Source of the DNA: Hemileia vastatrix
Taxonomy: Eukaryota > Basidiomycota > Pucciniomycetes > Pucciniales > Zaghouaniaceae
DNA: 64,000 nucleotides
NCBI GenBank assembly: GCA_030280995.1
Contig: JASXTE010000002.1
Location: 16,746,683 to 16,810,682 of the forward strand
Reading direction: 5' to 3'
A program made the position numbers and the translations under genes. Under the pieces are notes generated by a model. The model was not told where the DNA came from. It saw only the letters and a program-made list of their open reading frames with translations, and did no database searches. Shown here in pieces: positions 1 through 64,000 of the stretch. Within the stretch, counting starts at the first letter, position 1. Each line of letters starts with the position of its first letter.

Positions 1-50
1 GAAGTATATGTCTCACGCTCAACCAAGCTTGTGTTTTATACCAAGGCATC
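1..50 (-). promoter_or_regulatory. Antisense promoter remnant of a chromovirus copy
   Basis: This is the last stretch of internal sequence before a chromovirus 3' LTR; the rest of that element lies left of the window. It aligns by eye with 49,986-50,035 of the chromovirus copy further right. On the minus strand it holds TATAAAAC around 34-41, the same TATA box that precedes the antisense gene in the other copy. Conservation in two copies supports a real antisense promoter. Confidence 0.55.
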
Positions 51-1123
51 TGTCACGCGCCACGTGACACTCAAGGCAAAATCAGCTCATTAAATCAATA
101 AAACAGAGGTCTAAATTCATACTCAAAGTGCAGAAAGCGATTCTACCTTGCCACGGCGACTTCCCTTTGTGTACTCACCATTCAACTGCGCTAATCTAAA
201 CTTTAAATCTAAATTAGTCAATTCTCAAAAGTGTGTTTAGGATTTTCTTCGATAAGCAACGCACAGCGCAATAGTCAATGCAATATTCCGCTAAAAGGTT
301 TTATTAAATATCTGTGGGTTATTAAAAAGGGGGTAGTGAGCATGGACGGAATGAGTAGTGGAGGATTAAGGGGTTAACGGATGTTAGTGAGGAGGGTCCA
401 GGTGTAACAAGTGTAATTTTGGTGGTCTGTGGTGTGTGGAATGATGGATGGGTATGAGGTCAATGCAAGGAGGAGTAATAGATATAAAAAGGGTTAGATT
501 TTGATTCAATCACTACGCAATATAGGGGGTGGACTTGCTAGCAAGTCCTCAACCTGAACTGAGATGGAACTCAGATGGAACTCAGACTGAACTCATACTG
601 AACCCAAACTGAACTCTACTTGAACACCCACCTAAAACTGTTCTGCTGAGTGGTGTTCATTCCTGATTGTATGGTTCCTTTATCAATAGCTCAATGTGTG
701 TTCAATCTGTTGTGAGTTTGGGTCCAAGGTTGCGGACTCACTAGCAAGTCCACCCCCCATATTGTGTGGTGGATGTTTCTTTAGAATTAAATTATAAAAC
801 ATATTTATAGCTAATAGTGTTAAAACTGCAAGTTAGATCATTGTTATTGTACATTTCCTTTTTCCCTCAATAATAATTTCTAAATTTTAATATTTGATTA
901 TTGAGTGTTACAACCCTTTGTGAGATCCTAAGAAAATTAGTATTACATTAAAATATATTAAGGTTCTTCTCAAATATAACTCGAAACAGTAGCTCTTCCT
1001 TCAAGTCATCTTTGAATCACTTCCTCGAACAATTCCTTTGTGCTTCGAAGAAGTTTCTAAACTTTATCCCTCATTTCACTTTCAGGAACACCCTCAACCT
1101 TGTGCGTAGGTCGTCCGGTGACA
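51..1123 (+). repeat. Chromovirus 3' LTR, interrupted by a MITE
   Basis: Starts TGTCACGCGCC and ends GTCCGGTGACA. It matches the LTRs at 42,405-43,211 and 50,036-50,834. Without the 261-bp MITE at 511-771 its length is about 809 bp, as in the other copies. The sense TATA box (TATAAAA at 483-489) and the predicted transcript start (AGAATTAAATTATAA at 783-797) are now 300 bp apart instead of 35 bp because the MITE lies between them. Left-side sequence is internal element DNA and right-side sequence is family D gag, so this is the 3' end of a copy inserted in another retroelement. Confidence 0.85.
511..771 (+). mobile_element. MITE-1 copy a (261 bp)
   Basis: Terminal inverted repeats of about 37 bp start CACTACGCAATATAGGGGG and end with the complement of CACCACACAATATGGGGGG. 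Each end contains the 16-bp palindrome GACTTGCTAGCAAGTC or a one-base variant. The interior has short repeats of GAACTCAGATG type and no coding capacity. Flanks are AAT on the left and GAT on the right; uninterrupted LTR copies read GAC/GAT here, so a 3-bp duplication with one G-to-A change is plausible. Close copies lie at 21,255-21,515 and, inverted, at 34,236-34,473. A 3-bp target duplication fits PIF/Harbinger or CACTA superfamilies. Confidence 0.8.
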
Positions 1124-1917
1124 GGATGGCTATAAAAAGTGGGATTAGATTATGTTGTCAAAAAAGATGGTGGACAGATGGGGTTTTAAATATTCTATGT
1201 TTGACCTGAATAAGATTGTTAGTGTCTGGGAAGAAAAAGCTGGTGTTGCTTCTTTGGTGGACTAAAAAAACACCTGTGACATTTTAAGGAAGTGTTGGAA
1301 TATCTAGTTTTTGTGAATGATATTACTCAAGAAACTAAACTATGGATATCCTTTGGTCTGCCTTTAGTAGGAATGTTAGAATGGATGTGTCTAAGGAGTT
1401 TTCTAGGAAACTTTAGATGAAGACTGCTGCTAATGTGGAGAAAAATTACCTGACCTGGAAATTATCAAGGAGAATGTGGAGTCCTACATCAAACTAATGG
1501 CTTTGGACCACTATCAAGAATCTTTTACTCAGTATTTCAGCAAGATTAGTGAAGTACTAGCTGAAAAAAATTATATAATGGTGAGAGCTCAAGAGGCCAA
1601 GTAGGTTCATATGGTAAATCTAGTTGCTAAATTTGAGGGTAAGGTGGATAATAAGATGGTGGATCATTTGGATGACTTAAAAAGCAGCTATAAGGTTTTG
1701 TTAAAGAGACACAGAAGGTCAAAAAGGCCCCTATTATGTCCTCTTCTTCTTCTTCTTCTTATCAATCAAGGATTTTTGAGAGGAGGAATTATGGTTATAA
1801 TGGCAACAACAATTGATTCTCTGGAAATGGCAATGGTAATGGTGGAAATGGTTTTAGAGTTGGATATGGAAAACACAGAATGTGCTCTTATTGTAATGGG
1901 AGGGGTAACTGAGCAGG
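1124..1917 (+). pseudogene. Family D gag fragment, decayed
   Basis: Short translated blocks in shifting frames match the gag-like region at 30,005-30,780, for example DRWG, DLNKIV, KMVDHLDDL and the end of a zinc knuckle read as CSYCNGRGN. The knuckle histidine is asparagine here, as in the two longer family D copies. Many stops and frameshifts make it non-functional. It is cut on the left by the chromovirus LTR and on the right by a LINE fragment at about 1,918. Confidence 0.6.
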
Positions 1918-2512
1918 TTAGCACTGGGGTTTTTAGAACTACCCCCATATTTATTGTCCTTCACAATTCAGCTTCAATTACTTTTTTTCAGAAATTAGAC
2001 ATTGAAGTCCATAAGGCCTGGGTTTACCTTCTCTCACTCCCCCTTACAAATCCCATGGCAAAACTTACTAGGCTACTATTCAAAGCCCCCCCTTCTAAAA
2101 GGCATTGTCACAAACTTTGCCACTGCTCTTTGCACAACCCCATCCCTTGTGACCTCCATGTTAATGCAATTTAATTCAGATACCACTACTCTCTCCTGCT
2201 TTGTTCCCCTCCCCTATTTAACATCTCAATTGCCCCAATAAGGAAATTGCACTCAGGGAAGTTTCCTCTTACCTCTCCCTCTACCCTCTATTCACTCATT
2301 AAATATTCACTGATAGATCCAAATTTCCCTCTGGCACTTTTACTGTGGAGTTTGATCCTAGCTTACCCTTCTATTTTGTCTCTTGCCTATGAAATACTTA
2401 TCTCTACCAATTATTTGAAGCCAAATTGTTAGGGATACTCCTTGGCATCCATGTCTTTCTGGCCAACCCTCATGAGACCAAAAGTGACTTCCTAGTTTAT
2501 GATGATGTGCAT
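1918..2512 (+). pseudogene. LINE fragment (RT end to RNase H region)
   Basis: Translation gives blocks such as LDIEVHKAWVYLLSLP and TNPMAKLTRLL that align with the LINE at 61,320-61,880 (LDIAVYKAWIRLLSLP, TNPMAKLARQL). It covers the RT thumb to early RNase H region only and lacks catalytic parts. Several stops are present. It ends where a MITE-2 terminus begins at 2,514. It is an older, 5'-truncated or broken relative of the LINE at the right side of the window. Confidence 0.7.
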
Positions 2513-2513
2513 T

Positions 2514-2544
2514 CACCACAGAAAATCTGGGGGTGAACTGCTAG
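2514..2544 (+). repeat. MITE-2 terminus
   Basis: CACCACAGAAAATCTGGG continues to GGTGAACTGCTAG. The inverse of this sequence lies at 12,200-12,236. I could not find the partner end before the satellite array, so only one terminus is claimed. Confidence 0.4.
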
Positions 2545-3089
2545 AAATCCCCTCTCTTTGAACTCCAGAGTGTCTCTTATTATTCCAGGGTTATTCTCAC
2601 TTTATAACAATATACAAAATTGTATTGGAAGTACATTTATTCTCAGATTGATTATAGACAGAATATCAACTGATTCCAAATTATGCACAAGTTGATCATC
2701 CAGAACTTGATTTTTGTCCTCTGTTGAGCACAACTTGAGCACAAAGTTTTCTAACCTAAGCTTATGCATATATAATAATTCAGGATACTTGCTTTATTAA
2801 ATTTGATAATAAAATAAAATATTGATGAACTTATATAAAAAATAATTATTATGTAAGATAATAAATTATAAATTTAGGCATCATAGGAGGGCACTTAATA
2901 GAACTTAATTATACTATGTGACAACTTAATACTGTATCACGCAGTTTGAAACATTTAAAACAAAATGTGTCATGATGGGCAATGAAATTGCTTGGACAGA
3001 CACTTTCAAAATTAATACTGACCATAATACACAAGTATGAAACCTTGGCATCTATCCAATAAAAGACTTTCCTTCTGATAAATAGATTT
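2545..3089. other. AT-rich spacer
   Basis: No open reading frame with recognisable homology, RNA gene or repeat was seen. It runs from the MITE-2 terminus to the first satellite-related unit. Confidence 0.4.
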
Positions 3090-3896
3090 TTCTCAGTTAC
3101 TCACTGCTAAAAAGTGTCCTTGTGAGGTTTGTCTGACCTTCAGGGGGATAATTTGGCCACATCAAACTACTTCTATTTCCACAATTGACCAAAACATCAT
3201 CCTCATTTCCATCTAAAGAGTTGATCTCATCTGACTGTGGCTGATCAAAGGGGTCCACCACAAGTTTAGCCAACATTTTGGTGAACACTTTTTTGATGGA
3301 TAGTGACTAACTGGTGCTTTCCGAAATTGTCCACCTGAAGTTGGGCTAAACTTCAGGAGGATAAATATATTATGAATACCAAATTAACTGAAGAATACTT
3401 TTGCCCTAGCTACTCTGCATCATAAAAGTGTCCAACTGAGGTTTAGCCATAATTCAGGTAGACACTTTTGGAAAGGCACAGTCTGATGGATTTAATATCT
3501 ATATATGGCAATAAGTATGTGGTTTTTATCAACATGGAACTAGAATTAATTTAATATGGCCAAGGTGTCCACCTGAAGTTTGGCCAAAATACAGGTGGAA
3601 ACTTTTATGAGGATTACTTGATGAAATGAAGAAGACTTGCAATTACTTTCCATCATAAAATTTTCAAACCTAAGTTTAGTGAAAATTGTGGTGACACTTT
3701 TTCCAGATCCAGTCATATGGGATCAACTCTCTATATGGCAATGAGAATCAATTTTTAGTCAATCATGGAATTAGAAGTAATTTGATATGGACAAACTTTC
3801 CACCTGATTTTTGGCCAAAAATAAGTTGGAAATGTTTATGAGGAATACTAGATTAACTAAAGAAGACTTGCACCCTACCACTGTCCATCATAAAAG
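3090..3896 (+). repeat. Short (~240-bp) diverged satellite monomers
   Basis: About three units separated by ~240 bp share the start of the long monomer next door (CCATCATAAAAGTGTCC, then CAGTCATATGGGATCAA and TTTGATATGG). They lack its AT-rich middle of about 365 bp. Their palindromes are weaker, such as GTCCACCTGAAGTT paired with AACTTCAGG. This looks like the decayed edge of the array or an older monomer class. Confidence 0.6.
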
Positions 3897-6800
3897 TGTC
3901 CACCAGAAGAATTCTCAAACTTGTGGTTGACACCTTTGGCCTGGTCCGGCCATATGGGATCAATTCTGAATATGGAAATGAGGATGTAATTTGGTCAATC
4001 ATGTTACTAGAAGTAATTTGATATAGACAAAGTGTCCAACTAAATATTGGAAAAAAATCAGTTGAAAACTTCATTTAGTTTTTCAAAAAATCAAATTAAG
4101 TACAATTTTATTCCTGATAGTGCCCATTTTATCCAACACCTCTTCTGAGCCTTGAAAGTAGGCATTTAGCTTGAATTTTAAATTTCATTTAAAATCCCTT
4201 TTATTCAACCTATTTCTTTTTATCCCTTTTTTTCTTTTAGATATCAATTAACTTTATGTAAAACAAATCATTTTCATAATTTTTTACCTGTATTTAATAG
4301 AATTATTAAAGGTTTAACATCACCCTGTAAGCATTTGGCACATGTTTTTTTGCTATACTAAAAAAATAATAATATACTGGTGACAAAAAATTGATCAAAT
4401 GATAAAATATTAATAAAACACAAAGATCAAATACCAGTGGATATGTTTTAAAAAAATACAAGTTGCACTGAAGAGGACCTGCACCCTAGATACTCAACAT
4501 CAAATAAGTGTCCAGCACAAGTTTGGCCGAACATGTGCTGGACACTTTTGGTCAGGTGCAGTCATATGAGATCAATTCTCTCTATGGAAATGAAAAAAAT
4601 TATTTGATAAAAAACTTCACTAGAAGTAGTTTTATATAGTCAAATTTTCTACCTAGAGTTCATCCAAACCACAGGTGCACAGTTTTTTATCTTTAAAAAA
4701 AGTAAATTTAGTACAATTTATCCCTGATTGCTCTCATTTGCTTCAACACCTCTACTGGCCTTTGATAGTGGGAATATTACTTAGATTTCTTTTTTCATAT
4801 TTGATCCCTTTAACTTAATTTTTTATTCCTCATATTGATTTCGGATATCAATTAATAATTTTTAAAATAAACTATTGTCATATTTTTATACATTTATTTA
4901 ATAATATTATAAATGGCGTAACATCACCTGGTATGCATTCGGCACATGAGTTTTTTCTATGCTTATAAAATTAATAATATAATGGTGACCAAAAATTAAT
5001 AAAATGATATTTATGAGTGAGGAACAAAGATAAAATACCAGTAGAAATGTTTGTAAGAAATTCTAGTTCAACTGAAGAAAAATTCTACCCTAGCTACTCT
5101 CCATCATAAAAGTGTCCAGCACAAGTTTGTCCAAACTTGTGCTGGACACTAATGGTCAGGTGCAGTCAGATGGGAGCAATTCTCTCTATGGAAATGAAGA
5201 TAAATTTTTGATAAAAAATTAAACTAGAAGTAGTTTGATATGGAAAAATTGTCATGCTGAAGTTTTGGTAAAGCTCAAGTGGATTTAATTTTTATTTTTA
5301 AAAAAAATAAAATTTAGTGCAAGTTTAGCCCTGATTGTGCTAATTTGATTCAACATCTCTTTTTTCTGTTTATGGCAGGAATTTAACTTGGATTTAAATT
5401 TTCATATTTGATTTCTTTTATTTTACTTTATTCCTCTCATATTGCATTTGGATAGAAGTTTATTTTTTGTAAAATAAATCATTTTCATATTTTTTTACCT
5501 TTATTTAATAATATTATAAAAGGTGAAACATCACCCAGTATTCATTTGGCACACAAGTTTTTGCTATACTGATAATATTAATAATATAATGGTGACAAAA
5601 AATTAATCAATTGATAAATATGAGTGAGGCACAAAGATTTAATAACAGTGGACATGTTTATAAGAAATTCCAGATGATTTAAAATGACTTTCACCCTGGC
5701 TACTCTTCATGATAAAGGTGTCCAGCACAAGTTTGGCCAAACTTGTGCTGGACACTTTTGATTGAATGCCCCCAGATGCAATCAATTCTTTTTACGGAAA
5801 TGAGACTGAATGATCACTCCATAATTGCACTGAAGGTAGTTTTATATGGACAAATTGTCCCCTGGAAGTTTGTCCAAACCTAAGGTAGACAATTTTTTCC
5901 TTTGGTAAAAAGTAAATTTGATCCATTTTAATCTATGATGGTGCCCATTTTTTCTGAAGCCTCTACTGGCTCATGATAGCAGAAATTATACTTAATATCT
6001 TTATTTCATGTTTTATCTCTTTAATTTTAATTTTACCCTTTTATTTATCCTTTAGCTTTTAAATATCAATTTTTTTTGGTAAAGCTGATAACTTTCACAT
6101 TTTTTTACATTTATTATATAATACTATTAAAGTTGTAAAATCACCCAGTTTACATTCAGTACACATGTTTTTGCTATACTAAAAACATTAATAATATAAT
6201 GGTGACTAAAAAATAATCAAATAATAAATATGTATGACACAGAAAGATCAAATACCCATAGACATATTTAAAATAAATATAAGATTAACTGAAGAAGACT
6301 TGCACTGTAGCAACTCTCCATCATAAAATCTCCAGCACAAGTTCAGCTGAGCTTGTGCTGGACACTTTTGGTTGCATGCAGTCAGATGGGATAAATTTAC
6401 TCAATGGAAGTTAAAATGAATTTTTGCTCAATCATTGCACAAGAAGTAGTTTTATACTGCTATACTATCCTCCTGACTTTTTGGAAAACCTCGGGTGGAC
6501 ACTTCTATTAATTTTAAAAAAATGAAAATATATTCCAAATCTAGAACTGGTGGTGCAAATTTGGTCTGAAAACTCAAATTATCTTTGATGGCAGAAATTT
6601 TATTTGAATGTTTAATTTCATACTTAATCACATTTATTTTACATTTTTATTCCTCTTTTTGCTTTCAAATATCAATTTATTTATTTTAAAACTAATACTT
6701 TTCATATTTTTTTTTACTTTTATGTAATAAGATTATTATAGATGTAGCATCTCCCAGTATGCATTTGGCTTACAAGTTTTTTCAATACTAATAACATTAA

Positions 6801-9800
6801 TAGTATAATGGTGAAAAACAATGAATCAAATGATAAATATGAATGACACAGAAAGATAATATACAAGTGGATTTGTTTATAAGGAATACCTGATGAACTG
6901 AAGAAGACCTGCACCCTAGATACTCACCATCATAAAAGTGTCCAGCATAAGTTCAGCTGAACTTGTGCTGGACACTTTTGGTTGCATGCAGTCAGATGGG
7001 ATAAATTTACTCTATGGAAATGAAAATTACATTTTGCTCAATCATTGCACAATAAGTAGTTTGATATTGCCAAAATGTCCTCCTGATGATTTTTCAAAAC
7101 TCATCAGGACACTTTCTTTGGTTTAACAAAAAAGAAAATATAGTCCAACTTTAGCCCTGGTGGTGCAAATTTTATCTAACACCTCTACTTGTTATTGATA
7201 GTGGGAATTTTCCTTAGATTTTTTTTTCTTATTTTATCCCTTTTATTTAACTTTTTTATTGCTCATATTGCTTTGGATATCAATTTTTAATTTTAAAATA
7301 AATAATTTTCATACTCTTATACCTTTTTTAATAATATATGATTAAAGGTGGAACACCACCTGGTATGCATTTTTCACACAATTTATTACTATAGTAATAA
7401 CGTTAATAATATAATGATGACACAAAATTAATCAAATGGTAAATTTAAATGACACAGAAAGATCAAATACCAGTGGAAATGTTTATAAGAAATCCCTTTT
7501 GAGTTTAAGAAGATTTGCTGTATGCCTACTCTCAATTATAAAAGTGTCCAGCACAATTTCGGCCGAAATTGTGCTGGACAATTTTAGTTGCATGAAGTCA
7601 TATGAGATAAATTCTCTCTATGGCAATGAAAATGATATTTCACTCAATTATTGAAGTAAAGAATGTTTAATATTGTAAAATTGTCCACTGGAAGTCTGTC
7701 AAAAAATTTTACTTGTATTTTTTATTTCGTATTTGATCCCATTTATTTTCATTTTACTTTTCTATTACTCTTTTTAATTTTAAATATCAATTTATTTTTT
7801 TAAAAACTAAACATATTCATATTTTTTAACATAATATAATAATATTATTAAAGGTGTAACATCACCAATTTTTCATTTGGCATGCAGGTTTTTGCTATAC
7901 TAGAAACATTAATAATATATATGGTGACAAAAAATTAATTATAAGATAAATATGAATGATAAAAAAAAGTGAAAAAACCAATAGAAATGTGAAAAACAAA
8001 AAACTGATGTACTGAGAAACACTTAGACCCTAGCTACTCTCCATCATAAAAGTGTCCAGCACAAGTTTGGCCAAACTTGTGCTGGACACTTTTGTTCAGG
8101 TGCAGTCAGATGGGATCAATTTTCTCTGTCGAAATTAAATTAAAAAAATGCTAAATAATTACATTAGAAGTAGTTTGGTATGGCTGAATTATCCACCTTG
8201 AGTTTTTCCAAACCTCAGGTGAAAAATTTTTATCTTTAAAAAAAATTAAATTTTGTCAAATTTAGCCCTGAAGGCACCCATTTGTTTCAACACCTCTAAT
8301 GGCTCTTGAAGGCAGGAATTTTCATTGAATTTTTCTTTTTCATATTTGATCTCTTTTACTTTAATTTTTTATCACTAATGTTACATTTGGATATTAATTT
8401 ATAATTTTGGAAAAAAAATCATTTTCATATTTTTTTAACATTTTTTAATAATATTATAAAAGGTGTAATATAACATGGCATGCATTTGGCGCAAAAGTTT
8501 TTTCTATACTAATAAAATTAATAATATTCTAATGAAAAAAATTAATCAGATAATAAAATATGAATAACACAGAAAAATCAAATACCAGTTGAAATGTTTT
8601 AAAAAAATAACAGTTGCACTGAAGAAGACCTGCACCCTAGCTACTCTCCATCATAAAAGTGTCCAGCACAAGTTCTGCCGAACTTGTGCTGGACACTTTT
8701 GGTCAGGTGCAGTCAGATGGGATCAATTCTCTCTATGGCAATGAAAAAAATTATTTGATAAGAAACTTCACTAGATGTAGTTTGATATAGCTGAATTATC
8801 CACCTAGAGTTCATCCAAACCACAGGTACACAATTTTTTATCTTTAATAAACAGTCAATTTAGTACAATTTATCCCTGATGGCTCTCATTTGCTTCATTA
8901 TCTCTACTAGCCTTTGATATTAGGAATAATACTTGGAGTTTGTTTTTCATATTTGATCCCTTTAACTTAATTTTTTATTCCTCATATTGCTTTTGGATAT
9001 CAATTAATAATTTTGAAAATAAATTATTTTAATATTTTTATACATCTTTTTAATAATATTATAAAAGGTGTAACATCACTCAGTATGCATTTGGCACACG
9101 ATTTTTTGCTATACTTATATAATTAATAATATAATTAAGACAAAAAATTAATCAAACAATATGTATGAGTGAGGCCCAAAGATAAAATACCAGTAGACAT
9201 GTTTGTAAGAAATATCAGATGAACTGAAGAAAAATTCTACCCCAGCCACTCTTCATCATAGAAGTGTCCAGCACAAGTTTGGCCAAGCTTGTGCTGGACA
9301 CTTTTGGTCATGTGCAGTCAGATGGGATCGATTCTCTGTATGGCAAAAAAAAAGTTTTTTATCAAATTTCACTAGAAGTAGTTTGGTTTAGCTGAATCAT
9401 CCACCTGCTGTTCTGCCCAATATCAGGTGTATAATTTTTTATCTTTAAAGAAAAGGTCACTTATTACAATTAAGCCCTGATGGCTCCCATTTGCTTTAAC
9501 ACCTCTACTGGCTCTTGATAGCAGGAATTTTACTAGTATTTTTTTCATATTTGATCTCTTTGACTTTTATTTTACTCTTTTATTCCTCTTTTTACTTTTA
9601 AATTTCTATTTAAGTTTTGTAAAACTAATCCTTTCCATATTTATTTACGTCTATTTTAAAAAATTATTGAAGGTATAACTTCACATGGTATGCATTTGGC
9701 ACACAAGTTTTTGCTATACTAATAACATTAATAATATAATGGTGATAAAATATTAATTAGATGATAAATATGAAAGATACAGACTGATCAAATACCAGTA

Positions 9801-10990
9801 GACATGTTTATGAGAAATACAAGATGAAGGAACTGAAGAGAATTTCCACCCAAGCTACTCTCCATCATAAAAGTTTCCAGCACAAGTTTGACCAAACTTG
9901 TGCTGGACACTTTTGGTCATGTGCAGTCAGATGGGATCAATTCTCTATATGGCAACAAAAAAAATTTTTTTATTAAACTTCACTACAAGTAGTTTTGTTT
10001 AGCTGAATCATCCACCTGTCGTTCTTCCTGACCTCAGGTGTATAATTTTTTATCTTTAAAAGAAAGGTCACTTATTGCAATTTAGCCCTGATGGCTCCCA
10101 TTTGTTTCAACATTTCTACTGGCTCTTGAGAGCAAGAATTTTACTAGTATTTTGTTTTTCATAATTGATCTCTTTGAGATTAATTTTACTTTTTTATTTC
10201 TCTTTTTTTTAATATCTATTAAAATTATTGTAAAGCTAATCATTTTCATATTTTTTTACTTTTATTTCATAATATTATAAAAGGTGTAACATCACCTGGT
10301 ATGCATTTGGCACATGAGTTTTTTCTATACTTATAATATTAATAATATAATGGTGACAATAAATTAATCAAATGATATATATTAGTGAGGCACAAAGATC
10401 AAGTACCAATGGACATGTTTATAAGAAATACCAGATTAACTGAAGAAAAATTCTACCCTAGCTACTCTCCATCATAAATGTGTCCAGCACAAGTTTGGCC
10501 GAACTTGTGCTGGACACTTTTGGTCACATGCAGTCTGGTGTAATCAATTCTCTCTCAATCATTGCACTAGAAGTTGTTTGATATGGCTAAATGGTTCTGC
10601 TGAAGTTTTGTTAAACCTCAGATTGGCACTTTTTTGCTTTTCAAAAAAGCAATTATAGTCCAAGTTTAGCCTCACTGGTGGACATTTGCCCCAACATGTC
10701 TACTTGCTCTTGATGGCAGTAATTTTATTTTAATTTTTTATTTCATATTTGATTCCTTTAATTTTACCTTTTTATCCCTCATATTGCTTTTGTATATCAA
10801 TTTATTTTTTGGAAAACAAATCATTTTCATATTTTTTTACCTTTATTTAATAATATTATAAAAGGTGTAACATCTCCCAGTATGTGTTGGGCACACAAGT
10901 TTTTGCTATACTTATAATATTAATAACATAATGGTGACAAAAAATCAATCAAATGATAAATATGAGTGAGGCACAAAGGTCAAATACCAA
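3897..10990 (+). repeat. Satellite array, ~607-bp monomer with a palindrome
   Basis: A GTGTCC...GGACAC palindrome recurs at about 4,508, 5,112, 5,718, 6,327, 6,938, 7,544, 8,052, 8,659, 9,264, 9,873 and 10,480. The spacing is 604-611 bp except for one 508-bp unit. Between palindromes the same ordered blocks recur: CAGTCAGATGGGATCAATTC, TAGTTTGATATGG, a weaker second inverted repeat, CAACACCTCTACTGGC, GGTGTAACATCACC, GCATTTGGCACACAAG and CTATACTAATAACATTAATA. No long reading frame is kept between monomers, so it is best read as non-coding satellite DNA. The last unit is cut at about 10,990. Confidence 0.92.
8048..8093. repeat. Longest perfect satellite palindrome (46 bp)
   Basis: The left arm AAAAGTGTCCAGCACAAG continues to a TTTGGCCAAA centre and a complementary right arm, with no mismatch over 46 bp. 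Other monomers carry 36-46 bp versions with zero to a few mismatches; 5,718-5,755 and 7,545-7,580 are also perfect. Confidence 0.9.
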
Positions 10991-11579
10991 TTAATCAATA
11001 GATCTTTTTAATATTATAAATTTTTTGATTAAATAAAATGGTAATAATGAATTATATTTTTCATCCACAATTCCACTTTAATGATTCCCACTGCACAAAA
11101 AGGGTTCACTCAGTCCTTTCTTTACTGCTTGTGCATATATTTTATTGCCCACAGTACTACAATTTTTTGTAGTGATTATCCCACATCTGATTCAGGAATA
11201 TTTTTAAACAATATAAGTTTTTTTTACAAAAGACCTTATCATATCCAATATCCCACAAAAAATACAACCTGTTTTTGTATTAAAACCCATTAATTATTAA
11301 GAAATTGTTAAAATAATTAGATTAGACCCTGGCACAGCTAGATCCATACTAACCAACCTAAAGTCTTTTCAATATTGAGAACAATTAAATATAATTATGA
11401 TATCATACTAAATTATGGGCACCAACCATAATTCAGCACTTCTCATTTGCTCTGCTACAAAATGAGTGCATGTAGCATTTTTCTAACGTCAGACTGTTTT
11501 TCTTCCTTCCCTCATACCATTAGTCCAGAATGAAAATTTAGTATGAGTTTTGGCCAAAATGGTTTGCCAGTGTTATCTG
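10991..11579. other. AT-rich spacer after the satellite
   Basis: The satellite stops abruptly and unrelated AT-rich DNA follows. I see no supported gene or repeat. Confidence 0.4.
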
Positions 11580-11945
11580 TATGCAATATGAATTCATATT
11601 GCATATTTCTATTTATGCATAAAATATACTTGTTAAGCATCATTTTTTTGCATTTTTCAATCATTATGCATATTTATGCATATGCATATGCATATTCATT
11701 ATACAAATTTATATGCATATTAATATATTTTATTCAGATACATATATGCACCTTTTTTTTGCATATTCAATATGCATATTTTTAATGCATATTCAATATG
11801 CATATTTTTATGCATATTTTTTATGCATATTTATTCTTCATAGTCATTATGCATACACTTTGGATAGGCATTTCACATCAATTTTTAACATGCAATAAGT
11901 ATCCACCATGCAAATTCAAATGCATATGCATCTATATCATACACG
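11580..11945. repeat. TATGCATA-rich degenerate simple repeat
   Basis: The words ATGCAT, TATGCATA and GCATATTCA recur many times with irregular spacing, densest at 11,660-11,850. It is a cryptic microsatellite of a self-complementary motif. Reading frames across it are composition artefacts. Confidence 0.75.
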
Positions 11946-12199
11946 CAACATATATTCAAGTTTAATATTTGAATATTAAGGTATGATAAGTGATTCTGTT
12001 CAACCTTTTGCCAAACCTGAGATTAACTGATGTTCAATGTGGTTCTTAAGCTCTGCTCAAGGAGGGATTGTTCTGGATTCAATCTGTGACAGTTTATTTT
12101 TTCAATGTTTTTTCATCAGATTTAAAAACATATTTCTGACAGTTTCAGGATGGTTTCCCAACAGTTTCCTGACAAATTCCTGATAGTTTCAAATAGAGG

Positions 12200-12236
12200 G
12201 AACTGCTAGCAGCTCACCCCCAGATTTCCTGTGGTG
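12200..12236 (-). repeat. MITE-2 terminus, second copy
   Basis: GAACTGCTAGCAGCTCACCC continues to CCAGATTTCCTGTGGTG, the inverse of the terminus at 2,514. The centre GCTAGC sits in a near-palindrome, as in MITE-1 ends. The partner end was not found upstream. Confidence 0.4.
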
Positions 12237-14176
12237 ATTATTGCAATAATCTAGCTTGATATTTTATTTCTCTTTCTGGTCTTTTTCCAGAATAGATTCA
12301 AGATGAGACAAATTTCAGAAAATAGAAGTACCTATGAGCTAAAACTTATGACACTGCACTAATTTATTCTTATTTTTTAGCTTTTAACTATGTGAATCTA
12401 CTTTTGGATTACCATTTGTATCAGAAAAACCTTCTACAGAAATTAATGAGTGTTCTGCCTGTTTCCTTGAATCATATACCTGGATTGGTGGATTAATTTT
12501 AATTTCATTTTTTGTCAATAAAAACAACTAAACCTATCATGATTTTTTTTTCTTGTGTGACCTATCTCAATATGATATTGGAACTACTCAAAATTGAAAA
12601 TATCTTGAAGATCATAAAGATGGTCACTCTTCTTGGTTGTGTTGCTTAATTCTGTCCTGTGTTTTGTAGTCATACCAAGGTGATAAATTACACAATCACA
12701 GTAAACCTCAAAAATCTTTCACAGGTTATTTTTTTTAGAGAATTGACCAGCTCATGTCTTGAGAATGGATAAATCTCAAGGTTCCAATTCTGTTCTACTT
12801 GATAATCAATTTTGGATATTTTCCTTTTCTTCATTCTGTGTCCTTATAATATGAAGTAGTACACAAAGTATATTCTACCCTATTTCTTGGGGTGCCAAAG
12901 ATAACTCCAAATCAATGTTGTCTATGTGAATAGTATTTTACCATGTAAATGTTTTGCATTTCTAAATACTACTTTTAGTAATTGCATGATTAGCAATAAG
13001 CTCAACATATTTTAATGTAATTGACTTGAGGTACAGATATTAATTGAAAATTTATCCTTTCTCAACAGAGAAAGGAAATATTTGATCAAATAATTATAGA
13101 TATTAATCTTAGATACTAATTTTTTCAGTTTTTTTCCTATCAAATTTTAACTTATTGGAACATAACCAAGTTGTGCTTTCAAAAGCCAAAAAACTTCTTC
13201 AGTTGGTTTCAATCTTTTCAAATTTAATATTTCAAAATAGATAGCAATAAATCATTAAAAATGGGTGATACTTCAGAATATATATATGAAGATTATAATA
13301 GAAGGCTAACTATAATTATTACAGTAAATTTACTGATGTGTCAATGTATCATGGTTAAATATTTTGATTTTATTTTATGTATTAATTTAGAGTTGATTTA
13401 TTGAATATTCCTTCATATTGTTGGAAGGAAAGTCACTCTTCTAAAAAGCAATTTAATCTGCTAAAAACAGTAAAAAACAGATTAAATATCTATCCCATTA
13501 TGTTCAATTTTTATAGTCATGGACTGTGATATCATCCTTGATATAGTATGTAATTTGTAAGACTTACTTTCAAGGAATATTTGAGTAATATGAAGGAAAA
13601 GTCCTACCTGATCATGAAATTAATGATATTCAGAGGCCCTTTCACTCTTTCCACAGAAAATTTACTTTAATAATAATGAGACTGAGAGACAGATTGGATT
13701 TATCAATTTAAAACAAGCAAAGGAGGGAATATGTAGTGTATATAGCAAGAATGTGTTGTAATTTGAGTATGTAAAAAAATTGTGTTTCAATCAAAGTGAT
13801 GATGTGCTTCAGGTCATCTCCTTATATGCATTGGAAACCATGTAGAATTTATACAATTACAGTAAAACCTGAAAATCTTTTGAGTTATTTGTTTCCAGCC
13901 TCCCCACAAAAAACTTGTGTTTAGGTTACTTTGGGCAGGGAATAAATTGCAAGAAAACCACAATATTTTCAGATTTAGCTGTATATTCATCACTTGTGCA
14001 GTTTCAAACAGTGTTGTCCCCTGGTCATTATGGAATCCAAGGACCAATGTAGTTGATAAATGAGCCTTCTGCAAGGCATTGTATTGTCAGGCGCATTAAG
14101 CACCAAGTAAGATATCTTTAATGGGGATATCTTGCACAAGTTGGGGATATTGTAGAGAGGGACATTGGGATAAATA
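12237..14176. other. AT-rich intergenic DNA
   Basis: No gene, RNA or clear repeat is supported. Two loosely similar stretches (about 12,690-12,735 and 13,845-13,895, both with ACAGTAAA-CCT-AAAATCTTT) hint at an old duplication. Confidence 0.35.
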
Positions 14177-14180
14177 AATA

Positions 14181-15839
14181 GGGGGTATCAAAATTATGGA
14201 TCTGAAAAAAGAGATCAGGAATTTTTTCTTCCTTAATCAGACATTATTAATTGTGCCTAAGGGCTAGTGGATGAGAAATGCACAATAATGCATTATCCTA
14301 CCTCTTATACCCCAATTCACATTCCAAATTCCTTATCTCCAGCTCATCACATCCTTGATTTATTTGTAAGCAAGTCACATAAAATATAATGGTGGATTTC
14401 ATCCTTATATCTCTCTTCACTCTAGGGTACTTACTTTTTTGGGAAAAAAACATAAGATTATGTTCTATCTACTCACCCCCCTACTCATTTTGTAGCAAAT
14501 GTCTGCTTCCCTCATCACCTACACTTTCAACCAACAACAATTAAGCACCATTCTACTAGAAAGCAGCTTGTGTCAGCCATGAATATTATTTCTTTAGCTT
14601 TAATTTCTGACTTTGATTCTGACGCTGATTTGGAAGACACTTTAGCTTCTATTTCTATTCTTTCAAAAAATTGTTACATCAACCAAAGGGGGCCAAATCT
14701 TATTCATGATCCCAGATACAGTCTCCATAAATTCTCAAAATTCCTCCTTTGAACTTCACATAATTCCTTCATCAAACATTAGAAACTTATCTCTGATCAC
14801 ACTATTTTTCATAAAAATTCTCATAATAAACATTGTGATCCTTCCATTCAACTTGCTGTTGCACTATGTTTTTTTGGATCAAATGGAAATGGTGCTTCTA
14901 TAGAAAATATCTTTACCATAGGATATGGTACTGTGGTATTATATACAAGGAGCAGTATGATTTAAATTCTTTCCCTCAAATCCCAAACACTTGCTTGGCC
15001 AACTCAACAACAGTGACTTGAATCCTGTCAAGTAATTCAAGCTGAAGGTTTATCTGGCTGTGTTGGTTTTGTTGATGGCACAACTAAACTGTTGAGTGAA
15101 AAGCTTACTCATGATGGAAGCCATTATTTTTATTGGAAAAAAGGGCTTTATAAAGTTGTTCTACAATTTCTCATGTCTCATAAACTGACTTTTAATCTTA
15201 TATCTAGAGACTGTGTCACTTTTCAACTTGTGTGCAATGTCATTTAACATTCATTGGTTTTCATAGTGGCTTCCCTGGCTCATTTCATGACTCTTCCATG
15301 TTCCAAAGAATGAAGATTTCTTAAAATTATGACTTATACTTTAAAAAATTCCAGTACCTCCTTTCAGAATCAGCATATGAAAGTGGATATTACATTATAC
15401 CTTCTTTCCAAGGTGCAAATATAGAAAATGACCTAAAAACAAATTTTAATTATCACCTTGAAAAATCAAGAGTAAAAATTGAACATGTTATTTAGATTTT
15501 AAAGGGAAGAGGTTCTGGTCTCCAGGAGTTTAGAATCCAATTTCAAAAAAAATTATAAATCAAAACAGCAAATCATTGGGTAATTAATTGTGTAATTCTC
15601 CACAATATCCTAGCTTATTTGAAGGATAAGAGGTATGATCTTTATGAAGAAGAGGTTCCTGAACCCACACCAGAATTCCCTCCCTTAATTCACAATACTT
15701 ACTTTCCACTGAGATATTCACCATCATTATTCCAATAACACTCCAAAATTTCTAAAAAAATTGCACACTATTAATTTTAATTAATAAAATATTGCTAAAA
15801 ACTTTTCATTAATGAATCATTTTTTTAAAAAGTACCCCC
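14181..15839 (+). mobile_element. PIF/Harbinger-like DNA transposon, degenerate
   Basis: The interval starts GGGGGTATCAAAATT and ends in GTACCCCC. With flanking TA bases the inverted ends read AATAGGGGGTA at 14,177-14,187 and its complement at 15,833-15,843. It encloses the decayed transposase at 14,510-15,740. The start GGGGGTATCAAAATT is also found, as GGGGGTCTCAAAGTT, at the end of the element carrying the SANT-like gene (38,511, minus strand) and as GGGGTATCAATGTT at 27,867. The inverted repeats are short (7-11 bp), so the exact right boundary is uncertain. Confidence 0.55.
14510..15740 (+). pseudogene. PIF/Harbinger-type DDE transposase, broken
   Basis: Three frames together show the order expected for a DDE_Tnp_4 transposase: GCVGFVDGTTKLL with the first catalytic Asp (about 15,060-15,095), HDGSHYFYWKKGLYKVV, then GFPGSFHDSSMFQRMKI with the second Asp (about 15,256-15,317), LLSESAYESGYYIIPSFQG, and RVKIEHVI-ILKGRG with the third acidic residue as Glu (about 15,470-15,510), ending WVINCVILHNILAYL. 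At least two frameshifts and several stops (TAA, TAG) break it. The N-terminal region (14,510-14,990) is poorly preserved. Function in intact relatives is cut-and-paste transposition, usually together with a Myb/SANT-like partner protein. Confidence 0.75.
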
Positions 15840-15873
15840 TATTACCCTCCCTCCATTCCCCACTTAAAAAACA

Positions 15874-16035
15874 ATCCAGGAAGGTAGCTTCCTTCCTGGA
15901 TAGCCCAATACCTTCACCCACCCTCTCTTAAATGACTAGCCATCCAGCAAAGCCAGCTGGATGGCTAGCTAACGAAATACCTACCAAAATAAACAGCCAT
16001 CCAGAAGTTCCAGCTGGCTGGCTGGCTATCTACAT
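15874..16035. repeat. Hairpin cluster
   Basis: Two inverted repeats lie side by side just outside the transposase interval. ATCCAGGAAG pairs with CTTCCTGGAT (15,874-15,901). CTAGCCATCCAGC pairs with GCTGGATGGCTAG across a 7-bp loop (15,936-15,968). A third, poorer one (AGCCATCCAG and CTGGCTGGCT) follows near 15,995-16,027. All reuse the word ATCCAG. Confidence 0.7.
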
Positions 16036-16666
16036 ACTACAACATACCACCACATACCACTGTCAATCCCTTTTTAATTGATAAGCTACCCCCACACCCC
16101 TACGCAAAACAAAAAAATATAAATAAACAGATTTACCCTTCCACCAACATATATGTACTACCTACCCTGCCAACCCCACTGCCTATTGAATAAAAAACAA
16201 CCATCCAGACAGCTATTTATGATTAATTAATAATTTTTTTTACAGAATATTAGAATAAAAATACATTCTTTCAATTGAAGTTAGAAACAACTTTGTGGTG
16301 GCAAATTTTAAAAGTCTTTTATTTTATATTATGTGTGTATTTACTAATATTAAAAAATTATTTTGTGTTTTTGTTTGACCAGTAAAAGTTTTTTTCAAAA
16401 AACAAAAAATTCTGTTCCTTCTGATTCAAGCCTTAAACCTCTATCTTCATCTTTATTTTCATTATCATATTTTTCAATATCTGCATCATTTCAATCTTCA
16501 TCAAAAACTTCAAAAAAAAAAAGATGATTGATCTTATCAGAATAAAAGAAATTTAAACAAGAAAAATCACTTGGATAGTTTATTTGGCAAAATATCAAAC
16601 ATCAAGTATCACAAAACTAAATTCAAGAAAAAAATAATTATCCAAAAATGTTACCAGAAGATATAA
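16036..16666. other. AT-rich spacer
   Basis: Nothing beyond AT-rich sequence is supported. Confidence 0.35.
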
Positions 16667-19600
16667 AACCACACAATATGGGGGGCAGACTTGCTAGCAA
16701 GTCCACAACCTTGAACCCAAATTCTTATTTATTTGAGCATCACTTGAGGTGTTGATGAAGCTGGCAAGAGACATGAATGAATCCTTGTTGAACTCACTGT
16801 GAAGACAACTTGAATATATACTTAATTTCAGTAAACCATTACATGAAAACATCTTGAAATGTGGCTAGTATGATTTTTTGAATAAATGTTGAAATAAGTG
16901 CACCCCATAAACTAACCAGGCCTATAAATAAAAAAGATATAATTATTTTTGGCTTTCTTTTACATTCTTTTAAAATGAAAATATTTTCAATTTATATTGA
17001 ATCAAATTCAATTATTAAATCATATAGGTTCTGAGCTCAAATATGTAGATAAACTATTAAATATCATAAGAAATTGTTAGAGAAAGAATATTTAATGCAG
17101 TGATACTATTATAAAATTTCTTTTCATTGAAACTTTTGAGTAAAAAAGATTATTTTTTCCTATTATATGACTAGATAGTAATAAATATTATGAAGATTTA
17201 AAATATATGTAGAAGGTAAGAAATTGTCAAAAATAAATTTTAAAAGAATTTTTTCAACCATATAATTTGTAAGAACTATATGTAGATATATAATTTTATC
17301 ACCAGTAGATGAAAACAGTATATGTGTACTATTAGTCTTTAAAAATTAGATGTATTTATCTTCCAAATATATGAATGTAAATGTGGAAATTTAAATTTTA
17401 TTAAATCAAATTGTAGAATAAATTTTTACAAGAAGTCTAGTGGTTATTTTGTGTTCAATTAATCACACTTTCCATTCTATGTAACCTTGGTTATTTAATT
17501 TCTCTATTCAGTAAATTTGTTTGGAAAAACTATTTTCCATTCCTCTCCTATCCTTTACATTTTAATAAACTCAAAAATATCCCCCTCTCTCATTTTCAGC
17601 CCCTTAACGCTCATGTTCTTATCCTGCTCCCAACCTTACTTAACCCTATCTTATCCCTTCTCAACCCTCTCCACAATTTCTAATAAATTTTGCCTCTATA
17701 CAAGCCACTCTCAACCCCTTTTAATTAATGGAAAGAAAGGCACATTGGAGTTGGAGGAAAAATAAATATCTTTGAAATGAAACAAAAAGGGTGAGTTGAC
17801 AGGTGGAGAGGGTAGGAAGGGGGTGGGGATGGAATCAAATGGTGTAGAAAGGGTTAGGAGGGTAGCAAAAGTAGTAGTGAGGGGTGAAAATGGTAATAAG
17901 ATTTATGGGATAGGATGGGAAAAGTATAAATATGTGTATTGAAGTATGGGGAGGGCAGAAAAAGCATTTGAATAAATTTCAAAGTCTTCAGAAAGTAGTG
18001 AAAGGGGTGGGTATATGGGAATGGTAGAAAAAGGGGTAAGAAGGGGCAGTGAAACCCAGAGAAAGGGTAAGAAGAGGTGATTGAGGGAGCAAAAAAAGTG
18101 AAAAAAATATCATGGTGTACTCTGACGTTTGTCTGAACATCAGAGTACACTATCATCTAAAATTTCTTACTACAGACACAGCCATAGTTGGACTAAATGA
18201 GGACTGGTTGACAGCTGTAAATTAAATATCTTGTGAGAACTAAGATTCATAGAATTTTGTAAATTTAAAAATGTGGCATTTTCTGATTTAAGGTGATTTA
18301 TAAAACCTTGTTCAATTTATAATAAAGCTGTCTTGTATCATTTGAAAGAATACTATATTCCAAAGAATAAGCATTTATATATAAAAATTAAAAATGAAAT
18401 AAAATTAAAAATATATTACATATAATTTTATGGAAAATTATTTCTAATTATTCTTATAATTAGAAAATAAATAGAAAATTTTATAATGAGAAACAAATTT
18501 AATCAAAAAAACCCATATTAAAATTCAAACCATTGATATTGACATGATAAGGTGAAATTTTGTATCTTTTACTTCAACATTCATCTCTGTTGAAGATGTT
18601 CAGAACAGATTTAATATGCATTGTTGGGTTTGAAAACAAATATAACACAAATTTTTTTGATACATACACCTTTAAGCTTGATTTTTTACCTTTATAGTGT
18701 TATATATACCTGAATGAATACATGTAATTATCACAAATTTAAGAAAAAAATAATAATTAAATTTCTCAAAATATATATTACTATTTATTCAACAGGAGTA
18801 AAAATGTTTTTAATGCTCCTCATTACTAAATATATTTTATGTCAATGAACATATACAGTTTTCAAAAATATTATATCTAAGCTTTGATGGAAATTAGATA
18901 GAAATATCAATGTAATCCAGTTTCTGAATGTTCTTGAAGCTGACTTAAAATTTTTTTGAGTTTGATCTCAGACTTTTTAATTATAAAAAAGTAAATTTCC
19001 TGATCAAATGGATTTATGTTAAATGCTACATGAATTTTTGGAAATAAATAAACCTTTGATTAATCTTAAAATCTTTTTTATTTGAAAAACATGCATATGA
19101 GTTTCACTATATTATAGTGTAACATTTTTCAAATTATAGATTAAGGGAAGCACTAATCTTAGTTTTTTTTGAACTATACTACATAAGATAATTTTTCTAA
19201 TTTTAAGTTTATGTTTTAGCTACTTTTAAAGAGGAAATTTCTTGTTATAAACATAAATGATGAAATTCCTTCTGAGTATTGAATTACTTTTTTTAAAACT
19301 GTATTTCTATTTTTTAATGAAAAATCAAGGGAAAAACTAATTTAATATATCAAATAAAAATTGCTTTTCACCAATTGAAACTTCAATATAAATTAAGCCA
19401 ATGTCCTTGATTTTTTTATCTAAATAGTTGAAATAATTATTGTTTTTTATAAGGTTTATTAATAGTATACTAATTTAATTATTAGATAAGGGATATACCA
19501 AAGAGAAAATATGTAGTCTTTTATTGTAAAAAAAATCAAATATAATGTAATTTATAGATTTTATTGTTCAATGTTGTAAAAATTAAATATATTACTTATT

Positions 19601-21127
19601 AATTTGATTATCCAATTTCTAATAAAAAGCTAACATTTAAAGAAAATTTTATTTATTTCACCTGAGACTTATGTTTAATTTTTAAGCTCTTAATTATGAT
19701 GGTGAATACTTTTAATTCCATAAAACAAGAGTTCCCACCTGTGTTTTTGAACTCTATTTAAATTTTATAATAAATATATTTAATTATTCAAAATAAATAT
19801 TTGAAATATTTTCTTAATTTTTAATTTATTTTAATATTTGCATTTTCTATGAAAATAACTCAAATTATCTATTGTATATATTTTTAAACAAAATTTCATA
19901 GTGATTTTTTCTTTAAAAACTGGTGAAATTATAAAAAAATCAATCTTCCTTTTCATTAGAGTGACTTAAAAATCATACAGCCTAAAATTGAGCCTTGAAT
20001 CACCTCTTTTCAAATATAAACACTATCTATAATTTTTGGTTACAATTTCCAGGTGTACACTATTTTTATCCACAAAAAATGTATTCATGATCATAATAAC
20101 CTTGAATTTAAAATTCAAAGAAATATCTATTGGCTTATCTTAATTTTTAATTCAAAATTAAAGGTTCTTTTGAGTTGTGTGTTTTCTCAAAATTAGAAAT
20201 TCACAGATTAGTGATTTATTTCTTCAACTGCATGAGATTCATTTTCTGATCTAATATATTTTAAAGAATATTAATGGAAAAAATACAAGAAGCATATAAT
20301 TTCAGATATTCATTGTATTTAATTAGGAAATCATATATATTGATTTTTTAGTTAAGGAATCACTATAAATATAAAAGATTTAAATTAATTTCCTTACTCT
20401 TTTTATTTTTTCTTGAATTTTCAAATTCCAAAAAATTATTAGAATATACCATTTCCAGAATTAGAATTACTTTAAAATATCAAATCAGATTTTTTTCATT
20501 TATTAGTAATTGGTGCAATGAAACTAGAAGTGTGCTTCTTTTAGTAAAAAATTAGCAAATAACACATTGCTTTTTCTTTTTTTTTGGTTTTGTTCATTTT
20601 GTACCAATTTCTAGAATTTAAAATTTAAGAGTTCTGATGGTTAAATGTATTGATAATGTAATTCATTTAAATTCAAGAAATAATATTGTATAATCTTAAA
20701 ATTTATGTATGAGAAAACAAAACTTCACCTTATATATTTTTACTGATAATATTACTTTTGTGAGCTTTTAAATAACACATATGTGCTATAAAAATGAAAC
20801 TTTTTAAAAATTATAATTTTTATAAATTTTCTTCTTAAATTAATCAAAAAGTCAAAAATAATGATTATGAAAAAAAAAATTATATTTTTTTTAAGATAGA
20901 ACTCTAAAAAAGAATCCAAATATATTTTATTTGTGAATAATGTGGATTAAGCAGATTCATAAATTTTTAGTGTATTTATTTCTATCCTTTTTTTATTTAA
21001 TTTTCACCATTATTTCAGTATATATTCATCTAACAGTCATGAAGAGTTCATTCTGAGTTCCATATGAGTTTCATCTGACTTCAAGTTGAGGACTTGCTAG
21101 CAAATCCACACAAAATATTGTGTGGTG
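16667..21127 (-). mobile_element. 4.46-kb non-coding DNA element with MITE-1 ends
   Basis: The left end (ACCACACAATATGGGG, then GACTTGCTAGCAAGTC, then CAACCTTGAACCCAAATTC) matches the complement of the right end of MITE-1. The right end (GAGTTCCATATGAGTTTC, AGTTGAGGACTTGCTAGC, ATATTGTGTGGTG) matches the complement of its left end. So the two MITE ends flank 4.4 kb in inverted orientation. The interior is very AT-rich with no transposase I can recognise. It includes a C-rich then G-rich tract (17,520-18,080) and a hairpin at 18,115-18,150. A clean target duplication is not visible (TAA left, AAG right). Confidence 0.5.
18115..18150. repeat. Hairpin, 11-bp arms
   Basis: GTGTACTCTGA pairs perfectly with TCAGAGTACAC across a 14-bp loop. 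It marks the end of the purine-rich tract inside the 4.46-kb element. Confidence 0.7.
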
Positions 21128-21254
21128 AAGTGAGATGACCTATTTCAATCCTGGGATATCCTCTTATGGAGAGATTGAAACATTAGAGCAATCAGCCCTT
21201 AATAACCCAAAAATTGAGGGTCTTCAAACTTATCTTTTTTATAAATTCACCATA

Positions 21255-21515
21255 CACTATGCAATATAGGAGGTGGACTTGCTAGCAAGTCTTCAACCTG
21301 AACTCAGATGGAACTCAGATGGAACTCAGACTGAACTCATATTAAACCCATACTGAACTCTACTTGAAGACCCACATGAAACTGTTCTGCTGAGTGGTGT
21401 TCATCCCTGATTGTATGGTTCCTTTGTCAATAGCTCAATGTGTGTTCAATCTGGGGTGAGTTTGAATCCAAGGTTGCAGACTCGCTAGCAAGTCCACCCC
21501 CCATATTGTGTGGTG
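21255..21515 (+). mobile_element. MITE-1 copy b (261 bp)
   Basis: Same length and nearly the same sequence as the copy at 511-771: CACTATGCAATATAGGAGG at one end and CCCCCCATATTGTGTGGTG at the other. It is flanked by ATA at 21,252-21,254 and 21,516-21,518, a direct 3-bp target duplication. Confidence 0.85.
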
Positions 21516-22610
21516 ATAAGAAGACATTTTAATCAGTCTCTTCTTTGTGCACATACAAAACTGACACATTGTGGTTAGGCCAGGCCTTTTTTCACAACCA
21601 TCATCTCCTGGAGGTGCTAACCATATAGAAGCTTCTGTAGAAAATCTTATAGTACTAGCTATAGGCCTTGACCAAGGGAGTTGGAGTAAAACCAGAGAGA
21701 AAAACCCCTGTACCTTTAGAAAAATAAGTGAGATTTACCTGCTACAGTAAATTGGTTCATGTTTACCAGAAGCCCCTTTTCAACATACTTGACTGCCTGA
21801 TCAGTCAAGAAAGTAGTCTCCAGACAGACTACCAAAACAAAGAACTGAAATGTAGATTAATTTCCACACCAGAGAAAGCAATGATACTTGATGTAGGTTG
21901 CAAATCCACACCAGAGACAGCAATAATACTTGATATAGCTTGCAAGACTATACCAGAGAAAAAAGTTTCTAAGTTAAGTTAAATGAAGAACTCACTTTGA
22001 AACAAACACAGCCAAATGTGGCCAGAAAACAGTGAAAACTGAGTGAGGAACAAGGATATCACCTCTGAATGGTTGTATGATAATTTAAGTTGCCCCAAAC
22101 TGTCTTATTCACTATATACACACAGACTACTAACTAAGAGCCCATGCACACCCACGAATTTGGTGTTTCTGACCGCCAAATCACACAAAACCTCCCTAGA
22201 AACGCTTCCCAGCCCTCTAGCACTGAGGCGGGCGGTCTGCCCAAAGTTGGAAGGCCCAACCACCCTGAATCCAGAAAACCACCAAAATACTTAGAAAAAT
22301 CATCTACAACTACTAAAATCTTTAAAACACATAATTATGCTATAACAACATTGAGACATGAAATGTAGAGAAAATTCAGCTAATTCCAATGGTACTAAGC
22401 ACTTAACCCTAAGACTTAAGGTTATCCCATAAAACACAAAAAAAATTCAACAGCAATTTTTTAAAATGAAAAATGAGAAATTATCCCCCAAATACTTAGA
22501 CTATGAAAAATGTCATCAAGACATAAAATATAGAGAAAAACTGGGGAAATCTAATGGTAGTATCCACATCCCCGAGGTCTTAATATTTGCTGCATAATTT
22601 GAGAAAACAC
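21516..22610. other. Unassigned repeat-like region
   Basis: At 21,637-21,720 the sequence (TGTAGAAAATCTTATAG, then GGGAGTTGGAGTAAAACC) resembles the minus-strand LTR end of family D at 25,250-25,330, but the similarity does not continue, so an LTR is not proven. At 22,205-22,260 and 22,665-22,710 the motif GTTGGAAGGCC recurs in GC-richer context. No protein is recognised. Confidence 0.3.
21864..21975 (+). repeat. 42-bp tandem repeat, three units
   Basis: CCACACCAGAGAAAGCAATG recurs at 21,864, 21,906 and, diverged, at about 21,948. The 42-bp step is a multiple of three, so one frame reads a 14-residue repeat (TPEKAMILDVGCKS, TPETAIILDIACKT, IPEKK). Whether it is coding is unknown. Confidence 0.6.
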
Positions 22611-25111
22611 CTAATTATTTAAACAATGCCATTTAAGGCATACCAAAACAACACCAAATAAACCAAGAAATGACTCCGCCAATGTTGGAAGGCCGCACCG
22701 CCTCATATCATCACCAGTGATTTTAAAAGTAATTCCCATACCAGTCTGATAACCTATTCTAGCTTCAAAATCCATCAAAAATGTCCCACCAATGACTGTT
22801 TTCACAGCTCCTTTGGCCACATAAAAATGAACCCTACCAACAGATCCACCTACACTTAATTTGACATTTTCAGCCGTCCCCATATGTTTGGTTGCATGTC
22901 TGCCTATACCTCTCAAATTTCAACCTGTGCCAGATTTTATTGGCAAGCCTATAATTATTGCTTGCTCTAAGGAAATTAAGTTAATTTGAGACCCAAAATT
23001 CACCCAGGTCTTTACCTCTTTACCACTTAACATTACCATTGAATAACCTAGAGGAGCAGAAAAATGAGTTTCCACCTTCTCTCTAAAAATCTACACATTT
23101 TAACATATATACTCCACCTCTCCTAAAGATACCTGTCTCCTTGTCAGATTCTTCTTTTGCTTCTCTGAAAGGGCAGGACTAATCATAAATAATTTTCCCA
23201 AAGATAAAGGAATCTGGAGTTGATTCACTTTACACAAAAGCATCCCAATAGAATTTTCTTGACCAGATACCACTGGCCTTTCATATTGAACATTATTTTT
23301 AATAAACTTGGACCTGGGAACCTCTTGGGGATCCACATTGCCATCTTGACCACCCATAATAACATCTTCATCCACAATAACCCTAGCTCCATCACCAGCT
23401 TCTTTCACTAATCCAGATCCATCACTGGTTCTACTTACCCCTTCTGTATGAGTGGGATCAGCAAAAATTGGTTGGGAAAAGTTGTTATTGGTACATCTTC
23501 CTCAGAATCATATTTTTCATCTTTGGTAATAGGCTCCCCATTTAAATCAAATTTTCCATAAGTGGTAGGCCCCATATCTGCCATCCTCTTCTGCATTTAA
23601 TAAATTATGTCCTTGGTGTAAGAATTCTTTTCAATCTTCTTAATTTCTGCCATGCCTGGTTTAGCCCTAAGTTGGCTTTGAATGCTACTTTTAGCTTTAG
23701 TATCAGCTGCTCTTCTGGCAGAATCAACATCATACTCCCCACTAATACTGTTAAAATCCACCTTGGCAACCATTCCCAACTAAAATACACCAAATGATGT
23801 TGTAAAAATGGCCTTACTGGCCTCCATTTCTTTTCCCTTATCTATTTTTCCACCATCAGTACCACCATTCTTTTTACCACCTTTAGTATTTTCATCATCA
23901 TCACCAGTTATTTCTTCAAATCTGGCTCTCCTTTCAGCCATCATGTTTCTTCTAACTAAATCTGAGGGAGCTTTCCCGTCACTGTGTTTGATGAAAGATC
24001 CATCATGAAATTTGTAAATCTTTCCATCAAATTTTACTCTACCAGCCTGCAAGTCCCTATCTGAAAAATAAAAGTCTTCTGTGTTGTTCCCCCTCCTATT
24101 TCAATAGGAGTACACCCTAGGTTCCCTATTAACACCTCTATAACCATTTCCACCATTACTACTACTACTGCTATTGCCAGTTCCAGTCCCATTATACTTG
24201 TTTCCATTGCCATTATCTCCATAATTCCTCCTCTCATAACCTCTTGAATAATAAGATGAAGAAGTAGAAGTCAAAAGCACAGGTGCTCTGTTGGCCTTCT
24301 GAGTTTCTTGAACAAACATTTTTGAGCTACTTAGTTGATTCAGCTAAATGATACACCATTTTATTATCAAAACTCTCCTCAACCTTAGCAACAGGCAGAC
24401 CCAACTGAGCCTTCTTTTCCTTCTGAGCCTTGACCATAATATTGTTTTTTTGGCCAAAACTTCAATAACCTTGCTAACATATTGAGTGCAGGATTCTTGA
24501 TATTTGTCCAAAGATATTAATTTTATATTCGCCTGAATATTTTCTTTGATTACCTCTAGAGAAGGAAGTTTCTGTTCTCCATTTGGTAAATACTTCATCA
24601 AGTTTTTCCTAGACAGCCCCTTCAACACATCCATTCTGATTTCCTCACTAAATGATGACCAAAATAAATCTTTTGCCTGATTTTCATGACCTATCTCCTC
24701 CACCAAAATCAAATATTTCATCACTTCATCAAACTGCCTACATAAATTTTTGAAGTACACCATAGTTAGAGCACCACCTTTGACTTTCCAATCACTGAAA
24801 ATCTTGTTTAGTTCCACCATAATATACCTGATTCCCCATCTATCAACCATCTCCTTCAAAAATTTTAACCAGTCATATCTTTTATAACCATACATAGCAA
24901 TTCCCTCCATTTACACCTCACTGTCCACTATAAAGAACCTAATTTTCTTCTCTATGTCCAAATGTGAAGCCCCATCAACAGCATCAGAAGCTTCATACCA
25001 ATTCAAAAACCATTTAACTTCTTCCCCATTTAACTTGGGCCCATCCTAAAATAGAATCCTGACTGACACATTTACAGGAAGAGAGTCATTAGATCAAGTA
25101 GCAGAAGACAT
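22611..25111 (-). pseudogene. Family D gag-protease, minus-strand copy
   Basis: The product would be the structural gag and protease part of an LTR retrotransposon. Reading starts at ATG 25,111 (MSSAT) and proceeds leftward through KYQESCTQYV, FVQETQKANRAP, a Gly/Asn-rich linker, a ruined zinc knuckle (YSY-stop-NRRGN, Cys and His lost), RVKFDGKIYKFHDGSFIKH, then a protease-like block in which the catalytic D(T/S)G reads NFG, followed by GGTFLMDFEARIGYQTGMG. Stops and frameshifts occur throughout. No reverse transcriptase or integrase follows. The protease block with FLMD matches the outer element at 52,200-52,500, so the families are relatives. Confidence 0.7.
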
Positions 25112-25225
25112 CCCAAAAGAATATAAGATAAAACTGTTAAAACAAGATAAGTGTTCATTAAATAAGCATCTTGAAGGCTAAGTAAGTTCAGATACCAAGT
25201 AAGATTGATTAAATTCTAGAGCATT

Positions 25226-25249
25226 CAAGCCCCCATTTACTGCCACCAA
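25226..25249 (-). other. Candidate primer-binding site, family D (minus)
   Basis: On the minus strand TTGGTGGCAGTAAATGG follows directly after the LTR end TCTACA. It starts with the TGG expected for pairing with a tRNA CCA end. The tRNA is not identified. Confidence 0.35.
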
Positions 25250-26317
25250 TGTAGAAATATTCTTATAGTTGCCTTGCTGTAAGCAGAATACAGGGGAGTT
25301 GGATAAACCAAAGAAAACCCTTTCCCTTTAAGTTAATAAAGAGTTCACAATTAGCTAAGCTAAAGCCTCTACTTGATATAAAATGACAAATAAACTATTT
25401 AATATTTACAGTGTTGAGATTTAGAATCAGTGTTCTTAGTAATGAGGGAAAGAGATACAGCTGTGAAGCTGTATTTAGAAAAGTTATTTAAAGGATTGAA
25501 TAATATGTTTTTATGAAGCTTTTATTTTTATAAGATTTAGTTTTTAAATTCTAGTCCCAGGTGATGAGGCCTTTAAAATGGTACCCTACAGATTAATATA
25601 TATATGATGTAGAGTGAAAGCTATAAAATGTTGTGTTAAAGTGTTATATTTATAAGGGTATTACAATTTTATAATTTGTTATGTTAACTAATGATGAATG
25701 TTGTTGTTATATAAAATATTTTAGATAGATTGTTATCTCATTTATTATTTCCAGTCTACAGGCATTATATGCATAATATGTCACATTCTTCCTTTTCCCC
25801 AGCTGGAGCATCTCAGAGTTCATATGGAGCTCATAATGACTTCCAGACTCAATTAGTACATCAAAATAATAATAGAAAATATATAAAAATACAGATGATA
25901 GAGCTAAATCTCCTTTATAATCTTATCTAATTTTTGTAGTCTGCGCAGCTCTATTTATCTAGTAAAAAATTATCAAAGTCAAGTAAATCATGAAAAATCA
26001 AAAATAATCAAAAATACTTTATAAAATCATTAAAAATAGAAGAAAAAAGGTAAAAATTCAATGAAAATTTCCAAAGGCTCTTGAGACATCTGACTCTAAT
26101 TTCAATAAACCTTCAGACCTATACTCACATTTTCTGATCATTAACTAATTGTTTATTCTTGAGCTAAAAAATTACCCTTTTTAACCCTTTTATATACTAA
26201 TTTTATTAAATATACACCAGTATAAAGTTAGGTTGGCTTTTCCATTCTCAATAATTGTCTCCAATAAACCCTCTTTTTTATAATCTTTAGTGCCATACTA
26301 AAATTTAGACTTTCACA
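25250..26317 (-). repeat. Family D 5' LTR, minus orientation
   Basis: On the minus strand it starts TGTGAAAGTCTAAATTTTAG and ends GAATATTTCTACA, giving 1,068 bp with TG...CA ends. It aligns with 28,618-29,714 and, in reverse, with 26,318-27,458. Gag of the minus-strand copy follows. Confidence 0.75.
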
Positions 26318-27458
26318 ACAGCACTAAGTTTTACTAAAAGTGGTTTTTTTGGAGCTGATTATTGAGGTTGAAAAAGCCAATCTAATTCTATAATGGTTTA
26401 TATTTAAGGGAATGAGTATTTAAAAGAGTTAAAAAGGGTTAATTTCATGAGTCAAGCTTAAAAAATTAATTAATGGTCAGAAAATGAAAGTATAGGTCTA
26501 AAAGTGTATGGATATTAAATTCTGGAGTCTCAAGAGCCTTTGGAAACTTTTGGGAAATTTTTACTACTTTTCTTTTATTTTTAATAATTTTATAAAGTAT
26601 TTTTTATTATTTATTATTTTTCATAATTTACTTATTTTTAATTATTTCTTGTTAGATGAATAGGGCTGAGAAGACTAAAAAAATTAGGTGGAATTATAAG
26701 GGAGAAGTAGCTCTATCATAATTAATTTTTCTAGATTTTTTATTAATATTTTAAGGTTCTAATTGAGTCCAGAAGGCTATAAAAGCTCCAGAATTCTCTG
26801 GAAGAGCTTCATACAAACTCTGGCAATATTGGAAAAGCTCTGGGATTCTCCAGCTGGGAAAAGGGAAGCACATGAAATACTATCCATATAAAGCCTGTAG
26901 ACTTGAAATTAGAAGGGTATCTAACTTCTCTGGTATCATAAAAACATCAGATGGATCAAACAATAAAACATACATCATAAAAATTAACAACATCATTGCA
27001 TATTAACAGCCTTCATCAATATTTTACATAACAAATTATAAATTGTAATACCCTTATATATCACACTTATACAAAACATTTTATAAACTTAATATAATAA
27101 CTCCTAAATATTAACTTATAGTGTACCATTTTAAAGGTCTCAACTTCAGGGACTTGAATTTAAAAACTAAATCCAATAAAAATAAATGCTTCATAAAAAC
27201 ATATTATTCAATCATTTAAATTACTTTTCTGAATACAGCTTCACTTTTGTATTTATTTCCATCATTATAAAGAAACACAGATTATACATCTCAATTCTGT
27301 CAAGAACCAATAGTTTATTGGTAATTTTATATCAAGTAGAGGTTTTAGCTTTGTTAATTGTGAACTCTTTATTTACTTAAAGGGACAGGGTTTTCTTTGA
27401 TTTATTAAACTCCCTTGGATTCTTCTTACAGCAAGCTGACTGTAAGAGTCTTTCTACA
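26318..27458 (+). repeat. Family D LTR, plus orientation, head-to-head
   Basis: It begins ACAGCACTAAG, lacking about the first 20-25 bp of the LTR, and ends GAGTCTTTCTACA. It has the same TATA box (TATAAAG at 26,887-26,893) as the LTR at 28,618. It abuts the minus-orientation LTR with no spacer. Its right end interrupts a SANT-like gene fragment. No internal retroelement sequence follows, so it is a solo or partial LTR. Confidence 0.7.
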
Positions 27459-27867
27459 ACAGTCTTTGACTTCTCAACTGAGAAGGGGAAAGAGGGAGTA
27501 ATGGGATTTTAAGAACAACTGGGGGAAGGCTTCCTTTGAGAAAATCTATGATGATGAGGCATATTGAAATATTTGAAGATGAAAAGGAGAAGAAACAAAA
27601 AGATGAGATGGGGAGGGGTTTTGAACAGATACAATGAATAGACAAAATGGGAGTGGGAAGCAAGGTAGGAAAGCTGGCACTTCCAGAAAGTTGTCCAAGA
27701 TGTGGTTATGAAATATTAAGGATAAAAATTTCAGATAGAGGTGAAAATTGACACATAAAAGGTCTAATAGCCCAATTATTAGCAAAAATAGTTGCAGAAG
27801 ATAATTTGGGTATAATGATTTTTATCTTCAATTAATTTAATTGTGAATTGGTCAACATTGATACCCC
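27459..27867 (-). pseudogene. SANT-like gene, 5' fragment, with element end
   Basis: On the minus strand the terminus GGGGTATCAATGTTGACC (27,867) leads into an upstream region and an ATG at 27,562. The coding start reads MPHHHRFSQRKPSPSCS, a TAA, then NPITPSFPFSVEKSKT. It matches the start of the gene at 38,146 (MPRHHRSS, stop, RQPSPSCSSN). The family D LTR cuts it off after 104 coding bases. In this copy the Gln codon that is TAA at 38.1 kb is intact, and a different codon is TAA. Confidence 0.6.
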
Positions 27868-27915
27868 TTTAAAAGAAGTAGGGGCTCTGGGCACATAACC
27901 CTATTAATTAAAGGC

Positions 27916-28540
27916 ATCAGATAAATTTAGGACTCAATCAAAAATAGATGTGAAGGACAGAAATGGAAAGTGGGACAAAAATTACTACCTGTTAAGAAAA
28001 TGTGACAGGTAAATTTAGGAATCAAGGGAAAATAGATGTGAAGGATAGAAATGGACAGTGGGACAAAGCTTAAAATAATAATATAAACATGAGTTAGTGC
28101 TTAACTATGCAATAAAGTGAAATAAAGATATATAAGAGAAAGATGGATTCCAAGCTGCTGTAGAGAATGTACATTATCACCTGTTAAGCAAAGGTGACAG
28201 GTAAATTTAGGACTTAAGGGACAATATATATGTAGGACAGAAATGGAAAGTGGGACAAAGATTTAAATAATAATATAAATATGTGCTAGTATTTAACTAC
28301 GCTATAAAGTGAAATAAAGATATATCAGAGAAAGATGGATTCCAAGCTGTTGTAGAGAATACATACATGACAACCTGTTAAGCAAAGGTAACAGGTATAT
28401 TTAGGACTCAAGGGACAATAGATGTAAAGGAGAGAAATTGACCATGGAACAAAGCTTTAAATAATAAGATAAATATGAGTTAGAATTTAACTATGTAATA
28501 AAGTGAAATATATATATAAGAGAAAGATGGATGCCAGTAT
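27916..28540 (+). repeat. ~194-bp tandem repeat, about three copies
   Basis: ACCTGTTAAG(C/A)AAAGGT recurs at 27,986, 28,179 and 28,373. Units share ACAGGTAAATTTAGGA, GAAATGGA-AGTGGGACAAAG, TAAAGTGAAATAAAGATATAT and GAAAGATGGATTCCAAGCTG. A partial unit precedes the first. No coding signal is seen. Confidence 0.8.
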
Positions 28541-28617
28541 GAGGGGGAACTGGCAGCCATATAAATGCTAATCTATCACTAGGTTAGGTTGAAATTTGAT
28601 AAATTTGAATTAAACAA

Positions 28618-29714
28618 TGTGGAAACCTAAAGATTAGTATGGCACAAAGATTTATTTAAGGTGGATATTGGAGTTTTATAAGATTGGGAATCCAAATTAA
28701 TTCTATATAATTTTAATTTTGAAAGAAAGGGAGTTAAAAGTGTTTAAAAAGGGATAATTTTAAAATAAAGGAAGAAATAATCAATTAACAGTAAAGAAAT
28801 GTAAGTATAGGTCTAAAAGTGTATGAAATCAAATGCTATGAGTCTCAAAAGTCTTTAGAAATTTTCTTATAATATTTGCTATTTTACTTATATTTTTAAT
28901 GATTTTATAAAGTATTTCTAATTATTTTGGATTTTTGATAAATTACTTAACTTTAATGATTATTAGCTCAGTGATTAGTGTTACAAAGACTACTAAAATT
29001 GATGAGAGGCTATTCAGATGTAACCCTATCATCAGTAATTTTTGTAGATTTTTATTAGTTTTTTAAGGTTCTAATTGAGTGCAGAACTTCAGAAGAGCTT
29101 CAGAATGCTCTTAATGAGCTCTGTACAGACTCCAGTGATCTCCAGACAAGCTTCAGGATGCTCCAGAAAGGGTAATTAGGGCATGTGACATACTATGCAT
29201 ATAAAGCCTGTAGACTCAAAATTAGATCATCAAAAGGGGACATTCATACAACTAAATATTAACAACTACCATCATTATTTTACATAAAATTTATAAATTG
29301 TAATAACTTTTTAATTATGACACTTTTACATAACATTTTATAAATTTTTCTCAACAACTGATAAATATATAATTATAGGGTACCATTATAAAGGACTCAA
29401 CTTCAGAGACTTGAATTTAAAATATGTTCTCAATAAAAATGAAAGCTTTATAAAAAACATATTATATAATCATTTAAATAACTTTTCAAAGTACAGCTTC
29501 ACTGATGTAGCTCTTTACCTCATTATAAGAACACTGAATCTAAATCACCAGACTGTATAAAGCAATTGTTCAAAAAGTCATTTTATCTTAAGTAGACAAT
29601 TAAGCTTAGTTAATTGTGAACTATTATTTTATTTAAAGGGAAAGGGTTTTCTTCTGTTTATCCAATTCCCTTTGATTCTGCTTACAGCAAGGAAACTGTA
29701 AGAGTCTCTCTACA
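28618..29714 (+). repeat. Family D 5' LTR, plus copy
   Basis: Starts TGTGGAAACCTAAAGATTAG, ends GAGTCTCTCTACA, 1,097 bp. A TATA box (TATAAAG at 29,200-29,206) lies about 510 bp before the end. It is followed by TTGGTGGAACCCAACATG, a candidate primer-binding site at 29,715-29,733, and then the gag region. Confidence 0.75.
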
Positions 29715-29733
29715 TTGGTGGAACCCAACATGA
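29715..29733 (+). other. Candidate primer-binding site, family D (plus)
   Basis: TTGGTGGAACCCAACATG lies directly after the LTR end and contains TGG as its start. The minus-strand copy has TTGGTGGCAGTAAATGG at the same place, so only the first 8 bases are conserved. Confidence 0.35.
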
Positions 29734-29851
29734 GTTTTAGATTTTCTGGATTTTAATCAATTTTACTATGTACTTGGAAATGCTTAGCCTGCAAGAGGCT
29801 TATTTAACAAATGCTTATACTCTTTTAGTTGTTGAATCTTATATTTTTGGG

Positions 29852-32135
29852 ATGTCTTCTGCATCTAGATATGGTGTTTCTTTTCCTTTTATGGAATTGG
29901 TCAGGATTGTATCATGGGATGAGCCCCAGTTTAATGAGAGGAAGTTAAATGGTTTTTTAGTTGGTATGAAGCTGCTGCTTCTGTTAATGGAGCTTCAAAT
30001 TTAGATATGGAGATGGTTGATAGATGGGGTGATAGGTATACTATGGTAGACCTCAACAAAATTGTCAGTGATTGGCAAGCTAAAGGTGGTGTCTCTAATA
30101 TGGTGTACTTTAAAAATTTATGTAGACAGTTTTTGAAATGGTAGAATAAATAGGTCATGAAAATCAGGAAAAGGATTTATTTTGGTCTTCTTTTAGTAGT
30201 GATATTAGGATGAACTTTTTGAAGAAACTGTCTAGGAAGAACAAGATGAAAGATCTGCAAAATGGGGAACAGAAGCTTCCTGCTCTAGAGGTCATTAAAG
30301 AACATATCCAGGCATATTTAAAACTTACGTCTCTGAAAAATATCAAGAATCCTGTACTCAATATGTTAGAAAGGTTAGTGAAGTTTTGGCTGAAAATAAC
30401 AATATAATGGTCAAATATCAAGAGGTAATGAAGGCTCAGATGGGTCAGCTTGCTGCTAAGGTTGAGGGGAATGTAAAAAACAAAATGGTTGATCAATTTT
30501 CTGACTTAACTAAGCAGCTAAAACTATTTGTTCAAGAAACTCAGAAGGCCAATAGGATGCCTGTGGCCTCATCTTATACTTATTCCACTTATCAATATAG
30601 GTGTTATGAGAGGAGAAATTATGATTATAATGGCAATGTTAACTGGTTTTCTGGGAATGGCAATGGCAATTGTGGAAGTAATGGGAATGGTAATGGTTGA
30701 AATGGTAAAAGATGTAGATATGGCAAAACCAGGGTGTGCTCTTATTTTAATAGGAGTGGGAACAGAGCTGGTGACTTTTTCTTTTTGGATAAGGACTTGA
30801 AAGCTGGTAGAGTCAAATTTTATGGAAAATTTTATAAATTCCCTGATGGATCTTTCATCAAACCCATTGATGATTAAGTTCCTTTTGATTTAGATAGGAG
30901 GAATATGATGGCTGAAAGAAGGGCCAGATTTGAGGAATTAAATGATGATCAAGATGATGATGGTAAAGGTGGAAAAAATAATAGCAGTAATGAAGGTGGA
31001 AAAGTAGATAAGGGTAAAGAAAAGGATTTAAGTAAGGCTATTATCACAACTTCATTTGGTTTATTAGAGCTGGGAATGGTTGCTAAGGTAGATGGAAATT
31101 GTATGATTGGGGAATATGATGTGGATTCTGCTAGATGGGAAGCTGATAATAAGGCTAAACATAGCATTCAAAGCCAATTAAGGGTAAAATCAGGCAAGGC
31201 ATAAAGAAAGAATATGGAAAAGAAACATTACTCTAAGGTCAAAATTTAAAGGATGCAGAAGAGGATGGAAAATATGGATCCTACCAGTTTTGGAAATTTG
31301 AATTTGAATTTTTAACCTATGCCTTTTGATGATGAATTGGATTCTGAGGAGGATTTACCTTTAGCATCTCTCCCCAGGCCAAGTTTTAGTGGTCCAACTC
31401 CTATGGAAGGGGTAAGGAGGACCAGTGATGGATCTGGATTAGTGAAAGAGAACTGGTGATGGAGCTAGGGTTATTGTATATGAAGATGTTATTATGGGGG
31501 GTTAAGATTGCAACATGGGTCCTCAAGAGGTGCCCAGGGCCAAGTTTATTAAAAATAATGTTCAATATGAAAGGCCAGTGGTATCTGGTCAAGAAAATTC
31601 TATTGGGATGCTTTTGTGTAAAGTGAATCAACTCCAGATTCCTTTATCTTTGGGAAAATTATTTACAATTAGTCCTGCCCTTGCAGAGATACAGAAGAAG
31701 CATCTGAAAAGTAGATGGGTATCAATAGGAGAGGTGGAATATATTTGTGAAAATGTGGAGAAGTTTAAAGAGGAGGTGTAAACTCATTTTTCTGCTCTTT
31801 TGGGGTATTTAATGGTAACTTTAAATGGTAAAGAGGTGAAGGCCCTGGTGAATTCTGGGTCAAAAATTAATTTAGTTTTTTTACAGCAAAAAAATTTAAT
31901 AGGCTTGCCAATTAAAACTGGTACTGGTGGCAACTTAAGATGCATTGTTTTATATGCAACTGAACTTATGGGGATGGATGTGCATGTCAAATTATGTGTT
32001 GTTCAATTTGTTGGTTGGGTCCACTTTTATGTGGCCAGAGGGCCTGTGAAAACATTTCTTGGTGGGCCATTTTTAATGGATTTTGAAGAAAGTATAGGGT
32101 ATCATTCAGGTATGTGAATTAGTTTAGAAATTACT
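29852..32135 (+). pseudogene. Family D gag-protease, plus copy
   Basis: The start MSSASRYGV matches the start of the minus-strand copy. Following blocks include MVDRWGDRYTMVDLNKIVSD, NGEQKLPALEVIKEHIQAYL, QLAAKVEGNVKNKMVDQFS, a Gly/Asn-rich linker, a degenerate knuckle read CSYFNRSGN, then NMMAERRARFEEL, GMVAKVDGN and EYDVDSAR. The protease-like block reads GYLMVTLNGKEVKALVNSGS, with Asn in place of the catalytic Asp, then GGPFLMDFEESIGYHSGM. Frames shift several times. The match to retroelement sequence ends near 32,340 with no reverse transcriptase and no 3' LTR found. Confidence 0.7.
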
Positions 32136-32973
32136 GGCTATGATATGAGAAGTTTTCATATGTGTTTGGCACCCCCATGAGATGATGGTTTGGAGGCTAG
32201 GCATGGCCTCACTACCATGTGCCATTGTTGTGTGGGCACCAAGAAGAGGGAAATAAAAAGGTCAGCTTCTGTTGAATTAGATAAAAATGATAAGTTTTAA
32301 GATCCCAATTTTTTGGGGTAGAAAGGGCTGATTGCTTTAATGTTGTAATCTCTCCTCAAAAAGAGATCCTGGATTGCAATAGGTCAGCTCACTTGGTGAT
32401 AATACAAGTGGATTCTCAATTATTTTCTGTTGATATTTTATTTTATTGTCATTATGTGATGGAATTTCTATATGTTTATTATCATTATCATATTATTCTA
32501 TTAAGTTTAAAAATAATTCAAGGGAAAAGATGGGATATATTGTGTTGGATGAAAATTGGAAAGGTAATTTGGATAATAGTGGAGAAATGTGTGGTGAATT
32601 ATTTTATGGCCTCCAGCAAGAGGATAAACTGAAATTATCTCATCAAAATCAACAAAAAAATCTTTGTATAATTAATTCACAAAAAAATATACCCCATTTT
32701 TCTGTAGGACACTCCCAATTTTACACACTTCTTATAGTCCCCTCCTCTTGCATCATTTTGCTTTCTGGGCATGTTCCAGAAAAAAAGCTGCTTATTTTCA
32801 GCACATGAACAAGTGGATTCATCCTCTGAACCCTTTAGTAAAATGAATCAAATGTCACTATGACCTTTAATCTATTTGACAGAAGACCTCATGCCTTCAA
32901 TGTCAGGTGTTATGCTGAAAAGACTCTGTGTCTTTTCAGTATGTGACACTGAGGGTGGGTGTGTCAGGAAATG

Positions 32974-33225
32974 GGTTAAATGGATCACAAGTCAAGAAAC
33001 TTGTTTTCCATCTTACACAAGGGTGCCTGGGAGCCTACCCTAGGTCACATTCTGAAAATATGCAGTGTACTTTAAGCATTTGACTTAAGGGTAATGATTT
33101 CAGGCCTTGGGTTAAATAGATCACAAGTGAAGTAACTTGTGATCCATCTCACACAAGGGTAAATGTAGCTAGACACTAGGTCATTTGCTGAAAAGACACA
33201 GCATTGTTTCAGAATATTAGTTGGT
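32974..33225. repeat. Two ~137-bp direct repeats with inverted repeat
   Basis: GGGTTAAAT(G/A)GATCACAAGT starts at about 32,974 and 33,111. Both units contain ACACAAGGGT and end in a CTGAAAA(T/G)A(T/C) block. The second unit has a perfect inverted repeat, GATCACAAGT and ACTTGTGATC, across 6 bp. Confidence 0.6.
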
Positions 33226-33263
33226 GCTTTCTCCCATTACATTTTGTTCCTGTTTTTGCTTCT

Positions 33264-33298
<35 letters not shown>
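33264..33298. repeat. (AT)n microsatellite
   Basis: An uninterrupted AT run occupies 33,271-33,298, with TATATAC before it. Confidence 0.95.
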
Positions 33299-34235
33299 TC
33301 TGATCTCCCCCACTTCTTACTTTTAATTTCTCTTTCTTCTCCTGTCTAACTTCTTGTACATCAGTTTTTCATTATTTCTCTCTTCCCATATTTTTAATGT
33401 CCACCTAATCAAAAAAATAATTAAAAATAAAATGTAGCTTGAGTTTTCAATCAATTATTTCAAAAAAACTAATAATAAAAAGAAAAAAAGAAAAAGAAAA
33501 TATTCTGAGAAATATTAAATTCCCAATTGATTATGTTGATAAAACTGATCAAAATTGAAAAAAGAAAAAAATAAAGAAGAAATGTAAGGAAAAATAGAAA
33601 AATACAGAGAGATGTTTAAACAGCCAGTTAACACTTCTGTAACATTTATAAAATAAAATGATCCTAACAATATCTAAAGTAGTTAAAACTATAAAAAAAA
33701 ATTTTTTTTTAAAGTAAAGGATAAAAATATTTAAAAATTTAAAATATCTAGTTTTGTCTAAATTTTGAATTAATGTCTTTAAAATTTAACAAATTAAAAA
33801 ATTAAAAAAATTTAAATAAGCTAGTTTTGCCAATAATGTTTTGGAGCTTATTTTTGAAAAGGCGAGTCACAGTGGGGGTGCAGAGTTAAATATGAGAGTA
33901 TATGTAGATTGATAGAAGAAGTTTTCAGCTCAAGATAATGGGTAGAAAGAGTTGGAATATTGAAGAAACAGGAAAACAAGAGTGATAAGTTGGGGGGGCA
34001 GAAGGGATTGTAAGTGATTAGATTTGAGGTAGTTTTCCTACCCTTGCATGAAACACCAAAGTTAGGTAAAATAATGGGAAAGTCCTTCTTTCAATTATTC
34101 TAAATGAATTTGAAAATTACTTTAGTCAGACTCACAATCCTTGAGGAAATACTGCAGTCACTACTGAGGTTACTCTGAGGGTAGTCTGGGGGACAAAAAA
34201 ACAACATTCCTACAAGTCGTCTTTTTTTTCACATT

Positions 34236-34473
34236 CACTGCGCAATACGGGGGGCGGACTTGTTAGCAAGTCCTCAACCTTGGACTCAAATTCACCACAG
34301 ATTGAACACACATTGATCTATTAACAAAGGAACCATGAAATCAGGGATGAACACCACTCAGCAGAACAGTTTTTGTGGGTCTTCAAGTAGAGTTCAGTCT
34401 GAGTTCCATCTGAGTTCTGTCTGAGTTCAGGTTGGGGACATGCTAGCAAGTCCAAACCCTATATTGCATGGTG
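34236..34473 (-). mobile_element. MITE-1 copy c (238 bp), inverted
   Basis: Starts CACTGCGCAATACGGGGGG and ends CCCTATATTGCATGGTG. Interior order (GGACTCAAATTCA first, GAGTTCAGTCTGAGTTCC last) is inverted relative to copies a and b, and it is about 23 bp shorter. Its left end keeps CpG sites that are TG/CA in the others. Flanks ATT and TAT do not form a clean duplication. Confidence 0.75.
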
Positions 34474-36580
34474 TATATTCAGGTTTACCCCTCTAAATAG
34501 CCCATATTCATGATTATCCTCCTTATTTTAGGTAATATGCAAGTATTCAATGGATTCACCATACCTTCACATGCATACATTCCTTTTACACATGCATATA
34601 TTTAGTTTGGACAACTTAATCTTCTTTCTTCAATGGAATATCACAGATTTCTGTGTTGGATAAAGGCTAATGGGTCAATGTAGAGGCTTGGGAATGTTAC
34701 TGGGAGCTTGGAAACTTTTTATTTTTCACTATATCTTTTTGGTTTCATATTATTCTCTTTGGATGAGCCATTTTAATTTTTTGATTCATGGGTCACACTT
34801 TTCTCTGTTTCTTCTCTTTATGGTATATTAGTACAATATCATTAATTGTGATACAGGGTCCAAACTGGAGGTCTGGATGATGAAAATTCTTGAAGAAGAT
34901 GTCAAGGGCAGGTGATGAGCCCTCTCACTGCTGTAATTGCCAGGGAGAGCTGGGGAATCATCTGGAAGGAAGGTCTGTGCACTCCAGTGGTTTTTGGTAT
35001 AATTAAAGAGGGATTTGGCCAGTTATTGGACATAATTCACTTACTACAAACTAAAAAAAATATCTTATATAAAAAATGTTTAAAAGCCCTTATAAATTGA
35101 TTTTATCTTTATACTAGCTAAATTATTTTTATTAGTCTATCTTCTACCACCAGCATGCACCAATTTTAATATTTTGGGTTAATAATTGAGTATAACAGTT
35201 TTATAATTCTTTCCCTAAGGTTTAAATCATAAATCATATTTTAATAAGTAGTCTTCCAATTAATAATTACTATCTAATAATACCTATATACTAGCATACA
35301 CTGACAAGAACCATGTAACAGGCCAAAATATAAGAATAACCCAGGATCATCTTTCAAAATATAGAGATAACTCAAAAACAGAATATATGTGTGTTATTCT
35401 TTAAATAAAACACTTAAAAATGGAAAAAATAACCAAAAATAACTTCTACATATGGAGGATCAACAATTGAAATTTAAACACTAATAATAACAATTTTCCC
35501 CATTGAAATTACCACTTAAAAATACCCAATATAGCCTTAAACCCATTAAGAAACCAAAAAAGGAGGTGGAATGTGGGGCAACTGAATGAAAAGTCTTGGA
35601 AGGTGCTCACACAGGTAAATCCTTGACTATATTAGTACATTCAGGAATTTTTAGGCTTGATTATGAATTCTGGCTGTTGATCTTGAGGCTAATGCAACTA
35701 TTAGTGTATATAATGAGGTCAGTGCATGTGTAAAGCAATTAGGACACTAAATAAGTGCCTCTCACCTATTTTAGAGTGATTACACATAAATTGCATGTAA
35801 CCAAGTGATTAATAGGCATGAAATTACTAACATTTAAATTAATGAGGATATACACATGGGATAAATGCAGGCAGCATAAGGCCAGTACACATAAGCTGAT
35901 TCTAGCATGAAAAATCATAAATTTTTAGAAGCCTTAATTTAAGACATTTAAATAGAAAAATCAATTTCTCTGAAAAAGGAAAACTTATCTGTCAAAGCGC
36001 AATTTTAATATAATTAAATTTATGGTGCATATATCCAGTTTTTAAGTGATTTAAAGCATATTTATCAGTTATTTCAACAGAATAATAAAAAAACAGCTTT
36101 AAGACCACTTAAAAATTATTTTGCCTTATTTATAAGGTACTTAAGACTACCTTATGTTATTTACACTTAATATTAAGTATATAAGACCTATAAAGGGTGG
36201 GTATATGTGTGTATTCAAGGTATTCTAATAACATATACTGTAGTATATGACTTATTTCACTTATGTATATATATTTTATACACTTAATTATTGTCCACAT
36301 GCCTAGTGCATGTGTCTAGAATATTGTGTATGCTTATTTCACTCAGTCTTAGGTATATTCAGGCTGACACTTTTTCATCCTCCCATCTCCTGTTTCATCC
36401 CCCATCTCTCTTTCCATTTTTACCCTTCTATTTTTATTTATATAACTCATTGAAAGCAATCTTCTACTGTTAACTTGAATAATTGAGTATTCTCTTAATT
36501 TTCAATTCTGAATTATTATTATTTTACTTCCAACTATTAAGCCAATTTCCAGGAAAATAAATTTTTCAAATTTTATTTTC
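34474..36580. other. AT-rich intergenic DNA
   Basis: No homology-supported gene, RNA or repeat. Short frames here have AT-rich random composition. Confidence 0.35.
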
Positions 36581-36904
36581 TACTAAATCTCTACTGGATA
36601 TACATTTTTATCAAAATTTACAGTTCTTGTGGGGTTGTTTGATGTTTTACCTCTTCCCCAGCCACCAGAACCTGCACATATACAGAAATTTAATGACCAA
36701 TTTTCAAGAATTAACCATGTAGAGCAGATCTGTGACAAGCCAAACAAAGATAATCTCATAGACATATCTGAACTTGAAACTCTGCACAACCCTGTTACTG
36801 AAAAAATTAAAATTAATAACAGGCATCTTCCAGTAAACCTACTTTGTTTCTTGTATTCTCCTTCACTTGGCCAGAAGTGGCTTGCAGCACTGGGCACCTA
36901 ATCT

Positions 36905-38146
36905 AAAGGAAGATGCAGACACAATCTTCAATGCTTCTTGTAGAGTTTTCCTCTCCTCCAAGTCTTGTACCCTATCATCCTTCCATAAAGAGAGTTCGTA
37001 CTTACTCTCTTCTCCAAGATTTGTGTCCTATCATCTTTCCATGAAGAGAGTTTGAAATTCTTCTCTTCCAAATTATGTACCCTGTCATCCCTCCTTAAAG
37101 AGAGCTTGTATTTTTTCTTTTCAAACTTTAGAGTCTCTTTAGAAACTTACACTTGTTCTAGAGTGGTAAGAAATATTAACAAAAAGTAGAAGAAGAGCAG
37201 AGTAAAGTATTAAGAGGTTTGGTATCGCTTACCAGAATCACGTTTCTCCAAAAATTCTTTGATAGAATAAAAAGGGGTTTGAGAAGAAGTATAACTTTTT
37301 CTTCTTCTTTGAGAGTGGAAATTTAGACTACTTGAAGCCCTTTGCTTTTTTTTGAAGGTCACATTTTCTCCTCATCATTGTTGCTGGCTTCTGACTCAGT
37401 TGATTGTGGCTCCTGCATTTGCTCTTCAGCCTATTTGGAAGTAAGAAAATGTAAATAAAAAAAAGAATTGGTAAGATAAAAGAAAAAAAACATACTTGAG
37501 TTAGATTATGTTGGTTTATATTGCCATAAGGATCTATTGAAAAGATATCTTGATTTGTGGAAGTTAAATGAGGGGGGCTTGAGTAGAAGAAGAAGGAAAA
37601 AGATTTCTTTTGAAATCATGTTTGGAGATAGCATCTTCACCATCCAACATGTTTGAAGGGTTAACATCATCTTTCTCTCCAATAATAGCATCCATCTCTT
37701 TAAAGTAAGGACATAAAAAAATTAAGTTTATTGTCTATTGATTTGATGCCCTTACTGATATCGAGGTCAGTAATACCAAAACCAGTAGAAGATGAAAGAG
37801 TCTTTGCCTTCTTGTTTTTGGCTTGATAATGCTTGAAGCATTCAGACATCTTTTTAGGTAAAAGATCTATCTTTCCCTTATTATTATTCCTTAATTTATT
37901 GGCCATTAAAAGATAACCATTAACTTTTGATGCAGGGGGCCATCTTACTTTAGTCACATTCTCAGTACCAAAACAAGAATCATAGTTAGATTTAGCTCTT
38001 AGCCAGTTGATAAGAATGAGATGATCATCTTTTTTTAGTTGAAAAATTTTGGATTTCTCAGCAGAGTGGGGGAAAGAGGGAGTAGTGGGATTTGAAGAAC
38101 AACTGGGTGATGGCTGCCTTTATGAAGATCTATGATGACGGGGCAT
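36905..38146 (-). pseudogene. SANT/Myb-like transposon-associated protein, broken
   Basis: On the minus strand from ATG 38,146: MPRHHRSS, TAA, RQPSPSCSSNPTTPSFPHSA, then a conserved domain with KKDDHLILINWLRAKSNYDS, TKVRWPPASKVNGYLLMANK, DLLPKKMSECFKHYQAKNKK and STGFGITDLDISKGI, then (after a one-base insertion in a T run near 37,717) PYFKEMDAIIGEKDDVNPS. A later exon begins after an AG acceptor near 37,436 (AEEQMQEPQSTESEASNNDE). The Trp/Leu pattern resembles SANT/Myb-like proteins that spread with fungal DNA transposons; that family assignment is from memory of the pattern. In PIF/Harbinger elements such a protein partners the transposase. The last part is a repeat-rich coiled coil (36,937-37,130). 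Confidence 0.6.
36937..37130 (-). repeat. Three ~18-residue coding repeats
   Basis: On the minus strand three ~57-63-bp units encode variants of KLS(L/S)WKDDRVQ(D/N)LEE(R/K), for example YELSLWKDDRVQDLEER. The units are split over two frames by a small insertion (GTAAGT-like) between the second and third. The charged heptad pattern suggests coiled coil at the C-terminus of the SANT-like protein. Confidence 0.5.
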
Positions 38147-38511
38147 GTTAAGATAATTGAATAAGAAAAGGAGCAAAAACAAGTTGATGAGATGGTGAGG
38201 TGTTCTGAAGGGAGAGAATAGACAGGACGAGATAAGAATGGGAGTGAGCAGCAAGGTAGAAGGCATATCCAGAGAGTAGTCCAAGATGTGGTTATGGAAG
38301 AATGTTGTGCAACATGTGGTTATGGCAGAATGTTGTCCAAGATGTGGTTATGAAAAATTGAGTAGAAAAATGTCGGATAAGAGGTCAACTTTGACACATG
38401 AAATGTCTAATAACCCAATTATTAGCAAAAACAATTGCAGAAGATAATTGGGGCATAAGGATTTTTATCCACAATTAATTTAATTGTGGAGCAGTAAACT
38501 TTGAGACCCCC
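38147..38511 (-). mobile_element. Terminal region of the SANT-gene transposon
   Basis: On the minus strand the terminus GGGGGTCTCAAAGTTTACTG (from 38,511) is preceded by TAATA and followed by an AT-rich leader with the near-palindrome CCACAATTAATTTAATTGTG. Three ~31-bp tandem units (AAGATGTGGTTATG, about 38,281-38,360) lie before the ATG. The same region at 27,563-27,867 has only one unit. The terminus matches the left end of the Harbinger-like element at 14,181. Confidence 0.5.
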
Positions 38512-40630
38512 TATTATTGCCTCCCCCTCACCCTTGTACTCCTTTATTTGTGATGGCCAGGTCCAATGCACTGAAGCCATTTACAGGGAACAAAGCACCT
38601 GTTTCCAGTGTTGGGGTAAGGTCCACCTTTCCATCCATTGTTCCTTCCCACCCAGATGTTCCAATTGTGCAGGTCATCACAATACCAAAATGTGCAACAA
38701 AGCCAAACTCAACTCTCCAATCTGCTTTCGATGCCTGGACTCCCTCCCTCACAATCACCCCCTCATATTTTCAGAATCCTCTCTCCAAGATATTCTTGAG
38801 GGACTGCCCCCAGTTCCCCCAATCTTTTACTTACCCCACCAGTCAGCCTGTCCTCATAAAAATATATGATAGACGGACCTCCCACTTTTCCACAAGATCA
38901 ACACACCCTTGAAAAGGGTTTCTCTATCTACCAACTCAACTGCCACCGATTTTCCCATTGCTTCCACTCCCTCTTTAATGATTCTAACACTTTTCCCTTT
39001 GACTTACTAGCCATTCAAGAGCTATAACCCACCCCTGACTAAATCCATCCAGCATATGCCAAAGGATGAACTTTTATCACCCCTCAATTCCCCTCACCCC
39101 CCTCCCATCCAATTTTTTGTTGCTTTTATGTCAACAAAAAGCTTGCAATACATTTGTTCTCTTCCCTTCCTTCCCCATTCTATGACATAACCCTTATTCC
39201 CTCTCACATTACCTCCCCACCTATTCTCTTCACAAACATGTATAACTCCCCCCACTTCCTTTTTTACTGCCCTCCTTTTCACAGCACAAACACATCCTGT
39301 GCCTCCTGTTTGCCGACTCCAACCTCCACCATGATGTGTAGGCGGATCTGACTAAACACTCCTCCAGCCACCCAGAAGCCAACTCATTTCTTGATGCCAT
39401 GGCCTCCCTCAACATGTCACTTGCCTCCCAAGCAGGGGTCACTACCTTCTGCAACACTCAAAACTTTACCTTGGTCATTGACCTAGTCCACACAAACAAA
39501 AAAGCACTCCAGCTCCTCATTAAGTGCAACACAGACCCAAATGGCTCAATGTCACATCTCTCTGATCACCGCTCCATCACCACTTTCCTCAACTTATCCT
39601 CCCCCCTCCTCCACTTGCACTCCCCTTTTGCAATTGGAAGAAACTTGATAAGTGTTCGCTCCTCTATGCTCTCTCTGCCCTCCCCTCCCCTTCCCCAATC
39701 TCTTCTCCAGTGCAGATTGATCTGGCTGCTGAACAACTAACTTCCTCTATTATCAAACTAATGGATGGCTCTGTCCTGCTGCTGCAGCCCAGCTCATTTT
39801 GTCATGCGTGGTGGAACCGTAGTATCCTGGATCCCCTCAAGCATTCCTGCTATCAGGCCCAGAAACGTCTTAAGTTTTCCCAGACACCTCACCTTGTAGC
39901 TGAGTTCAAAGCGGCAAAAAAAGCCTTCTGAGCCAAAATAAATTACCTAAGAAACAACATTGGTGACCTTTTCTTTCTAACCTCACCCCCTCCACAGTCT
40001 ACCAGGCAGCTAAGTACTCATCCTCCCACTCTTCCACCCATGCTAACCCCCCCTATCTACCCCATATGGGTCTCCCATCCTAGAAAACCAAGAAAAAGCA
40101 AAATGCCTCTTTGAGGGAACATCAGTAGCATCCGTTTCTTGAAAAATTAGTGACCTATCTGCCTTTTCTCCTCCTCTTCACCCTTGCCCCCCCTCTCCCC
40201 CTCTCACCCAGTCCAAATTACTCTCTTCTCTCAACTGTACCAAAACAAAAAGAGCCCCTGGCCCAGACGGCATCCCAAATGTCCTTCTAAAATTAGACCC
40301 CCACCTTACCTCCCACCTCCTTCTCCCAATCTTTCAAGCATGCCTTGACAAAGGGTACTACCCCAAGACATGGAAAAGAGGTGAAACAATCATTATCCCC
40401 AAACCTCAATGTCTAGATTACACAGTAGCCAATGCTTACCAACAGATTGCACTCCTCAACACTATGGAAAAACTCCTTGATTCCCCGCTAGCTACCCAAC
40501 TTAATTTCATACTTGAATCCAAAAATCTACTTCCAGAAACCCACTATGGTGGGCGCCCCCTCCAATAAACATCAGATGCACTGCTACACCTCACCACCTG
40601 GACAAAAATTCAGTGGATGAAAGGTAATGT
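38512..40630 (+). pseudogene. LINE, 5' part (zinc knuckles, endonuclease, RT start)
   Basis: A Tad-like non-LTR retrotransposon, probably 5'-truncated. It opens with CCHC zinc knuckles of ORF1 type (CFQCWGKVHLSIHC and CSNCAGHHNTKMC). The apurinic endonuclease region is frame-shifted; LLAIQEL (about 39,007) and MSHLSDHRSI (about 39,549-39,580) mark its start and end. The RT fingers follow: KTKRAPGPDGIPNVLLK (about 40,245), TWKRGETIIIPKP and NAYQQIALLNTMEKLLDS. The coding sequence then stops at the outer LTR element inserted at 40,630. Stops and frameshifts are frequent. Confidence 0.85.
40626..40630 (+). repeat. Target-site duplication of the outer element, left
   Basis: AATGT here equals AATGT at 60,542-60,546. 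Whether the duplication is 5 bp or 4 bp (ATGT, with the LTR ending in CA) cannot be decided because one A is shared. Deleting the element plus one copy rejoins the LINE frame as GNVVGALSLDVKGAF. Confidence 0.9.
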
Positions 40631-41744
40631 TGTGGTACGGGCCTGGAAGGTAGTTTGATTTTGGACCAATCAGCTCGCATAGTCCAGGAAGAACAAAGGG
40701 GATTCATAGCGCAGTAGGAAGTGCTAAACTATAATACGTGTTTGTGTGTTTCAAGGAAAAAGGGAAATAGAAGTGCAGAAGAGGATTCAGGGTCTGTGAA
40801 CTCTGATTTTGCAGCAGGATTTTCCGCACAATGGGGAATTGTGTGTTATTGATTTAGGACTGCAAGCGCTGAACAATGTGTACTTGGATTTTCCAATAAT
40901 TGTGTGTTATGCACTAAGGAAGGAATTATGGCTTAAAGAAAGACTCAAGTGCAAAGTATACTGCACCACGGCTAGTGTGGTAACTTACTGAAACAGGTGA
41001 TATAGGAGGTTAACTAGTTAAAAGTAAAAGCAAATAGGATCAGCGTTAGAAGGAGTCAAACTTGGAAGTAGTGCTGAAACAAACAAAGGTAAAGTCAGGG
41101 GTGTGCATTTCAAGATGTCAAGTATGAGTGAAACAAGTTAATACTAGTGTTAGTAAGGATAGGTTATGGTTTAGGAGCTGTAGTTGTTAAAAGTGGTGTA
41201 CGTATTTTACTAATAGATTAGTTACTGTTTTACTAATGTAGCGCTAGAGTCAGCGCTGGAGACCCACTAGGGAACTGTGTTTAGAGCGCTGGAAAAAAAT
41301 AAAAAGGGTATCACATCTAGTAATAAAAAAGAGAACAAATTGACAAATAGTTAGTTAACATACAAGTAGTTAATAATTGTGGAGTCAAAGATATTAGATT
41401 TTCTGCAATCAATTGTTTGAGAATATATAGATTCAGTAGGATTAACTATTATTAGAGTTATTTTATTGCTATAATAAGGCATATTCAAAGAAAGCGCTTC
41501 AAGAGGGACTAGCTGTGGATATTAGCGCTTGTTAAGAATAGAAATATCCAGATAGTAATACTTGCTTTTCCAATCTTTTAAACTCAGTTCTCAACTTATA
41601 AACTTTCTAATCACATATTAGTGTTACACATTATTGCGCTGTCTTTAAAAATAAGAGTGGCAGGCGCTTCTTTTTAGAAATTAAAAAGAAGAACCAACAC
41701 CTTTTGCATTGTTTCTACTGATTAGTACTTTAGAACTCTCTAAA
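40631..41744 (+). repeat. Outer element 5' LTR
   Basis: TGTGGTACGGGCCTGG start, CTCTCTAAA end (CTCTACA in the other LTR). Same length as the 3' LTR. The TATA region reads AAATAAAAAGGG (41,296-41,308), one base worse than ATATAAAAAGGG in the 3' LTR. A frame at 40,809-40,991 is shared with the 3' LTR but has an upstream stop. Confidence 0.9.
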
Positions 41745-41746
41745 AT

Positions 41747-41764
41747 TGGTGTCCCAACAGTGGC
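41747..41764 (+). other. Candidate primer-binding site, outer element
   Basis: TGGTGTCCCAACAGTGGC starts 2 bp after the LTR and with TGG, the expected complement of a tRNA CCA end. I could not assign the tRNA. Confidence 0.5.
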
Positions 41765-41992
41765 ATAATTGTAACTAGTGTTTTGATTTGATTGTTTGGT
41801 TTTCAGGGTTTTGTCAAGAGGACGAGATCAAGCCAGAGCTTCAGCGGAAGAGTCGTAGGATCTAAAATGAGTGGATCAATAGCAGTTATCAAAGGATAGC
41901 ATAGGGCTTTATTGTGAATATAGTTGGGTATTAATTACCAAGTGTGTGTTTATTATTTTTTGTGATCTCTGTTTTGATTACATATTTCTGAA

Positions 41993-42404
41993 ATGCAGCC
42001 TACTGCGACTACATCTAAGGGGTGTCAGGAAAAGTTTAAAACACCTAATTTGGCGGCGTTCTTGCCACAGACGGTAACTACAATAATTAGATGTAAAGAT
42101 GAAAGTTTGCGTTTTACTGGTATTAATACCAATATGTTTTTACGAAGGTTTGAGCAAGTGGCAGAAGTGCATGGAGCAACCGAGTATGATATGGTGCGCC
42201 AAGTGCTTTTCTTTGTCTCTAATTAGTGAAAAGACGATTTAGAGGATTTAAAGGGGCATGAAGAGCGCAATTGATCAGCGCTAAATAAACAAATGCACAA
42301 GAGATGGCCAAAGGTTACTGAGGAAACTAAGTATACAATAAAGGATCTGGATGTCTTGGTAAAAAGGGTCAAAGCTAAAGGGGGTGTTTTAGACCCTAGG
42401 GAAT
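41993..42404 (+). pseudogene. Outer element gag, 5' part
   Basis: ATG at 41,993 opens a gag frame: MQPTATTSKGCQEKF, then FLPQTVTTIIRCKDESLRFT and FLRRFEQVAEVHGATEYDMV, a typical capsid N-terminal pattern. TAG at 42,224-42,226 and TGA codons further on interrupt the frame (VSN-stop-), with KDLDVLVKRVKAKGGVLDPR just before the break. The chromovirus insertion after GGAAT (42,400-42,404) splits the gene; the rest resumes at 50,835 in the same frame (GVLDPRE joined to FKSFREDFDQ). Confidence 0.85.
42400..42404 (+). repeat. Target-site duplication of the chromovirus, left
   Basis: GGAAT is repeated at 50,835-50,839. Removing the insert and one copy restores the outer gag frame across the junction. 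Confidence 0.93.
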
Positions 42405-43211
42405 TATCACACACCATGTGACACTCGAGGAAAAATCAGCTCATTAAATCAATAATAAAGAGGTCTAAATCCATACTCAAAGCACAGAAAGCAATTCTAC
42501 ATAGCAACTGCGACTTTTCTTTTGTGTACTCACTATTCAACTGCGCTAATCTAAACTTTAAATCTAAATTAGTCAATCTCTCAATAGTGTGTTTAGTCTT
42601 TTCCTCGATAAGTGACACACAGCACAACAGTCAATGCAATATTCCGCTAAAAGGTTTATTAAGTATCTGTGGGTTATTAACAGGGGTAGTGAGCATAGAC
42701 GGAATGGATAATGGAGGGTCAAAGGGTTAAACAGATGTTAGTGAGGAGGGTTCAGGTGTAACAGGTATTTTTTGTAGGTCTGTGGTGTGCGGAATGATGG
42801 ATGGGCATGAGTTCAATGCGAGGAGGAGTAATGGATATAAAAGGGGTTGGTTTTTGGTTCGAAATTTTTTAGAATTAAATTATAAAACATATTTATAGCT
42901 AATAATGGTAAAACTGCAAGTTAGATCATTGTTATTGTACATTTCCTTTTTCCCTCAATAATCATTTCTAAATTTAAATCTTTGATTATTTAGTGTTACA
43001 ACCCTTTGTGAGATCCTAAGAAAATTAGTATTACATTAAAATATATTAAGGTTCTTCTCGAATATAACTTGAAGCAGTAGCTCTTCCTTTGATTAATCTT
43101 CATATCACTTCCTTGAACATTTCCTCTGTGCTTCAAAGAAGTTTTTAAACTTCTCCCTCCATCTCACTTTCAGGAACACCCTCGACCTCGTGCGTAGGTC
43201 GTCAAGTGACA
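42405..43211 (+). repeat. Chromovirus 5' LTR
   Basis: Starts TATCACACACCATG where the 3' LTR has TGTCACGCGCCATG: three G-to-A changes, two at CpG. Ends GTCAAGTGACA. TATAAAA (42,836-42,842) lies 35 bp before AGAATTAAATTATAA (42,871-42,885), the predicted start of the transcript (R). Confidence 0.9.
42836..42842 (+). promoter_or_regulatory. Chromovirus sense TATA box
   Basis: GGATATAAAAGGGG, conserved in all three LTR copies (483, 42,836 and 50,468). The spacing to the predicted 5' end of the RNA is 35 bp in this LTR and about 36 bp in the 3' LTR. Confidence 0.7.
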
Positions 43212-43226
43212 TTATAATTTAATTCT
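43212..43226 (+). other. Self-priming primer-binding site
   Basis: TTATAATTTAATTCT directly follows the LTR and is the exact 15-base complement of AGAATTAAATTATAA at 42,871-42,885, the predicted 5' end of the element RNA. Tf1 and related elements prime reverse transcription by folding back the first bases of their own transcript; this pairing, adjacency and TATA spacing fit that mechanism. Confidence 0.75.
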
Positions 43227-43286
43227 CCGTAGTTCTCATTCTTTGCACTACTATGTCCTTTTTTCAGGTGTTTTAAATTCTTTAAA

Positions 43287-44453
43287 ATGGCACCTGTTCA
43301 ACGCACTCCTCCTACGGGAACTACTACTAGGGCTCGCGCCAGAGGCAGGCCAACAGCCACACGGCCTGTTTCCCGCACTCACTCCCTGGAGCCTCTCGAC
43401 CTTAGGGAACGGGGACACTCAGTCCAATCTTTAGAAGACATCCCCCAGGATTTTGATGATTCTATCAATGAAGAATAAGGAGAGGATACAATGCATGAGG
43501 CACCATCTGCCCCTGATACTCACCCTTCTGGTCAACTATCAGAACCTGGACTATCTAATCCTCTGGAAGACTCCATGAGACTTTTCATGAAAACACTTTC
43601 AAATCCAAAGTCTTCTGAGGGATGGAAATTCAAAAATCCTTCCATGAAATCTCCTGATAAATTCAATGGAGAACATCCAGACAGATTGTGTCCCTTCTTC
43701 CAAACCTGCAAGCTCCTGTTCCATAACAACTGATCAAAGCTTGTTTACGCTTCTTCATTCCTATCCAGAAAAGCAGCCAGATGGTTCGAACCTTATCTCC
43801 TCATTCTCTCTTCGACAGACACCCACTTACTTATCAATAACTGGGAAAATTTCAAAGACCAACTTTTTGCGTTGTTTGGTGACCCTAATGAAATGGACAA
43901 CGCGGAAATTGAACTTGATTAACTCCGCATGAGTGATAATGGTAAAGCCTCTGAATATATCTCTAACTTCAGAGCACTGCAAACTCATGTAGGTTGGAAT
44001 GATGCTGCTCTCAAGTATCATTTCAAAAAGGGACTTCCTTCGAGGATCCTGGATCAATTAAATCTTCATGGTTGGAATATGACTACCTTAACGGATATAA
44101 TGGATCAAACCCTCCAACTCAACAGTGCTTACCAAGGACGACTAAAACATCATAAATACGTCAACAAATCTCAAGGCCTAAATTTTAAATTGGGACCTTC
44201 TTCACTCCCACAGCCAACTCAATCCTCCTCGACTCAATCCAAACCCAATAAGGGAAAGGACAAACCTCAACCAAAAGGCTCGACCCCAGGTGATATCAGT
44301 AAGATATTGGACCCAAAAGGGGAACTTAAAGAAGCTGAGAGGAAGATACGAGCAGATAATGGGCTATGTATGTATTGTGGGGGTAAGCACAAGCTAGAAG
44401 ATTGTGTAAAGTTGAAGGAAAGAGAAGGTACTAGTTCAAGGTCAAAAAACTAG
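43287..44453 (+). pseudogene. Chromovirus gag
   Basis: ATG at 43,287 starts MAPVQRTPPTGTTTRARARG. The capsid part reads KSPDKFNGEHPDRLCPFFQT, AARWFEPYLL, INNWENFKDQLFALFGDPNE and AAALKYHFKKGLP-like blocks, a normal gypsy gag order. The 174-residue final part (43,929-44,453) is open and ends with a CCHC knuckle, CMYCGGKHKLEDC. Three stops (43,476, 43,731 and 43,920) and a frameshift near 43,740-43,860 break the front half. It would form the retrotransposon particle and bind RNA. Confidence 0.85.
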
Positions 44454-44467
44454 TAGATAGTTTACTT

Positions 44468-47400
44468 GTGTGCAAAGCAAACTATCTTATCTCTCCCAGT
44501 GCACAGAACCTCCATGTCTTAAGGACTGGAGTTGCCTTATACTGCTTGAGATTCATTCTTTTTGAGGAGGATACCCCCTTCAGTTGTCTTATAGACTCTG
44601 GAGCTTCAGTTTCTTTTGTCAGTTTATCTTTTGCCAAGAAGTTAAAGCTGAAATTCACAGATATCAATCAAACTCCAATTTATTTGGTTGAATCAGAGGA
44701 ACCCATATATTGTGTAAATATGAAAGTTTTAAGGGTTTTCAACTTTCCCCCCTTTGAGTGGGAATTGTCAGTCTTGGACGCCCCAAGAATGGAGGATACC
44801 ATCCTTGGCCATGACTTTTTAATGCATTGGAATCCTGAAATTGATTGGTCACGGAGATTGATCACCCCATGCGCTAAGTATATTTCTGATTCTTCAATGC
44901 AGGTTAATAGGGAGTTAAACAACCCGCCTGACAATGTCCTGCTAGAGGACAATTCTCTGCCAGATGACTTGCAATCATCTGATCTTTATCTAAATGAGCA
45001 ATTGGCTAACCCTTCTAGCTCAATCACTTCACTCAAAGAGGATTTAAATTGCCTCAAAGTAGTCAAATTATGCTCTATCAATTCTGGTCTTCCCTCGACA
45101 GATTCTCTCAAAGAAGATAAGGAGGACCAAATCAATGTTGAAGCCATTAAATTGACTCTAGCGGAAATCTATCACAATTTCCTTGATGTTTTATCAATCC
45201 ACAATGCCAATAAGTTACCACCTCACCAACCCTACTACCATCAAATAGAGTTAATAGGTCCAGTACCTCTGGCAGGTCCTGTCTATTCTTTGTAAAAGGA
45301 TGAATCTCAAGTTCTTTGAGACTACATGGCAGAGAATTTAGCCAAAGGTTTCATCAGAGCCAGTAAATCTCCAACTGGCTCCCCTGTTCTTTTTGTAAAG
45401 AAAAAGGATGGTAGCCTTAGGTTGTGTGTTGACTATAGAAAGCTCAACACAGTCACTAAGAAAAATTCATATCCTGTTCCCCCTATGTCATTTCTTCTTA
45501 CCCTTTTCAATGGGGCTAATTTCTTTTCTAAAATTGATCTTAGAGGCGCTTATAATCTTATTCACATTGTGTAAGGTCATGAACTACTGACTGCAATGTG
45601 CACTAGATTTGGTAGTTTTGAATATTTAGTCATGCCTTTTGGATTATGTAACACACCATCTACTTTTCAAACTTTTTTAATGACATCTTTCAAGATGTTG
45701 TTGTCTACTTAGACAATATTTTAATTTTCTCGAAGACACTAGATGAGCATATTCATCATGTTTGACAGGTTCTAAATCGCCTTTGAGATCAAGGTATCTA
45801 CGCCAAGCACAATAAATGTGAATTCCATCTTAAATCTATTGATTTTTTTGGGGTTTACGTTGTCCACTGATGGTTTAGTCATGGACAACAAAAAGGTCCA
45901 AAAAGTCCTGGAATGGCCTGAGCCCAGAACCATTAAATACCTCCAAGGATTTTTGGGTTTTTCCAATTTCTATAGAAGATTTATTAAAGATTACTCTAAA
46001 ACTATTTCCAATCTTACTTCCCTTCTTAGAAAAGATATTCCTTTTGTTTTTACTTCTACAGCATGAAAGGAATTCAAAGAATTGAAGACTGCATTCGCCA
46101 CAGCTCCAATTCTTTGTCACTTTGATCCTTCTGCTTTGACAATAGTTGAGACAGACGCTAGCAATTATGCTGTTGCAGGGGTCATCTCTCAATTAAATCC
46201 TGAAACAAAATTGTTTCATCCTGTTGCTTTTGAGTCACACAAACTCTTTGCGGCAGAATTAAATTATGAAATTCATGACAACAAGCTTTTAGCTATCATT
46301 CATTGTCTTAAAAATTGGCGCTCTTTTCATCTCAGCCTGGATAATCCTTTTCAGATCCTGACTGACCATAATTCTTTGAAATACTTTATGTCTTCCAAAG
46401 TGTTAACCAGGCTTCAGGCCAGGTGGGCTGAATTTTTTTTTCTATTTCATGTTGCCCAGGTAAGAACTGTGTTGTCCCAGATATCCTGTCATGTTGGGAC
46501 AATGTTTACCCACAGTGTGGGACGCATTTGCTGACAAGAACCCAGCAAATGTGAAATAAATCTTCAACAAATAAATGTTAGCAACTAATCAACTTAATTT
46601 GATGACAATTCAATCTTTTCAGAATCCACTATCCAACATCCTCAAAGCACAGTCAAAAGACAATTATTGTTTAGGGTTAAAAGACAAAATACTCTTGAAG
46701 AAAGGGGCCAAAAGATTTAGTATTGAATCAGGTCTATTAGTTTTTAAAGGTAGAGTAGTCATACCCGACAATAATGAAATAAAATTATGGATTTTCAATA
46801 GTCGACATGATTCTCCATTAGCTAGTCATTTTGGGGTTGATAAAACCTACCAGTTAATAGCAAGGGATTTCTTCTGGCCAGGAATGACCAGAGAAATCAA
46901 GGCCTATATAAGATCTTGTTACGAATGTAATAGGAATAAGGCTCCCCGTCACCAGAAGCATGGGTTTCTTTAACCACTTCCTATTCCCTCTAAACCTTGG
47001 GAATCTTTATCAATGGATTTTATTTCTCAACTTCCTCTTTCTAATAATTTTGATGCTATATTAGTAATAGTAGATAGATTTTTAAAAATGTCTATTTTTA
47101 TAAAAACCACTACTACTGCTACAGCAGAAGATTTGTCAAAATTGTTTCTAGAATATGTATTTTCCAAACATGACTTACCTAATGATATTATTTAAGATAG
47201 AGGCTCATTGTTTGTATTCACATTCTGGACTCAATTTTGTTGACAACTCAATATTACAAGGAATCTCTCCATGGCCTATCATCCTGATACTGATGGGCAA
47301 ACAGAAAGGGCCAACCAAATTCTCCAACAATACCTTTGAATGTATGTCAGTTATCAACAAGACAATTAGACTACATGGTTACCATTGGCCAAATTTTCTT

Positions 47401-48062
47401 ATAATAACTTGACTCATTCTTTGACATTACAATCTCCTTTCGAAACTTTTTTTGGAAGACATCCTCAATTCAACTCCATCCATGTATGAACTAGTCATCC
47501 TGCGGAACATTATCTTTGAAACATATCACGACTCCAAGAAGAACTTAAATCAAACTTGGAATTAACGATTCAAAGGTGCAAGGAACAGGCCAACGAACAT
47601 TGACAATCTGCTCCTTTCTTTAAACCAGGCGACATAGTATGGCTTGACGCACAAAACATTTGAATGACTTGACCATCTAAGAAACTGGTGGAAAGGCTCT
47701 TGGGACCATTCAAAATTTACTCTGAAGTCTCTAAAACTGCATTTTGACTCAAGCTACCTCCTAAATGGCAGGCTATTCACCCTGTTTTTCATGTATCTCT
47801 CCTAGAACTGGCTTGAGAAACATACCTGGGCAGGAACCAAACTCCTCCAGAACCAGTCAAAGTAGAAGACCATCTAGAGTGGGAAGTAAGCCATATCCTT
47901 GATTCAAGAATGCGCAAGGGGAAACTTCAATACATTGTGGAATGGGAAGGCTTCCTTGATGACTCAGACAAAACATCCTGGGAACCAGCCATCAATGTTT
48001 CTAACACCCCTGAACTCCTAAAATATTTTCATCTTAAATATCCTTTAAAACCAAAACCTTAA
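44468..48062 (+). pseudogene. Chromovirus pol: protease, RT, RNase H, integrase, chromodomain
   Basis: Aspartic protease with CLIDSGASVSFVS (about 44,572-44,615). RT with [27 protein letters not shown] and [11 protein letters not shown] (45,360-45,560); the catalytic YLDD reads YLDN at 45,706-45,717. RNase H has VETDASNYAVAGVISQ (46,145) and ILTDHNSLKYF (46,355). Integrase has an HHCC zinc site (HDSPLASHFG...CYECNRNK), a first Asp in SMDFISQLP, a second Asp in DRGS, and Glu in [13 protein letters not shown]. The C-terminal chromodomain (about 47,865-48,055) includes WEVSHILDSR, YIVEWEGFLDDS and SWEPA. More than ten stops and frameshifts inactivate it. Confidence 0.9.
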
Positions 48063-48273
48063 AACTCTCTTTTCTTTTTTATTTTTTCTTTTCTTCTCTT
48101 CTCTTTTCTTTTCTTTTCTTTCTTAAAAATTCTAAAACTTCTTCTCTTCTAAAAAATCCTTACTCTGTTTTCTTTTTCTTCTTTCTCCTTTTCAAAAAAA
48201 AAAAGCTTTTCAACCTTCTTTAAAAATAAAATAAAATAAATAAATAAATTAAATTAAAAATAAATATTAAAAA

Positions 48274-48305
<32 letters not shown>

Positions 48306-48985
48306 TAAAGTCTTAAAATTCATCAAAACAAAAAATCTTAAAAATCAATAATTCCTTTAAATTTCTTTCTTTTCTCCTTTCAAACTTTTTTCTTTTTTCA
48401 AAATACATTTTTCCCTTATTTCTTTTTCTTTGAACTATCAAAATTTTTTACAAACTTAATACAACAAACTTTCTCAAAACTTCACTTCAACCTTTAAATC
48501 TCTCTTTTAAAATTCTTCGAACACGTTACCCTTTTCTTTCAAATTCTTTTTTCAAAACTATTTTTTCCCTTTCTTTTTGAATAATCAAAATTCCTCAAAA
48601 AAAACTTCAAAAAATAAATAAACTTTCACAAATAACAAATTTTTTTTCTCATTAAATTTTCATGTAAACATAAAAAACAAAATTTTTACAATCAACTATT
48701 TTTTCTCTTCTTACTTAAATTTTTCTTTCTTTACAAAATTTAAACTAAAATTTCCTCATTTAATATTTTTTCTTTTCTTCTTTCAAAATTTAAAACAAAA
48801 CTTTATTCAAATATTCTCCTTCTTTCTTTTTTCTTTTTCTTTTTCTTTTCAAAATCTTATAAAATATATAATAAAATTTTATTTAATACAACAAAATAAA
48901 ATAAATAAATAAATACACAAATTACATTTGCTTTCTACTTTTTCTTATTTCTTCCCTCTTTTCTTTCTTTTTTTCTCTACGCATT
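48063..48985. repeat. Low-complexity CT/A-rich spacer
   Basis: Runs of TTTTCTTTTC and polyA, plus (AAT)n at about 48,277-48,302, fill the space between pol and the antisense gene. No gene is seen. On the minus strand this is purine-rich 3' sequence of the antisense gene. Confidence 0.7.
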
Positions 48986-49926
48986 TCAAATTTTCTCCTG
49001 CATTTTCTCCTGAAACAATTTCTTCATTTTCTCCAACACCACCCTTATTTCCTTCCTGAATTTTTCAAATACTTCCTTTTCTCCTACCGGTACCACCTCT
49101 CAAATCTCCAGTAATTCTTCTGCCACTTTGAAGGAGGTGGCATTGACAATCTTTTCAATCTTATCACTTAAGCTTTCAATGTAATGAACTCGTCAACCCT
49201 GCCGAGTTTTCTTTGACCACACCTGGTCAAGGGTTTCCTCATTCTCCTCCCTTGAATCAACCGCCGGTTGACTAGTCTCAACTGGTAGCAATGACGCAGC
49301 TTCCACAATTGGAGCTTCTGCGATGACATCTGAATTCTAAAAACATACAGTCATCAGTAACAAAATTTGAAACAAGAAAAGGTAAAACTTACCTCAAAAA
49401 CAGGGTCAGGCTCTAAAAACAGCCTCAGAGTGACCTCTATTATCACTCCCTTCTTGTCTTCATCATCATCCTCAATGATCATCTGTCGTTTTTTCAGAGT
49501 CTGGTTCAAGATAGGAACCTCATCCTCATCCTCTTCTTCCACCCCTCGCTTTTTACCTGTGGCCTGGGCTACATAAGCGGCCACGGTATCCTCAACCTCT
49601 TCCTCAACTTCTTCTACTGATTTTTTGTCCCTGACCAATACGTCCCAAATATCCTCGACCACCTCTTTGGTCTTCAGGATCACCCAGTATTTGGTCCTTG
49701 TGAAACTTCTCTCAATATCCTCATTTTTTGAGAGAGAATCACACATCACCTGTCTCCAGCGACAAAACTAGCATTTCTGGTGAGGACCTCGTGTGGCCGT
49801 GCTTTTGATGCAGGAGTATTCCATCAATTTGCAGGCCGTGCAAGCTTGGGAATAATGATGAGTGACAATACCGCCATCCGCTTTGGGGTGTGGAGGCGTG
49901 GGAGTTGGAGTAGGACAATTAGACAT
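48986..49926 (-). pseudogene. Antisense gene C: Zn2Cys6-like protein in the chromovirus
   Basis: Spliced minus-strand gene: exon 1 49,926-49,393, intron 49,337-49,392 (56 bp, GTAAGT...TTTTTAG, TACTGAT branch-like), exon 2 49,336-48,986, joined in frame for 294 codons. After MSNCPTPTPTPPHP it has CTACKLMEYSC, 12 residues, then C-x2-CRWRQVMC: spacing CX2CX6C-12-CX2CX6C, as in fungal Zn(II)2Cys6 clusters. Next comes an acidic, EEVEEEVED-rich region, a basic KKR patch, and a coiled-coil-like end (KFRKEIRVVLEKMKKLFQEK). A TAG (49,770) lies inside the second Cys half, and two TGA codons interrupt exon 2; all are one transition from Gln or Arg. Role unknown; a DNA-binding regulator of the element is inference. 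Confidence 0.7.
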
Positions 49927-50016
49927 AATAAAAGAAAAAATAAATAATAGTAGGAGGAGCGAGAGAAAAGAATTAAATAGTGTGGGAAGAATGTGTCTCA
50001 TGCTCAATGGAGCTCA

Positions 50017-50027
50017 TGTTTTATACC
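50017..50027 (-). promoter_or_regulatory. Antisense TATA box, chromovirus
   Basis: Minus strand GGGTATAAAACATG lies about 10 bp inside the 3' LTR boundary and about 95 bp upstream of the antisense ATG (49,926). It is kept in the other chromovirus copy (34-41). Confidence 0.6.
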
Positions 50028-50035
50028 CAGGCATC

Positions 50036-50834
50036 TGTCACGCGCCATGTGACACTCGAGGCAAAAGCAGCTCATTAAATCAATAATAAAGAGGTCTAAA
50101 TCCATACTCGAAGCACAGAAAGAAATTCTACATAGCAACTGCAACTTTTACTTTGTGTACTCACTATTCAACTGCGCTAATCTAAACTTTAAATCTAGAT
50201 TAGTCAATCTCTAAATAGTGTGTTTAGTCTTTTCCTCAATAAGCAACGCACAGCACAACAGTCAATGCAATATTCCACTAAAAGGTTTATTAAGTATCTG
50301 TGGGTTATTAACAGGGGTAGTGAGCATGGACGGAAGGGATAATGGAGGTTCAAAGGGTTAAACGGATGTTAGTTAGGAGGGCTCAGGTGTAACGGGTATT
50401 TTTTTGGAGGTCTGTGGTGTGCGGAATGATGGATGGGCATGAGGTCATTGCGAGGAGGAGTAATGGATATAAAAGGGGTTGGTTTTTGGTTCGACATTTC
50501 TTTAGAATTAAATTATAAAACGTATATATAGTTAATAGTGGTAAAGCTTCAGGTTAAATCATTATTATTGTCCATTTCCTTATTCTCTCAGTAATCATTT
50601 CTAAAACCTAAACCTTTGATTATTGTGTTTACAACCCTTTGTGAGATCCTAAGAATATTAATATTACCTTTAAATTATATTTAGATTCTTATCAAACATA
50701 TCTTGAAATAGCAGCTCTTCCTTCGAATCACTTCCTCAAACATTTCCTCTGTTCTTCAAAGAAGTTTCTAAACTTCTCCCTCCATCTCACTTTTAGGAAA
50801 ACCCTCGATCTTGTGCGTAGGTCGTCCGGGGACA
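50036..50834 (+). repeat. Chromovirus 3' LTR
   Basis: TGTCACGCGCC start and GTCCGGGGACA end, 799 bp. TATAAAA at 50,468-50,474 and AGAATTAAATTATAA at 50,504-50,518 match the 5' LTR. Confidence 0.92.
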
Positions 50835-51465
50835 GGAATTTAAAAGTTTTAGAGAGGATTTTGATCAAAAGGTGGAATATTTAGTTAGTAATGAAGATTT
50901 TAGTGATGCTAATGCATCTTTACCTTGGTTTTGTGAAGCTCTAGCACCAGAAGTGGAATAATGGGTAAAGAGGCGCTTGGATAATGAAGGAAAGCTAGTC
51001 AAGAAGAGGGATGGTAATTATAAGTACCCTGGATTAGAAAAAGTAGAAATGGCAGTGGAAGCAGAAATGAAGCTGCACCAAGTTGAGCGTTGCCCAGCTA
51101 GAGTTGCTTTGGATAACGAGGAGATGGACAAAGATGCATCTGGCGTGCAATTTCCTCCTCATATTTTGTCTCCTAAAGTTAATGTTTTCACTAAGGAGCC
51201 AGATTCAGTTATGGCGAGGATTGATGATCTGGAGAAGAAAATAAATGAAGCGGCAAAAGTGAAAGAATTGTTTAGGCCCAAGAGTTCTCTTCAACCATCA
51301 CGCTTTTCTACTATGGTATGTTACTATTGTAATAAAGAGGGACATACTAGGATGAGGTGTAATGCGCTTCAAAAAGATAAAGAGGAGAGGGTATTTTACA
51401 AGGATGGAACTATGCTAATGTTGGAATATGGGACTAAGCTTGTCAAAGACAAGGATTGAGGGATG
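50835..51465 (+). pseudogene. Outer element gag, 3' part
   Basis: Continues the frame broken at 42,404: FKSFREDFDQKVEYLVSNED, then ALAPEVE, TAA, WVKRRLDNEGKLVKK. From 50,977 to 51,459 the frame is open and ends with a CCHC zinc knuckle, CYYCNKEGHTRMRC (about 51,319-51,360), followed by KDGTMLMLEYG. It would be the nucleic-acid-binding end of gag. Confidence 0.85.
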
Positions 51466-52725
51466 TGAGCCATGGTCATCAATCATATTAATAAAAAGTC
51501 TATGGAGGGCAGTTCAAGCAAGGGAAAGGAGCCTGAAGCAAAAGAGAAAGGTAAGGATGCGAAGTCAGTCAATTTTTCAGTTACTTGCGCAGTATTGGAT
51601 TTTTAAGTAAAAGAAGGAGCGGTTGCAGCCCCACTTACTGCAGCGCATTTAGAGATGTTTTCAGCGAAGCACAAGAGAATGGCCCCACCTACAATTAGTA
51701 GGCCGAGAAGAGCTGGCACTAGGTATGCGAATCCAGAGGATATGGAGGAAGTAGGGTATACTACTAGAGAGAATACACCTGCTCCTATAGAGGATGTTGA
51801 AATGGATGGTGTGGATCATCAGGTAGAAGATCAAACAATGATGATGGATGAGTCAGAGGTAGTGCAGCAAAGAGTGGTACCTGCTGAAGGAATGCCAGAG
51901 ACAAGGCGCAATACTCCAATGAATCCACCTGGAAGAGCAAAGGCTGGTGCGAAGACGACTCAACCTAAATGGAGGATTCAGCGCCCGGTTCAATCTGATT
52001 TTCCTAAGGCAGCTGAGGATTTAGTTGCGCAATGTTTGAAGACTACAGTTTCTGTTCCATTAGGGGTGCTGACAGCAGTAGCGCTGGATGTAGCAAATGG
52101 AATCGTGGATATGTGCTGGAAACAAAGGGTTGCTGATTGCGCTGAGTTTCATGTTGGAGAGCAGTCATCTCAGCTAGTCATTGGATTACCTAGGGTTCCA
52201 CATTATGCAGGACCCTTAGGGTATTTAATGATTACTGTAAATGGTAAGCAAATTAGAGTGTTAGTGGATACAGGTTCACAAATCAATGTGGTGTCAGTAG
52301 ATGATGTGGTGGAGTTAGGTCTTCCTGTAAAAGATGGTGAGGGTACTGTCACAGGAATTGGTGGAGGTAGGTTACCTGTTATAGGTGTAGCCGAGTATGT
52401 ACGCACTAGAGTTGCAGGAGCGACAAGGGATATACATTAATATGTTCCAATGGGTGTAGCTAAACCAGTTTTAGGCGCACCATTTTTAATGGATTACTCT
52501 GCAACTATCTATTATTGTTTAAATAAGACTATTGGAATAAGGATTATGGGTGATGATGGTATTCCAGTAACAGCAGTCTTTGTAGCGCCTAAGGATGGTG
52601 GCTGGGAAACTAAGTACTCTGAAGCTGCACAATTAGAGAAAGAAAGAGAGTTTTATGAGGAAGTCTAAGATGATGAGATAGGGAGACCACCAGGAAGGCG
52701 CCAACATTTTCGTTAGGGACTGGAA
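51466..52725 (+). pseudogene. Outer element protease region
   Basis: An open 261-residue frame (51,655-52,440) starts MFSAKHKRMAPPTISRPRRA, a basic/acidic linker seen in this retroelement clade. The retropepsin block reads GPLGYLMITVNGKQIRVLVD followed by TGSQINVVS: the DTG catalytic motif is intact (about 52,265). A TAA at 52,438 interrupts before GVAKPVLGAPFLMD. The family D protease blocks align here but have lost the Asp. Confidence 0.85.
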
Positions 52726-52952
52726 TTTTAGGTGTTACTATCTCCCAGGATGAGAGGAACCCAGATAGTGACCAGTCAGTCCAACAAGAAGGGATACATA
52801 AAGCGGTACTTCATAGGTGTCTTGGGAATACTACAGTAGAATGTATTATACCTAAGATTTTTAATTTCTTTGATTATGGATTTTGTTATACTTATATTAA
52901 AAAGAAAAGACAAAAATAGGATTTAGGTGTAACCCATAGTTATATTAGAAAG

Positions 52953-54700
52953 GGTTTGATTTTAAGTAATGAAGGAAGCAGAAAGCTCTGTTTAGTGTCC
53001 AAGTATAAACCAGTGGCTGTCAAGGTTAAACCTGTAAATGTACCGATGCCGGATTTGAATCCTCTTTTGCAGAGGCCGGCGCTGTCTAGGAATCCTTATG
53101 ATTCTCCTTTAACAAAGGTTCTACCTGAATTTGCGCCTACTAGTAAAATCACAATGGAGAGGCTTCAGATGGTTAATTTTGGGCCAGAGGATTGGTTGTT
53201 GTAGGAAGAAAGGAAGTTGTTGTTACATGTTATAGTTCTCAAAGAAAAGGCTATTGCGTTTTCTGAAGAGGAAAGAGGTTCGTTGAAACACTCTTATGGT
53301 AAACCTTATATTGTTCCAGTTATACCTCATGCGCCATGGCAAAAGAAGGCTTTTCCAATACCAGCGGCTATAAGAGAAGAGTATATGGAATTAATTAGGG
53401 GAAGGTTAAGGTCTGGGTTGTATGAACAGTCTATGTCTAGTTATTCAAGTCCAGTGTTTTGTGTTGTTAAACATAATGGTAAATTAAGGGTTTTTCATGA
53501 TCTTAGGGAGATGAACAAGGTTACAGTAAAGGATGCAGGAATGCCGCAAAAGCTGGAGGAGTTTGTGGATTCTTTTGCGGGACGTGCATGTTACAGATTA
53601 GGTGATATTATGGGAGGATATGATGAGCGCAAATTGGACAAATCATCCAGACCCATGACAACATTTGAAACCCCACTGGGGCACTTCAGGTTGACAAGGT
53701 TACTGCAGGGTGCAACAAATTTTGTGGCAGTATACCAAGCACAGATGATGTGGATATTTCAGGATGAAATTCCAGATCATGTGGGAATTTTCATTGATTA
53801 TGGTGGTATAAAAGGACCAGCAAGCAATTACAATGGGGAAGTGTAAGAGGAGAATCCGTATATTAGAAGGTTTGTTTGGGAATATGCAATTACCCTGGAA
53901 AGAGTGCTATTCAGGATAGAAGAGGCAGGATTAACGATCTCTGGATCCAAATTTGCTTGTTGTGTTCTAGCGCTAGATATAGTGGGACATGTGGTATGTA
54001 AGGAAGAGAGGATCATTGTGGAAAAACAGAAGAATAAGGTGCTTACATGGCCAAGGCCAAGAAATACTACGGAATTTAGAGGATATTTAGACATTTGTAC
54101 ATATGTAAGAAAATTTATTCGAGATTTTGCTTTGTTTTCTTCACCTTTAAGGTGCTTAACAAGAAAAGATGTTGTATGGGATTGGATGGAGGAATGCAAT
54201 GAGTCATTTGAGTTGTTGAAAAGGATTGTAGGAAAAGATATTCTTTTGAAGAGATTGGAGTATGGACCAGGGGCTGGGAAAATTACTCTAGCAGTAGATT
54301 CTAGTGTGTCCGCAGTGGGCGCAGTTTTGATGCAGGAGGATGAGGAAGGTAATGATAGACCTGTCCTTTATGAATCTAAGACTTTTACTAGAGTAGGGTC
54401 TAGGTAATCTCAGTCTAAGCTGGAGTTATGTGGAGTAGCAAAGATTCTTAAGAAGCTGAAATGGATGCTTTGGGGGCAACATTTTTAGTTGCAGGTTGAT
54501 GCGCTATTGTTGGTGCAAATGATTAGTAGCCCAAGCTTACCAGATGCTCCCATGACAAGGTGGGTGGCGCAGATTAATTTATTTTCTTTTGATTTAGTCC
54601 ACAAGCCAGGAAAAACTTTCACTATGCTGGATTCATTATCTAAAAGACCACCATGTGAAGAAGACTTGGAAGCCAAAGAATTTGAAGAAGATTAGAGATG
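52953..54700 (+). pseudogene. Outer element reverse transcriptase and RNase H
   Basis: RT blocks: AFPIPAAIREEYMELIRGRL, SSYSSPVFCVVKHNGKLRVF, HDLREMNKVTVKDAGMP, GDIMGGYDERKLD and RLTRLLQGATNF. The active-site box reads FIDYGG at 53,793-53,807, so the second catalytic Asp is Tyr. The thumb and connection follow (GHVVCKEERIIVE, LDICTYVRKFIRDFALFSSP). RNase H begins ITLAVDSSVSAVGAVLMQED (54,280) and continues past two TAG codons (54,406, 54,487) to APMTRWVAQINLFSFDLVHK. Stops also occur at 53,202 and 53,844. RT is inactive in this copy. Confidence 0.88.
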
Positions 54701-56318
54701 GGTAAACGGCATAGATTATTGTTATGAAAGATTTGGCAAGGTTTTCTGCAATGAAAATAAACTAGCAGGAAATGTCGTCCATGATGAAAATAAACTAGTT
54801 GCGCGGAATTTCCATAAAGACATAAGACTAGATGTTGATGATGTGCAGGATGTTTGCAAAGATAGTCTGCAACTGGATTTAGGGAACGCTGAAGCTAATG
54901 TAGCGACAAGGAGTGCACTAGGCAAGGCAGTGGAAGAGTCAGATGACAAAGATAATTCAAGGGGAAGTCAAGATAGTAGCACTCATCCCGAAGAGGGGGA
55001 GTATTCTGAAGATGACGCATCTACTGATGAGGGAGTAGAGTTGTTAAGGCTATATCTGGAAGGCAGTAGTAGACCAGATTTTTGCAATAAAAAGGTTTGG
55101 CGCAATATTGAAAAGCGCACTAAAGGCTATTTTATTAAAGATGGGAAGTTATGGAAGGATCAAGCTTTGTTTCCTCAGTTAGTTGTTCAAACTAGGAAAA
55201 GGAAGGAGAAAATACTCAGGGAGTTACATGAGAATTTAGGACATAGAGGTTAAGATAAGATGTATCGCAGAGTTAGGGAAAGATTCTGGTGGCCCAATAT
55301 GAAGAATGAAGTAAGATATTGGGTCAAATCTTGTCCTGAATTTCAGCACAGGAGTTACAGAAAGCCAAAAGAGAAAGGTAGAGAAACAGGAAAATATACT
55401 GTTTTTGGTAGGGTCAGTTTAGATGCAGTTCATATAAAAGAAGGACGCTTTAAATACTTGGTAGTAGTAAGGGATGATCTATCAGGATGGGTCGAAGCAG
55501 TGCCATTGGTAAATCTTAAGGCGAGTAATGTAGCTGAATTCTTGAAAAAAGAATGGGTTTATAGGTACGGGGTAATGAAGATGGTGACTGTAGATGGTGG
55601 CGCTGAATTTACTGGAGAATTCCAAGAAGTAGTTAAAGGTATTGGTGCAAGGCTACAAGTTGCAACACCATATTATCCTAAAGCAGAGGGGATGGTAGAA
55701 AGAGGGCATCAAGTTATAAAGGATGCACTAGTTAAACTATGTGGGAATAATGGGGCAAAGTGGAAGAACTACTTGCCATTAGTTTTGTTTGCAGACAGAA
55801 TTTCAGTTAAAAGGACAAGAGGGTTTTCACCATATGAACTTATGTTTGGTCAAAGGGCGGTATTACCTATTGATCTAGAGGCTGGATCTTTTCTAGGATG
55901 TGACTGGGATCAAGTGCGCTCAACTGAAGATTTAATTCTAGTGAGGGTAGCGCAGCTTGAAAGAAAAGACGAGTTTGTGGAGAAGGCATATGATAGAATG
56001 ATGCAGATCTGGGACAAGTCAGTTAAATATTGGGATGAGTGTTTAGCACATAGGTTAAGGAATCCATTGAACCCAGGAGATTTGGTTTTGGTTTATAATA
56101 GAAGTCTAGAAAGCCAATGGGGGAAGATGTTTTCTGACAGATGGAACGGTCCTTATAGGATCAGAAAGCAGATAACTGGGGGGTCTTACATACTGGAGGA
56201 ACTGGATGGTACTGAATGGAAGTGGCGTGTGGCGGCAGATCAGATCAAAAGGTTCTACCCAAGGGGTGTTCCAGTGATACAAGATAACCTCCGGAATGAG
56301 GAAAAACTACCAGAATGA
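54701..56318 (+). pseudogene. Outer element integrase
   Basis: A linker with an acidic stretch (54,843-55,253) leads to the zinc site: ELHENLGHRG, TAA (55,251), then MYRRVRERFWWPNMKNEVRY and KSCPEFQ, where the last Cys of HHCC is Phe. The core is open for 352 residues (55,260-56,318): SLDAVHI, TVDGGAEF and GMVERGH give the D, D and E. A GPYRI/ITGGSYILEELDG C-terminal domain follows, with no chromodomain, unlike the inserted element. The integrase core is the best preserved sense part. Confidence 0.9.
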
Positions 56319-56932
56319 CCTCCAGGAAGAGGTTAAACTAAAAATTTATGTTAAGCTTTGTTTTTCTAAGAGAACTCACAGGAGGCTTTGACACAGTTGT
56401 GACAGATAGAGGGCGCTAACTGGAAGTTAGGTGCACTAAGACTGGACAGGCAACTGACATAAGCACTCAGATGAGGGCGCAGAGGAAAATGAAATCTTAT
56501 ATTTTCATCATTTGAGGGGACATGACAAGATAGGCAATTGTATTAAAGGTGGCGCATACCATGAAAACGCAAAAGACGCTGGGAATTTAGCTAATGGGTT
56601 AACTAACCAGGAGTGGAATAATGATTTATAGATGGGGCGCTCTACAGTTTGATTCTTATTTACATTGTGTATTTTTTTATCGCAGTAAAGGCGGTAAATT
56701 TTTATGATTTAAAAAGTTTATTTATGTTTTTTTAGGGTTTACAGTCTTTTAAAGAAAGTAGGGGGAGCAAAGTTAAGCGCTCTAAATTTAGAAGGCAGGT
56801 AGTATGGAAGACAGGTGTAGTAGAATAGTGCCATGTCTAAAATGATTATTTAAAGGCATAGTGTGAAAAAAATATGAAGACTATGTACAGGAATAATGGA
56901 CAGAGAAGGCTCATATGGAGAGCACTAGTGGA
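56319..56932. other. Spacer between integrase and antisense gene A
   Basis: No coding signal on either strand. It contains several GCGC words and separates two convergent transcription units. Confidence 0.5.
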
Positions 56933-57738
56933 CTATTCAGTATCGGGGTGAAAGCTATTAGAATATCCTTTCCAGTCTTCAGGCATGACAAAATGACGAG
57001 GATTGGTGGGGAATCCAAGAATAGTTGATGACCTGATTTCCTTCATTAGTTGACCTATAATTTCTATATGGTTGTAGCGGGCTTCAAGTTCAGCGTCAGA
57101 AAAAGCTGGTGTGTTATAATAGGATAGAGACATAGCGTCATATATAAGACAAAGTCTTGAAAACATTTGCATGGAATGCACGAAAGGTAAAGGAATAGGA
57201 ACCCATACCAGGGAGATGGATTCATTGAAGCCTGAAAAAGAGTCAGTGGTTAAAGGAAGTGTAAGTATAATGAAGGTTACTTACTTGCTAATAAGTTTTG
57301 TGGGCATGCTTATGGCAAAGAAATGGTAATCGCGTCAGGAGCAGCTGTAGTGGAGCCTGAGTGCATGGAAGCATTAGAGCTCAAAGTGGAAGAAGGCGCA
57401 GTGCTAGGCTGGATAGATATTTTGTGCCTGGGAAAAGTAGGAAGCGATGGAGACTCATAAGGAATGTTGTTATTGGTGGAAGAATTGGGTCTAGCGGGAC
57501 TAGTAGTTGTAATTATGGGGGCGCTACTGGTAGAACTAGGAGGAAAGTGAATATAGCCAGTGGGCTGAGGAGTATTATGGTTCAAAGAGATATTGCAAGT
57601 TTTGTGGTATCTAAAGCAGTTTTCACAGGCAGGTTTAAAGGAGGCATACCCCCGAGGTCTAGAAAATGTACAATGAAAGTTGTGGCGTTTACAAAATGAG
57701 CATGCTTGATCTTTGGGAACTGCGCGATATTGAGTCAT
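56933..57738 (-). pseudogene. Antisense gene A: Zn2Cys6-like protein in the outer element
   Basis: Spliced minus-strand gene: exon 1 57,738-57,285, intron 57,232-57,284 (53 bp, GTAAGT...TTTTTCAG, ACTGAC branch-like), exon 2 57,231-56,933, joined in frame for 250 residues. The N-terminus has CSFCKRHNFHC, 14 residues, then CENCFRYHKTC: CX2CX6C-14-CX2CX6C, complete with six Cys in one exon. A Ser/Thr/Pro-rich middle follows (57,570-57,330). Exon 2 begins SFNESISLVWVPIPLPFV and has a mixed amphipathic part (LSYYNTPAFSDAELEARYNH). One TAA (codon near 57,310, Gln-like CAA expected) precedes the splice site. A strong TATA box lies 40 bp upstream of ATG. Function unknown; DNA binding is inferred from the Cys pattern. 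Confidence 0.72.
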
Positions 57739-57773
57739 GATGTTTGAATGAAGATAATCCGGGTTATTAGATG

Positions 57774-57787
57774 GGCTATTTATAGGT
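57774..57787 (-). promoter_or_regulatory. TATA box of antisense gene A
   Basis: Minus strand ACCTATAAATAGCC, a near-ideal TATA box, 37-49 bp upstream of the ATG at 57,738. It is internal to the retroelement and far from the LTR, so gene A has its own promoter. Confidence 0.65.
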
Positions 57788-58249
57788 TAATAATGGCATT
57801 ATGGAAGAGACATCAGTCACACAATAACTGACATGAGATCTGAATGGTTTCTAAGAAGGATGTGAAGAATCTTCATCAAAGAAGAAAAAAATAAGGGACC
57901 TAAGGAAAGGCAAATCCGTCGCAGTCAAGGGAGAGTCATACACTGCGAAGATCTGAAGATTTCAAGGGAACGCATGCATATATGACACAGGGGATGTATT
58001 TGCTGCTATAGAGAGTAGCGCTGATCTCAGATTTATTTTGTGTTTATTGTTTCACCGCTCATTGGCACTTAGTAGTAAGGTGCGCTGTTTGGAAAAAGGA
58101 TGATATTTTTTTTGGGCAACTCATCTCGCAGATGTTGGGTTCTCACAAGGGACTTGGGGTCAAGCAGAATTAAGAAGAAAGAAAAATTATTATTACATTT
58201 TTTTTTACAAAACTATGTACAATTTTTAAGGAATATATAAAGAAGATTT
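57788..58249. other. Intergenic spacer between antisense genes A and B
   Basis: No coding signal. It should hold the 3' end of gene B and the upstream region of gene A. A T/A-rich tract at 58,180-58,240 could serve 3'-end formation. Confidence 0.45.
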
Positions 58250-59302
58250 TTAGTATTCTGCGTCATTGTAGATAGGGATGCAGAAGGCCCAGTTGTAAAC
58301 AGCCTCTTGCATGTTTTTCTGCAAGGTGGTGATTATCTGTTTTCTTTTGTTATACTCAGAAAAAGTATAAACTGGGACCGCCTCAAGGAATTCTTCAATG
58401 GCAACTATCATATTGTTCATACGACGCATGGTTGCATTGTATGGTGCACAGGCAACATGCTCTGCAAATTCCCAGTTTTGAGCCATGGTGGGCTCTTCCT
58501 CGTTGTTGTTAGGGGGGATGTCGGCTGGCCAGCCATCTGGGATGATTGCATCAAAGACTGGCTGAAGAGAAGTCCAGTCAGGAGTTGGTGAGCGGGGAGT
58601 GCACTCAGGAATAGGATCGGTATCCCAGACAGGATCTTTTTCCAAAGCTGGAAGGAAAAGGGGAGCATTAGGAGGTGGAGGCAATGCAGCGTAAGGCGTG
58701 CCTGGCACATTCTAAGAGAGAAAAGAGATTATGTTAGCGTTAAAAAAGAGAGAAGAAGGCAAAAGAAATATAACTTACTGTACTCTCCTCTGAAAAGAGA
58801 GAATTTGGAATGGAGGCAACACTACTAGGTGTAGGTGCGCGGTGACCAACCTTGGCTCACTTGTTGCCAGGTGGAGTTGAAGAGGTGGGTGCAGGGCACT
58901 TGATGGCCAACTGACTCATCATATTTGAGGTTGAGGCATTGGGATCTAGGAGCGCAAAAGTGGGCAGCCCATTGTAACTACACTTATTTTTGCGTTGTTT
59001 ACAGTAATCGCATGACTAAATAAATAAAATAAAATAAAAATAGAAGATTAGTAATAAGGAGAAAGGAAGGAAAAGAAATGAAGAAAACTTACAGTAAAAA
59101 AAGTGTTGCCACAGCGGGCTTTTGAGAAATGACAGGGAGTTATGCCATTCTTGATGCAGCGGGTGCATCTTGTCCCACCCATCAGCGTAGTAACTGGCGT
59201 TGCAGGTGGAGCAGCAGCAGGCTGGGTACGCACAAACTGCCAGATAGTGTTCAGGACGTTGGCGGTATTTTCGGTATTAATGGTAGTATTTCTAGTATTC
59301 AT
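58250..59302 (-). pseudogene. Antisense gene B: second Zn2Cys6-like protein in the outer element
   Basis: Three exons on the minus strand: 59,302-59,093, 59,015-58,779 and 58,711-58,250, all phase 0, 302 residues. Introns of 77 bp (59,016-59,092) and 67 bp (58,712-58,778) have GTAAGT donors, TAG/TTAG acceptors and CTAAT/CTAAC branch-like sites. The Cys motif spans intron 1: CTRCIKNGITPC, 14 residues, then CDYCKQRKNKC, so the cluster only forms after splicing. The second half carries the basic KQRKNK typical of Zn2Cys6 DNA-binding loops. Exon 3 is Pro-rich, then helical (EFAEHVACAPYNATMRRMNN, TFSEYNKRKQIITTLQKNMQ). One TGA (58,860, CGA expected) is the only nonsense codon. It is a paralogue of gene A by motif and linker length. 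Confidence 0.75.
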
Positions 59303-59384
59303 TGAAGGAAAGAAATTTATGAAGGTAAAAATGAGGATTGTAATAAATAAGAGAAGATGGAGGAAGAAGACGCTGCAAGACGCA

Positions 59385-59398
59385 GGATATTTATAGGC
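59385..59398 (-). promoter_or_regulatory. TATA box of antisense gene B
   Basis: Minus strand GCCTATAAATATCC about 85-95 bp upstream of the ATG at 59,302 and about 30 bp inside the 3' LTR boundary (59,429). The position mirrors the chromovirus antisense TATA. Confidence 0.62.
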
Positions 59399-59428
59399 TC
59401 CTGGGGACAGTAGCAAGTAGAGGGAGGA

Positions 59429-60542
59429 TGTGGTATGCGCCTCGCAGGTAGTTTGATTTTGGACCAATCAGCTCGCATAGTCCAGGAAGAACAAAGGGGA
59501 TTCATAGCGCAGTAGGAAGTGCTAAACTATAATATGTGTTTGTGTGTTTCAAGGACAAAGGGAAATAGAAGTGCGGAAGAGGATTCAGGGTCTGTGCACT
59601 CAGATTTTGCAGCAGGATGCGCTGCACAATGGGGAATTGTGTGTTATTGATTTAGGACTGCAAGCGCTGAACAATATGGACTTGGATTTTCCAATAATCG
59701 TGTGTTACGCACTAAGGAAGGAATTATGGCTTAAGGAAAGACTCAAGTGCAAAGTATACTGCACCGGGGCTAGTTTGGTAACTTACTGAAACAGGTGATA
59801 TAGGAGGTTAACTACTTAAAAGTCAAAGCAACTAGGATCAGCATTAGAAGGAGTCAAACTTGGAAGTAGCGCTGAAACAAACAAAGGTACAGTCAGGGGT
59901 GTGCATGTCAAGATGTCAAGTATGAGTTAAAAAAGTTAATACTAGTGTTAGTAAGGATAGGGTATGTTTTAGGCGCTGTAGTTGTTACAAGCGGTGTATG
60001 TAGTTTACTAATAGATTAGTTACTGTTTTACTAATGTAGCACTAGAGTCAGCGCTGGAGATCCACTAGGGAACTGTGTTTAGAGCGCTGGAAAAATATAA
60101 AAAGGGTATCGCATCTAGTAATAAAAAAGAGATCAAATTGACAAATAGTTAGTTAACATACAAGTAGTTAATAATTGTGGAGTCAAAGATATTAGATTTT
60201 CTGCAATCAATTGTTTGAGAATATATAGATTCAGTAGGATTAACTATTATTAGAGTTATTTTATTGCTATAATAAGGCATATTCAAAGAGAGTGCTTCAA
60301 GAGGGAGTAGCTGTGGATATTAGCGCTTGTTAAGAATAGAAATATCCAGATAGTAATACCTGTTTTTCCAATCTTTTAAACTCAGTTCTCAACTTATAAA
60401 CTTTCTAATCACATATTAGTGTTACACATTATTGCGCTGTTTTTAAAAATAAGAGTGGCAGGCGCTTCTTTTTAGAAATTGAAAAGAAGAACCAACCCAT
60501 CTCGCATTGTGTCTACTGCTTAGTACTTTAGAACTCTCTACA
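59429..60542 (+). repeat. Outer element 3' LTR
   Basis: TGTGGTATGCGCCTCGC start, CTCTCTACA end, 1,114 bp. Sense TATA ATATAAAAAGGG near 60,096-60,107. It contains roughly ten GCGC words, many as AGCGCT. A frame from 59,544 to 59,789 (ELCVIDLGLQALNN, FPIIVCYALRKELWLKERLK) is open and recurs in the 5' LTR. Confidence 0.92.
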
Positions 60543-60546
60543 ATGT
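60542..60546 (+). repeat. Target-site duplication of the outer element, right
   Basis: AATGT, the partner of 40,626-40,630; the LINE resumes with GTAGGTGCCCTCTC. Confidence 0.88.
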
Positions 60547-62830
60547 AGTAGGTGCCCTCTCACTTGACGTAAAGGGTGCTTTTCCCTCTGTTAACATCCA
60601 CAGACTCAAGGCTACACTACTTTCCCTCCCCCTCCCCCATAACCTGGTCACTCTTGTTATCAATTCACTCAAAGATAGATGCACCAGCATTGCCTTCTCT
60701 TCCTACAAATCTCCCCCCATTTTCTATTCTAAAGGCCTCCCCCAGGGCTCTCCCCTCTCCCCTATACTCTATATTACTTACAATTCCTCACTCCTCCGCC
60801 TTCCCTCCCTTTCTGCTAGCTGTTTATCTTTAGGTTTCATTGACGATGTTATTTTCTTAGCAGCTAACAAAGATCTGGTGTGGATAGTAGACAAACTGCC
60901 CTCATTAGGAATGAATGCCCTCTCCTGGGGTGCACACCATGCTGTAGTCTTTGACCACTCCATAACTAAGTGGCTTTTACTTTCCAAAAGATGCTCACTA
61001 CTCACCTCACCCCCCTACTCAACTTTAATAACCATAGTATTCCCCCTTCCCCTTCCATTAAATGGCTGGGTACCATACTTGACCCTACCCTCTCCTTCAA
61101 AGTAAATGGCTCAAAATTATCAGCAACATGTCTCCAAGCTGCAGCCAGTATCCATCACCTTGCCTCTTCAGGGTGGGGTATCCTTCTCAAACTCTACAAG
61201 ACCCTCATTGCTTCCTTGATTCACTCCCGTACAGACCAGTCAGCTATTGTATGGCACCTCCCCAAGAGAAACACGCGTACAGTTAGGATGCTCCAAGTGG
61301 CTGACAACCAAGCTATCAGAAGAGCACTTGGCTGTTTCAAGACCACCCCTGTGTGTATTCTTTTACATGATTCAGCGTCACTCACTTGTTTGCAGAGATT
61401 AGACATTGCAGTATACAAGGCCTGGATCCGCCTCCTCTCCCTCCCCCAAACAAATCCCATGGCAAAACTTGCCAGACAATTATCCAAAGCAACCCCTCCC
61501 AAAATTCACCGTCATCAACTCCACCATTGCACCTCAAGCAACCCTTTCCCTAGCGATCTCCCCCTAGATAGTCTTGACTTCAGATGCCGTTTCTCTCTCC
61601 CTCCATGGTCCCCACCTCTCTTTGACACTTCAATTGCCCCCAACAAGGAGACTGCACTCTGAGAAGTTCACTCTTCCCTCTCTCTTTCTCCCCTATCTAG
61701 CCATTTTATATTCACGGACGGATCCAAAACACCTACTGGCACATTTGCTGCTGCTTTTGACCCCAGCTTACCCTTCTCTTTTGTTTCTTGCCTAGGAAAT
61801 TCTACCCTATATTCAGTTTTTGAAGCTGAATTGATTGGAATTCTCCTTGGCCTTCGCCTCTTCCTGACTAATCCCTTATGGTACCAAATGAGCACCCTCA
61901 TAATACTAACGGACAACCAAGCAATTATTACAACCCTCTCATCCTCCTCTTTACCAACTTCTAACTCCTCTACAATCAACGCTATTATTAAAGCTACATT
62001 ATTCCTCTTCCAATGCAACCCCTCCCTACATATCAAGCTACTATGGTGCCCAGGACATGCTGGTATTGCTGGCAATGAAATTGTGGATAGCCTGGCCAAT
62101 CGCTCTAACCCTTTCGCGGCCCTGGCCCAATCAAGCCTGAATTTCAAACCCCCTCCTCCGTCCTCATCCTTTCCCAAATCGCTTCTCCAATCCCTGTCCC
62201 ACTCAATGCTCCTCACTCCTCCCTCTTCTAACTCTCTAAGAAAACTTTGTGGCCATCTTGGCCCTAATGTTATGCTAAACCAACTCTCTCTTCTCCCCAG
62301 ACCCAAAGCTACAGCCTTTGCACAAGTTCGATCTGGACACTGCCCCCTCCATCACTACCTCTTCAAATTCAAAGCGGTGGAGGATCCTTGGTGCACCAGT
62401 TGCAATTCTAGATGCAAGGACACCCCTGAACACCTTCTTCTACTATGCCCTGCCCATTCAGATCTGCGCTCTTGTCTCATCAAGACTGAAAAATCTCACA
62501 AAGTCCCATTTACCACTTCATCCCTCCTCTCACCATCTCCAATTATCTTAGAAGTTGCCTCATACTTAGTTGAAACCGGTAGATTTAAGAATAATCTCCC
62601 CTTATCATATGACCAGTAGTTTTCATTATTACATATTACTAACCGTAGTGTACATTATTTACTTATTACTAAACCCTTAGTGTCTACCTCAGTTCATCTC
62701 TTATTGCACGTGGCTTTGCAGCCTTCACCTTACTAGTAGCTACTCCAAAGTGTACTTAGCCCGTTTAACAATTGAGTCTCCTTCATGCCCCTTGCTGGGT
62801 GAGATTGTAAGAAATAAAAAATAAAAAAAA
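60543..62830 (+). pseudogene. LINE, 3' part (RT palm to RNase H and tail)
   Basis: Continues the RT broken at 40,630: GALSLDVKGAFPSVN, GLPQGSPLSPILY and FIDDVIFLA (60,836-60,862), so the catalytic DD is intact. A frameshift near 60,985 moves reading to NGSKLSATCLQAAASIHHLA and NQAIRRALGCFKTTPVCILL. RNase H is well kept: FTDGSKTPTG (61,712), FEAELIGILLGLRL, LTDNQAIITTL and WCPGHAGIAGNEIVDSLAN carry all acidic residues. A CCHC-like CTSCNSRCKDTPEHLLLLC end follows; the frame stops at 62,617. The 3' end is a TAAG/TAAA-rich tail near 62,808-62,830. Only a TGA at 61,660 and the frameshift break it. Confidence 0.9.
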
Positions 62831-63556
62831 ACTACCACTCTACTACAGAAATGACCAAGTAAAATGCAATTATATACTTATTTTTTACCGACACGGAGAC
62901 AGATCTCCTAAGTCATGAAATTAATATGGGTTCACTCCGGACGAAGCGCTGACACTGCTACCATGCTAGTAAGTCAATACACATCGTGCATGTATCACGC
63001 CCCATCATTATATAGCAGTACATACATTTTTAAATCAAGACTTATTGAAGTGGAATAATACCTAAGAGATGGAAATGGATTATATATATATTTTTAGTTG
63101 TAATATATTGTTTTGTGAACTGCTATAAGTTAATAAGTAGCGATCCCATGAGCTTGAGATCGCTTTCATTGGAAATCTAGATAGAAATACTAAGGATCTC
63201 AACGGAAGATTACATTAAAATTCATTTAAAATTTTTTAGAAAAAATATAAAAGAAATTTTGATTTAAATGGCTGGGGATTCACCATTTGTGTTGTGATAA
63301 TTTGTTTTTTACATCTTTGGATGGAAAATTGGGATGAACTGTACATTTTTCAGAACTCTACGCAGTTTCATGCCCTTCATCTCCAAGAGAGGATTGTAAT
63401 ACCAACTGGGTCTCTCAGCTTTATTTGAACCTGGTCGTTAAGATGCAAGAATAAAGGGTGTTGAGGATATTTTATTCGGGTGGTGTCTTGCCTTGACCCA
63501 TGTCAGGTCAAATTTAGGTCGCGACTAGAAAAGTGAATGAAAATGGATGCAGCTAT
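62831..63556. other. Intergenic DNA before U6
   Basis: GC content is slightly higher than in the AT-rich half of the window. I recognise no gene. Short inverted words (GAGCTTGAGATCGC) were not pursued as features. Confidence 0.35.
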
Positions 63557-63593
63557 GATTCGAACTCGGGGTTGGGTAAAACTGTATATATAT
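63557..63593 (+). promoter_or_regulatory. U6 promoter: B-box-like element and TATA box
   Basis: GATTCGAACTC (63,557-63,567) fits the pol III B-box core (TTCGA flanked as in tRNA T-loops). TATATATAT (63,585-63,593) lies about 26 bp before the likely U6 start. A TATA box is normal for U6. A B-box upstream of it is less usual and may be chance. Confidence 0.6.
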
Positions 63594-63611
63594 TTGAAAT
63601 AATTCACAACA

Positions 63612-63637
63612 TTCGCCCGCTTCGGCGGTGCATACGA

Positions 63638-63669
<32 letters not shown>

Positions 63670-63735
63670 GGCCCCTGCACAAGGATGACACATGTAGTCA
63701 GAATGGATTCACCTACGGGTGAAGATTTTTTTTTT
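63612..63735 (+). ncRNA. U6: U6 spliceosomal snRNA
   Basis: The catalytic RNA of the spliceosome. The 5' hairpin is CCGC-TTCG-GCGG with a stable UUCG cap. The core AAAATTGGAACGATACAGAG, AAGATTAGCATGGCCCCTGC and ACAAGGATGACA is essentially the universal U6 sequence: ACAGAGA (5' splice-site pairing), AGC triad and internal stem-loop are all present. The 3' end has a hairpin TTCACC-TACG-GGTGAA followed by ten T, a pol III terminator. Transcript about 115-120 nt; the 5' end is estimated from TATA spacing. No intron is seen. This is the most confident functional gene in the window. Confidence 0.95.
63726..63735 (+). terminator. RNA polymerase III T-tract terminator of U6
   Basis: Ten consecutive T directly after the 3' hairpin. 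Confidence 0.88.
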
Positions 63736-64000
63736 GTTATAAACCTCTGACAGTGAGTCCTCGGAAGAAAATTATCTCATATTTCAGAATTTATTTATCC
63801 TATTCTTTTACCCCAAAAAGCTCTCCCATTTAAATCACTGACTTTGACTTTCATTTCTTCTTGGAACTATAAAAAGTCATGGGTGTGGTGCTAATATTGC
63901 AAGAATATATTTTTGTGGAGTGATAGGAAGTTGATCAATAGAGTGTAAGTAATAAAAAGGAAGTTTCATTTCCTTTGCTCCAAAAGGTGGTCAACTAAAA
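63736..64000. other. Sequence after U6
   Basis: AT-rich, no supported feature up to the window end. Confidence 0.35.

What the first reader, a model, noticed from the sequence alone, without database searches (positions are those of the whole stretch)
48986..59302. Antisense, spliced Zn2Cys6-like genes in two different gypsy retrotransposons
Seen: three minus-strand genes between integrase and 3' LTR, one in the chromovirus and two in the outer element. All have two CX2CX6-7C halves separated by 12-14 residues, GTAAGT donors, in-frame exon joins and their own TATA boxes. Known: Zn(II)2Cys6 clusters are fungal DNA-binding domains; some plant Tat-lineage gypsy elements carry antisense extra ORFs. 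Inference: fungal gypsy elements may carry captured or shared transcription-factor-like regulators, expressed opposite to gag-pol, to control their own promoter, host genes or integration. I know of no described family of this kind.
Basis: partly seen in the sequence, partly recalled or inferred. Interest (0 to 1): 0.9.

Follow-up and report, generated by a model that had tools for sequence, protein, structure and literature searches.

The report
Antisense zinc-cluster genes in fungal retrotransposons
Two different jumping genes in a very large, probably rust-type fungal genome carry extra genes on their opposite strand that would make small cysteine-rich, possibly DNA-binding proteins; at least one was clearly kept working while its element was active, which suggests that such elements carry their own regulators.

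Summary
Three spliced minus-strand genes lie between pol and 3' LTR: A in a chromovirus, B and C in the outer gypsy element. The window copies are broken (A three in-frame stops, B one, C one), but other genomic copies show they are more than chance. Position, splice sites and TATA boxes are kept in most sampled copies. Intact frames: B 6 of 28, C 4 of 28, A 0 of 30. In A, variants shared by at least 4 copies are strongly constrained (ratio about 0.45, p below 1e-7) while private ones are neutral; C is weaker, B not significant alone. All three proteins have two CX2CX6-7C halves, but in A and C the more basic half comes second, and 1 of 6 tested proteins passes Pfam's Zn_clus cut-off: Zn2Cys6-like, not proven members. 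Antisense accessory genes are known (plant Grande and Retand, fungal Boty brtn); a zinc-cluster type was not found in the papers searched. New here: the outer element is studded with GCGC (61 in 11.5 kb against 19 in the other 52.5 kb), beyond protein and codon use, a candidate target of its own regulator. Function is inferred; expression could not be tested.

The parts
40631..41743 (+). 5' LTR of the outer Ty3/gypsy element (end set by eye; TSD AATGT, or ATGT if the LTR ends one base later)
   Evidence: self-BLAST 40631-41746 vs 59429-60544, 95.0%; pairwise 94.9%
59429..60541 (+). 3' LTR of the outer element; the element splits a LINE (ORF pieces 40143-40568 and 60524-62619)
   Evidence: LINE assignment by reading the ORFs
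59420..59428 (+). likely polypurine tract GAGGGAGGA of the outer element
   Evidence: read by eye
55254..56318 (+). integrase of the outer element (H2C2 + rve)
   Evidence: Pfam; relatives with a named organism mostly rust fungi
56933..57738 (-). gene B: exons 57738-57285 and 57231-56933; six-Cys region in exon 1; one in-frame stop in this copy
   Evidence: 6 of 28 copies with intact frame
57779..57784 (-). TATA box of gene B
   Evidence: at the same place in 27 of 28 copies
58250..59302 (-). gene C: exons 59302-59093, 59015-58779, 58711-58250; six-Cys region split by intron 1; one in-frame stop in this copy
   Evidence: 4 of 28 copies with intact frame; one copy passes Pfam Zn_clus
59390..59395 (-). 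TATA box of gene C
   Evidence: a TATA box within 130 nt upstream in 26 of 28 copies
42405..43211 (+). 5' LTR of the nested chromovirus (TSD GGAAT)
50036..50834 (+). 3' LTR of the nested chromovirus
47817..48059 (+). chromodomain of the chromovirus
   Evidence: PF00385, E 2.5e-11
48986..49926 (-). gene A: exons 49926-49393 and 49336-48986; three in-frame stops in this copy
50020..50025 (-). TATA box of gene A, about 11 bp inside the 3' LTR border
   Evidence: a TATA box within 130 nt upstream in 26 of 29 copies
40630..60544 (.). reiterated GCGC motif: 61 sites in the outer element (40630-42404 and 50838-60544); the nested chromovirus between lacks this density

Best explanation
A, B and C are regular accessory genes of two Ty3/gypsy families of a probably rust-like basidiomycete. 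Each is transcribed from its own TATA promoter (A and C just inside the 3' LTR, B further in), on the strand opposite to gag-pol, and spliced. The products are small proteins with a six-cysteine, two-half zinc-cluster-like region; A and C also have basic, NLS-like patches and acidic stretches. Most likely they act in the nucleus as DNA-binding regulators of their own element (feedback on the LTR or on chromatin state), working like what is proposed or known for antisense proteins of other retroelements (Grande gene23, Retand TRP28 proteins, HTLV HBZ). In the outer element the repeated GCGC motif, densest in the LTRs, is the candidate target. Shown: coding constraint (A strongly, C less, B weakly), fixed position in the sampled loci, kept splice sites and TATA boxes, motif enrichment. 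Inferred: expression, zinc binding, nuclear location, DNA binding, the link between protein and motif, and the regulatory effect.
For: Position: A between chromodomain and LTR in 27 of 30 loci; C with B and LTR in 25 of 30; B with integrase in 8 of 8 (each set includes the window copy). First-look candidates 1036 (B), 1155 (C), 4454 (A), 40 scored each. Splice: A GT 29/30, AG 29/30; B 29/29, 29/29; C intron 1 29/33, 30/33, intron 2 32/33, 30/33. TATA: 26/29, 27/28, 26/28 against 4, 20 and 9% in shuffles. Mean pairwise dN/dS: A 0.315 (30 copies), C 0.403 (33), B 0.564 (29), outer integrase as yardstick 0.556 (11 full) or 0.661 (18 with partial ones). Singletons neutral (A 0.89, B 1.13, C 0.87); variants in at least 4 copies A 0.43 (p 3e-9), C 0.63 (p 0.003), B 0.68 (p 0.11), integrase 0.58 (p 0.21). 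With CpG context A 0.46 (p 9e-8), its other two same-strand frames 1.40 and 1.30. A exon indels: 17 of 34 multiples of 3, elsewhere 12 of 52, p 0.019. Motif.
Against: Zn_clus reaches its cut-off in 1 of 6 tested proteins with the cysteine region; neither A protein gives a Zn_clus hit. The classical full pattern (recalled) is met by 0 of 3, and the halves look swapped in A and C. AlphaFold mean pLDDT 32.4 and 37.5. No PDB relative for A or C by sequence. Variants in 2-3 copies are not clearly constrained in A (0.91) or B (0.82). With CpG context C is 0.78 (p 0.09), little lower than two of its opposite-strand frames (0.83, 0.85), and B 0.72 (p 0.18) equals its opposite-strand wobble frame (0.71); an opposite-strand ORF of 112 aa overlaps B exon 1. 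Exon indels of B (5 of 20) and C (7 of 21) show no clear excess of multiples of 3. 7 of 30 A copies and 6 of 29 B copies share a TGA at a cluster cysteine. CGG, the usual Zn2Cys6 half-site (recalled), is not enriched in the outer element (49 against 68 expected, internal part). No homologue of A or C at E 0.01. No expression data.
Confidence: 0.5

Rival explanations
1. The genes and proteins are real, but the cysteine region is not a DNA-binding domain: it binds RNA or protein, or acts as a nucleic-acid chaperone in particles or in integration, as zinc knuckles do.
For: Weak Zn_clus scores and swapped halves; the fold is unknown.
Against: Separate antisense promoters fit a regulator better than a particle part; one C copy has a basic CDYCKQRKKKC half that matches the first half of Zn_clus.
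Confidence: 0.22
2. Captured host transcription-factor genes that act on host genes rather than on the element.
For: Zn2Cys6 factors are common in fungi (established knowledge).
Against: No database homologue found for A or C; the host-genome search with PF00172 did not complete, so host paralogues are open. Capture of a spliced mRNA would not bring introns (inference).
Confidence: 0.1
3. The antisense transcript is the functional product (dsRNA, promoter interference) and the protein is incidental.
For: Antisense transcripts of LTR elements may feed silencing (discussed in PMC7264820); TATA boxes are kept.
Against: Constraint follows the reading frame in A (0.46 against 1.40 and 1.30 in the other same-strand frames); A exon indels tend to multiples of 3.
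Confidence: 0.07
4. Chance ORFs and splice-like sites in decaying elements.
For: Window copies carry stops; A has no intact copy in the sample; B alone is not significant.
Against: Intact B and C frames, kept splice and TATA sites, purifying signal in A and in part C, fixed position in the sampled loci, six-Cys pattern in none of 40 random sequences.
Confidence: 0.03

Closest known systems
brtn antisense gene of Boty-like elements (Botrytis cinerea)
   Same: Fungal LTR element with CHROMO domain (PMC4227169) and an additional gene antisense to gag-pol between pol and 3' LTR (PMC7264820) (passages).
   Different: What brtn encodes was not seen here (Zhao 2011 seen only as a cited title), so homology to A could not be tested; no zinc cluster is mentioned in the passages seen.
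Plant antisense aORFs: Grande gene23, RIRE2, Retand TRP28
   Same: Antisense, between pol and 3' LTR; Grande gene23 has its own promoter and a nuclear product; DNA-binding or regulatory role proposed.
   Different: TRP28 (PF04195) or no known domain; no cysteine cluster in what was read; plant elements.
HTLV-1 HBZ
   Same: Spliced antisense gene near the 3' LTR encoding a transcription regulator (recalled; an HTLV antisense promoter in the 3' LTR is mentioned in PMC7264820).
   Different: bZIP protein of an animal retrovirus (recalled); no homology claimed or tested.
Fungal Zn(II)2Cys6 factors (PF00172)
   Same: Six cysteines in two CX2CX6-7C halves; the basic half of one C copy matches the first half of the Pfam model.
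   Different: Order of halves looks swapped in A and C, linker 14 in B and C, no CGG enrichment, 5 of 6 tested proteins below the cut-off or without a hit.
VANC anti-silencing proteins of VANDAL transposons
   Same: Element-encoded protein and a short motif dense in its own family (passages of PMC5735166).
   Different: VANDALs are DNA transposons of a plant; motif 9 bp, mainly in non-coding parts and tandem repeats; here GCGC also lies in coding parts, and binding is not shown.

Membership tests
Zn2Cys6 (PF00172) | Six Cys in two CX2CX6-8C halves | tested here: met
   all three genes
Zn2Cys6 (PF00172) | Pfam score above the curated cut-off (21 bits) | tested here: not met
   1 of 6 tested proteins with the cysteine region passes: C of L026 22.3 bits; C of L027 11.9, B of L021 13.0, B of L013 13.4; A of L065 and L054 no Zn_clus hit
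Zn2Cys6 (PF00172) | Full classical pattern with basic residues in the first half and linker 5-12 (pattern recalled) | tested here: not met
   0 of 3 proteins; the second half of C matches the first-half pattern
Zn2Cys6 (PF00172) | Binuclear zinc fold | tested here: inconclusive
   AlphaFold of A and B exon 1, mean pLDDT 32.4 and 37.5; C not modelled
Zn2Cys6 (PF00172) | Zinc and CGG-type DNA binding | not testable with these tools
   indirect: CGG not enriched in the outer element
Antisense accessory genes of LTR elements (aORF-3R) | Antisense, between pol and 3' LTR | tested here: met
   27 of 30 (A), 25 of 30 (C with B and LTR), 8 of 8 (B with integrase)
Antisense accessory genes of LTR elements (aORF-3R) | Present in most copies of the family | not tested
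   loci were found by similarity to these genes, so copies without them were not sampled
Antisense accessory genes of LTR elements (aORF-3R) | Own promoter | tested here: inconclusive
   TATA boxes kept; transcription not tested
VANC-like self-recognition system | Short motif at high density in the own family | tested here: met
   GCGC: outer copies 4.2 per kb, chromovirus copies 1.2 per kb; window counts. Genome-wide density not tested
VANC-like self-recognition system | Element protein binds the motif and removes silencing | not testable with these tools
   no binding or methylation data
Tat-lineage plant gypsy | Relationship of RT and integrase | not tested
   no tree was built; the inner element has a chromodomain and outer integrase relatives with a named organism are mostly rust fungi

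The most novel reading that the evidence does not exclude
A self-recognition system in a fungal retrotransposon: the outer element encodes one or two zinc-cluster-like proteins (B, C) from its antisense strand and has written their target, GCGC, into its whole length, LTRs and coding parts included, so that the protein marks family members for activation or for protection from silencing. The chromovirus would use its own protein (A) and another signal.
Probability: 0.15. Interest if true: 0.88.

Novelty: new variant of a known kind. Interest (0 to 1): 0.64.

Why it matters
Antisense genes of LTR elements are known, but the review read here (PMC7264820) states that their function is not known. 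Two fungal elements that carry zinc-cluster-like genes of the same design, one of them with an element-wide short motif, give a testable case: protein, promoter and candidate DNA target in one element. If confirmed it would show retrotransposons carrying sequence-specific regulators of themselves, and could help explain how some families multiplied in giant fungal genomes.

Tried and rejected
Protein database: A (copy L054) and C (copy L026) found nothing at E 0.01. The outer integrase as a positive control found 137 relatives, 120 listed, so the database is not blind to this lineage; but the length rule of that tool disfavours single exons of C, and B was not searched. PDB by sequence: nothing at E 1 for A or C; B not searched. 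AlphaFold of A and B exon 1: useless, so no fold search was made. Profile comparison of A, B and C: P 0.003-0.07 over 16-25 columns, no claim of common descent. Other species' elements: one genome-contig scan gave one locus of 35% identity in a Bacteroidetes MAG, one viral-contig scan none.

Rows dropped: the alignments kept 27 of 29 outer copies and 29 of 29 chromovirus copies by length, plus the window copy. The B value (0.67; 25 of 28 rows with over 80% cover) was set aside because misaligned copies inflated it; one search replaces it (36 candidate loci, 28 kept for B and 32 for C by length 0.9-1.1, plus the window copy). integrase: 17 loci plus window, 11 rows full length; 22 of 29 LTRs kept in each family.

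Mutational protection as the cause of the GCGC excess: thought insufficient. CpG retention is 0.53 in GCGC against 0.48 elsewhere (transition share 0.34 against 0.41, p 0.017), a small difference, and chromovirus and LINE CpGs do not show the excess.

Searches of the host genome with PF00665 or PF00172 for other element families or host paralogues did not complete.

That no zinc-cluster antisense family was found in print rests on the search listings.
Full report
What is there. The window lies in a genome of 747.6 Mb. A LINE is split by an outer Ty3/gypsy element (LTRs about 40631-41743 and 59429-60541, 95% alike), which is itself split by a chromovirus (LTRs 42405-43211 and 50036-50834, TSD GGAAT). 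Pfam finds protease, RNase H, integrase zinc domain and chromodomain for the inner element, and protease, RNase H and integrase for the outer, with RT there below its cut-off. Among relatives of the outer integrase that name an organism most are rust fungi (Austropuccinia psidii, Puccinia, Phakopsora, Cronartium); many are unnamed, and the closest, 72%, sits in a record labelled Xanthomonas, which may be contamination. The host is therefore probably a rust-like basidiomycete; the species is not known to me.

The three genes. A, B and C are on the minus strand between pol and 3' LTR with the exons given in parts; four GTAAGT introns, all joins in frame. The window copies have three, one and one in-frame stops.

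Are they genes? Other copies decide. The searches reported 1036, 1155 and 4454 first-look candidates for B, C and A and scored 40 each. In the loci fetched, A sits between chromodomain and LTR in 27 of 30, C with B and LTR in 25 of 30, B with integrase in 8 of 8. These loci were chosen by similarity to the genes, so element copies without them would not be seen. Intact reading frames: B 6 of 28, C 4 of 28, A 0 of 30. Splice signals are kept in nearly all aligned copies, but at this divergence that alone is modest evidence. TATA boxes are kept in 26 of 29, 27 of 28 and 26 of 28, against 4, 20 and 9% in shuffles.

Selection. Mean pairwise dN/dS is 0.315 for A, 0.403 for C, 0.564 for B, and 0.556 (11 full copies) or 0.661 (18) for the outer integrase. 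The sharper test sorts variants by how many copies share them. Singletons, mostly from after insertion, are neutral in A, B, C and integrase (0.89, 1.13, 0.87, 1.06). Variants in 2-3 copies give 0.91, 0.82, 0.67 and 0.72. Variants in at least four copies give A 0.43 (p 3e-9), C 0.63 (p 0.003), B 0.68 (p 0.11), integrase 0.58 (p 0.21). With CpG context in the null, A stays at 0.46 (p 9e-8) while its other two same-strand frames give 1.40 and 1.30; C weakens to 0.78 (p 0.09) and B to 0.72 (p 0.18). The opposite-strand frame that shares the wobble position is also low (A 0.55, B 0.71, C 0.83), as overlap predicts; for B it is no higher than its own frame, and a 112-aa opposite ORF overlaps B exon 1, so for B this test does not decide the strand. 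A exon indels are multiples of three in 17 of 34, elsewhere in 12 of 52 (p 0.019); B (5 of 20) and C (7 of 21) show no clear excess. A is firmly a coding gene, C probably, B by context and intact copies.

What the proteins look like. Each has six cysteines in two halves. In A (for example CEFCRWRRVTC) and C (CDYCKQRKKKC) the more basic half comes second, whereas in the classical cluster it comes first; Pfam aligns the second half of one C copy to Zn_clus positions 1-18, the first half of B to 19-35 and of another C copy to 20-35. A carries a KKRR patch before an acidic run, C an NKRAKV patch and acidic stretches. Zn_clus passes its cut-off in 1 of 6 tested proteins. Structure prediction failed. 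I call them Zn2Cys6-like with a possibly swapped order of halves, not members.

A candidate target. The outer element holds 61 GCGC in 11.48 kb (about 10 expected from dinucleotides), the other 52.5 kb of the window 19 (about 6 expected). They lie in LTRs, gag, pol, the antisense-gene region and spacers. Of outer LTR CpGs 56% are in GCGC, of internal ones 27%; in chromovirus, LINE and the rest 4-9%. Copies agree: 4.2 per kb in 29 outer loci, 1.2 in 29 chromovirus loci. Outer 3' LTRs have 7.6 on average against 1.0 expected (22 of 29 copies usable); chromovirus LTRs have 2.2 against 0.24 (22 of 29), so a smaller excess exists there too. In the outer sense ORFs there are 18 GCGC against a mean of 7.8 (maximum 16 in 500) when synonymous codons are shuffled with the element's own usage, while GCG and CGC alone are near expectation. 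So the tetramer is favoured at the nucleic-acid level. That B or C binds it is inference.

Known relatives. Vicient and Casacuberta (PMC7264820; [quoted passage not shown] they call the function unknown and suggest an accessory-protein-like role. Retand antisense proteins carry a TRP28 domain predicted to bind DNA (PMC11963269, passages). Boty brtn is mentioned in PMC8365987 and PMC4227169 (passages). VANC proteins bind a short family-specific motif and undo silencing (PMC5735166, passages). The held main text of a survey of rust transposons (PMC12210899) does not contain the words antisense, zinc or open reading frame. So the finding is a new variant of a known kind.

Limits. No expression data; no other species' elements could be read; the host-genome search for Zn_clus relatives did not complete; no A copy in the sample is intact; the protein-motif link is untested.

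Noticed in passing
42405-50834 within 40631-60541: The nested chromovirus has more diverged LTRs (91.1%) than the outer element that contains it (94.9%), against simple nesting order; gene conversion or unequal decay may explain it.
   Followed up: partly
copies of A, B, C and integrase: Private mutations of old copies are richest in C:G>A:T transversions (429 of 1537 singletons, against 363 C:G>T:A), unexpected if CpG- or RIP-type decay dominated.
   Followed up: partly
A codon 32, B codon 48: A TGA in place of TGC at a cluster cysteine is shared by 7 of 30 A copies and 6 of 29 B copies, perhaps subfamilies that moved without the protein.
   Followed up: partly
1-40629: CpG is very rare (2.3 per kb) compared with the two gypsy elements (11-20 per kb).
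   Followed up: no
3800-11000: A block of long direct repeats, roughly 73-84% alike.
   Followed up: no
63615-63720: U6 snRNA gene or copy, 82.9 bits.
   Followed up: no
42385-42400 and 50017-50031: The outer gag just before the chromovirus insertion resembles the stretch just before the chromovirus 3' LTR (seen by eye); chance or target preference.
   Followed up: no
P0001, P0042: Integrases like the outer element's appear in records named Xanthomonas sp. A2111 and Streptomyces fumigatiscleroticus, probably contamination.
   Followed up: no
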